This document shows positions 1 through 36,065 of a stretch of DNA of 36,065 nt, piece by piece. The position numbers and the translations under genes were made by a program. Origin of the DNA: a virus; the IMG/VR virus record IMGVR_UViG_3300034198_025142, positions 1-36,065 of that record; one strand, given 5' to 3'. The notes beneath the pieces are model-generated. The model had not been told where the DNA came from. It was given only the letters and a program-made list of their open reading frames with translations, and ran no database searches. Position 1 is the first letter of the stretch. The number at the start of each line of letters is the position of its first letter.

Positions 1-44
1 CCTCCCTGTACTGCTATGGGTCTTATATAAGGTGTCTTTGCCAT
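1..44 (-). CDS. Virion structural protein, N-terminal fragment (runs off window edge)
   Basis: Only the first 14 complete codons are visible, starting from an ATG at 44-42 and reading off the left edge. The peptide is MAKTPYIRPIAVQGG. From memory, N-termini with a PYIRP...VQGG pattern are found in structural proteins of T4-like and other large marine phages, where the gene lies near tail or fibre genes. The start lies 15 bases beyond the stop of the upstream 306-aa gene, so the two are probably co-transcribed. The leader (AATTAAGTATTAATAA) has no Shine-Dalgarno motif, like most of its neighbours. The function beyond 'virion structural' cannot be judged from so short a piece. Confidence 0.6.
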   Translation of the reverse strand, partial: MAKTPYIRPIAVQG

Positions 45-58
45 TTATTAATACTTAA

Positions 59-979
59 TTAGTATGTGAATCCTTGTGTGTCGTTTATAACCACCCAAGA
101 TCCTTTTTGTGTTGCAGCTCCTTGGTCAATTCTTGGCTCCCACATAATAGCGATAGAAGACTTATATTGATTTCCTGGTGTTTGTATAGAAGGATCAGAA
201 TATGAAGCATCACCTGTAGAGAAACCTGTATAGTATTCAGATCCACCTGGTCCGGTTACTCCAGTAGCTATTAATCCTGTGGTAGTAGCTGTGTCTATTA
301 AGGTTAGAGTGTAACCTGCAGGAATATCAGAAGCAGTTGCTCCAGAACCTGTTGATGCGTAAAAGAAAAATCCTGTAGCGTTTGCAACATCAGCAGTTGC
401 ACCCGAAACATAGTCTGATTGTATATAGATAACATTTTCTGTTAGTGTTAATTGGTAAGGGGTTGAGAAAGTTCCAGTTACACCCGCTCCTGGAGCAGAA
501 GGAAACGCTGTAGTAGAACCTACTATCGATTTTCTATTAGTATTTACAAAATTACCAGAAGCTCCTATACTTACTCTCCCCTCTAGATTAACAACGCTTT
601 GGAAAGTTGCTGTTGCTCCAAAATTGGCTGCTCCAGAAGCTGAAAGTGCATTAGCTTGAAGAACATTTGAAAAAATACCAGTGGCTCCCGCAACAGTATT
701 TGTAAATATAATTGATCCTCCACTTGCACCAGTTCCGTATATCTGAATCGTAGGAGATCCTGAAGCGGGCATCACCAAGCTGTTAGATAGAAGAGATTTA
801 GATTTTATTTGCCCACTGGATGCACTAGAAACGTCCAATGATCCAGTCAACACATTAATATTAAAAGTGTTCTCTAAATCATTATAAGCGTTCTCTAATA
901 GTAAAAAGTTAGCATTAATAGTTAATCTTGATCCTGAAATAGAATCCGTTCCAAGGATTTCGGTAATTGTAATTGCCAT
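59..979 (-). CDS. Fibre-like virion structural protein (306 aa)
   Basis: The protein is rich in Ala, Gly, Ser and Thr, with many short GATG, GASG and SGA turns. That composition fits an extended beta-structured or fibre protein and not an enzyme. The N-terminus (ITEILGTDSISGSRLTINAN, then a short leucine-rich helix LLLENAYNDLEN) looks like an assembly or attachment segment. The middle (about residues 50-140) has regular small-residue repeats. The C-terminal part (about 165-306) is more globular, with aromatic residues, and contains one TGPGG stretch. There is no signal peptide or membrane segment. It starts at an ATG with an A-rich leader, opposite and divergent to phoH. I do not recognise a named family; a short fibre, whisker or head decoration protein are all possible. 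Confidence 0.6.
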   Translation of the reverse strand: MAITITEILGTDSISGSRLTINANFLLLENAYNDLENTFNINVLTGSLDVSSASSGQIKSKSLLSNSLVMPASGSPTIQIYGTGASGGSIIFTNTVAGATGIFSNVLQANALSASGAANFGATATFQSVVNLEGRVSIGASGNFVNTNRKSIVGSTTAFPSAPGAGVTGTFSTPYQLTLTENVIYIQSDYVSGATADVANATGFFFYASTGSGATASDIPAGYTLTLIDTATTTGLIATGVTGPGGSEYYTGFSTGDASYSDPSIQTPGNQYKSSIAIMWEPRIDQGAATQKGSWVVINDTQGFTY

Positions 980-1008
980 TTGATTTTTCTTTTTTTGATA
1001 TATATCCT

Positions 1009-1020
1009 GTATTTATTACT
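1009..1020 (-). promoter_or_regulatory. Candidate late-type promoter for the fibre-like gene
   Basis: On the minus strand this reads AGTAATAAATAC. It contains AATAAATA, one mismatch from the T4 late promoter core TATAAATA. It sits about 30 bases upstream of the ATG at 979, inside the only divergent intergenic region of the window (980-1089). A similar AATAAATACG occurs just before the start of the 2258-aa wedge gene, around 8557-8566. In such AT-rich DNA a near match can arise by chance, so this is tentative. Confidence 0.25.
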
Positions 1021-1051
1021 TTAAGAAAAGACAGGCTGATTATTAAACTGT

Positions 1052-1070
1052 GAAACATCGAATATGTTTC
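1052..1070. promoter_or_regulatory. Inverted repeat between divergent fibre-like gene and phoH
   Basis: GAAACAT and ATGTTTC form perfect 7-base arms around a 5-base spacer (CGAAT). The repeat is centred about 30 bases upstream of the phoH ATG. It could be an operator or a small hairpin in the phoH leader. The right arm includes TATGTTTC, one base off the Bacteroidota -7 consensus TAnnTTTG, so a promoter may overlap it. The rest of 980-1089 is A/T-rich, with an A-run just before phoH and no Shine-Dalgarno motif. Confidence 0.35.
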
Positions 1071-1089
1071 TCAAAATAAAAAAAATCTT

Positions 1090-1761
1090 ATGACAGGAAG
1101 CAATTGGACTCAAAAAAGAAAGCCAAAAAATCCCATTAAATTTAAAATCAATTTAAATGAGGAGCAAAAAGATGCTAAAGCCATCATATTGGAAAACCCG
1201 GTTAATGTTCTAAAAGGAGCAGCAGGATCAGGTAAAACCCTATTAGCAGTTCAGATAGCTCTGGATATGCTATTCAATAGGGAAATAGAAAAACTAGTTA
1301 TTACTAGGCCAACTGTTGCAAAGGAAGATATTGGATTTCTTCCAGGAGATTTAAAAGAAAAAATGGATCCGTGGTTAGCTCCTATTTATGCTAATCTAGA
1401 AATGGTCTACGATAAAACCAAAATTGAAAAATTAATGAGTGAGGGAATTATTGAAATTCTGCCTTTCCCTTTTATGAGAGGTAGAACATTGGTTAATTCT
1501 TGTGTAATAGTAGATGAGGCTCAAAACGTAACTATGAGTCAAATGGAAATGGTTCTTGGAAGACTTGGTATAGGATCTAAAATGATGATATGTGGTGACA
1601 CATCTCAGATAGATTTAAAAAACAAGAAAGAATCGGGACTAGATTTTATGAACATGCTAGCAGCAAGAGTTTCTGGGGTTAAGGTTATCACATTAAAGAA
1701 AAACCATAGACATCCTATAGTTCCTGAAATCTTAGATGTTTATAGAGAATATACGACTTAA
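1090..1761 (+). CDS. phoH: PhoH-like P-loop ATPase
   Basis: This is a PhoH-family ATPase of 223 aa, a normal length for the phage version. The Walker A motif is GAAGSGKT at residues 43-50. Walker B is CVIVDEAQN at about 138-146. The family motif ICGDTSQID is at about 168-175, followed by KKNHRHPIVPEI near the C-terminus. PhoH proteins are cytoplasmic NTPases, often discussed as RNA helicase or nuclease partners and induced by phosphate starvation in bacteria. The gene is very common in marine T4-like phages, where its role is not settled. Here it is the only clear plus-strand gene, divergent from the fibre-like gene and convergent with the 2258-aa wedge gene, whose stop codon lies only 11 bases beyond. 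It therefore probably has its own promoter in 980-1089. Confidence 0.95.
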   Translation: MTGSNWTQKRKPKNPIKFKINLNEEQKDAKAIILENPVNVLKGAAGSGKTLLAVQIALDMLFNREIEKLVITRPTVAKEDIGFLPGDLKEKMDPWLAPIYANLEMVYDKTKIEKLMSEGIIEILPFPFMRGRTLVNSCVIVDEAQNVTMSQMEMVLGRLGIGSKMMICGDTSQIDLKNKKESGLDFMNMLAARVSGVKVITLKKNHRHPIVPEILDVYREYTT

Positions 1762-1772
1762 GATTTATAGAA

Positions 1773-4700
1773 TTAATCTATTTGAAATCTAGATAAAGGA
1801 GGGAATCCCAATTCCTTCCTATCGTAGTAAATAGTTCTCAATAAGTAATCCTCAGGATTTACAACTTCAGGTTTTAGATCTCCTGCAAAAGCTTCTTTAT
1901 GATCTATAACCCTTATCATACCTTTGTGCTCGGTTTCATATATGTTTCCGTTAGCATCTTGTAGTTCACAATAGATCGTGTAAAATCCAGCTTTTAAGAA
2001 AGTCCATATAAAGTATGGACTTCTTCTTATTTTTACTATTGTTTCGCCAGTCTCTGTATCAATAAGAGTCCATATATGATTCTTTTTACCAGGTATTAAT
2101 GAATCTATAGGATTTATAAATATAGTGGTAGCTAAAGGAATTTCAAATTCTTTATCGTATAATTTTTCTTCTTTCCAAGACCAAGAATGAGACCCAAGCC
2201 AAGATTGCACACCTCCTATTTTTAATCCGCTCTGGAATCTTTGCTTAGGTATTTTACCAAGGAAAGCATCCAAAGATCCTCCTGGAGGTGATAGTACAAC
2301 ATAAGGAGAAAATTCTGATTCACCCTCAAAATATCCAGTTAAATAAATATTCTCCTCGTGGTCTAATACTAAATCAGCTCCTGAATCATTATTAAGACCT
2401 CCAGCAGTAACTATATCAACTAATAAACCTTCCTGATTAAACTTAGTTAAATATATGTCTGTACCTCCTCTAGATTCTATTTCCTCTGGAGAGAAATATG
2501 CAGGTGAGGTATAAGATCCTGTTATATAAACATTCTCCTCTGAATCACTTTCTATATCATAAGCAGTGTCTCCCGATTGACCTCCACACATTTTCATCCA
2601 CATTAATTTTCCAGTGGAAAGTAGTTTAAGTACAAATATATCTGTTGATCCAGGAAATGATGAGATTTTTTTACCTTCAATCTCCATAGTTCCATCAAAT
2701 GAACCAGTAACTAAAACATGTCCTTTTGGATCTATACATATAGAAGTAGATCCAAACGACGTAAGTGAATTGTCTGCAAAACTATCTGCCCATAGACATG
2801 AACCATCTCCAGTCGAGAATTTACCAACAAACATATCAGGATTTCCTACCCCATTTAGTGTTATAGGTCCAAGATCAATCTGTGTATTAAAAACTCCTGT
2901 TAAATATAAATACTCCTCTTTAAGTACTGCTAATTCGTATGCTTTTGAGTATGTTGTTGTGGTTAATTGTTTAGCCCATACAAAAGATAATGAAGGATCG
3001 ATCTTTGCAATAAAAGCGGAATCCTGACCTGTAGAGGATAAAGAATATGTACCTAAGGTAAGATTACCTTCAAATGCTCCACATATATAAATATTTTCAT
3101 ACTTATCAACTTTAATATCTCCAAGAAATTGGTCCGGTGTAATAGGTATATTAATTGTATTTAATAATGTACCGCCTGAGTTGTATTTGTTTATTTCTAT
3201 AAATCCTGTAAGATTATTATCACAAGCTACATAGATATTTCCGTTTGTATCTGTTATAACTGATCTAGCATAAATTGGTCCTTGTGGAGATGTTGAAGGT
3301 ACTGATGTAGCCCATTGTATAACTCCTCCCTTATTATATTTAGCAATGTAAACTCCTTGATCTAGACTATTTAGATAAATGTCCTGAGATCCTATATTAT
3401 TTACTTCACCCATAAATATGGTACCAGTAAAATCACCAATAGCTATGATATCACCTTCATTATCTACAGTAACTTTTACACCTTGATCCGGGTTACTATT
3501 TCCTAATGTTATAACCCATTCAAAATTGTCAAACAGATCCCTAGATTTTTTCTGAGCTATCCTTTCTATTTGTGAATTTTTCCAATATGGTTCTTTGTTT
3601 GCTTTACCGTTTATAATATCGCGTAGCGGAGCGTATAAGAAGACATCATCAATGTTTAAAGATGGAAACTGATCTTTAAGACGATCGATGCTATAACGCT
3701 GCCAAATAGGCTTGTACCAAGAATATCTATCGACATTAGGCATGATAGGTCTGGTGTAATCAGAATTTAAAGTGAGGTTATCATTAAAAGGACCAACTAT
3801 AAAACTAAATCCTAATTGTGATTCACCAATACCGGAATTGTAAATATTTTCTACAGAAGGTAAAGGTGTTGATGTATCGTGATAAACGAAGTCCCATCCA
3901 TTAGGTCCAGCAGACTTAGATGTTGCATGTATGTGCGGTATAACATAATCAAGTTTTCCTATCTCACCATCTTCAGTAAGGAATATTAAATTCTTTGGAT
4001 AGGTTATTTGTCCATTTTTAATTGTTTTCCAAGGAGCAGAAAGCATAGTTTTTCCGTGGAATACGTTACAAGGATTGATTAATGTAGTTCCATCATTCCT
4101 ATATAAAACATTAGTAAAGAAATATCCATCAAAGAAATACAATTCAGTGTCTCCAGGAGAAGCAGAAGGATCAATAGTAAACCAGATATTAGCATTTCCA
4201 GTCTCTACTATATTACCAAATATTCCTGAAGATATTTCTGGATTTGTAGATGAATTCCATACTGCCCATCTTATATGATCCCAATATGTTAATCCAGATG
4301 CAGTTCCAATCCATTTATGTTTTAATTTATCTATTTCTATAGAATAAACATCGTCGTCAGGAAGTCCTGAATTAGATGATGTGTAATTTTTAAATCCTAC
4401 CCCGTCAAATCTAGATAAACCAGCATCTGTTGCTATCCATAGATACCATCCATTAATACCATAATATTCTAATTTAAGATCTCTTATATTATCAGAAGGT
4501 ATATCAGAATTATTGGTTGTATAAAGTCTCCATGATTTAGCTGATGAATCATAAAATAAAAGTCCGTCAAAAGATGGAGAGGAATTACAGGTAAATGCTG
4601 CAAATATATCTCCTCTCTGCGGATTTATTTCTATAGATGTTATACTTGAAGCAGCTATTGGACTAACAGGATTACCTGCATTATCTACAAAATCACTAAC

Positions 4701-7700
4701 CGAATATGCAAAGCTTTGTGTAGGATCCTTCTCGTTTATTTTCACAAGAGGAGTTAAATTGTTTTCTATCCCTATCCATTTTACATCGTTTCGGTCTATC
4801 TTTATACAATTAGTAAGTATAGAAAGACCAGGCATCACACTATTAGAAGAATCATAAACAGTGTAATTAGCACCATCAAATCTAATAACATCCTCACCAG
4901 TAACCCAAATATCCCCATCTGCGTCCCAAGCTACCCCAGTAGGTTGGAAAAGAACAGGAGAATAAGTAGGTACTTTATAAAAAGTCGATGTTATATTCTT
5001 AGGTCCGGGATTAGTACTAAGATCCGGAGATATAGGATTGCTGTTTATATAGAAATTATTTGGAAGCTCTGAAAATCCTCTAACAGCATAATCAAATCTT
5101 TTTATATTATCGTCAATAGAATCATTCAATTGATCTGCAGCTTCGCTTAGATCCAAATAACTATTTCCTGGAGAATCTGTTTCTCCGAATACTACACCTA
5201 AAGAATCCTTAGTTACTCTAACTTTATCTCCATATTGAAGTGAATAAAGATCAAATCCCCCAAGCCAATCATTATGATAATCGTACATATCCCATGTATG
5301 TGCATAAGCTTTTTCAAATTGGAAATCCTCGAATGTGTCCCAAGAAAGACCTTTAGTTCCCCAGAATCTCATCTCCTTCTTAGGTAGAAAATTGAAATTA
5401 TATTCTAGGTATTCTTCCCTCTCGTTTATACCTCCAGAAAAAGTACCAGTTGTTATGCTGCTTAAAATAGATCCTGTAACTTGTACTGAAAGTATCTTAC
5501 CATTCCATAAATCTCCACTGTTATTAGGAGCTTGTAGTGTAAATTTCTTATATCCAGGAGTTGTTGAATCTATTAGATTTATAACTTTATATTTGGGAGT
5601 TAGTGGAGAAGAATTTATTGTACTATAGACTAAACTAGAAGTTGAATTTATATCCCCTTGAAAATTACAGTCAGCTATTAATAAAGAATCTGCAGTTATT
5701 TTAATATTACCCGATCCGTAAACGTATCCTCCTATTATAGCTGTAATAATTATCTCTGGTATTTCAAAGGCATTTAGTCCTGTTACTGTTATAGGATATT
5801 GTCCATAAGGAGATCCAGTAGAATCATATATCCATACAGTATCTCCAGAAGAATATCCATGAGGGGTATTTGTTGTTACGATAGCCAATGAATATCCAAA
5901 GCCATTATATGTACTAACGATATTGTTAATATCTACTTGATTAACTCCAATCTCAAAATCTATAGTTGCTTTAACTTCTGGTAATTTAGTTAATACCTCA
6001 CATTGTTGACCTTCATTAAAATTATTAGAATACTCCGGATAATTTTCTATCATATCAGAGATATTTAAAATCTTATTTGTATTCTCAACTGGGAAGATCC
6101 ACTGAGAAGGATAGCTTTCCCATTTTAGAGGAGCATTATCCCAATTATAAATCTCAGATTCTCTAAATCTAGTTATAGTATTTAATTCTATAGATCTTTT
6201 ATCAACTTTTAAAATTGATCTTTTTATACCAAGAGATATAGAATTTAGAGTATCCCAAACTCTACACTTAATATTATATTCACCAACATAAGGAACGAAA
6301 TGTACTAATGTTTCTAAATCAGGTAATCCTCCTCTTATCTGAAAGAAGTAAGGACTAATGTCATCGTCCTTGTATATAGTCCATTCTATCTCATAGAAAT
6401 CTAAATAAGGTATTCTATCCCACGAATAAAAACCATTAGATTGTACAAAATTTTCATAGTACTCAAATGTATAGCTACTAAATCCTAAATTTGTTGGTGT
6501 TACTTTCCAATTTGAATATTGACCTGATCCTCTTACAGACATCATCTGGATATAGAGATCTCCAGTAATAGTGTTATAATCACCAGAACTACAATATCCC
6601 AAAATAAGATTCCCTGGGGAATCTATGGACTCAACTCTAACAAATAAAACCTCAGGAAAAGATGTATCAAACCAATCATTACCTGGACCTATATTAATGG
6701 TTACGTTAGATGGGAACGATGTAGGTAATGTAAAATTGCTAGTACTATTAACTGTTTGAAAAGGAGTACCAGGATTGCTTGATGTTGTACTATTATAACT
6801 TGCTATTTGTAATGAAGTAGTAGTTACAGTTGTATCAAAGGAATTCCATGTTGCACTTACATCATCCCAAGGAAGTGTAAATGTGTTATTCTTAATAATT
6901 ACTGGGCATCCAGCAGGAAATACATATTCAGCACCATTTGAAAATAACTTATATCCTGGATAATCATAATCTCCATCTCCTAAAAATTTAGGCATGGTTC
7001 CGCTTTTTACATCATCATAAAAAGATTGAATCGCTGTTTCCCAAGAAGGAATAGTCGGTAACGGATACTCTTGAAAAAATGTATATGGATCTATAGTATT
7101 TCCATAATAACTTATACCCTCCTCTGTTCCATTTACAGCAGGATATAAAATTCCAGATTGATTTGGCTTAGTATAAAAAGGTCTAAGATCCTCAATGTAT
7201 CCATTTTGTGGAAAAACCGTAAAGTCTACTTCTATACCTCCTTTTATTTCACTTATGTCTACCTGATCTGTCCACCCCCTTGTTTTATAAATATTGAAAT
7301 ATATCCCCTCTCCAGTAATATCAATTATCCTAGCATTAAGAGGTAGGTAATCTCTTTTTAATCTTTCCTTTAGTCCAAAAAGTTTTATAAGTACTTCTTC
7401 TGGACTAAAAGCAAAAGTATCTTCGACTACAGGATATCCATATTGATCTTCATCCTGATCCTCTACTACCCTATTTATATCATAGAAAAGTCCGAATAGT
7501 GCAGTCTTCTTAAATGATTTAGAAGGAAATAATTGTTCAAATTGTTTCTTTAAACCAAAAGTACCATCCTTATTTTTTCCATATACCTCTACTTGTTTAA
7601 ATTTACCCTCATTTTCATCTTTTATTAAACTACTTATAAGCTCCAATCTATTCTGTCCTTCTATATTAGGCTTCTTTAATTGATTTAATATTTTTTGGTT

Positions 7701-8549
7701 CTGTTGTAGTGGGGTTAAAGTATCAGCATCATCTTTCTTTATGTTAAGCCAATACTCCTTAACTCTTAAATCATAATAACCGAAAAATTTTATAGCATTA
7801 AATAAAGATTTATAAGATCCTAGATAAGGAAATATACTCTCCCCTGTAAGTAATAATTCTTTTCTTTTCTTGTTGATTATTTCAAGATCTGGAAATTCTT
7901 CTTTTATATCTCCCTCCCTTACTATTAAGGCATCAGAAGCATTAAACTCTCTTCCGAAGTTTCCTAATAATACTGACAGTCTACTATCTTCACCTTCTAC
8001 CTCACCATGAAATCCAACTTTTAAAATAGTAACTGGATTATTTGGATCTGTATAATCCTCTAATATAAAAGATCTATCGTATATTCCTTCCAAATCAGAA
8101 TTAAGTGCTATATTAATCTGCATCGAAGAAGGATTAATATCGTTCGTAACAACAATACCGCTAGGTGAAGCTATTGTATCACCAGGAACAACCTCAGGAT
8201 AAAATTCTATATTGTTAGCCTTAACTAACACAGGAGAATCTAATTCGCCGTCTACTCCTAATTCATAGGTGTATATGATATTAGAAACATCAGTCTTACC
8301 ATCATAATTAGACTCCCATCTAGTTCTCCATACAGGAGTACCAGGGCTAACTCCATAAGAATGTGGAAATCCATATTTTAATTCAGCAGAAGTATTTAGG
8401 AATTTTTCTATTATGAAGATGTGTTGTACTTCAAATAGTTTTTCAGAAACTATAGGAAACAGAACCGATCCTTCCCAATAATTTCCATTCCATTTAAAAA
8501 CATATTGGTCTCCTTTTTTATCAAAGAATAAAAGATTTTGAAGAGTCAT
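1773..8549 (-). CDS. Giant baseplate wedge protein, gp7-like N-terminus with two beta-propellers (2258 aa)
   Basis: This is the largest gene in the window. It follows gp25- and gp6-like genes, the T4 position of wedge protein gp7. Around residues 215-275 it has the stretch EIINKKRKELLLTGESIFPY then a YGYYDLRVKEYW-like segment, which I associate with gp7-like wedge proteins of T4-like phages. A PKD/Ig-like segment (GEYNIKCRVWD) lies near 716-786. About residues 1190-1535 hold 6-7 Reg_prop-like repeats (IWVTG, KWIG, LWIATDAGLSRFDG, KWIGTASGL). About 1670-2100 hold seven SBBP-like blades, each ending in a version of 'ENIYLTGYFEG'. A second PKD-like domain (AGFYTIYCELQDANG) lies near 2180-2220. 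There is no signal peptide. T4 gp7 is about half this length, so the propellers are probably exposed additions for receptor or fibre contact. The gene starts with ATG one base after the upstream stop. Confidence 0.8.
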   Translation of the reverse strand: MTLQNLLFFDKKGDQYVFKWNGNYWEGSVLFPIVSEKLFEVQHIFIIEKFLNTSAELKYGFPHSYGVSPGTPVWRTRWESNYDGKTDVSNIIYTYELGVDGELDSPVLVKANNIEFYPEVVPGDTIASPSGIVVTNDINPSSMQINIALNSDLEGIYDRSFILEDYTDPNNPVTILKVGFHGEVEGEDSRLSVLLGNFGREFNASDALIVREGDIKEEFPDLEIINKKRKELLLTGESIFPYLGSYKSLFNAIKFFGYYDLRVKEYWLNIKKDDADTLTPLQQNQKILNQLKKPNIEGQNRLELISSLIKDENEGKFKQVEVYGKNKDGTFGLKKQFEQLFPSKSFKKTALFGLFYDINRVVEDQDEDQYGYPVVEDTFAFSPEEVLIKLFGLKERLKRDYLPLNARIIDITGEGIYFNIYKTRGWTDQVDISEIKGGIEVDFTVFPQNGYIEDLRPFYTKPNQSGILYPAVNGTEEGISYYGNTIDPYTFFQEYPLPTIPSWETAIQSFYDDVKSGTMPKFLGDGDYDYPGYKLFSNGAEYVFPAGCPVIIKNNTFTLPWDDVSATWNSFDTTVTTTSLQIASYNSTTSSNPGTPFQTVNSTSNFTLPTSFPSNVTINIGPGNDWFDTSFPEVLFVRVESIDSPGNLILGYCSSGDYNTITGDLYIQMMSVRGSGQYSNWKVTPTNLGFSSYTFEYYENFVQSNGFYSWDRIPYLDFYEIEWTIYKDDDISPYFFQIRGGLPDLETLVHFVPYVGEYNIKCRVWDTLNSISLGIKRSILKVDKRSIELNTITRFRESEIYNWDNAPLKWESYPSQWIFPVENTNKILNISDMIENYPEYSNNFNEGQQCEVLTKLPEVKATIDFEIGVNQVDINNIVSTYNGFGYSLAIVTTNTPHGYSSGDTVWIYDSTGSPYGQYPITVTGLNAFEIPEIIITAIIGGYVYGSGNIKITADSLLIADCNFQGDINSTSSLVYSTINSSPLTPKYKVINLIDSTTPGYKKFTLQAPNNSGDLWNGKILSVQVTGSILSSITTGTFSGGINEREEYLEYNFNFLPKKEMRFWGTKGLSWDTFEDFQFEKAYAHTWDMYDYHNDWLGGFDLYSLQYGDKVRVTKDSLGVVFGETDSPGNSYLDLSEAADQLNDSIDDNIKRFDYAVRGFSELPNNFYINSNPISPDLSTNPGPKNITSTFYKVPTYSPVLFQPTGVAWDADGDIWVTGEDVIRFDGANYTVYDSSNSVMPGLSILTNCIKIDRNDVKWIGIENNLTPLVKINEKDPTQSFAYSVSDFVDNAGNPVSPIAASSITSIEINPQRGDIFAAFTCNSSPSFDGLLFYDSSAKSWRLYTTNNSDIPSDNIRDLKLEYYGINGWYLWIATDAGLSRFDGVGFKNYTSSNSGLPDDDVYSIEIDKLKHKWIGTASGLTYWDHIRWAVWNSSTNPEISSGIFGNIVETGNANIWFTIDPSASPGDTELYFFDGYFFTNVLYRNDGTTLINPCNVFHGKTMLSAPWKTIKNGQITYPKNLIFLTEDGEIGKLDYVIPHIHATSKSAGPNGWDFVYHDTSTPLPSVENIYNSGIGESQLGFSFIVGPFNDNLTLNSDYTRPIMPNVDRYSWYKPIWQRYSIDRLKDQFPSLNIDDVFLYAPLRDIINGKANKEPYWKNSQIERIAQKKSRDLFDNFEWVITLGNSNPDQGVKVTVDNEGDIIAIGDFTGTIFMGEVNNIGSQDIYLNSLDQGVYIAKYNKGGVIQWATSVPSTSPQGPIYARSVITDTNGNIYVACDNNLTGFIEINKYNSGGTLLNTINIPITPDQFLGDIKVDKYENIYICGAFEGNLTLGTYSLSSTGQDSAFIAKIDPSLSFVWAKQLTTTTYSKAYELAVLKEEYLYLTGVFNTQIDLGPITLNGVGNPDMFVGKFSTGDGSCLWADSFADNSLTSFGSTSICIDPKGHVLVTGSFDGTMEIEGKKISSFPGSTDIFVLKLLSTGKLMWMKMCGGQSGDTAYDIESDSEENVYITGSYTSPAYFSPEEIESRGGTDIYLTKFNQEGLLVDIVTAGGLNNDSGADLVLDHEENIYLTGYFEGESEFSPYVVLSPPGGSLDAFLGKIPKQRFQSGLKIGGVQSWLGSHSWSWKEEKLYDKEFEIPLATTIFINPIDSLIPGKKNHIWTLIDTETGETIVKIRRSPYFIWTFLKAGFYTIYCELQDANGNIYETEHKGMIRVIDHKEAFAGDLKPEVVNPEDYLLRTIYYDRKELGFPPLSRFQID

Positions 8550-8550
8550 T

Positions 8551-8796
8551 CTATCTCACGTATTTATTGTTTTTAGAAACTGTATAATTAATATAGTTCT
8601 TTATATACTTAGCAGTTTCAAACCAATAGTAAACTACCTTTTCGATACTAGCTAGTATATCCATTCTATTATCATCACCTTGTAATATGGGATTTGAAAG
8701 TGTGTTATCAAATATCTTATCCTCATAATCGAAACCAACATTGGATCTAATATCCTCTTGTGATCTTACAAATTCGTACCAACTTTTCTTTTCCAT
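8551..8796 (-). CDS. Hypothetical protein between gp6-like and gp7-like genes (81 aa)
   Basis: A small, charged, mostly helical-looking protein with no motif that I recognise. It has a Trp/Tyr-rich N-terminus (KKSWYEFVRSQEDIRSN), a central NPILQGDDNRMDILASIEKV helix and a basic end (SKNNKYVR). It starts one base after the stop of the gp6-like gene and ends one base before the start of the giant wedge gene. It is therefore surely translated from the same message and is likely to be a minor wedge component or an assembly factor. This function is inferred from position only. Confidence 0.6.
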   Translation of the reverse strand: MEKKSWYEFVRSQEDIRSNVGFDYEDKIFDNTLSNPILQGDDNRMDILASIEKVVYYWFETAKYIKNYINYTVSKNNKYVR

Positions 8797-8797
8797 C

Positions 8798-10495
8798 TTA
8801 ATTACCTGTTTTTAAAGAACTCTTTAATAATCCATTTACTTTTGCATTATATGTGTAAGGAACAATTGCTCTAATATCTATATTGATAGAGGAAAGTGTT
8901 TCCATTCCTGCTCCTAGATCATAGAATATACCATTCCTATCTTCCCATCCTCCTGATATAATTACTACGTCATCCTTACCCATTACTATGTCTCCAAATT
9001 CATCAAATCCTATTTCAGGAGAATTTGGATTTTGAGCTTTTGCTGCCTCATTTTCTTCTCCCACAAAATATAAAGATACCGAATCAACACCTTCTATTCC
9101 CTCTATAGCAGCTATTAAATCAGATCTAGGTATTTTATCTCTTCTTCTAATGTTAAGGAAATAATCACTAAGGGTATTTGTTATAGTTGTTTTTAGTGTA
9201 TCGGGATCGTTTCCTTCGAACATAGTTAAAGCTATATTTACCACGTACCTTTTTATAACTGGGTCTAATATCTTAACCTCTGTAGTAACTATTTTTTGTC
9301 CACTCTCGTCTAATAATTGATATATTCTATCCCTTTGTGGTTGAGTTAGCTTAAATCTTGAAACAGGAATATCGAAATAAGTCTCGTTGCTTTTTAGTGT
9401 TAACTGAATATCTGGAACGAGTATTAAATAGATAATATTATCATCATCAATATATTGATCATCAAATGTTGTAAAAGCTTCTATTATTGAAAACTGTCCA
9501 AATTTTTCAAAGAAAGTTATATAATTAGTTGGATTGGCTAAAACAAAACTTCTAGAAGTTTTTGGAGCTATCAATCTAGTTAAATCTACTGATTCTTGAT
9601 TCGCACCCATTTGAGGTGCAATTGTACAAGAAACTTGTAGAACTTCAGATAATGTAACATTATTTCCAAATAAATCAGTTCCGTCGGAGTCAAAAGCAAA
9701 TATTGCTTGTGAAGAATCATCAAGTATAAGATTTCCAGAAGTTCCAGAAGATTCCAAATATGTAACCTCTATTACTGATCCAGGAGCTGGTGGTAATCCA
9801 AAATCTCTATTACCAAAAAAGATATCTATACCAGATATAAGAGAACTTTTTACTAAGTACCCTAATCCATTTCTAGGAATATCGTATAATGAATCATATC
9901 TCTTCCATTCTACCCCATTAACCTTAACATAAACTTCAAAATTCTCTATACCAGAAGTACCTCTCGAAGATATATTAAAACTTTGTAAAAAATTTCCACC
10001 TCCGGTATACTGATTTACAGCAAGAGTACCTTCCATTATTGAACAAATTAATGATGAAGTTCCATCAAGATTTAGTCTTGTGTATTCCTGCGGGAATTTT
10101 AACAAATATGTTTTACCATTGTTTACACATTTTATCTGTGAATTTTTAGGTATAAGTACTGCACTTCCTCCTATAGATTCTATATTTTTTCCATTCCATC
10201 TGATAGAAACCTCTCCCTTCGCTGATATATTTCTAGTTGGATTGTGTCCTGCAAGAGTAGCTAAACCATATATGGAAGACTCACGAGTAGCAGTATTTAT
10301 ATTTAATTCAGTTATAGAATCCTCAATAAAGAATAATACAAACTGAGAAAGGTTATCTAATACAAATATTATTTGCCCCCATACAGACGCAACGGTAAAT
10401 AACTGATTGGACATTCCATATCTTGCCTGAATTAACTCAAAAGTTTGAGATATTAGATCGGATATTTTTGCTCTATTTTTTGATAATAAATCCAT
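8798..10495 (-). CDS. Baseplate wedge protein, gp6 / Baseplate_J-like (565 aa)
   Basis: It matches the gp6/J wedge theme. It has an N-terminal helical part (about 1-70), a region in which conserved small beta domains include the IPKNSQIKCVNNGKTYLL pattern (about 115-135), and a C-terminal part at about 415-480 with the J-like sequence DTLKTTITNTLSDYF followed by IPRSDLIAAIEGIEGVDSV. In T4, gp6 dimers form the inner ring of the baseplate that joins the wedges. It sits directly after the gp25-like gene, the conserved order in contractile-tail phages. Its length is a little under T4 gp6 (about 660 aa). The start is ATG after an A/T-only leader without a Shine-Dalgarno motif. No hydrophobic segments suggest membrane insertion. 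Confidence 0.8.
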   Translation of the reverse strand: MDLLSKNRAKISDLISQTFELIQARYGMSNQLFTVASVWGQIIFVLDNLSQFVLFFIEDSITELNINTATRESSIYGLATLAGHNPTRNISAKGEVSIRWNGKNIESIGGSAVLIPKNSQIKCVNNGKTYLLKFPQEYTRLNLDGTSSLICSIMEGTLAVNQYTGGGNFLQSFNISSRGTSGIENFEVYVKVNGVEWKRYDSLYDIPRNGLGYLVKSSLISGIDIFFGNRDFGLPPAPGSVIEVTYLESSGTSGNLILDDSSQAIFAFDSDGTDLFGNNVTLSEVLQVSCTIAPQMGANQESVDLTRLIAPKTSRSFVLANPTNYITFFEKFGQFSIIEAFTTFDDQYIDDDNIIYLILVPDIQLTLKSNETYFDIPVSRFKLTQPQRDRIYQLLDESGQKIVTTEVKILDPVIKRYVVNIALTMFEGNDPDTLKTTITNTLSDYFLNIRRRDKIPRSDLIAAIEGIEGVDSVSLYFVGEENEAAKAQNPNSPEIGFDEFGDIVMGKDDVVIISGGWEDRNGIFYDLGAGMETLSSINIDIRAIVPYTYNAKVNGLLKSSLKTGN

Positions 10496-10497
10496 TT

Positions 10498-10869
10498 TTA
10501 TAATATTTTAATTCCTAATATGGGGTTTCCTTTTATGGCAAAATCTATAACACAAGCATCTCTTGTATCGCCTCTAATAAATCCCACATCAAATTCAACA
10601 TTAAATGTAGAATATGCCAAGGGGACATAAGTAAATAAATGTAAATCTATAGCTCTAGTTAAAGTGTTCTGATCTACCTCAAGGTCAAATATAAGACCTT
10701 CTAGATCTATACCAAAATATGGATCCCCTAGAACCTCTCCAGGGCTTGTCATCATACAATTTTTAATCATACCAATAAGTATTTCTACTTGGTCATCGGT
10801 ATGTAAAAGTCCCTCTTTGTATCTTGGATCATCAGGATTCCTTGGATAAATTTCAGAATATCTTGCCAT
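10498..10869 (-). CDS. Baseplate wedge protein, gp25-like (123 aa)
   Basis: The size and pattern fit the gp25/GpW family: a short N-terminus, a helix (HTDDQVEILIGMIKNCMMT), then SPGEVLGDPYFGIDLEGLIFD and a central helix (DQNTLTRAIDLHLFTYVPL), finishing in beta strands (AIKGNPILGIKIL). In T4, gp25 with gp6 and gp53 forms the wedge core that triggers sheath contraction. The usual EPR-like motif is not visible as such; GDPYFG takes that position. It ends two bases before the gp6-like start. Upstream it is separated from the 259-aa gene by the homing endonuclease, which appears to have been inserted at this junction. Confidence 0.8.
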   Translation of the reverse strand: MARYSEIYPRNPDDPRYKEGLLHTDDQVEILIGMIKNCMMTSPGEVLGDPYFGIDLEGLIFDLEVDQNTLTRAIDLHLFTYVPLAYSTFNVEFDVGFIRGDTRDACVIDFAIKGNPILGIKIL

Positions 10870-10903
10870 CTTGTTCTATATATTCGATCTTATTATACTA
10901 GAA

Positions 10904-12109
10904 TTATTTTATAGTCTTTTCACCTTTATTGTTATAGACCCAAAATTCAAAAGAAATTCCTAGACCAAGACATGCTTGTTTTTTCATTTTATTAAGAGAG
11001 ATGTTTGTTTCGTATGTGTATTTAGATTTAACTTCTATAACCTTACTTTCAGAAAGAATATAAATATCAGGATAATACCTCCTTTTCTTTTCCTCAGAAT
11101 CCAGATACAATATTCTTCCAGTATATTTTTCAATTTCCTTATTGGATACAATTATATCTTCTTCCATGTATCCGGCGTCAAGTAAGTCCTTTAGAGCAAA
11201 TCCCTCGTATCCCTGTATTTTTTCTACTCTACCAGAAGGAAAAATAAATATTTTTTTCTTGTATGATGTTTCTAAAGACTTCTCGAAAGATTCAGTATAA
11301 TGAAAAGCATGTTCCACTCCATACTTCCATAACATTGTTTTTTTAAATTTTTTCTTAAAATCGTGACTTTGTACATACCAATCAGTACCTCTTTTTCTTC
11401 TATTAGTTTCTTTAGATTTATTTCTTATCTCCTCTGAACACATACTAGAATTTCCTCCGTATTTTAAATTATTAGTTATCCTAGATTTTTCTTTTACCTC
11501 TGGATTATCCAAAGAGTGTTCAAATCCATATTTTTCTTTGTTTGTTTTTCTTTTCTTGTCTTGTGTTTCTTTTAATTTAGTCGGATGCCCTCCATATTTT
11601 TCTGAAAATGTATTCTTTACTTTATTTTTAAATTCTTCGGTCTCAGTATAAAAATCTACCCCGTACTTTTTCCTGTTATTATTCCTAATTTTTTCTAAAG
11701 CTCCTGGAACTTCCATAGGATTAGTTGTACCGTTATTTTTCATCATAGATCTATCAGTCTTCTCCTTGTTATATTTTTTAACACATAAATTATCCATACA
11801 CGTCGCATAATAATTAACAGGGTTTGTTGGTTTTAATCCATATCGGTCTATTGAAAACTTTGGTTTTTTTGAAAACATTCTAGGCGAGTCACAATAAGGG
11901 CATCTCTCAATTTCATAAAAATTAAACCACACATGATAAAATCTCTGCTGGATAGGAATTTTATCAGATTCGTAAATTAAGTCAAGAAATGATGTAAGCG
12001 ATTTTAGTTGAGATATAGAATCTTGATCCTTAGGAAGATCCCTCATTATAGTTCCGAAAGCTTTACCGGTCTTAGATCTCCAGTCTTCAATTTTTTGTAA
12101 TATACACAT
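10904..12109 (-). CDS. Free-standing homing endonuclease: zinc finger, KYG repeats, PD-(D/E)XK nuclease (401 aa)
   Basis: Three parts are visible. Cys70, Cys73, Cys104 and Cys109 form a likely zinc finger. Residues about 148-285 carry six repeats about 23 residues apart, each with KYG or a variant (148, 171, 193, 216, 239 as KRG, 262), very Lys/Asn rich and probably DNA-binding. The C-terminus has PDIYI at 347-351 and IEVKSK at 358-363, the two halves of a PD-(D/E)XK nuclease active site. The architecture fits phage mobile endonucleases that nick or cut intergenic sites and spread by recombination. It has no role in tail assembly, although it lies between a structural gene and the gp25-like gene. 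An 8-bp hairpin overlaps its ATG and may limit translation. It could also be a Vsr-like repair nuclease, but the repeats argue for homing. Confidence 0.8.
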   Translation of the reverse strand: MCILQKIEDWRSKTGKAFGTIMRDLPKDQDSISQLKSLTSFLDLIYESDKIPIQQRFYHVWFNFYEIERCPYCDSPRMFSKKPKFSIDRYGLKPTNPVNYYATCMDNLCVKKYNKEKTDRSMMKNNGTTNPMEVPGALEKIRNNNRKKYGVDFYTETEEFKNKVKNTFSEKYGGHPTKLKETQDKKRKTNKEKYGFEHSLDNPEVKEKSRITNNLKYGGNSSMCSEEIRNKSKETNRRKRGTDWYVQSHDFKKKFKKTMLWKYGVEHAFHYTESFEKSLETSYKKKIFIFPSGRVEKIQGYEGFALKDLLDAGYMEEDIIVSNKEIEKYTGRILYLDSEEKKRRYYPDIYILSESKVIEVKSKYTYETNISLNKMKKQACLGLGISFEFWVYNNKGEKTIK

Positions 12110-12136
12110 TGGATATTTTTATTATTATATATCCAA
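12109..12136 (-). promoter_or_regulatory. Hairpin overlapping the homing endonuclease start codon
   Basis: Perfect 8-base arms TTGGATAT and ATATCCAA are separated by a 12-base A/T loop. On the minus strand the 3' arm includes the A of the ATG at 12109, so the folded message would cover the start site. T4 homing endonucleases such as I-TevI use hairpins that hide the ribosome site in early transcripts, with a late promoter in the loop. The TATAATAA-like loop here is compatible with that idea but is not proof. Confidence 0.5.
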
Positions 12137-12150
12137 AACCTATTAATTTT

Positions 12151-12930
12151 TCAATTCCACTGCAAGAAGTATGAAGGTGTATTCTCGTCTTTTATCATTT
12201 GTATAATCTCCTGTTTTTCAGTTGACCCTATAGTTTGTATGTTATTATAATTAACTCTAACACCGCCAGGGAGATTATACTCGAATGTACCAAGTAATCT
12301 ACCAATATTAATTTTTGCCTCTGCTAGACAAAACCTAACAAATAATTCGTCATCATATAGATTTTCTTCTGGAATATCTATGTAACCTCTAATACCAACA
12401 TCAGTACCAGTAAATAGAGTAGACGAACTTCCTCCGTCTGTCTGATATGTTCTATTTGGATCTCGACCAAGTATAGTAAGACGCTTAGTATTTTTATTAT
12501 AATTAAAAGCGTAAGTCTCTAATAGATATGCTTTAGCAAGATCAAAGAAAGAATAAAGAACTGTTCTATAAACTAAGTTATCACCAGCAAAAGGCGAAAG
12601 CATAAGTTCAGATCCTAATAATTTTGAATCGCCAAAATCTTTATCGGGTGTTCCTATTAACCCTGATCCATTTACTTCTCTAACCTCGTATATAGATCTA
12701 ACACACGAAGGCATTTGTATTTGTCTAGTTGCTCTAAATGCAGGAGTAGAAAATAATTCCCTCCCTAAAACAAATATTCTGTCCTCTACTGCATATTGGT
12801 AGTTATCATAAAAATATGCTCTAGCTCTTTTTATAATCCTTTTTATTTCCTGTTCATTCAGGTTATAAGGCAAAGCACAAGAATGAGATATATCATCTCT
12901 TATTTCCTGTATTAGATCTGCTTCGGTCAT
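12151..12930 (-). CDS. Putative neck or connector structural protein (259 aa)
   Basis: I do not recognise a named family. The N-terminus is helical and charged (TEADLIQEIRDDI, then LNEQEIKRIIKRARAYFYDN), followed by beta-rich segments, a second helical stretch (SFFDLAKAYLLETYAFNY) and a C-terminal helix after GGVRVNYNNIQTIG. The helical pattern with conserved-looking YFYDNYQYA resembles head-tail connector and neck proteins seen in large phages, but this is a weak impression. It lies between the amidoligase-like gene (6-base gap) and the homing endonuclease, in the run of baseplate genes. It has no signal peptide or membrane segment. The leader (AAATAATTAAATTGAT) has no Shine-Dalgarno motif. 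Confidence 0.55.
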   Translation of the reverse strand: MTEADLIQEIRDDISHSCALPYNLNEQEIKRIIKRARAYFYDNYQYAVEDRIFVLGRELFSTPAFRATRQIQMPSCVRSIYEVREVNGSGLIGTPDKDFGDSKLLGSELMLSPFAGDNLVYRTVLYSFFDLAKAYLLETYAFNYNKNTKRLTILGRDPNRTYQTDGGSSSTLFTGTDVGIRGYIDIPEENLYDDELFVRFCLAEAKINIGRLLGTFEYNLPGGVRVNYNNIQTIGSTEKQEIIQMIKDENTPSYFLQWN

Positions 12931-12936
12931 ATCAAT

Positions 12937-14379
12937 TTAATTATTTGATTTGAAGTTTATTCCAGGTATTCCTGAAGGCTTAGAATTATTATCCGAGAAT
13001 CTAACAGGCTGAGATGGTTGGTCTCCTTCATTTCTATTCGGGAATTGTTTCTTCTTTAAACTTCCTTTTAGTTTCTTATCGTCTTCAGCATCATTAACAA
13101 CTTCTGTTTCTGGAGAAATACTAGCTAGTTTTCCTATAAATCCTGATCTTATTATACCTCCAAATACCTCACAGTTAATTTCCTTGTCTTTATTATCTAT
13201 ATAGGTGTCGTGTACGGTATTAGTAAAATAAAGATCTGATATCATTACCTTAGATCTGTTTATTTCATTATTTGTTATAAGATCTGATTCTTCTATAGTA
13301 CAGTCGTTTAATTTACAATTGAATAATCTACAGTTTAATAAATTACCCGCAATCTCACCTTCGAGTATATCATAATCCTTAAGTAGATACGCTCTAGTTG
13401 TTTTTATATCTTTAAGCTGGAATTTACCTAATGAACTATCATAGTTTATTATTCCCTCTTTAATATTATTTTCTACTATTAAATCATAAAGAATTTCCCT
13501 TATAGTAATAAAGAATGACCTTAATATTTGTGGATCGGATCTAAGATCCACCATTATATTCATGTGTGGATAATTCTTTTGGAAAGTATCAGGATCTATA
13601 AATGTTGATGAGTTCTTATAAATCTCGTTTAAGAACATTCTTAACACTTTTAAGTCATTTTCAGTGAATCCGTTATTGAATCTTAATACACCAACAGTAT
13701 AAGTGATTATATAATCAATTACTTCTTTTACTGCAGTATATCTTTTTTGGTAATCTTTACCTCCTAAATATCTAACCTCAAAATATCCCTCGGGAAGTTT
13801 TAGGAAATTAATTCCCATATTTTTTTCTAATGGTACTTCAAATAGATTTTTATCTATAAAAGAGATGTTACTAGGATCAACAAATTTATTAACTGGCAAT
13901 ATTCTTTTAATTGACTTAGCATATAAAGATCCCATTCTTTCAGGAAATCTTTTGTATATGTAATTCTCATCAAATCCAAGAATATATTTAAGTGTATTAA
14001 TTTGTCCCATAGGAGGAACTTCTGGATAGATTGATGTATCAATACTTACACCAAATTGGAAAGCACATCTCTTATCTGTATATCCATTCTCATCTATCCA
14101 TTTGAAAGTCTTAATAAGGATTACTATTGCCTCGAAATAAGGAAGAGGACCCGTGACGAATTCAACCATCTTGGATCCTCCTGAGTAATCTGGCTCTAAT
14201 TTAAAAATATCCTTAGTGGGTTTAAAATTAGAATGATATTTATTAAAAAGTAATACCTTTTTTCCTAATACCTTTCCTAATTCTCTCGCTATATCATTCC
14301 TATTTAAGTTACTGTAGAACTCAAATTCAAAACCCAATTTAGAAGAGTAGAAAAAATCATTAGTAAGTAAATTAGCCAA
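12937..14379 (-). CDS. Amidoligase-like protein with pentapeptide-like tail (480 aa)
   Basis: The N-terminal 230 residues resemble the amidoligase (COOH-NH2 ligase, glutamine-synthetase-like fold) theme: LGFEFEFYSN at 15-24, EPDYSGGSKMVEFVTGPLPY at 62-81, FQFGVSID at 107-114 and YFEVRYLGG at 199-207. Members join carboxyl and amino groups using ATP. Around 335-420 there is a change to NCRLFNCKLNDCTIEESDL and similar, a pentapeptide-like right-handed helix. The last 60 residues are polar and disordered-looking. The likely start is a TTG at 14379, since the next in-frame Met (residue 71) would remove the conserved GFEFEF motif. It starts 3 bases after the stop of the S1-domain gene. A virion protein is as likely as an active enzyme. 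Confidence 0.55.
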   Translation of the reverse strand: MANLLTNDFFYSSKLGFEFEFYSNLNRNDIARELGKVLGKKVLLFNKYHSNFKPTKDIFKLEPDYSGGSKMVEFVTGPLPYFEAIVILIKTFKWIDENGYTDKRCAFQFGVSIDTSIYPEVPPMGQINTLKYILGFDENYIYKRFPERMGSLYAKSIKRILPVNKFVDPSNISFIDKNLFEVPLEKNMGINFLKLPEGYFEVRYLGGKDYQKRYTAVKEVIDYIITYTVGVLRFNNGFTENDLKVLRMFLNEIYKNSSTFIDPDTFQKNYPHMNIMVDLRSDPQILRSFFITIREILYDLIVENNIKEGIINYDSSLGKFQLKDIKTTRAYLLKDYDILEGEIAGNLLNCRLFNCKLNDCTIEESDLITNNEINRSKVMISDLYFTNTVHDTYIDNKDKEINCEVFGGIIRSGFIGKLASISPETEVVNDAEDDKKLKGSLKKKQFPNRNEGDQPSQPVRFSDNNSKPSGIPGINFKSNN

Positions 14380-14382
14380 TTT

Positions 14383-15492
14383 TTATTTTTCTATTAATTG
14401 TATTTTAAGAGTAGAACTATCTACGCTTAAGATCGAGAAATCAACCGACTGCCCAACCTCATATTCTTTAATAGATCTTACTAATTTCTCCTTTTCGATA
14501 AGGCCATTCAATCCATTTTCCATTTTAATGAAAATACCGAAAGTTTTAATTTTAGTAACCTCTCCTTTATATATTTTCAAATTGGTATTTTCCCCTAAAA
14601 CTTCGGAAGAAGTGTCCTTCATCTCTTGAACATTTTTCATTTTTTCGTTTGGTTGGGAAACTGATAGATTGATTCTTTGAGGATTTTTTATATCAATTAC
14701 ATAGAACTCGACAGTATCTCCTGCTTGATATTTTTCTAATGATGATCTATTGGAATCATCAATAGAGATTATTCCTGTATAGATATCGTTCCATTCAACG
14801 AATACACCATTATTGGACAATCCAGTAACTGTACCTTCGTATTTATTAGAAAATGAAAGATTCTGAACTTCTCTGTCGATAATTTTTCTTAAATATTTTT
14901 TGAAAGATACGACAAAAATATCTCTTTTTTGGTCATATACCTCGACCATTACCGTTAAATGTCTACCTACGTAGTCTGCAAAGTTCATAATTCTATTTGC
15001 TGCAGCAAGACTACCAGGAAGGAAGCACTCTATTCCTGATAGATCAACCATAAATCCTCCGTTACAAACATTCTTAACTTTAACTTTAAATGCACAATCC
15101 TCATCTTTAATAGATCTGTGCAATTCGTTTTTAAGTGCTTTCTCATATCCTGCTGAAACTGATCCGTTAAAAGATCCGGAAGAATCTTTATGGATAACTA
15201 CGTCAATAGATTGGCCTGGATTTATATCTATAGCAGGATATCCAAGCTTCATCATATTTTTTTCTTCTTTCTTTGTATCGATTATAATAGTCTGTCCAAA
15301 GGACGTCTCACCTAATGCAATACCTTTATCAGTATCAATAGATGTTATTGTTACTATTTCAGAAGAATTATTCTGTATATCCTTTCCTGTTATTTTTTTA
15401 CTTTCCTCTGGAAATGTTCCACTATAAATAGCTTCGAGTCTTTCTCTTTCAGCTGTATCATAATCGAAGGAACTAAAATTTTTGTTTTTCAT
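14383..15492 (-). CDS. S1-domain RNA-binding protein (ribosomal protein S1-like, 369 aa)
   Basis: Three S1 OB-fold domains are clear: about residues 134-199 (VKNVCNGGFMVDLSGIECFL), 216-279 (GTVTGLSNNGVFVEWNDIYTG) and 306-367 (GEVTKIKTFGIFIKMENGLN then GLIE). A degenerate first domain may lie at 45-118, with the bridging sequence VSAGYEKAL, as in cellular S1. This matches a shortened bS1, which has 4-6 domains and binds mRNA on the 30S subunit to help start translation. It is cytoplasmic, with no membrane segment. It sits between the 1700-aa structural gene and the amidoligase-like gene, in the same operon. Most genes here lack Shine-Dalgarno motifs, so an S1-like factor favouring phage messages is plausible. 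An alternative is RNA binding for other ends, such as a transcription or RNase partner. Confidence 0.85.
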   Translation of the reverse strand: MKNKNFSSFDYDTAERERLEAIYSGTFPEESKKITGKDIQNNSSEIVTITSIDTDKGIALGETSFGQTIIIDTKKEEKNMMKLGYPAIDINPGQSIDVVIHKDSSGSFNGSVSAGYEKALKNELHRSIKDEDCAFKVKVKNVCNGGFMVDLSGIECFLPGSLAAANRIMNFADYVGRHLTVMVEVYDQKRDIFVVSFKKYLRKIIDREVQNLSFSNKYEGTVTGLSNNGVFVEWNDIYTGIISIDDSNRSSLEKYQAGDTVEFYVIDIKNPQRINLSVSQPNEKMKNVQEMKDTSSEVLGENTNLKIYKGEVTKIKTFGIFIKMENGLNGLIEKEKLVRSIKEYEVGQSVDFSILSVDSSTLKIQLIEK

Positions 15493-15548
15493 GTTATTTG
15501 GGTTTATCTTTGTTTGTAGTATAAAATTGCATTAAAATTTCCAAGAAA

Positions 15549-18500
15549 TTAGTATTTTTTTAGATTAAAAGCTTTTTTAAGTTCAGATTGTAGTTCCGGG
15601 ATAGGATATACAGGATCTGCGGACCCAAGAAAGAATTTAAATAATCCAGAAACATCTGCTGCACTTCTTAAAAATTCATCTATATAAACAACATAGTATG
15701 TATTCTTTAGGCTCATTCTTCTCCATACAGGATGATCATCATTCATTGCTATAGGATTTAATATATTTAAAACGTTTCTTCCTATAAGTACAGCAAGAGG
15801 CCAAGGTATCCTAGCTAATAATTCGGAAGAAGCTGTAATTTTTGGTAGAACTATTTTATCTCCGAGTGGTGTTTTTGGTAAGCTTTTAAAGTATATCCAG
15901 AACAAACTATAAACTATTCTAGCTGGTGGAGGTGCTCCTAATCCTATTAAAGCCTGTTCTATCATATCCGTTGGTCTTGCAGGAGGAAATACCGGAACTT
16001 TTAATATATTCAAAAAAGGCGGTATATCAGGAGATTCTGGACTTATTAAATTAGTAACTAATGTTTTAGATAACTTCTGGATATCATTTGGTTCTAAATT
16101 TAAAAACTTAGGGGAGTTTACATCATTAATCTCTGGAAAAGCCGCTTCAAGAGCACCGGCATCTAAAGACTTAATTAAAGCTTCTGCTAGGAAAGATTTT
16201 ATTTTAGATCCTGGAATAGTAACTTGTATAATACCACCTAATCCTGGTATTTGTGTTAACGAATCTTGCTTTAAAGGGAAAACAGTAGGTAACTCAAAAG
16301 CAGCTACCGCATTACCAAATCCTCCATTAAGAGAACCAAGACATGACAGAGGTCCTTTCGGATAAGGAAAATTAGATATCAAAGGTTCCTCCGTATCCAA
16401 AGGTCTAACGGGATCAAAAGGACCTATTCTACTTAATCCAAGTTTTTTAGAAACTAATTTCTTTAGATCTTTAACTCTTATAACTAGTATAGGATTTTCT
16501 CCCTCGTATCTAACATACCTAGAGAAATCTTCCGGCGTATATTCTATCTTGGATAATCCTTCCATTATCCTTATCTTTATTGCCTCTATTATAGGATTTC
16601 TCTTCTTTAAGAATTTAAGAGCTTTTGGTGCTGAGTTTGTTATTTTTATTTCTGGAAATTTAAAAACTCCTTCATATTCACTATTTTCAATAGGTGAAAA
16701 AGCACCCTCCCTTACTTTCTTTATTACTGAAAATTTATTTCCCCAAAGGATAACTTTAGTTATTACAAGGGATACACCTCTTATTTGTTTTACTAAATCA
16801 CTAAATTCATCATCAGTCATAAGTCTAGGATCTTTATCCTTCCTCATGAATATCTTACTAGAATTAGAAACCTCAAAATTTTGTACTAAATATTTAGGAG
16901 GACAAACTATACGCATTAGTTTTAGTACCTCCCTCATCTCATCCTTGAAGTTTATAAAATCCGGACAATCAATAGGAACTAGACTTGCCCGCATCTCTTT
17001 TAATATTCTAAGAGATTTTATTATACCAGGGATGTCTATTTTTAATTTGTCCTTATCCTTAGGAAAATATATTGACTTAGGATCAGGTATACTATCATTA
17101 AGATAATTTTTAATTAAAACCTTTAAAGAATCTTTTCTTTGTTTAACAATCTCCTTTAATGCAGCAGTCTCCTCAGAAATATCAGGCTTAGGTTCATCGA
17201 GCAAAGCACTTTTCTTTTTATGCTCTTTCTCTTTATCCCTTATCCTTTTCTTAAGATCCCTTTCTTTTGCTTGTAAATCTCTAAGGGCTTGTGTATTTCC
17301 TGGAGGAGGAACACTGTCAAATATTTTTGTAATGTTAGCTTTAATATCATTTAAAACCCTATCAGATGAATCCAAATTATCTAGTCCAAATCCCGGGAGT
17401 GGTATCAACTTATCCGGAATACCAAATGATATTGCTTGTTTTATTTTTTCCATTGGATCCTTTACTACAGGATCGGATTTTCTTGGTATAAATCTAGGAC
17501 CTCTGATACCAGTTAAAAATAAAGAACTACCTGTTATGAATTCCTTTATATAAACCAGAGGAGTAGGCATAAATCCACCAATAAAAGGAATAAAAATAAC
17601 CAGAATACCCAGGTTAAAAGGAAGAGGTATAAGTATTGGAGGAACTATAGTCCAAATCATAGGAAGGGGTATTCTTATGTAAGGATTACCGTCTATAGGA
17701 TTAGGAAAAGGTATAGGTATAAATGCTGGAGGTAAATATCCCACTGGCCAATATTTAAGACCCAATCTAACACTAGGTCCCTGGGCTAAAAAATACTTAG
17801 GATCTTCTATAGGGGGTAAACCATTTGGATAAGGTAAAAGGCCAACCTTAGTAATATCTTTACAAAACTGCTTCCACCAACATCTCTGAAACATGGTTGG
17901 ACAATCTGAACTAGGTGGGGAAGACATAAGATAATTACCATTTTCAAAATCTGAACCCGCTTCACCACAACAAACAGGAGGACAATTTTCTTTGTCATCT
18001 TCAGCTGGTGGAGAATCTGCCCCTGCACATTTTATGTCAGAGAATCTTTTACCTACGTTATCGGGACTTAAAGATTCATTTATCTCATCTATTTTTTGAG
18101 CAGACAAAAGCATTATTTCTTTTATCTGTTCATATTTCTTTTTTATATCAAAATAATTTTCCGTTATTCTAATACCTATTACATCTGAAGCAGGTAAAGT
18201 TTTCGCTAGACCCTCTCCTGCTTTTCTAGCCTGTGTTTTAAGATTTTCTAAAGCTGGCTTTATATAGGAATTCTTATTTTCTAAATATTTAGAGTTCCAT
18301 TTAGTTTTAAAGTTACTGTAGAAATCTGTAAAAACTGGCGTTGGTTCTCCACCATCAGTAAAACCCGCAGGTCTTGCTTTGGAAGGATCCCTAGCATCGT
18401 TATCTCCTCTTTCTTCTGCAGTAAAAAATAGCCAATTGGATGAGGATTTTTCTATAAGGTTTCCATAGAGTATTCCTCTGTCCTCTACTATTTTAGCTAT

Positions 18501-20651
18501 TATGCTTTCTTTAGAATCATTTGTGTTTATTATCTTTTCTATGAAATCATAAAACTTAGCAACATCAGGAAATCCTGTTTTTATATTCTTTATCTTTATG
18601 AATTGATAGCTCTTTAAATATTCAGGAAAATAATCATTTAACAATCCACCATTATCAGCATGCTCGTTTCCTATTTTTATCTTTTGTTCGTCAGGCTCGT
18701 TTACTTCCGACAGAGGTTCAGAGCTAGCTCCTGTAAAACTTATCTTAGACGGTTTCTTTGTTTTCTTGTAAGGAAGAGGAGATCCATAGTCAGTAACAAA
18801 AGATAATTCAAATTGAAGCTCGCTTAATGGCTTATCGAATTTAGTTTTATATCTTACCGAAAAATCCTCTAAAGCTTTTAAGAAATCGTATCCGTATGAA
18901 TCATATGTATATGATGTTCCAGTTAAAGCTAATTCTAATGGGCTTTTAAAAACCCTTGCATTTATATCTAAACTTGCATTACCCTGACCATAAACATCAG
19001 AAGTAGCCGTGCTAGAAGGAATAAAAGATTTTTCAACATCCTCTATAGAAACAGGAACTCCTTTTTTCTGAGATAATAAAGCTATCGCTGCATCTAATAG
19101 ATCCTGTGTTTCTTGTATTTTATTCTCTATAATAGATATGAAATTACCTTCAATCATTATAGATCTTATATCTTCTACATTTTCCTTAAATTTAGTAATA
19201 CCCTCAGTAACTGGCCAAGATTGTGATTGATCGTTATATATTATAGGGGATAATCCAGCATCTATTTGATTGTTAAAAAGTATTTCAAGATCACCATCGC
19301 TTAATTCCGTATCATAAACATCCAAGAGAAAAAGATTCTCAGTAAATATATTATTGTTATTAAGGAATACAGTCTTATCGTTATTATAATTTTGTATTTG
19401 ATTTATTAACTCCTTTTGATAGATTAAAATTTGATCGTTATAAGTTAATATTGATATACCTATTTGAAAATCAGATGGATCACCTCCTTCGTTGACAGGT
19501 ACTCTTGATATCCAATTATCATATAAGGATTTTTGATACTCGTATACTGCTTCATAATGATAAAGTATCTCTTCGAGATTTCTCTCTATCATCTGCCATC
19601 TCGCCAATAGCTTTACATCATCTTCTAATTTTTTACCCTTCTCTAAGGCAGAATTAACACAAGCATCTATAGCATCTACATCAACAGTTGGAGGCTCAGG
19701 ATTATTTACTTCCTCTCTTTTAAATTCATAAACGGGAGGATCGCAAAATTCATCTATAACATCATCAAAACTAGATTTAGTTAAAATAGGATCTCCTGTT
19801 ATAGGATCTTCGGGTATTCCTGGCAGACAGTCGTCGTCTATTATTGGATCGTCTCCGTCCGGGTAAAAATTAGCATCAAATCCATCTATTCTTTCGGATT
19901 GTGTATTTTCATCAATATCCTTAAAATCACAAGGATTTGAATTTTTATTCTGGTCCTTTAATAGGCTATTTATTTTCTTTAAAGCACCATCTAAATTTAT
20001 CTCGTCCCCTCCGATCTTAACATGTACTATCTGAGTTTTATTCATTATGAATTCTAAAGGGATTTCAAATCCCAATATTTTCATCTTTCTTTTTTTTCTA
20101 GATCCTGAATTAGATGGTTTTCCTAATAAAAGCGGATCCAGATTATCAAATATTTTTTCGTTTATTTTTTGTAAAAAATCCGGTTTTTTTCTCTTTAAAT
20201 ATTTAGTAATTCCTTCAGATGGTATTTTTTTAGAAAATCCTAAATCTCTACCACCCGAAATTTTTACACCAAGATCATTTTCTGAAATAGGAGAGTTATT
20301 TTTATATTCATCAGACTTTAAAAGATCGTTATATAATTTAGAATCTTCTCTTTTTAAGGATTCCATTAATATTCTACTATATAAATCGTCCCCCTCGTGT
20401 TTACAAGCAAGATCCTCTATTTCTTTAATAGGTATAGGAAGAGGTTGTGGCTTTAAACTTTGTATTATAGAATCAACCTCCTTTTGGCTTTTTTCTAATT
20501 CTTTATCAAATCCCTCTTTTGATTGTAAATCTTCGTATGGTATGTTAAAATCCTGCCCTCCTGATATTATACTTAATATCTCCTCAGTGGACATTTTTGA
20601 AAAATCCTTTCCTAATAAATCATCTATTCTAGATCCTATATCTTCCGCCAT
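15549..20651 (-). CDS. Giant virion-associated protein of unknown fold (1700 aa)
   Basis: I do not recognise its family. It begins with an acidic, Ser-rich N-terminus (SRIDDLLGKDF), has an acidic Pro-rich stretch near 240-320, and long helices at about 340-530. A Cys-rich segment at about 885-935 (CPPVCCGEAG, then CPTMFQRCWWKQFC) could bind metal. Residues about 960-1040 form an unusual Pro- and Ile-rich hydrophobic stretch (IPLPMIWTIVPPILIPLPF), followed by GILVIFIPFIGG, which could insert in a membrane. A Lys/Glu coiled coil lies near 1120-1150. The last residues pair aromatic helices with a charged end. It lies directly after the gp5-like spike gene and before the S1 gene, so a baseplate or tail-hub role is inferred. 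Tape measure is unlikely, since continuous heptads are lacking. Confidence 0.7.
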   Translation of the reverse strand: MAEDIGSRIDDLLGKDFSKMSTEEILSIISGGQDFNIPYEDLQSKEGFDKELEKSQKEVDSIIQSLKPQPLPIPIKEIEDLACKHEGDDLYSRILMESLKREDSKLYNDLLKSDEYKNNSPISENDLGVKISGGRDLGFSKKIPSEGITKYLKRKKPDFLQKINEKIFDNLDPLLLGKPSNSGSRKKRKMKILGFEIPLEFIMNKTQIVHVKIGGDEINLDGALKKINSLLKDQNKNSNPCDFKDIDENTQSERIDGFDANFYPDGDDPIIDDDCLPGIPEDPITGDPILTKSSFDDVIDEFCDPPVYEFKREEVNNPEPPTVDVDAIDACVNSALEKGKKLEDDVKLLARWQMIERNLEEILYHYEAVYEYQKSLYDNWISRVPVNEGGDPSDFQIGISILTYNDQILIYQKELINQIQNYNNDKTVFLNNNNIFTENLFLLDVYDTELSDGDLEILFNNQIDAGLSPIIYNDQSQSWPVTEGITKFKENVEDIRSIMIEGNFISIIENKIQETQDLLDAAIALLSQKKGVPVSIEDVEKSFIPSSTATSDVYGQGNASLDINARVFKSPLELALTGTSYTYDSYGYDFLKALEDFSVRYKTKFDKPLSELQFELSFVTDYGSPLPYKKTKKPSKISFTGASSEPLSEVNEPDEQKIKIGNEHADNGGLLNDYFPEYLKSYQFIKIKNIKTGFPDVAKFYDFIEKIINTNDSKESIIAKIVEDRGILYGNLIEKSSSNWLFFTAEERGDNDARDPSKARPAGFTDGGEPTPVFTDFYSNFKTKWNSKYLENKNSYIKPALENLKTQARKAGEGLAKTLPASDVIGIRITENYFDIKKKYEQIKEIMLLSAQKIDEINESLSPDNVGKRFSDIKCAGADSPPAEDDKENCPPVCCGEAGSDFENGNYLMSSPPSSDCPTMFQRCWWKQFCKDITKVGLLPYPNGLPPIEDPKYFLAQGPSVRLGLKYWPVGYLPPAFIPIPFPNPIDGNPYIRIPLPMIWTIVPPILIPLPFNLGILVIFIPFIGGFMPTPLVYIKEFITGSSLFLTGIRGPRFIPRKSDPVVKDPMEKIKQAISFGIPDKLIPLPGFGLDNLDSSDRVLNDIKANITKIFDSVPPPGNTQALRDLQAKERDLKKRIRDKEKEHKKKSALLDEPKPDISEETAALKEIVKQRKDSLKVLIKNYLNDSIPDPKSIYFPKDKDKLKIDIPGIIKSLRILKEMRASLVPIDCPDFINFKDEMREVLKLMRIVCPPKYLVQNFEVSNSSKIFMRKDKDPRLMTDDEFSDLVKQIRGVSLVITKVILWGNKFSVIKKVREGAFSPIENSEYEGVFKFPEIKITNSAPKALKFLKKRNPIIEAIKIRIMEGLSKIEYTPEDFSRYVRYEGENPILVIRVKDLKKLVSKKLGLSRIGPFDPVRPLDTEEPLISNFPYPKGPLSCLGSLNGGFGNAVAAFELPTVFPLKQDSLTQIPGLGGIIQVTIPGSKIKSFLAEALIKSLDAGALEAAFPEINDVNSPKFLNLEPNDIQKLSKTLVTNLISPESPDIPPFLNILKVPVFPPARPTDMIEQALIGLGAPPPARIVYSLFWIYFKSLPKTPLGDKIVLPKITASSELLARIPWPLAVLIGRNVLNILNPIAMNDDHPVWRRMSLKNTYYVVYIDEFLRSAADVSGLFKFFLGSADPVYPIPELQSELKKAFNLKKY

Positions 20652-20652
20652 A

Positions 20653-21567
20653 TTACACTCCTATTATTCCGCTAGTACCGGAAGTACCACTAGTTCCAGA
20701 TGTTCCAGCTGTACCAGCAGTTCCTGTATTAGGTATACCTATAGGAGAATTTGCGTCAAGAGGTACTGCTGGAAATTCTGGTGCATTCTCCCTAGTAACT
20801 CTTACCGTTTGACTTGTAGCTAATTGTTCAAAGCTAGATGCTAGGGTGGAATTAACCCCGGGGGTTGCCGGCATTTTACTATCTATTGATATAGCTAATT
20901 TTTTTAGAAAATCCCATAGTGGCTCTGCGCAAACTGCAGAAAACAAAGGAGAGTGTCCAAGATTAGTAGTTTTACCATCCATCCAAACTTCCTCTGAACT
21001 GTGCTTTATTCTTGTTACTGCAGTGTTCTCTATTTCCTGATCTGCATACTTAGTTATTTTTCCTCCTTTTAATTCTATCGAAGCTGTATCATCCGCATGA
21101 GTTATTAGTATAGAGTTATCATTTCTTATAATAATCTTAGATTCCTTTAAATCTATTACTAGTCCTTTCTCTACTGTATAATACATTTTAAGCCTCTCTA
21201 TACCGTCGTATATTAAAGAATGAGCACCATCATAACTATTCCTGATCTCATCTATTAAGTCAGGTGATAACTCCTGTACAGCTTTATATTCAGGACTATA
21301 GTAGTTGCCATTATTAAATTGGACATGTACAACAGATCCAAGTTTAGGAACAGATATTCTTCCAGATCCTCCTCCTAGACCGTAGCTCTGCTCTAATCTT
21401 TGGTAAGACCAAGGAAGCTCAGTATCAGCCAAATCATCAAAAATCCCAAAAATTCTAACCTTGGCTCTTCCCTTGAATTCAGGATCCTTATTGTCTACTA
21501 CAACACCAAGATAGTGTGATATCTCCGTATTAGGCTTTTCTAATTTATTTCTGTCTATTAATCCCAT
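20653..21567 (-). CDS. Baseplate spike protein, gp5-like OB fold without lysozyme (304 aa)
   Basis: Residues about 19-56 (YLGVVVDNKDPEFKGRAKVR, then IFGIFDD and LPWSYQ) match the OB-fold of T4 gp5 and VgrG-type spike proteins. A beta-rich middle at about 130-205 (KGLVIDLKESKIIIRNDNSI) resembles the start of a spike prism. T4 gp5 has a lysozyme domain in the middle; none is seen here, and the protein is roughly half the length of T4 gp5. The C-terminus ends in a GTAGTAGTSGTSGTSGTSG tail. The spike would sit at the tail tip under the hub and pierce the envelope. The next gene starts one base after its stop, and it follows the repeat-tailed structural gene, as expected for a hub cluster. Confidence 0.8.
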   Translation of the reverse strand: MGLIDRNKLEKPNTEISHYLGVVVDNKDPEFKGRAKVRIFGIFDDLADTELPWSYQRLEQSYGLGGGSGRISVPKLGSVVHVQFNNGNYYSPEYKAVQELSPDLIDEIRNSYDGAHSLIYDGIERLKMYYTVEKGLVIDLKESKIIIRNDNSILITHADDTASIELKGGKITKYADQEIENTAVTRIKHSSEEVWMDGKTTNLGHSPLFSAVCAEPLWDFLKKLAISIDSKMPATPGVNSTLASSFEQLATSQTVRVTRENAPEFPAVPLDANSPIGIPNTGTAGTAGTSGTSGTSGTSGIIGV

Positions 21568-21589
21568 TTGTAATTATACCTAAATATTA

Positions 21590-24076
21590 CTAATTGTTTT
21601 CATTTTTTGAACCAGGATATACTCTTCCTATATTAGCTACATTAATAGGTCTGTTCGAAATATTGTATTGATCATCATTTATAGATTCGTAATTTCTTCC
21701 TGGAGTCCCTAAATCTCTTCCTGGTACATTTCTATAAACATCCTCATTCAAAGAGCTATTCATTCTTATAGAATCCTCATAAGCAGTATCATTAACACTA
21801 GGGTAAACATTCTTTGATTCTTTGTATACTTCGCCTAAGGATTCATCTTTTAATTCTATATTTTCCTTATAGACCTTTTCATTTACCTCTGGATACTTAT
21901 TTGTTGTATCCGGGTAAACGTCCCCGATATTTTCGTTTAAAGTGGAAACCTGCGGATCCTCGTATTCCTTCTCACTTATATTACCATAATTGCTACTAGC
22001 ATCTGGATAAACCTTACCTATGTCGTTTGTTTCTATTGATTGTGAATCAGGATAAACATCCTCGTTTACAGGAGGATATTGTCTATTAGGTAATCCTAGA
22101 TCAGCTCCCGGGTTAGTTGGATAAGCATCATCATTAGGTTCAGGATATACTCTATTAGGTACTCCTAGACTAGATCCAGGAACATCGTTGTATTCATCTC
22201 CGTTTGCTACAGGATATTGTCTATTAGGTAATCCTGAGTCTGGTCCAGGATTTGTGAGATAAACGTCTCCTTTTACTAATGGATAAACCCTACCAGGAAC
22301 TCCTGAATCAGATCCAGGTACATTCTTATATTCATCACCCCCTGGCTTAGGATATTGCCTATCTGGTAATCCTAAATCAGATCCTGGATTATTTGCATAA
22401 ACATCACCACTAGCTGTACCAGGAGTACCAGGAGTACCGCTGTAAGCAGTACCTAGATTTTGTTGGGATGCACCAGGCACTCCTTTATATTCATCAACAT
22501 CCTCACTAATTTCCGGATATTGTCTTTGTCCAGGACCTCCTAATCCTTGAGCTTGTGGACCATTATCTTCAAAAGGATTGGGTATTCCTGCTTTTAAAGT
22601 ATTAACTAGGGATTGTGCACTTCTTGCTGCTGCTCCTGGATTTAATCCCCCTAATCCATAAATATTACCTAGTAAAGCTCCTTGCAATACCTGTACTCCT
22701 TGATCCTTAAGATCAGCAACACTATTTGTTATAAAATTAGAAGCCATCTGAGCAAAATATTCTGCTGGATTTGGTTCACTTGAAAAATCAACAGATGCTA
22801 TACCCGATGATTTGTCATAATCATAATTAACATAATTACCTCCTGTACCCCCTGCTAAAGAGCCCCAAACATCAGCTAGGACCATAGATTTTATATTATC
22901 GTCCTTTTGCATTATATCAGCTAGGGAATTAAATTGTATTTTATAATCTTTAACCCTACCTACGTGTATTTTAAACTTATTTGTAACTGCGGATCCCCCT
23001 TTATTGTCTATCGTGGCAAAAGATGGGTAGGATTCATCAAAATCAAATTCACATTGATCAAACTGATAAAGAAAAGCATATGGACCTAACTCGTAAGATC
23101 CGTATTGGTCTTCGTCCTGGTTTGTAGATTTCTGTAATAATCCAGCAGCATTATCCAATAATCCAGTTTGTGTATTGAAGCTATCTAGAAAATTAGCACC
23201 TTGGGCTACTGATGGTATAGAGAAAGGATTTAATACATCGTTTATCCCGTATGATAATTGTACATTTCTAATCTCAGATACTACTAACCACATTCTAAAT
23301 TTTCTAAGATTCTCAGGGAGCATTACTCTATGATAGGTATAATCATATATTGCTTTTCTATATAGCTCCGCTAATGCAAATATCCTCATATCAATAGACT
23401 CCAGACATTCTATATTTAAAGTACCCATTCTTTGAGGCTTTCCCCCAGGTTTATGTAAATTCTTTATATCAACTTTTAATAGCTGATCTAGACCGCTTAT
23501 AGATTGGAAATAATAGGGACATTTTTCGTTTATGAATCTTAATCCCTTTTTAAATGCCTCCAGCATTTCTTTTCTTTTAGTAGATCTTTGAGCTAAGAAA
23601 TTCTGAGCTCCCATGTATCCTACTCCCCCGCCATTTATATTAAAAAATCCTTGCTCGGCTCTAGAATTTATTCTGGATTTACTTCCATAGAAAAAATCAG
23701 TAGTAGTTGAGAAGTTAAAGTTTGAAGCATCAACTCCAGCATTCTTTATTGCATCAGCTTGTTGTTGAGCAGATCCACCTGCCTGAAAATTTGCAGATGC
23801 TAAAGAAGAAGCCGATTCTGTATCCTCTGCAGATGCAGATTTAAAAAGTGGAGAGGGTGCAAGAAAAGTCTCTGGATCCATCTCCGAACTCTCCGCAAAA
23901 TCGAAAATAAATCTAAAATGTAAATAAGTAGGATCCTCTTTTTTACCATATTTCGTAGATGATATACCCTTTAACCAAGTTTCCCTCTTCGAGTCTATTT
24001 TTCTTTTAAGTGCCTTGCCATTAGGAAGAACCTTGTCTCCTAATGATCCTCCGAAATCCGATAAAAAATCTGCCAT
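21590..24076 (-). CDS. Tail-tube or hub associated structural protein with repeat tail (828 aa)
   Basis: The first 520 residues look globular: TYLHFRFIFDF near 50-60, a helix NEKCPYYFQSISGLDQLLKV near 180-200, and MLPENLRKFRMWLVVSEIRN near 250-270, which recalls tube-fold tail proteins (gp54/gp48 type). An Ala/Gly/Gln-rich linker lies near 90-120. From about residue 558 to the end the chain is a run of 23-residue units of the form D-x-Y-x-x-x-P-G-x-D-x-G-x-P-x-R-x-Y-P, which become longer and more degenerate toward the end. The repeats look extended and are probably flexible or exposed. It lies between the hub-like gene (5-base gap) and the gp5-like spike gene. The exact counterpart in T4 is uncertain. 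Confidence 0.7.
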   Translation of the reverse strand: MADFLSDFGGSLGDKVLPNGKALKRKIDSKRETWLKGISSTKYGKKEDPTYLHFRFIFDFAESSEMDPETFLAPSPLFKSASAEDTESASSLASANFQAGGSAQQQADAIKNAGVDASNFNFSTTTDFFYGSKSRINSRAEQGFFNINGGGVGYMGAQNFLAQRSTKRKEMLEAFKKGLRFINEKCPYYFQSISGLDQLLKVDIKNLHKPGGKPQRMGTLNIECLESIDMRIFALAELYRKAIYDYTYHRVMLPENLRKFRMWLVVSEIRNVQLSYGINDVLNPFSIPSVAQGANFLDSFNTQTGLLDNAAGLLQKSTNQDEDQYGSYELGPYAFLYQFDQCEFDFDESYPSFATIDNKGGSAVTNKFKIHVGRVKDYKIQFNSLADIMQKDDNIKSMVLADVWGSLAGGTGGNYVNYDYDKSSGIASVDFSSEPNPAEYFAQMASNFITNSVADLKDQGVQVLQGALLGNIYGLGGLNPGAAARSAQSLVNTLKAGIPNPFEDNGPQAQGLGGPGQRQYPEISEDVDEYKGVPGASQQNLGTAYSGTPGTPGTASGDVYANNPGSDLGLPDRQYPKPGGDEYKNVPGSDSGVPGRVYPLVKGDVYLTNPGPDSGLPNRQYPVANGDEYNDVPGSSLGVPNRVYPEPNDDAYPTNPGADLGLPNRQYPPVNEDVYPDSQSIETNDIGKVYPDASSNYGNISEKEYEDPQVSTLNENIGDVYPDTTNKYPEVNEKVYKENIELKDESLGEVYKESKNVYPSVNDTAYEDSIRMNSSLNEDVYRNVPGRDLGTPGRNYESINDDQYNISNRPINVANIGRVYPGSKNENN
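21593..22405 (-). repeat. Tandem 23-residue (69-base) coding repeats
   Basis: Five near-perfect 23-residue units come first (residues 558-672), starting DVYANNPGSDLGLPDRQYP and alternating two variants (NNPGxDxGLPxRQYP and NVPGxDxGVPxRVYP). They are followed by about four divergent units of 15-31 residues, one more regular 23-mer (DVYRNVPGRDLGTPGRNY) and a final partial unit. The even/odd alternation suggests duplication of a 46-residue pair. Upstream, about residues 525-557 hold a degenerate copy with GTPGTPGTA. Confidence 0.85.
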
Positions 24077-24081
24077 ATCTT

Positions 24082-25704
24082 TTAAGTATTATATATGTCG
24101 CTTTTAAGCCTTTGTGTGTTTTCTTGAACATTAAACGAAACATTTTTAGCTAAATCATTAAAGTCAGCATCAAATATCTTAGGATCTAGAGATACAGGCT
24201 CTGATGCAAGACCAGGATTAAGTGCCCATTGTTTTTTTCCTAATATCATCGACTGATATATTCCCGTTCCATCATACTCTATATTAAATCCAAGAACTAC
24301 ATAATTACCAGAAAGAAAAGCATTTATATTTCTTTTATCCGCTGAATTAGAAAGTGTAGATTTTTCACCTGCAACAGGGTTATAACTAGATGCTGAAGCG
24401 TCTGTCGTACTACCCTCTGAAAATATAGCTACCGGTAAATTTTGTCCTCTATACAGGAAAGGAGTCCATGCTCTGTTTTTAACCTTAAGTATTATTTTAT
24501 ATGAATCGTTTCTATTTAAAATATTTTGAGCAGATGCCTGTTGAAAATTTTCATGAACATTGTCAAAATAAATCGTTCCTACATAAGTCTTCTTTATTTC
24601 CTCTTTATAAATATCTTCACCTAGTCTTCCTTTGTTTATTGTGTCCCTAGATCCCAAATTTTTATTAGTAACAGATTCTATATCATATTCTACAAACTTA
24701 TTCTTAGGTTTATCTGAAACAAGCTTACTATCATAGAATTGTATTTTTTGAAAATATCCAAGATCCTTATTTATGCTACCTGCATTTTGCTCTATAGACA
24801 TATCAGTAATAAACATAGGAGACTTACTAAACTGTGTAGAATTAGTTAAGATAAGGGGAAATTCAATCTCAAACGTCTCAGGCGCTCCTCCTCCCGGAAA
24901 AATGTCACCAAAGGAGTCAGCACCATATGCTACTCTCATATTTTCCAGCTTAGGATTTACATCATCAAATTGTTTTTTTAGATTTACTAAATTTATATTA
25001 TAATATTGGTCTATCCAACAATCAAAATAATCCTCCTCTCCTAGCCAAGAATTATTTACTATATCTCTTATTAAAGTTTGATAATCTAGGTTAGGAGATA
25101 ACCAATTCATCGTATCTTTAGTTTTGGTCTCATTAGAGGCATATCCTAGATTTAGATCTTCTGCTATTTTTAATAAGGCATCAGAGCTATTTCCATTAAA
25201 GCTTTTACAAATGTGCTTATATAACTTAGGTATTCTAACCTCAGCCATGATAGTATAACTTTGAAATTTACCTGTGGATGGAGTATAATCAGTATAAGGA
25301 CCTCCGTTAAAAGGTGAGATCACCTCATTGATAATAAAATCCATTCTTATTGGCTTAAACATTTCGCCTAAAGGTCTTATGTATATTGATACTATATCAC
25401 CGTCCTTAGGATAAGATGTTGATATAAATCTTTCATCCATAGTTGAAAATCTAAAAACAAGTTTAGGCTTAAATCCAGTAAGATCTAATTTAAAATATTC
25501 TATCCCTTCTATTATTTCGGTGTTTATTCTGATTAAAGGCTCAGCTTTACCAAAATATTTTTTCTGGACATTCCCTGATTTCTGGTCATTTAATTGTAAA
25601 TCCCCAGCTTGACTTGATGTATCAATCACACTAAGCTCGTCCAGAAATATATCAGGATTTCTGTACTGTAATATAGCTTTCCTTATATTTATTTCTGCTG
25701 GCAT
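24082..25704 (-). CDS. Baseplate hub protein, gp27 / gpD-like (540 aa)
   Basis: The layout fits a tail hub protein. An N-terminal beta domain (MDERFISTSYPKDGDIVSIY at about 89-108) is followed by an insertion region and the segment SSDALLKIAEDLNLGYASNE then YQTLIRDIVNNSWLGEEDYF (about 175-225). That resembles the hub helix-plus-strand unit of gp27 and gpD-like proteins, where a polypeptide reads local peptide geometry. A strongly Ser/Asp-rich linker lies near 425-455. The hub forms a trimer that joins tail tube and spike. Its gene sits just before the tube-associated gene and close to the gp5-like spike, the expected partners. It has no signal or membrane segment and starts with ATG after a leader lacking a Shine-Dalgarno motif. 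Confidence 0.65.
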   Translation of the reverse strand: MPAEINIRKAILQYRNPDIFLDELSVIDTSSQAGDLQLNDQKSGNVQKKYFGKAEPLIRINTEIIEGIEYFKLDLTGFKPKLVFRFSTMDERFISTSYPKDGDIVSIYIRPLGEMFKPIRMDFIINEVISPFNGGPYTDYTPSTGKFQSYTIMAEVRIPKLYKHICKSFNGNSSDALLKIAEDLNLGYASNETKTKDTMNWLSPNLDYQTLIRDIVNNSWLGEEDYFDCWIDQYYNINLVNLKKQFDDVNPKLENMRVAYGADSFGDIFPGGGAPETFEIEFPLILTNSTQFSKSPMFITDMSIEQNAGSINKDLGYFQKIQFYDSKLVSDKPKNKFVEYDIESVTNKNLGSRDTINKGRLGEDIYKEEIKKTYVGTIYFDNVHENFQQASAQNILNRNDSYKIILKVKNRAWTPFLYRGQNLPVAIFSEGSTTDASASSYNPVAGEKSTLSNSADKRNINAFLSGNYVVLGFNIEYDGTGIYQSMILGKKQWALNPGLASEPVSLDPKIFDADFNDLAKNVSFNVQENTQRLKSDIYNT

Positions 25705-25707
25705 CTA

Positions 25708-26313
25708 TTATCTTTTAAAAATGTTTTTCTGTGCTAATTTTGTTTTTATATCAGTTACTGATACATTCTTCTTGGATCTACTTTTACATTGACCTATATC
25801 TGGACCAAATATTAATCTTCCCTCGGTAACAAGAATTTGTTGTTGTCCTTCTTGTAATAAATTAGGAGGCAGTGGACTTCCAGCTAAATTGGAAACGTTC
25901 TTAGAATTAAGATATTCCAATCTATCTTTACTAACCTGAGATATTTTATCCTGTAATTCTTTCCTAAATGATCTTGCTTTTTGTTTCTGTGTTGTGATGG
26001 ATCTACCACTTTGAAATAAATCGTTTACCATTTGATCCCCCGGAATTAATAGTATTTCACCGGTATCCAAACTTAATGGATTTGATATATTATTAAGCTT
26101 AAGCATTGTTCCTAATCTAGAATAATCACCTAAGTATTGCATAGATACTAAATCAGGTCTCATTTTTGTTTCGTCGGTAACAAAAGCTATTGCTTTTATG
26201 GAATATTGTACATTTCTAACAGACCATGAAGGAGATACTAGATCCAGATATCTCTCCTCAGTATTAGGATTAGTAAAAAATGGCTTATCGTTTATAATAT
26301 CTATAGTTAGCAT
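25708..26313 (-). CDS. Baseplate wedge protein, gp53/LysM-like (201 aa)
   Basis: Residues about 52-95 (RPDLVSMQYLGDYSRLGTML, then NNISNPLSLDTGEILLIPGD) match the LysM-like fold found in T4 gp53 and in tail proteins of other contractile systems: a start residue pair after 'RPD', a helix and a closing 'G-x-x-L-x-I-P' strand. In T4, gp53 clamps adjoining wedges around the hub. The rest is helical and Lys/Gln-rich (RSFRKELQDKISQVSKDRLE), with a basic C-terminus ending NIFKR. The gene is 3 bases ahead of the gp27-like hub gene and 12 bases after the 636-aa protein gene. A LysM role in peptidoglycan binding is possible but less likely inside a baseplate operon. Confidence 0.7.
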   Translation of the reverse strand: MLTIDIINDKPFFTNPNTEERYLDLVSPSWSVRNVQYSIKAIAFVTDETKMRPDLVSMQYLGDYSRLGTMLKLNNISNPLSLDTGEILLIPGDQMVNDLFQSGRSITTQKQKARSFRKELQDKISQVSKDRLEYLNSKNVSNLAGSPLPPNLLQEGQQQILVTEGRLIFGPDIGQCKSRSKKNVSVTDIKTKLAQKNIFKR

Positions 26314-26325
26314 AATGATTAATTT

Positions 26326-28236
26326 TTATTGACCCGGAGCGGTAGCATTAGTTTCTACTCCAGTAAGGGGGTCTACATTTTCTCTGACTATCTGATAAAT
26401 ATCCTTACCATCAGTATCATTAGGATAATTACCCTGTGTATTAACCCAAGCTTTAGTACTTTCTTTACTAGCAACAAGCTGACCTAAGTATAATCTTCCG
26501 TTACCTCTATTAAACATTGATTCCCAATCCCCTCTATGTCTTTGTCTTCCTGGCATAAGCTGAACACTAACTGTCATTTCGGTGGGAAAATCATCGGGAC
26601 CTAATTCGTCATTAAAACTAATTTTAACATTATTACAAACAAGGTTCCCCATCATAGCTATAGGGTTTAGTGGATTACCAACAGTTAGGTGCCATTCCCC
26701 TGTAGGATATCCACTAAGCATAAGTGGGCTATAATATATTTTTTTAAGGAAAGCTTCGGAAAGCATCACCGCTATAGATTTAGAAAGCTGTGAATTTGCA
26801 AAGTCCGGCATTTTTCCGGTATTTATAAACTGATTAACCTCCGTATAAATTTTAGAAGCCGCACTGCTAGCTTCTGTTTCTGATGCTTTAATTCTATCGA
26901 CGTTACCCGCGGAAAGCATTTTACCAACCACTTCTCTTATATAATTTACTGGATCAGTTATAGATTTTACATATCCTGCGGGTCCTCCAGGGAATCCCAT
27001 ACCTACCGCTGTTTGTTGTATTCTTATCTCAGGGGTTAAAAATTGTCCATAATCAGAACCTACAGACAAAACATTTGTCATAAGATCTAAAAATAATAGC
27101 TTAGAATTTACTTCTCCTGCAGAGCTAAGTGTATAATGAAAATTTAAAGTGAAAGCGTTTGTTCCTCCGCTAAAACCTTGCTGTCTAACTGCTACTTGAT
27201 TCACAGTATTTAGGTTAACAAATATCTTCTTCGATAAAGGCCCTTCGGCGGTTACTGCTTCGTCCAAAAGAGCCCTTTGTAATCTATTTATATTTTTTTC
27301 TGGAGCAATTAAAGTACCGATTAGCTTGTCAGTAGCCTCTATATCAGCATCAGCTATACCGCTATTTCCACTGCTTATAATAGATTTTATTAAATCCCCG
27401 TAAGGTGTATTCATAAGTCCAGGATCTCCAGTTTGTTCATTTTTCATTGGCTCTTGAGTTTGTAAACTGAAATTTAATCCCGTGTCTATACCTAATATAG
27501 TGTTAAGTGTATTCCCCGTATCCCCTCCAAAAAAAGTAACCAGCTGTGCAACGGGTAATGATGTATTATATTCAGCATTTAAATCCTGCATTTTACCCAA
27601 GCCTTGTATAGCTTCAGTTGGTTCATTATATTCTGCTACTTTATTGTATACATTAGTACCACCTGTTGCGCTAAAATCACCTATTTTATCATTAGCAAGA
27701 ACTCTAAGAGAATCTAAAGTAGGATGAGCAAATCTTCTAAGAGTAACCATTCTGTTGTTTGGAAGAACCCCATAATATTTACAAAAAATAAAATCTTTAA
27801 CGTTGTATATTTGCCCTCTATAAGGACTATTAGGATTTAAATAGTTAGGAATCTTACTTCCCCCATTAACAACATCTATTATTTGTTTTGCAGTGGGATT
27901 TCTAGATGCTTTAGGGGTTATTTTTTCTAACCCTGCCGTTAATTCAGATTTATGATATTTAACTCTATCTTTAGATCCACCTAAAACATAATATGCAAAA
28001 AGTCCTCTATAAACACCATCGGAAGTAGCTGCATCGTAAAATAAACTCTTAGGTAAATACTTTAACTCGGAAAGCTCATATGTAGCAAATGCTTTATCAC
28101 TAGGAAAAGCAAATATACCTTTGGTGTTATAATACTGTACATCAGAATTGATTTCTCCCGCAGGAAGTAGTCCGTCTATTGTATTAATATTACCAGGCTT
28201 AGATAATATATAATTAGGTTGTTCCCCGTTTGCCAT
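26326..28236 (-). CDS. Tail or baseplate tube-associated structural protein (636 aa)
   Basis: A soluble-looking protein with no signal sequence. Residues near 140-165 (YNVKDFIFCKYYGVLPNNRM) and the C-terminal block at about 525-600 (GNPLNPIAMMGNLVCNNVKI, then FPTEMTVSVQLMPGRQRHRG and MFNRGNGRLYLG) look like beta-rich tail-tube or tube-cap segments, in which a Pro-Thr strand is followed by strand-turn-strand. A middle region near 340-385 (NAFTLNFHYTLSSAGEVNSK) is beta-rich too. It is the first structural gene after the small-gene block, directly ahead of the gp53/LysM-like gene. By analogy with T4 it could be a gp48 or gp54 type cap, but I cannot assign it firmly. The leader (GTAGGTATATACTAT) has no clear Shine-Dalgarno motif. 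Confidence 0.6.
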   Translation of the reverse strand: MANGEQPNYILSKPGNINTIDGLLPAGEINSDVQYYNTKGIFAFPSDKAFATYELSELKYLPKSLFYDAATSDGVYRGLFAYYVLGGSKDRVKYHKSELTAGLEKITPKASRNPTAKQIIDVVNGGSKIPNYLNPNSPYRGQIYNVKDFIFCKYYGVLPNNRMVTLRRFAHPTLDSLRVLANDKIGDFSATGGTNVYNKVAEYNEPTEAIQGLGKMQDLNAEYNTSLPVAQLVTFFGGDTGNTLNTILGIDTGLNFSLQTQEPMKNEQTGDPGLMNTPYGDLIKSIISSGNSGIADADIEATDKLIGTLIAPEKNINRLQRALLDEAVTAEGPLSKKIFVNLNTVNQVAVRQQGFSGGTNAFTLNFHYTLSSAGEVNSKLLFLDLMTNVLSVGSDYGQFLTPEIRIQQTAVGMGFPGGPAGYVKSITDPVNYIREVVGKMLSAGNVDRIKASETEASSAASKIYTEVNQFINTGKMPDFANSQLSKSIAVMLSEAFLKKIYYSPLMLSGYPTGEWHLTVGNPLNPIAMMGNLVCNNVKISFNDELGPDDFPTEMTVSVQLMPGRQRHRGDWESMFNRGNGRLYLGQLVASKESTKAWVNTQGNYPNDTDGKDIYQIVRENVDPLTGVETNATAPGQ

Positions 28237-28255
28237 ATAGTATATACCTACTTTT

Positions 28256-28582
28256 TTATTCCTCTATTAAAACAATATCACAAAAATCGTAATCTAAAAT
28301 TTCTATGATTTTATGTTTCAAAAGGTCAATAAAAGGATCGGTAGGACTATCGTAGATTATAACTAATTTATGTCCAGTAGAAACTTTTGTTTTTGAACTA
28401 GTTATTTTTTTATGAAGCCATTCTTCAAAAATATACTGTCTTATAGAGTTCATTGAGGATGGTGTAAGATTATTATTCTTAAACCACAGATTAACGTCTA
28501 TCGCATGAAAATTTTCACAAGACTCCTGGTTAAAGGCTTTTAGCTTATCCGCTTTAAGAATTATAAAAGATTTATTTGACAC
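28256..28582 (-). CDS. Hypothetical protein, GTG start (108 aa)
   Basis: No family is recognised. The protein reads MSNKSFIILKADKLKAFNQE at the start, has a helical middle (NSIRQYIFEEWLHKK) and ends in alternating strand and helix (HKLVIIYDSPTDPFIDLL, CDIVLIEE), a small alpha/beta fold. The start codon is GTG at 28582-28580. It lies two sense codons after the TGA of the 55-aa gene in the same frame, so readthrough would join the two. It is followed closely by the structural gene block. The function cannot be inferred from the neighbourhood. Confidence 0.6.
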   Translation of the reverse strand: MSNKSFIILKADKLKAFNQESCENFHAIDVNLWFKNNNLTPSSMNSIRQYIFEEWLHKKITSSKTKVSTGHKLVIIYDSPTDPFIDLLKHKIIEILDYDFCDIVLIEE

Positions 28583-28588
28583 TATAAA

Positions 28589-28756
28589 TCAATTATCTTT
28601 TTTTCTATTTCTCTGCTCAGTCAAATTTCTAAGCCTGATTAGGTTACCCATAACCTTAGCTCTTTCTTTAGACCCATCATTAGTCTCATTTTTCTTTCCA
28701 AGAAGACCCATCTGTTTAGCTGCTTTTCTTCTTTCTTTTCTATTCGGTAGATTCAT
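28589..28756 (-). CDS. Small basic protein with RKERRKAAKQ motif (55 aa)
   Basis: This short frame is below the usual length cut-off but is well formed: ATG at 28756, TGA at 28591-28589. Its first residues are MNLPNRKERRKAAKQMGLLG and it ends RNRKKDN. It is rich in Lys, Arg and Asn. NRKERRKAAK-like starts recur in small phage proteins of unknown function, and RNA or DNA binding is a reasonable guess. It overlaps the Nudix gene end by 17 bases in another frame and is followed in the same frame by the GTG gene. I judge it real from its codon content and the filled gap; otherwise a stretch of about 157 bases would be empty. Confidence 0.65.
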   Translation of the reverse strand: MNLPNRKERRKAAKQMGLLGKKNETNDGSKERAKVMGNLIRLRNLTEQRNRKKDN

Positions 28757-29303
28757 TTTCTTCTTCTTTACTGTTAAAAATATCTTTAAAAGTTTTTATA
28801 AATAGTGTGCTAACTAAAGAGTCTTCTAGGTTTAAAGCATCATCCACTGAAACTAGTTCAAATTTTGTGTCCTTCTCTGATTTAGATCCGTCAGTCTTTT
28901 TTTCTTCAGAAACTAATCCCGTAATATTTACAGCAAAGCAAGGATTAGAATTAATAACCATTTTTGATGTGTATAGACTTCCTAAGAAATCCCATCTTTT
29001 AAGATCTTCAACTAGAAATCCGGATTCCTCCTCCATCTCTCTAACTGCTGTTTGATATATGTTGGAATCTTTATCGTCTTGAGATCCTGTTATTAATGTT
29101 TTAGACATTCCTCCGGGTCTTTGATCTAGAACCTCGGATATTATCCCGATCTTAACTGGAAATCCCTCTTCGTTTAGAGTATATGGCATTATAATAACAC
29201 CTGGATTTATCTGACGAATGAATAAATGACCATCTATGTCTACGACCTCTCTATTCTTCGTTTTTTGTATTACCGTTTGTTCCGCTTTTTCGTAAAGTTC
29301 CAT
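28740..29303 (-). CDS. Nudix hydrolase (187 aa)
   Basis: The second half of the Nudix box is intact: REMEEESGF at residues 88-96 (consensus REUXEEXGU). The first half is degenerate, with G73 one residue off register and no Glu at the usual GX5E place. Nudix enzymes hydrolyse nucleoside diphosphates linked to another group, using Mg2+ held by the EE pair. A short acidic/Lys linker (about 130-145, EEKKTDGSKSEKD) follows, then a C-terminal helix. It overlaps the previous gene by 53 bases and the small basic gene by 17. The position next to sugar-nucleotide genes suggests a nucleotide-sugar or NAD-type substrate, but this is only context. Confidence 0.75.
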   Translation of the reverse strand: MELYEKAEQTVIQKTKNREVVDIDGHLFIRQINPGVIIMPYTLNEEGFPVKIGIISEVLDQRPGGMSKTLITGSQDDKDSNIYQTAVREMEEESGFLVEDLKRWDFLGSLYTSKMVINSNPCFAVNITGLVSEEKKTDGSKSEKDTKFELVSVDDALNLEDSLVSTLFIKTFKDIFNSKEEENESTE

Positions 29304-29829
29304 TCGATTTATATATATCTTTTATATTTATCCTTAGACTCTCTTTTATTAATTCTATGTCTAGATCTCTAACAACAAATTCTATAATTTCCTCCTCAGC
29401 ATCTTCAAAAGAAGTAGTTAGAACATTATAAAGATTCTTTGTAGGTAGATTTAGCTTAAGATTAATACCAACCTCAACCCAATTGGGTTTTTGTTTTTGT
29501 AACAGAGATACTATTGGATTTTCTAAATTAGGAACCTTAGCCTTAGATTCAGAAAGCATTACATTTCTAACTGGAAGATTATTATAGGATACTGGCTCAT
29601 TGTGTACTATGGATGACGAATCTATTTGCATCATGTACTCATTCAATATTGAATAATTTATTCTAGTGCCTCCTTTAAAGTTTATCCATAATATACCACT
29701 GGTAGGATCTTTAAAAACACTTTCATATTCACAAACGGTTCCAGTATTATCACCCTTAGTCCATTTATAGAGGAAAGGTTTAAGCTCTCTATCGAGGATC
29801 TCAACATCTATTTCTTCTATGTTTTCCAT
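29251..29829 (-). CDS. Hypothetical protein (192 aa)
   Basis: No family is recognised. It is a soluble protein with an acidic N-terminus (MENIEEIDVEILDRELKPFL), beta-rich middle (TSGILWINFKGGTRINYS) and a helical, Glu-rich C-terminal half (SFEDAEEEIIEFVVRDLDIE). I prefer the ATG at 29829, which follows the stop of the previous gene by one base and has an A-rich leader typical here. An upstream in-frame ATG at 29874 would add 15 residues (MWNLLKRILKIKKNN) but overlap the previous gene by 44 bases. Its end overlaps the Nudix gene start by 53 bases, implying translational coupling. Confidence 0.6.
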   Translation of the reverse strand: MENIEEIDVEILDRELKPFLYKWTKGDNTGTVCEYESVFKDPTSGILWINFKGGTRINYSILNEYMMQIDSSSIVHNEPVSYNNLPVRNVMLSESKAKVPNLENPIVSLLQKQKPNWVEVGINLKLNLPTKNLYNVLTTSFEDAEEEIIEFVVRDLDIELIKESLRINIKDIYKSNGTLRKSGTNGNTKNEE

Positions 29830-29830
29830 A

Positions 29831-30094
29831 TTATTTTTTTTTATTTTTAATATTCTTTTTAGGAGATTCCACATCTTCCAGCATTTTAATTATTTCGTAT
29901 CCATCCCTTTTAAGAGATGGTATCCATCCTGTTAAGTCTTTTTCTATAATCCAAACATCCTGGTATTTTTTACTACCGAAGCTATTTATTATAAGTATAT
30001 TGTCCATATAGGAAGTTTTGTGCTTGGTTATTTCTAAGTAATATTTACTATTCTGCTTATAAATAACCATTTTATAACCCTTCTCTATAGTCAT
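29831..30094 (-). CDS. Hypothetical protein (87 aa)
   Basis: No family is recognised. The protein begins MTIEKGYKMVIYKQNSKYYL, has an internal WIIEKDLTGWIPSLKRDGYE block and ends in a Lys/Asn-rich, strongly basic tail (KKNIKNKKK). A second in-frame ATG at residue 9 is an alternative start. A TATAAATT sequence (30107-30100), one base off the T4 late promoter core, lies just upstream. The 40-base gap to the methyltransferase gene (30095-30134) is otherwise A/T-rich and holds nothing else I can name. Confidence 0.5.
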   Translation of the reverse strand: MTIEKGYKMVIYKQNSKYYLEITKHKTSYMDNILIINSFGSKKYQDVWIIEKDLTGWIPSLKRDGYEIIKMLEDVESPKKNIKNKKK

Positions 30095-30099
30095 AACAT

Positions 30100-30107
30100 A
30101 ATTTATA
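30100..30107 (-). promoter_or_regulatory. TATAAATT, candidate late-promoter-like site
   Basis: One mismatch to TATAAATA, placed 6 bases upstream of the ATG at 30094 in a 40-base gap. A transcript from here would start almost at the ATG. Chance is a real possibility in this AT-rich sequence. Confidence 0.2.
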
Positions 30108-30134
30108 TTCTACCTATCCTAAATAATTTCAAAA

Positions 30135-30755
30135 TTAAACAGTTTTATAAGCTGGATATAATTCTTCCAATTGCTCAGGACTTATTAAATCTAATATTTC
30201 TTGTCTATTTTCATTAAAAAATTCCCATGTTGTTGCGTCACTAGGAAAAACATCAAGGCTCTCGCTTATGTCCCTAGTTAATATACCAACTCCCCAATCA
30301 GTATCCACAGTAACTAACTTAAGATCGTTTCTATATAGCCTAAGCTTTATTAACGAAAGATATACAGTCCCGTTCCACTCACCGTTGGCAGGAGCAGAAA
30401 AAACAGGGGACTCCGCCGCGTGATATTTAGTAGGCGGATTACAATCATGAAGAACTATAGTACCTCCCTCTGATAGATGTCTCAAAGAATTTTCAATATC
30501 CTTATCGACTTGAAAATCTAAATGCAAGCCATCAATAAAAATTATATCGAATTTCTGATCAGTATCTATACTATCAAAAAAAGAATCGGAAGTCATTATA
30601 TGTGTGGTGTGGTCTGAAACTGGACTAGGATCTACGCCTATTTTATTTTCGCAACATATCTCCTTGAAACATTTTCCGTCCCTTACCCCAATTTCTAGAT
30701 AATTCTTATATCCCTTGTTTTCTATTATTGTATTAATTATCTCCCACCTTTTCAT
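30135..30755 (-). CDS. Class I SAM-dependent methyltransferase, Methyltransf_24 type (206 aa)
   Basis: The SAM-binding motif I is NYLEIGVRDGKCF (about 18-30), followed by motif II GVDPS (about 40-44), IIFIDGLH (71-78) and GGTIVLHDCNPP (97-108), the Methyltransf_24 pattern. Such enzymes often act on sugars, lipids or small carbohydrates. The protein is normal in length and has no membrane segment. It lies 10 bases after the GT2 glycosyltransferase gene, so the two may act in sequence, for example methylating a sugar added by the transferase. A role in modifying phage DNA is less likely, as no DNA recognition domain is seen. Confidence 0.75.
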   Translation of the reverse strand: MKRWEIINTIIENKGYKNYLEIGVRDGKCFKEICCENKIGVDPSPVSDHTTHIMTSDSFFDSIDTDQKFDIIFIDGLHLDFQVDKDIENSLRHLSEGGTIVLHDCNPPTKYHAAESPVFSAPANGEWNGTVYLSLIKLRLYRNDLKLVTVDTDWGVGILTRDISESLDVFPSDATTWEFFNENRQEILDLISPEQLEELYPAYKTV

Positions 30756-30765
30756 ATCGATATTT

Positions 30766-31476
30766 TTATAAATTCCATTTTTCTTTAAAAATAGGATAAG
30801 ATCCGCTAGTCATTTTATACATTAGATCGTAATCCTTAACCACTCTTTCTGTTGTCTTTCCTATGTTATTATCGTGATGCTCTACTATAGATTTTGTAAC
30901 CAGAGCATGTCTCACTCCATTAGCGATTATCTCCATAGCATAATCATTATCACAAAACCAATGACTAAATCTTTCGTCAAGATCCCCTATTATATTATAG
31001 ATTTCTCTCTTATGAACTATACACCATCCAGATATTTGCTTTCTTATATCATACCCCTCTATCAACCCAGTATCTTGATTTATTCCATAAAGAGGTTGTG
31101 TCATTGGACATAAAGGCGAAAAGGACATGAAATTTGGTAACTGTTCTGAAGCTTCCAATATATTGGTAAACCAATTTCTTTTAAATTCCAGATCATTATT
31201 ACATAAAGCAACCCATTCGGAATTTCCTTTTTTTCTACCAAAGTTTAGAAATTTGTGATACCCATAGGGAAGTGGTGCAGAATAAGTTTTTACATTTTCT
31301 GCTAGATGCTCCCAAGTTATTCCTGGTTCTGATTCTACAACTATAATATTAAAAAGATCGTCAGCTTTATTTTCTGAAGCTATTAAAGAAAGTATACAAT
31401 TAGTTGTTAAGGTTCTGCAATAATCATCCTTAGCATAACTTATTATAACAACATCGAGTAATTTAGATTGCATCAT
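30766..31476 (-). CDS. GT2-family glycosyltransferase (236 aa)
   Basis: The fold pattern fits a GT-A, family 2 enzyme: LLDVVIISYAKDDYCRTLTT at the start, CNNDLEF near 92-98 (a DxD-like NND), SGWCIVHKREIYNIIGDLDE then FCDNDYAMEI (149-183), which is the typical acceptor-binding and catalytic part. It would move a sugar from an activated nucleotide to an acceptor. Activated donors may come from the sugar genes upstream, such as the GDP-linked 3,6-dideoxy sugar or a CMP-linked one. It overlaps the kdsA end by 14 bases, so it is coupled with the Kdo genes. The acceptor is unknown: host envelope polysaccharide, a virion protein or phage DNA base are options. Confidence 0.8.
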   Translation of the reverse strand: MMQSKLLDVVIISYAKDDYCRTLTTNCILSLIASENKADDLFNIIVVESEPGITWEHLAENVKTYSAPLPYGYHKFLNFGRKKGNSEWVALCNNDLEFKRNWFTNILEASEQLPNFMSFSPLCPMTQPLYGINQDTGLIEGYDIRKQISGWCIVHKREIYNIIGDLDERFSHWFCDNDYAMEIIANGVRHALVTKSIVEHHDNNIGKTTERVVKDYDLMYKMTSGSYPIFKEKWNL

Positions 31477-32263
31477 ATATAGCTCTTGATTTTTTTATAG
31501 CATATTCAAATTTACTAAGCTCCAGCATATTTTCAGAATCTGAAGGAGAAAGTTCAGGATACGGATGGGTTTCTATAAATAATCCATCAGCATTCATAAC
31601 GGATGCAAATTTAATCATATCCTCTATCATATCCCCTCTGCCTTCTGTTTTACCAGAAGACATATTTGGTCTTTGTAAGCTATGAGTGCAGTCCATTATT
31701 ATCTTTGATCTTTCGCAGGATTTTTTAAGTCTGGTTATAGACGTTACGTCTACTATCAGATCATTGTACCCAAAGCTATTTCCCCTTTCCCCTATTATTA
31801 AATTTTTACCTCCAGCTTTATAAAATTTGTCCTCGATAAATCCTGCAGATTCTGGTGAGATGAACTGCCCTTTCTTAATAAGAGTAGGTTTTCCTGTTCT
31901 AGCGCACGTTTCTATAAGATCCGTTTGTCTACAAAGAAAAGCTGGAACCTGTAAAATATCAACGACAGAAGCTACTTTTTCAACCTGAGCAACTTCATGT
32001 ACATCTGTAATAACATCGATTTCAAGCCTCTCTTTAATATTTTTAAGTATCTCTAATCCTTTATCTATACCTATTCCTCTAAAGCCATCGTGAGATGTTC
32101 TATTTGCTTTATCAAAGCTAGCTTTAAATACTGGATAAAAATTATATAGCTTAGCGCACCTTTTTACTTCGATAGCAATCTCATAACATGTATCCCAGGA
32201 TTGAATAACACAAGGGCCAGCTATTAATATTTTAGCTCCAGATTTTTCTTCAGTATTATTCAT
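31463..32263 (-). CDS. kdsA: 3-deoxy-8-phosphooctulonate synthase (KdsA), metal-type
   Basis: Condenses phosphoenolpyruvate and arabinose-5-phosphate to Kdo-8-phosphate, in the Kdo branch of LPS synthesis. The 266 residues match KdsA through FKASFDKANRTS (47-58), VPAFLCRQTDL (106-116), KKGQFISPES (130-139), GERGNSFGYNDLI (158-170) and MDCTHSLQRP (190-199). IAGPCVIQS (14-22) has Cys18 where non-metal KdsA of E. coli has Asn. With His194, Glu231 and Asp242 this gives the Cys/His/Glu/Asp metal set of Aquifex-like enzymes. The start overlaps the previous stop (TAATG). The neighbouring A5P isomerase supplies its substrate. KdsC and KdsB are not seen nearby. Confidence 0.92.
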   Translation of the reverse strand: MNNTEEKSGAKILIAGPCVIQSWDTCYEIAIEVKRCAKLYNFYPVFKASFDKANRTSHDGFRGIGIDKGLEILKNIKERLEIDVITDVHEVAQVEKVASVVDILQVPAFLCRQTDLIETCARTGKPTLIKKGQFISPESAGFIEDKFYKAGGKNLIIGERGNSFGYNDLIVDVTSITRLKKSCERSKIIMDCTHSLQRPNMSSGKTEGRGDMIEDMIKFASVMNADGLFIETHPYPELSPSDSENMLELSKFEYAIKKSRAIYDAI

Positions 32264-32709
32264 TATTTATTTTTATTAATCTTTGATAATTCATCAAGAT
32301 ACACCAAGTTTCTTAGATTTGTAGTGGAAAAGTTATGATTCCTCTTGTTATAAATTATTTCTATATTTCTAATTTTGCAGATATCTTTAGCAGTAAAGTT
32401 ATTACCCATGTATTCTTCACCTATAATTCTTACATCCAAATCGAGAGACATAAACATCATTTCTAATTCTTTCTCAGTAGAATACGGTATTATTTTATCT
32501 ACGTACTTAACAGCTTCTAATTGTATATAGCGTTCTACTAAAGATTGTACGGGTTTATTTTTTTCTGGCCTATCAATAGACGGATCAACTTGTAAAGCAC
32601 ATATTAAATAATTGCAATATTTTTTACATTCTTGTAGCATGATTATATGCCCAGTGTGTAGAAGGTCGAATGTTGAGCATGTAATTCCTGTTACTATCTT
32701 ATGTGACAT
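32263..32709 (-). CDS. TagD-like cytidylyltransferase (148 aa)
   Basis: A small nucleotidyltransferase with the signature HTGH at 18-21 and a C-terminal STT (128-130), as in glycerol-3-phosphate cytidylyltransferase (TagD, RTxxxSTT) and in the C-terminal half of ADP-heptose enzyme HldE. The family joins CTP or ATP to a phosphorylated substrate. Between the A5P isomerase and KdsA, the natural thought is a CMP-sugar step, but true CMP-Kdo synthetase (KdsB) is a different fold, so the substrate is open. It has no membrane segment. It begins 15 bases after the isomerase stop and ends by sharing bases with the kdsA start. Confidence 0.75.
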   Translation of the reverse strand: MSHKIVTGITCSTFDLLHTGHIIMLQECKKYCNYLICALQVDPSIDRPEKNKPVQSLVERYIQLEAVKYVDKIIPYSTEKELEMMFMSLDLDVRIIGEEYMGNNFTAKDICKIRNIEIIYNKRNHNFSTTNLRNLVYLDELSKINKNK

Positions 32710-32723
32710 AAAAAATCTAATCT

Positions 32724-33308
32724 TTATTCTATACCTCTAGCTTTTAAATTTAAATATCCTCCATGATGTAATTTAGAATATTTTTCTTTTGTAAATCTGT
32801 TTCTTTCCATCAGTCCTACAACTATAAGATCAGATATAACAGACATGCAAGTCGTTGATGTGGTTGGAGTTAATCCTAACGGACATATTTCTTCAACTTT
32901 ACCGAATTCTATATAATCTGCGCATCTGGTACTTATGTTAGAATTACTTTCACCAACAACAGCAAATATCAGATTATTGTAATTTAGTGCATGGATTAGT
33001 TCTATAAGTTCTAGAATCTCTTTGGTCTTACCGGAATTACTGAAAACTATAACTATATCACCAGGCATTATTACACCAAGATCGCCGTGTTGTGCCTCTG
33101 CTGGATGTAGAAAAAATGATGGAGTTCCTGTAGATGAAAGAGTTGTAGAAAAAGTATGTGCAATTTGACCGGCTTTTCCCATACCCGAAGTTATTATTCT
33201 TCCTGTAGTTAGGTGCCAATGTATTTGTCCAATTATATCAGATATTTTTTCAGTAGGAAGAGCTCTAAGATATCCTATCTCTTTCTCTATAAGTTCCTTA
33301 TAATTCAT
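32724..33308 (-). CDS. kdsD: Arabinose-5-phosphate isomerase, SIS domain only (KdsD/KpsF-like)
   Basis: Interconverts ribulose-5-phosphate and arabinose-5-phosphate, the first step to Kdo. Conserved points are SGMGKAG (41-47), HPAEAQHGDLG (68-78), FSNSGKTKE (89-97), CPLGLTPTTSTT (142-153) and HHGGYLNLK (181-189). At 194 aa it lacks the two CBS domains of the roughly 328-aa E. coli KdsD, so it is a SIS-only form, known also in some Bacteroidota and in phages. The TAATG overlap with gmd and closeness to kdsA place it in a shared sugar operon. Phosphoheptose isomerase GmhA is a relative but lacks the CPLGLTPTTSTT pattern. Confidence 0.9.
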   Translation of the reverse strand: MNYKELIEKEIGYLRALPTEKISDIIGQIHWHLTTGRIITSGMGKAGQIAHTFSTTLSSTGTPSFFLHPAEAQHGDLGVIMPGDIVIVFSNSGKTKEILELIELIHALNYNNLIFAVVGESNSNISTRCADYIEFGKVEEICPLGLTPTTSTTCMSVISDLIVVGLMERNRFTKEKYSKLHHGGYLNLKARGIE

Positions 33309-34315
33309 TATTTCTCCATTTGATGATCAATCATTTCTGCTATTATATTGGAGAGACTCAGGTTTGGTTTCCAACCTAATATATTTTTAGCCTTATCTGA
33401 TGATCCAATTAGAAGATCAACCTCAGAAGGTCTAAAATATTTAGGATCAACTTTAACTATAACGTTTCCTGTCTTTAAGTCGATTGCAGTTTCATTAACG
33501 CCCTCTCCTTCCCATCTGATAGAGATGCCTAGAATTTCACATGCAATTTCTACTATTTGTCTAATAGTATAAGTTACCCCTGTTGATAAAACGAAGTCCT
33601 CCGGAGTTTCTTGTTGTAGCATTCTCCACATACCCTCAACATACTCTTTAGCATGTCCGATGTCTCTTTTAGCATTTAAGTTACCGAGAGTTAAAGGATC
33701 TTTACGTCCTTTATAAATTTCTACCAATGCGTCTACGATCTTTTTCTCAACGAAATTTTCGCCTCTTCTAGGAGACGTGTGATTGAAAAGAATTCCATTA
33801 CAAGCAAAGACATTATATGCTTCCCTATAGTTTTTTATTATCCAAAACCCGTAAAGCTTTGCTACTCCGTAAGGACTCCTAGGATAGAATGGAGTATTTT
33901 CTGTTTGAGGTATTTCTTGAACCTTACCATAAAGTTCAGATGTAGATGCCTGGTATAATTTAGTAGAAGGTGAATGACTTCTAATAGCTTCCAATACATT
34001 TAATGTACCTATCGCATCAACCTGTCCTGTGTAATATGGAATTTCAAAAGAAATCTTAACATGGCTTTGAGCTGCAAGATTGTAAAATTCTTCCGGCTGT
34101 ATAGTAGATATAAGATTACTAATAGATACTGGATCTGTAACATCAGCATAGTGCCAATGGAAATTTTCATGATTTCTTATGTGATCTATTCTCCATGTAT
34201 TAAAGGAAGAAGATCTTCTAATCGTACCATGTACTTCGTAACCCTTCTCTAATAAAAGTTCGGCAAGATAGCTTCCGTCTTGTCCGTTAACTCCCGTTAT
34301 TATAGCTTTTCTCAT
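33308..34315 (-). CDS. gmd: GDP-mannose 4,6-dehydratase
   Basis: Makes GDP-4-keto-6-deoxy-D-mannose from GDP-mannose with NADP as bound cofactor, the branch point to fucose, perosamine and colitose. The 335-residue extended SDR enzyme has GVNGQDG (8-14), a GTIRRSSSFNTWRIDHI segment (about 30-46), STSELYG and the YGVAK active site (Tyr-x-x-x-Lys), plus LFNHTSPRRGENFVEKKI, all typical of GMD. The start codon overlaps the end of the sugar dehydratase gene by ATGA. No GDP-fucose synthase is seen, so the product is likely passed on to the adjacent dehydratase. Cyanobacterial and other T4-like phages are known to carry gmd-like genes. Confidence 0.93.
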   Translation of the reverse strand: MRKAIITGVNGQDGSYLAELLLEKGYEVHGTIRRSSSFNTWRIDHIRNHENFHWHYADVTDPVSISNLISTIQPEEFYNLAAQSHVKISFEIPYYTGQVDAIGTLNVLEAIRSHSPSTKLYQASTSELYGKVQEIPQTENTPFYPRSPYGVAKLYGFWIIKNYREAYNVFACNGILFNHTSPRRGENFVEKKIVDALVEIYKGRKDPLTLGNLNAKRDIGHAKEYVEGMWRMLQQETPEDFVLSTGVTYTIRQIVEIACEILGISIRWEGEGVNETAIDLKTGNVIVKVDPKYFRPSEVDLLIGSSDKAKNILGWKPNLSLSNIIAEMIDHQMEK

Positions 34316-35481
34316 TTTAAATTATTTTTTCCAGAATTAACCAAAGATGCAATAAACTCAACCTGCTCTAAGGATAAATCCTGGTGGTTAGGTAGATAGA
34401 ATCCTTTCTCGTGAATTATATCTGAATTACCAGTTCCGTATTTTTTATTAATCTCCGTTGCAAAAGGTTGCTTAGCCATAGATCCTGCAATCAGAGGTCT
34501 AACTTCTATGTTATGTTCCTTCATCTTAGCAATAATAGAATCTCTCTCGGAATGAACTACAGGATAAGCAAAGTTTGAAACAAAATCTCCTTCTCTCTGA
34601 CTAACATCCAAATAGTTTTCTTTTATAAGCTCAGAATATTTGAGGAAGTTTCTATTTCTAACCGAAGAGAAAGGCTCTATTTTTTCTATCTGATTTATTC
34701 CCAAGAATGCTTGTAGATCAGTAGATCTAAGATTTAGTCCAGGAAAATAAAAAGAATACATGCTAGAAAAAGAATCAATTCCGTATTTCTCTCTATATTC
34801 TTTTTTTAGATCCTCACTCCAATCCCTATCCCATCCATGATTACGAATAGAAACTAAAAGATCGTGAAAATCACTATTGTTTGTAGTAATCATCCCTCCT
34901 TCTATTGTGCTTACATGATGACCGTAATAAAAAGAAAAGAATGACATAAGTCCAAAAGTTCCTAGGTAATTACCTTTATATTTTGATCCTAAGCTCTCGC
35001 AAACATCTTCCAAAAGGATAACGTTGTATTTCTTACAAAGATCCGTTACACGATCCATATCAGGCACTAATCCTAATACAGAAACTAATATACAAGCCTC
35101 TGGATTTTCTTCTATAAATATTCTTTCTAATTTGTCCAGATCTAATGATAAATCATTCAAATTACAGTCGCATAATATAGTTTCTAATCCAAGAACCATA
35201 GGACTGCTTAAATCCGTTGCCCAAGAAACTGAAGGAACCACAACTTTCTTTATGTCTTTTTTTATCTTAAGTGCAAGAAGAGATAAGAGAATAGCTGAGG
35301 ATCCAGAATTAATAAAACAGCTTCTTAGATCTTCGCCAAGAAAATTAGAGAAGTCATCTTGAAATTTTACTGTTAATGGTCCTTTTGTTAATTGTGGTAT
35401 ATCATCCTGCGATATCCACGTCACTAGTTTTTCTATATCACTTTTTGATATTGTGTCAGATACTAATTTTATATTTTTCAT
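34312..35481 (-). CDS. colD: GDP-4-keto-6-deoxymannose 3-dehydratase, ColD-like PLP enzyme
   Basis: A member of the DegT/DnrJ/EryC1 family of PLP sugar enzymes, 389 aa. At FFSFYYGHHVSTIEGGMITT (181-200) His188 replaces the usual catalytic Lys (motif K-x-x-x-x-x-EGG). This matches ColD, which has His at 188 and removes the 3-hydroxyl of GDP-4-keto-6-deoxymannose, with glutamate restoring the cofactor. Other typical segments are NHGWDRDW, LNLRSTDLQAFLGINQI and GFYLPNHQDLS. The E1 (RfbH/AscC) dehydratases also have His but are longer and bind an Fe-S cluster. The gene overlaps gmd by 4 bases and the methyltransferase by 4. ColC, needed to complete colitose, is not seen in this window. Confidence 0.85.
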   Translation of the reverse strand: MKNIKLVSDTISKSDIEKLVTWISQDDIPQLTKGPLTVKFQDDFSNFLGEDLRSCFINSGSSAILLSLLALKIKKDIKKVVVPSVSWATDLSSPMVLGLETILCDCNLNDLSLDLDKLERIFIEENPEACILVSVLGLVPDMDRVTDLCKKYNVILLEDVCESLGSKYKGNYLGTFGLMSFFSFYYGHHVSTIEGGMITTNNSDFHDLLVSIRNHGWDRDWSEDLKKEYREKYGIDSFSSMYSFYFPGLNLRSTDLQAFLGINQIEKIEPFSSVRNRNFLKYSELIKENYLDVSQREGDFVSNFAYPVVHSERDSIIAKMKEHNIEVRPLIAGSMAKQPFATEINKKYGTGNSDIIHEKGFYLPNHQDLSLEQVEFIASLVNSGKNNLK

Positions 35482-36065
35482 TCCTTTTCTAGTAATATTC
35501 CATAGTCAATATAATTGTTAGTTAATGACATTTTCCATCCTGGTAAAGCATATTTAACCAAATCATACCAATTTTCGTGATTTCTTACTCCCTCAACCAT
35601 TATTATATATTTAGTAGCTACCTCCCCCATATTCCTCAGCATTTTAACAGCTTTCTCTGAATTTAAGTGCATAACAACGGCTTGTGAGTAAACGAGATCA
35701 ACTTTAGGTAAGTCAGATACATCTCCAGTTAGATCCCTAACTGATACATTTTTTGGAAAATCCATGCCTTCAGGGATAAAACTTCTACCAAATTCTATTT
35801 GTGTTTCTAGATAGTCTGCACCAGAAACATCAATGTCGGGGCATAGTGTCATTATATTTCTAAGATGGTAGCATGCTCCGCACCCAAATTCAAAAACACT
35901 TTGAGGTTTTATTTTATAAATAAGGGAGTATATTTCTTTCCAGTTACTAACTAGATTGTCATGAAAAACTGGACTGTTGTTAATTATTTCGTAGTTTTTT
36001 ACAAAAAAATCAAAACCCTCGTTTTTAACCATTCCTATTAATTGATCGGAATATTCTGGAGTGTA
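35478..36065 (-). CDS. Class I SAM-dependent methyltransferase (5' end may be outside window)
   Basis: SAM motif I is SVFEFGCGACYHL (counting from the ATG at 36032, about residues 45-57). It is followed by SGADYLETQIEF and a post-I acidic residue, then DLVYSQAVVMHL and a helix KAVKMLRNMGEVATKYIIMV. These fit a small-molecule or sugar methyltransferase. The ATG at 36032 gives 184 residues, but the 11 codons up to the window edge are all sense (YTPEYSDQLIG) and in the same frame, so the real start may lie further right. It overlaps the sugar dehydratase start by 4 bases, so it belongs to the sugar operon. Confidence 0.75.
   Translation of the reverse strand, partial: YTPEYSDQLIGMVKNEGFDFFVKNYEIINNSPVFHDNLVSNWKEIYSLIYKIKPQSVFEFGCGACYHLRNIMTLCPDIDVSGADYLETQIEFGRSFIPEGMDFPKNVSVRDLTGDVSDLPKVDLVYSQAVVMHLNSEKAVKMLRNMGEVATKYIIMVEGVRNHENWYDLVKYALPGWKMSLTNNYIDYGILLEKE

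Follow-up and report, generated by a model that had tools for sequence, protein, structure and literature searches.

The window analysed here, a 36,065-nucleotide stretch of phage DNA, raises the question of whether the product of one large gene is a baseplate wedge protein and, if so, what its two β-propellers do. The gene lies on the minus strand (ATG at 8549, stop at 1773) and encodes 2258 amino acids; its 36 complete homologues are full length, at about 2250–2266 amino acids. A preliminary description had placed two different β-propellers in this reading frame, and both are confirmed near the positions proposed (Table 1). The source of this two-propeller baseplate protein is a lake phage. 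A first probe of the window for DUF11 gave no match.

Table 1 Features of the gene and of its upstream neighbours in the window
Feature	Residues	Nucleotides	Strand	Basis
Whole gene, predicted gpI/gp7-type baseplate wedge protein with two propellers		1773..8549	−	ORF and homologues
N-terminal β-sandwich arm	about 1–169 (to ~185)	8043..8549	−	AlphaFold2
Wedge core, helix–helix–strand motif (KRKELLL..GSYKSLFNAIKFFGYYDLRVKEYW)	170–456	7182..8042	−	phrog_28177; Tail_P2_I in relatives
β-rich domains, last one Ig-like (about 719–785)	457–860	5970..7181	−	N-half model
Further β domain and linker	861–1186	4992..5969	−	Models
Propeller 1, Reg_prop type, about seven blades	1187–1544	3918..4991	−	Profile, model, Foldseek
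Connector between propellers	1545–1675	3525..3917	−	Conservation
Propeller 2, SBBP type, seven blades	1676–2100	2250..3524	−	SBBP, CylK, blade list
PKD/Ig-like domain and tail	2110–2258	1776..2222	−	C-terminal profile matches
gp6/gpJ-like baseplate wedge subunit, directly upstream		8798..10495	−	phrog_219, 4.5e-28
gp25-like wedge protein		10498..10869	−	Weak phrog_261, 0.0068

Wedge core and gene neighbourhood

The wedge core (dN/dS 0.08) is matched by phrog_28177 (3e-23), as in all 13 family members tested. Tail_P2_I (PF09684, P2 gpI) matches the core of seven family members, four of them over the curated cut-off, and all seven matches fall within the family's reading frame. In the window's own clade Tail_P2_I gave no direct match, and the link is by family homology. 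P2 gpI, T4 gp7 and TssG are considered equivalents (PMC6300606). In the window the wedge gene is immediately preceded by the gp25- and gp6-like genes. Of 185 family members, 181 have a gp6-like gene upstream, and in most relatives examined a gp25-like homologue adjoins that gene. Related contigs gave no match to the sheath families PF04984 and PF22671, so that contraction would be read from the gp25, gp6 and hub genes only.

The protein resembles P2 gpI, T4 gp7 and TssG in its position after gp25-/gp6-like genes, in the Tail_P2_I matches of its relatives and in its helix–helix–strand motif. It differs from them in that its core is not profile-alignable to T4 gp7, and in the two propellers and β domains added after this core. 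Core profiles compared by hhalign with T4 gp6, gp7 and gp8 and with a T4 gp7 family profile found no match, a Pfam search with the core gave no meaningful match in 13 members, and a PDB search with the core profile returned only selenide water dikinase (E = 0.03), which was judged a chance match. In the N-terminal model, prediction is poor over the wedge part (pLDDT mostly 32–62); Foldseek with this N-half model, low-pLDDT core included, gave weak β-domain matches, with no gp7 chain among the 50 PDB matches listed. A core profile built from 13 distant members varied too much to be used for scanning contigs, and the P2 gpI relatives in viral contigs were near-identical copies of no use as a profile.

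An unrelated structural protein that merely lies beside wedge genes would fit the searches against T4 gp7, which gave no direct match by sequence or by fold, as well as the entry of phrog_28177 in PHROGs as of unknown function; given the Tail_P2_I matches over cut-off at the core of relatives and the gene order kept across the family, however, we consider this very improbable. On sequence evidence, assignment as a gpI/gp7-type wedge subunit is supported. The earlier suggestion of a gp7-like wedge protein is upheld via Tail_P2_I in relatives and the gp6-like neighbour, although similarity to T4 gp7 itself went undetected in these searches. Its placement at the N-terminus needs amending, as a β-sandwich (AlphaFold2 pLDDT mostly 67–91) precedes the motif and other β domains come after it. 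Residues 457–860 are partly common to relatives without propellers; residues 861–1186 are present in the propeller-bearing clade, and the linker is weakly so in L121 and L139.

Two propellers of different families

The first propeller, previously described as Reg_prop-like at about residues 1190–1535, is predicted at 1187–1544. A five-sequence profile of this region finds BT4663 (4a2l, E = 5.6e-21) and BT3049 (3v9f, E = 1.3e-12). Single-sequence Pfam searches stayed below cut-off, both for Reg_prop (0.03, its best stretch falling in propeller 2) and for NHL (0.5 at 1202–1217). The AlphaFold2 model displays repeated strand blades (pLDDT mostly 70–94), and Reg_prop sensors were the best PDB matches in Foldseek with this model; the number of about seven blades is a count by eye. 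BT4663, BT3049 and PorZ of Bacteroidota share fold and sequence family with propeller 1, but these are cellular periplasmic or surface proteins and no wedge fusions.

The second, expected as a seven-blade SBBP-like propeller at about 1670–2100, is found at 1676–2100, where seven four-stranded blades can be read from the sequence and Pfam SBBP (PF06739) matches with E = 4.4e-9 (36.6 bits against a cut-off of 20.5). Its sequence matches CylK (E = 5e-12), which is also by far its best structural match (VIA-align Z 40.4, r.m.s.d. 2.5 Å over 373 residues, 20–23% identity). CylK and SBBP repeat proteins share fold and sequence family with propeller 2, and none of the cellular relatives found for CylK/SBBP has the wedge core. 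The predicted structures thus display propellers, and their fold relatives lie mainly in Bacteroidota and Ignavibacteria, in line with the earlier association of both repeat types with Bacteroidota.

As CylK is an enzyme, unlike the phage protein in this respect, its strong structural match might be taken to mean that propeller 2 acts enzymatically on surface polysaccharide. We give this reading almost no weight: CylK is a Friedel–Crafts alkylating enzyme at the low identity noted, and propeller 2 showed no conserved catalytic site. The loops on the top face of this propeller are more variable than those on the bottom face (1.17 versus 0.75 bits, p = 9e-5). Most propellers keep their short bottom turns conserved, and this asymmetry is therefore weak evidence.

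The connector between the propellers is conserved in the clade, in L134 and in the split gene of L185. The C-terminal domain is modelled as a β-sandwich with moderate confidence, and its profile matches relatives without propellers (L054, L112, L114, L116, L121, L139, L158 and others). PKD-like domains had been suggested; a PKD/Ig-like domain is indeed predicted at the C-terminus, but the PKD match in the window (0.019) is below the Pfam cut-off, PKD membership being defined by a PF00801 or PF18911 match over cut-off. In the relative L158, PKD_4 reaches 9.4e-5 (22.8 bits, below the cut-off of 27).

Conservation, probable gain and apparent replacement of the propeller module

In fully read relatives outside one clade, the wedge core leads on to the C-terminal domain also present here, and these propellers are absent. 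Their proteins measure 853–1807 amino acids, and the place of the propellers is filled by other β-rich domains or by almost nothing. One relative that lacks propellers, Flavobacterium phage MaF61, is available as an isolate. The propeller bearers group as a single clade with support of 100/99 and one change of state, with both propellers in all complete members except a split-gene lineage (L187 and L185, identical in the second gene), in which the wedge part and the propeller part are adjacent separate genes. The best explanation is that one phage clade gained a two-propeller module between the wedge part and the old C-terminal domain. Two candidates elsewhere were rejected: a propeller-looking stretch in LR756502 has no Pfam propeller and no PDB sequence match, and the 'baseplate wedge subunit' of Cyanophage Sf-CH11, tried as a precedent, shows structural-protein and lectin families but no wedge core in family scans.

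The varied filling of this place in relatives would suit domains that act as spacers or stabilisers, widening the baseplate rim without binding anything specific. Both propellers are kept in the clade, however, and together with the top-face loop variation of propeller 2 this suggests a binding surface, so we regard a pure spacer as decidedly unlikely. In most of the clade, clear purifying selection acts on the propellers (median dN/dS 0.15), with identity only moderately under that of the wedge part; mostly conserved, they differ from a typical hypervariable receptor-binding protein, which counts against a recognition role.

By contrast, L015 and L035 are 98–100% identical over residues 1–750, the C-terminus and the nearby flanks, but share only 69–89% of nucleotides at about residues 750–2100, a stretch wider than the propellers. 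Compared with L035 and L044, L015 has dS values of 0.03 in the N-terminal part, 1.20 in propeller 1, 0.95 in propeller 2 and 0.09 at the C-terminus, and part of propeller 1 in L035 is closest to L019. The replacement is seen in one pair; L035 and L044 agree, but the L015 version has no second copy, so there is some small chance of a chimeric assembly. In the subgroup L020, L034, L049 and L022, divergence is 16% in the N-terminal part, 44% in propeller 1, 49% in propeller 2 and 21% at the C-terminus, so that divergence in the propellers is roughly threefold that in the wedge. The expectation that propellers would vary on a conserved wedge therefore holds, by variation or replacement, for the L015 pair and the L020 group, but not for the rest of the clade, where they are conserved. 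Replacement of this stretch on a near-identical backbone suggests an outward-facing recognition part.

Alternatively, the propellers could be where tail fibres or peripheral baseplate proteins of the phage itself dock, with no receptor contact of their own. Their presence in all complete clade members bar the split-gene lineage, the purifying selection and the large structural-looking genes just downstream are consistent with such a role. However, where the module changed between L015 and L035/L044, the next 10 kb are 90–100% identical, so no nearby partner was exchanged along with it, and the faster divergence in the L020 subgroup would be unexpected for a fixed internal interface. We consider docking possible, although somewhat doubtful.

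A putative recognition module on the baseplate

Our preferred reading, to which we give an even chance, is that the wedge, of gpI/gp7 type, carries at its periphery a recognition module that can be exchanged. The conserved core and the gp6-like neighbour would build the wedge; the two-propeller module would most likely sit on the outer baseplate rim, probably in six copies per baseplate, where it may touch the host surface, for example a glycan or envelope protein, and act as an exchangeable recognition part. A more far-reaching version makes the propellers, with their host-type folds, the main receptor sensor, with ligand binding triggering the baseplate via the wedge, no fibre between, and the module passing from phage to phage as a cassette for host specificity; this we consider unlikely.

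T4 gp7 may also have a propeller-like domain, which, if true, would lower the novelty of the phage protein further. The idea that the protein represents a new way to display such folds on a baseplate is also weakened by propellers already known there. phiKZ gp131 (PDB 4GBF) has a C-terminal seven-bladed propeller at the myophage baseplate periphery, its function only proposed, and is set apart by description, not being described as a gpI/gp7 wedge fusion (PMC4901313). The baseplate propeller of the Staphylococcus phage phi11 receptor-binding protein, a proposed sugar binder, is five-bladed and belongs to a trimeric receptor-binding protein, not a wedge subunit (PMC4901313). Closer in kind is AlgoCIS Alg12, a wedge component with an exposed gp7-like part that interacts with tail fibres and is termed a hotspot of re-engineering; in Alg12, however, gp6- and gp7-like parts are fused, and the paper's text mentions no propeller (PMC8894135). 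Receptor binding is possible for a wedge protein variant (PMC9887876).

The analysis suggests that phrog_28177, a family reaching Lak and other huge phages, gains an identity as a wedge family. The phages concerned have relatives that infect Bacteroidota, and in them folds that are recognisable and may bind ligands are carried by a class of protein normally viewed as scaffold; the L015/L035 pair, the lineage with the split gene and the relatives lacking propellers offer ready comparisons for the function of the wedge arm.

Propellers and C-terminal domain

The repeats of the 2258-aa wedge-propeller protein can hardly be put down to chance and fall into two distinct families, as the combined profile, Pfam, CylK, Foldseek and model evidence indicates; in this the preliminary description was right. 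Propeller 2 (aa 1676–2100), in which seven blades can be read from the sequence, matches SBBP above the Pfam cut-off and resembles the SBBP-type propeller enzyme CylK in sequence (5e-12) and, through the model, in structure (Z 40.4, 2.5 Å, 373 residues). Propeller 1 (aa 1187–1544) gives a weak single-sequence Pfam signal; a small profile matched the Reg_prop sensors BT4663 (5.6e-21) and BT3049 (1.3e-12). An AlphaFold2 model of aa 1100–2258 (21 sequences) displays two propeller-like blocks with pLDDT mostly 70–94, and its top-ranked Foldseek matches are BT4663/BT3049-type sensors, in an alignment that spans both propellers and therefore carries little information on the blade number of propeller 1. 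The last 150 residues contain a putative PKD/Ig-like domain, the window protein's own match lying below the Pfam cut-off.

Cellular relatives of propeller 2 come mostly from Bacteroidota and Ignavibacteria (22–33% identity). Repeats resembling propeller 2 are also present in structural proteins of the cyanophages Sf-CH11 and S-PM2, combined in Sf-CH11 with lectin-type domains; family scans gave no wedge family match for either protein.

Wedge assignment and gene neighbourhood

The core (aa 170–456) is common to several hundred viral-contig stretches (401 confirmed in one scan), and is also found in Lak and other huge phages and in cultured phages of Flavobacterium, Chryseobacterium and Tenacibaculum; PHROGs enters its family as of unknown function. 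Tail_P2_I, the P2 gpI family, matches the core in seven family members (four over the curated cut-off), and 181 of the 185 members with enough flank have a gp6-like gene upstream, a count that takes in repeated copies of identical contigs. Because of these two features, we call the window protein a predicted gpI/gp7-type wedge subunit, P2 gpI, T4 gp7 and TssG being regarded as equivalents (PMC6300606). The gp7-like identity first proposed is thus supported through relatives and gene order, but direct comparison found no similarity to T4 gp7; in a model of the N-terminal half the core region is of low confidence, and the PDB matches listed for that model include no gp7 chain.

The gene closes a series of genes for tail and baseplate proteins, a hub-type protein among them. 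On its other side lies a PhoH-like gene; L001, a contig with an identical gene copy, continues with structural-looking genes (306, ~727, ~1169 and >861 aa). The homing endonuclease gene is found in the related contigs L001, L015, L016, L033 and L048, other relatives lacking it or holding remnants only, and it therefore looks mobile. The window also holds a series of candidate sugar-metabolism genes.

Coordinates of the wedge-propeller gene, its neighbours and related features
Feature	Position	Strand	Remarks
PhoH-like gene, other side of wedge-propeller gene	1090-1761	plus	
Wedge-propeller gene	1773-8549	minus	single open reading frame of 2258 codons
gp6/gpJ-like wedge gene, upstream	8798-10495		phrog_219 4.5e-28
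gp25-like gene, upstream	10498-10869		weak match
Homing endonuclease gene, upstream of wedge genes	10904-12109		phrog_3339 1.5e-21
Hub-type protein	20653-21567		phrog_430 1.9e-13
Candidate sugar genes	30135-36065		glycosyltransferase-, KdsA-, nucleotidyltransferase-, sugar isomerase-, GDP-mannose dehydratase-, aminotransferase- and methyltransferase-like (sequence reading)
Split wedge-propeller gene, two adjacent genes	L185:1956-11262; L187:7099-16405		1725 + 1366 aa
Cyanophage structural proteins (Sf-CH11, S-PM2)	L306:8785-13080; L307:8797-11973		repeats resembling propeller 2

Distribution and probable exchange of the two-propeller module

In fully readable relatives these propellers are missing and the core leads on to the C-terminal domain also seen in the window protein; such relatives include LR756500 (999 aa), L112, L114, L116, L121, L139, L158, L161, L162, L167–L169, L171, L173, L175, L178, L180 and L183, and Pfam scans of five relatives found no propellers. 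In the tree, with relatives truncated at contig ends left unscored, the propeller bearers form a single clade (support 100/99) and one change of state suffices. Both propellers are also present in the divergent sister L134 (2510 aa), where the profile recognises propeller 1 only partly. In L187 the wedge part (1725 aa) and a second gene (1366 aa) are separate, ~34 bases apart, the latter encoding Reg_prop-like repeats, connector and C-terminal domain; L185 is split likewise, with an identical second gene. Because this lineage is nested in the tree, the split looks like a later event. The wedge-propeller architecture recurs in L309, binned with a Bacillota genome but probably a mis-binned phage contig. 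In the 642-kb phage LR756502 (L061), propeller-looking repeats (aa ~870–1210) precede the wedge core; they match no Pfam propeller or PDB entry and are possibly an independent gain.

The expectation that the propellers vary while the wedge is conserved holds for only part of the clade, which is mostly conservative, with a median dN/dS of 0.08 for the core and of ~0.15 for each propeller, the latter not exceeding that of aa 457–700 and 861–1110. By contrast, DNA identity between L015 and L035 is 98–100% over aa 1–750, in the part after ~2170 and in the flanks next to the gene, and falls to 69–93% from aa ~750 to ~2170. At synonymous sites, L015 and L035/L044 (L044 equals L035 across this gene) differ little in the N part (dS 0.03) and at the C-terminus (0.09) but strongly in propeller 1 (1.20) and propeller 2 (0.95), and one part of L035 propeller 1 is nearest to L019. 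Judged from these sequences, the stretch has been replaced, provided that L015 is not an assembly chimera. L020, L034, L049 and L022 differ by 16% in the N part, 44 and 49% in the propellers and 21% at the C-terminus; synonymous sites are saturated in most pairs, so that faster change and old exchange look alike. In propeller 2, top-face loops are more variable than bottom-face loops (classes assigned by hand), which fits a binding face, yet would partly be expected in any propeller.

Likely role

Propellers at phage baseplates are already known: phiKZ gp131 has a seven-bladed one at the baseplate periphery, for which a role is no more than proposed, and the receptor-binding protein of phi11 likewise carries one (PMC4901313). 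What stands of the suggested novelty is the pairing of two different propellers with a gpI/gp7-type wedge subunit; the literature searched, mostly outside subscription papers, contains no report of it.

In AlgoCIS, the gp7-like part of Alg12, called a hotspot of evolutionary re-engineering, is exposed on the baseplate side and interacts with tail fibres (PMC8894135), and phage K8 has a baseplate wedge variant able to bind a host oligosaccharide (PMC9887876). The propellers should, by analogy, sit on the baseplate rim. There they might dock the phage's own fibres; however, between L015 and L035 the module was exchanged while DNA within 10 kb downstream remained 90–100% identical, with no change comparable to that in the module. 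This speaks more for a partner that is not part of the phage than for a neighbouring protein docked to the module, and leaves docking a distinctly weaker second candidate, with a plain structural role, which we consider improbable, in third place. For the same reason recognition of the host surface is ranked first, at roughly even odds: the predicted propellers would form the recognition part of the wedge protein that meets the host.

What the first reader, a model, noticed from the sequence alone, without database searches (positions are those of the whole stretch)
14383..15492. Phage-encoded S1-domain protein inside the baseplate operon
Three clear S1 domains and a possible degenerate fourth make a short bS1-like protein. 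Cellular S1 binds mRNA on the 30S subunit. Most starts in this window have no Shine-Dalgarno motif, so a phage S1 could favour initiation on its own A/T-rich leaders, which would matter most in Bacteroidota, whose ribosomes hide the anti-SD tail. Its place among tail genes, not replication genes, hints at late expression or packing in the virion.
Basis: partly seen in the sequence, partly recalled or inferred. Interest (0 to 1): 0.75.

Follow-up and report, generated by a model that had tools for sequence, protein, structure and literature searches.

The report
Phage-encoded ribosomal protein S1 homologue
A large group of giant phages that probably infect Bacteroidota carries, fixed among its tail genes, its own shortened version of ribosomal protein S1, the protein that feeds messenger RNA to the ribosome, so the phage may re-tool its host's ribosomes with it.

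Summary
Window 14383-15492, minus strand, encodes 369 aa with three Pfam S1 domains (E 2.5e-21). The 'degenerate fourth' is real: AlphaFold2 gives four OB folds plus an N-terminal helix, and the best structural matches are ribosome-bound bS1 chains. The protein corresponds to domains D1-D4 of cellular bS1. D2 is specifically bS1-D2-like, D1 is recognisable in deep relatives, and D5-D6 are missing.

It is conserved in 82 IMG/VR loci down to 30% identity. In 81 of them it sits in the same tail operon, beside an amidoligase-like gene. Lak phages, Mahaphages and LR756500 carry kin. All phage copies form one clade apart from Bacteroidota bS1 (100/100). Smaller Bacteroidota myoviruses with the same baseplate gene lack it.

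Most likely it binds host 30S subunits through uS2 and acts in initiation (inferred). The A-rich, SD-less leaders are not evidence for S1: S1-less Bacteroidota phages have them too. A virion role is possible but weakened. Huge-phage rpS1 and an initiation role were already proposed (PMC7162821). New here are the domain assignment, single phage clade, tail-operon lock and a conserved S1-specific upstream box.

The parts
14383..15492 (-). Phage bS1 homologue, 369 aa, domains D1-D4
   Evidence: PF00575 x3, E 2.5e-21; phmmer to E. coli bS1 chains, E 1.6e-21; AlphaFold2 and Foldseek top match bS1, E 8.5e-23
15415..15456 (-). N-terminal helix (residues 13-26), candidate uS2 anchor; motif FDYD..ERERLEAIYSGT
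   Evidence: Helix 13-26 in the model; Bacteroidota bS1 N-terminus HMM 9.9 bits, 0 of 500 shuffles as high; structural alignments pair it with residues 1-3 onward of ribosome-bound bS1
15160..15363 (-). OB fold D1 (residues 44-111), degenerate by sequence
   Evidence: AlphaFold2; bS1-D1 HMM specific in deep relatives (32.9 and 23.2 bits) but silent in the window protein
14893..15090 (-). S1 domain D2 (residues 135-200), most conserved part, GGFMVDLSGIECFLPGSL
   Evidence: bS1-D2 HMM 39.1 bits against 7.3 or less for other domains; 91% mean identity within the clade
14656..14844 (-). S1 domain D3 (residues 217-279)
   Evidence: PF00575; F231 in all 37 sequences
14389..14574 (-). S1 domain D4 (residues 307-368); His of the RNA-binding set replaced by Glu333
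   Evidence: PF00575; E in 20/20 of the clade, H in 16/17 deep relatives
15493..15548 (-). 56-nt spacer upstream of S1, the widest gap upstream of a gene in the operon stretch 59-28582, apart from the 793-nt end region
   Evidence: Gap list; alignment of 18 relatives
15534..15544 (-). Conserved box TTGGAAATTTT at -52 to -42 of the S1 start; promoter or mRNA operator, unknown
   Evidence: 96% identical in 18 relatives versus 76% for the rest of the spacer; in 13 checked loci found nowhere else except one copy inside the S1 gene in two of them
12937..14379 (-). Glutamine-synthetase/amidoligase-like fold plus beta-solenoid; always the next identified operon gene downstream of S1
   Evidence: Amidoligase_2 E 0.0013, below cut-off; AlphaFold2 pTM 0.78 and weak Foldseek matches to glutamine synthetases, E 1.6e-4; adjacency in relatives
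12151..12930 (-). Neck/head-tail adaptor-like gene
   Evidence: phrog_211 E 1.1e-6
8798..10495 (-). Baseplate wedge (J/gp6-like)
   Evidence: phrog_219 E 4.5e-28
10498..10869 (-). gp25-like baseplate wedge
   Evidence: phrog_261 E 0.007, weak; conserved position
15549..20651 (-). 1700-aa protein directly upstream of S1, unidentified; not recognisable in deep relatives
   Evidence: No Pfam or significant PHROGs match; absent as a match in deep loci
20653..21567 (-). Baseplate hub gpV-like OB protein
   Evidence: Phage_base_V E 1e-4; phrog_37871 E 1.2e-14

Best explanation
The gene encodes a phage-lineage-specific bS1 homologue made of the anchor helix and domains D1-D4, probably produced with the tail proteins. 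Steps shown by computation: bS1 homology across D1-D4, a predicted N-terminal helix like that of ribosome-bound bS1, one common phage clade, and strong conservation of D2. Steps inferred: it docks on the host's 30S subunit at uS2 in place of, or together with, host bS1 (the phages searched encode no uS2 of their own). It then holds the A-rich leader with D2-D4 near the mRNA exit and so supports or biases initiation during infection. D4 is the domain that in E. coli lies near mRNA nt -12 to -15 (PMC6847099), so the protein stops just after the part that would touch the A-rich stretch. Preference for phage over host mRNA is possible but not supported by the leaders themselves.
For: Sequence: S1 domains; E. 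coli bS1 hits cover D1-D2 (residues 39-203) as well as 131-366; D2 specifically matches bS1 D2, and D1 matches in kin. Structure: four OB folds plus a helix; the Foldseek ranking is led by bS1 chains (E 8.5e-23); 9gux_B Z 14.0 over 248 residues, model 14-280 to bS1 2-261. N-terminus: Bacteroidota bS1 profile beats all 500 shuffles, and many Bacteroidota bS1 BLAST alignments start at phage residues 3-18. Phe147 and Phe157 match the OB2 mRNA pocket Phe120/Phe130 of E. coli (PMC10123108). Conserved under purifying selection in 82 loci. No phage uS2 found. LR756500 also encodes IF3 and Mahaphages encode bS21 or IF3, so the wider group targets initiation. Lak S1 lies near a tRNA guanylyltransferase and an RNA ligase.
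Against: No ribosome binding or RNA binding is shown. In the window clade D1 is degenerate, the uS2-pocket lysine (E. coli Lys43) has no counterpart in the sequence alignment, and the D4 His is Glu. NCBIfam rpsA equivalog cut-offs are missed by far (97 bits against 524). The N-terminal motif match is short (19 residues), and the two-part motif varies among deep relatives. The lock to the tail operon is not explained by a general initiation role.
Confidence: 0.62

Rival explanations
1. Decoy or shut-off factor: a truncated bS1 that occupies uS2 and displaces host bS1, lowering host translation, rather than an active initiation factor.
For: D5-D6 are missing, the D4 His is replaced by Glu and D1 is altered in this clade, while the candidate anchor helix and D2 are kept.
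Against: Deep relatives keep the D4 His (16/17) and the aromatics, so the family is not generally RNA-binding-dead; the phage needs translation of its own leaders, which look like those of other Bacteroidota phages.
Confidence: 0.14
2. Virion or tail-assembly protein: S1 is part of, or a chaperone of, the tail, or is packed and ejected with the DNA.
For: Fixed between the hub side (gpV) and neck/baseplate genes in 81 of 82 loci despite about 30% identity; OB folds are common in baseplates (general knowledge).
Against: Lak and most Mahaphage copies lie outside tail modules, near RNA or DNA metabolism genes or peptidases (one Mahaphage copy has a neighbour with a weak tail-tube match, E 1e-4); smaller phages with homologous baseplates lack it; the closest relatives by sequence and fold are bS1.
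Confidence: 0.12
3. Off-ribosome RNA-binding protein: an mRNA stabiliser, RNase cofactor or antitermination factor using generic S1 domains.
For: D3 and D4 score as generic S1 domains; cellular S1 has such roles with T4 RegB and Q-beta replicase (cited in PMC13157829).
Against: Conservation is highest in bS1-specific D2, and a bS1-type N-terminal helix is predicted.
Confidence: 0.12

Closest known systems
Huge-phage rpS1 candidates (Al-Shayeb et al. 2020, PMC7162821; LR756500 and Mahaphages) and Lak phage S1
   Same: Same family by sequence and tree; same proposed role in initiation; LR756500 also has it in the tail operon.
   Different: That paper could not confirm them as true rpS1 because S1 domains are ubiquitous; in the passages read here it gives no domain assignment and no operon context. 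The window clade has degenerate D1 and Glu at the D4 His.
Cellular bS1 of Bacteroidota
   Same: D1-D4 order, FDW-type N-terminus and LY helix, D2 signature FLPGS.
   Different: About 25-32% identity; no D5-D6; separate clade with long branches.
bS1 of jumbo cyanophage PhiMa05 (PMC13157829)
   Same: Phage-encoded bS1.
   Different: There it groups with Vampirovibrio-like host proteins, so it was probably captured from such a host; not compared by sequence here.

Membership tests
bS1 (ribosomal protein S1) | Series of S1/OB domains (4-6) | tested here: met
   Three by Pfam, four by structure prediction
bS1 (ribosomal protein S1) | bS1-specific D1 and D2 (ribosome-binding half) | tested here: met
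   D2 HMM 39.1 bits and specific; D1 met in deep relatives, by structure only in the window protein
bS1 (ribosomal protein S1) | N-terminal helix contacting uS2 | tested here: inconclusive
   Helix 13-26 predicted and aligned to bS1 residues 1-3 onward; HMM above 500/500 shuffles. The contact itself could not be tested
bS1 (ribosomal protein S1) | Loop-2 lysine in the uS2 zinc pocket (E. coli Lys43) | tested here: not met
   No Lys at the aligned place in the window clade; Lys or Arg in several deep relatives by eye
bS1 (ribosomal protein S1) | NCBIfam rpsA equivalog score cut-off | tested here: not met
   Best 97 bits against a cut-off of 524; filed as a bS1 homologue, not as an rpsA equivalog
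bS1 (ribosomal protein S1) | Ribosome and mRNA binding | not testable with these tools
   Needs biochemistry
Huge-phage S1 family (LR756500, Mahaphage, Lak) | Common descent of the S1 gene | tested here: met
   Clade 100/100; separate descent rejected, AU p<1e-30, with a long-branch caution
Baseplate OB proteins (gpV/gp5 type) | Match to baseplate OB families | tested here: not met
   No Phage_base_V or baseplate PHROG match for S1; the separate gpV gene is at 20653-21567

The most novel reading that the evidence does not exclude
The phage bS1 is made with the tail, carried in the virion and delivered with the DNA, so that host ribosomes are re-tooled from the first minute of infection; its own leader box gives it separate control.
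Probability: 0.06. Interest if true: 0.85.

Novelty: new member of a known kind. Interest (0 to 1): 0.52.

Why it matters
Earlier surveys set phage S1 aside because S1 domains are common (PMC6375957), or could not confirm it (PMC7162821). The anchor-side homology found here makes bS1 identity much firmer and gives a compact natural D1-D4 bS1. That protein could test how Bacteroidota ribosomes, which do not use SD pairing, find start codons, and whether phages swap ribosomal proteins. The control with S1-less phages also warns that the reported link between phage S1 and missing SD sequences may simply reflect the host phylum.

Tried and rejected
1. Leader composition as evidence for S1 function: rejected, since five S1-less Bacteroidota myoviruses have the same A-rich, SD-less leaders (47-56% A). 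2. Recent capture from a host: not supported; best identity to Bacteroidota bS1 is about 32% and the phage clade is separate. 3. bS21, uS2 or IF3 partners in this clade's own contigs: none found, but all are fragments. 4. RNA structure in the spacer: none (MFE -0.9 kcal/mol, z +1.2). 5. Sigma-70 scan: no excess over shuffles, so the box cannot be called a promoter. 6. N-terminal 140 aa against PDB sequences: no bS1 match; D1 is too diverged for single-sequence search. 7. Hits in E. coli, Listeria, Enterococcus and Acinetobacter 'phage' records are probably host rpsA contamination (cmk-rpsA context). 8.

Full report
OBSERVATION. Window 14383-15492 on the minus strand is an ATG-started ORF of 369 aa. 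Pfam S1 matches three stretches (E 2.5e-21; places). AlphaFold2 with a 37-row alignment (mean pLDDT 80.4, pTM 0.56) gives an N-terminal helix (13-26) and four OB folds at about 44-111, 135-196, 217-277 and 308-368.

WHAT IT IS. phmmer finds bS1 structures best; the E. coli bS1 hits cover D1-D2 (query 39-203) as well as later domains. Foldseek is led by ribosome-bound bS1 (9gut_B, E 8.5e-23), and VIA-align 2 gives Z 14.0 for 9gux_B (rmsd 4.6 over 248 residues, model 14-280 on bS1 2-261). HMMs for each Bacteroidota bS1 domain show that the second phage domain is specifically D2-like (39.1 bits; next best 7.3). In deep relatives the first domain is specifically D1-like (LR756501 32.9, L196 23.2 bits). 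The last two are generic S1 domains of D4/D5/D6 type. So the protein is bS1 D1-D4 without D5-D6. The best NCBIfam rpsA score (97 bits) is far below its cut-off (524), so I file it as a bS1 homologue, not an rpsA equivalog.

ANCHOR AND RNA SITES. In E. coli the N-terminal helix stacks Phe5/Phe9 on uS2, Lys43 enters the uS2 zinc pocket, and Phe120/Phe130 of OB2 line an mRNA pocket (PMC10123108). The phage N-terminus (FDYD..ERERLEAIYSGT) resembles the Bacteroidota bS1 N-terminus (FDW[DE] ... LY.[EG]T). A profile of the latter scores 9.9 bits on it, above all 500 shuffles (maximum 7.5), and many whole-protein BLAST alignments with Bacteroidota bS1 begin at phage residues 3-18. This is suggestive, not proof, of uS2 binding. 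F147/F157 match Phe120/Phe130 and are F or Y throughout. D3 F231 is invariant, and D4 F318/F321 are mostly aromatic. The D4 His position is Glu in 20/20 window-clade sequences but His in 16/17 deep relatives. The Lys43 position is not Lys in the window clade.

FAMILY AND CONTEXT. A first scan gave 25 IMG/VR loci at 75-100% identity, and an alignment scan found 161 relatives, best 80 kept, down to about 30%. With two further scans 82 loci are held, 38 of them under about 93% alike. In 81 of 82, S1 lies in the same tail module: gpV-like hub, [1700-aa or other gene], S1, amidoligase-like gene, neck-like, gp25-like, J-like, large tail protein (short loci show only part of it). Only the Mahaphage-type L213 lacks it. 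Named kin are LR756500 (462 kb, same operon order, S1 30% identical), 634-735-kb Mahaphages and Lak phages. PF00575 rings in all 11 such records tested, and in none of five 168-235-kb Bacteroidota myoviruses (MaF61, PTm1, PAU, MA9V-2, pT24) that share the baseplate wedge gene. In Lak and most Mahaphages S1 lies outside the tail module, near Thg1, RNA ligase and DnaB in Lak, and near peptidases, AAA ATPase or topoisomerase in Mahaphages (one Mahaphage neighbour has a weak tail-tube match). A tree puts 13 phage sequences in one clade, 100/100, apart from 36 Bacteroidota and 2 gammaproteobacterial bS1. Separate descent of the two phage groups is rejected (AU p<1e-30), but branches are long, so this shows an old phage lineage under the model used rather than proving one capture.

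MECHANISM. Shown: homology, fold, conservation, context. Inferred: docking on host uS2 (13 related records encode none) and action in initiation. F. johnsoniae work places bS1 D4 near mRNA nt -12 to -15, where A is enriched (PMC6847099), and finds that added bS1 doubled initiation on one SD-less mRNA (PMC9976891). The window's leaders are 54% A with A peaks at -14, -11 and -7 and no SD enrichment. The control matters: S1-less phages have the same leaders. The leaders therefore follow the host phylum and do not show that phage S1 favours phage mRNA. The same confounding may apply to the S1/SD link in PMC7162821 (inference). The Bacteroidota host is inferred from relatives (Prevotella, Flavobacterium, Tenacibaculum, Chryseobacterium phages) and leaders, not shown for this contig.

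UPSTREAM BOX. The 56-nt spacer before S1 is the widest in the operon apart from the end region, and holds TTGGAAATTTT at -52, 96% identical in 18 relatives against 76% for the rest. In 13 checked loci it occurs nowhere else, except a second copy inside the S1 gene in two. It could be a promoter or a site for self-regulation (E. coli bS1 represses its own mRNA; general knowledge). There is no RNA hairpin and no sigma-70 excess, so it stays unexplained.

KNOWN OR NEW. Huge-phage rpS1 and an initiation role were proposed in 2020 (PMC7162821), with the caveat that true rpS1 could not be confirmed. The 2019 survey excluded S1 for ambiguity (PMC6375957). PhiMa05 has a bS1 captured from a Vampirovibrio-like host (PMC13157829). 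New here, as far as the held library shows: the D1-D4 assignment with the ribosome-binding half, the single phage clade, the tail-operon lock with the amidoligase-like neighbour, the clade-specific changes, the S1-specific box and the leader control.

Noticed in passing
window 15534-15544 (-): 11-nt box TTGGAAATTTT at a fixed distance before S1, 96% conserved in 18 relatives and practically S1-specific; function unknown.
   Followed up: partly
window 12937-14379 (-): S1's constant neighbour: a predicted glutamine-synthetase/amidoligase-like fold with a C-terminal beta-solenoid (weak Foldseek E 1.6e-4); also in Mahaphages but away from S1.
   Followed up: partly
window 10904-12109 (-): Homing-endonuclease-like gene (DUF7487, phrog_3339) between neck and gp25 genes, present in only some relatives.
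   Followed up: no
window 28740-36032 (-): Sugar and surface-polysaccharide type cluster: GDP-mannose dehydratase, DegT aminotransferase, SIS isomerase, DAHP/KDO8P synthase, cytidylyltransferase, glycosyltransferase, methyltransferases, NUDIX.
   Followed up: no
window 15549-20651 (-): 1700-aa protein upstream of S1 with no recognisable family; a match is lost in deep relatives while its neighbours persist.
   Followed up: no
phages collection, hits H5, H6, H8, H9, H32, H33: Several 'phage' records carry what looks like ordinary host rpsA, probably chromosomal contamination.
   Followed up: partly
L029 / LR756500.1: LR756500 encodes IF3 as well as S1; Mahaphages encode bS21.
   Followed up: no
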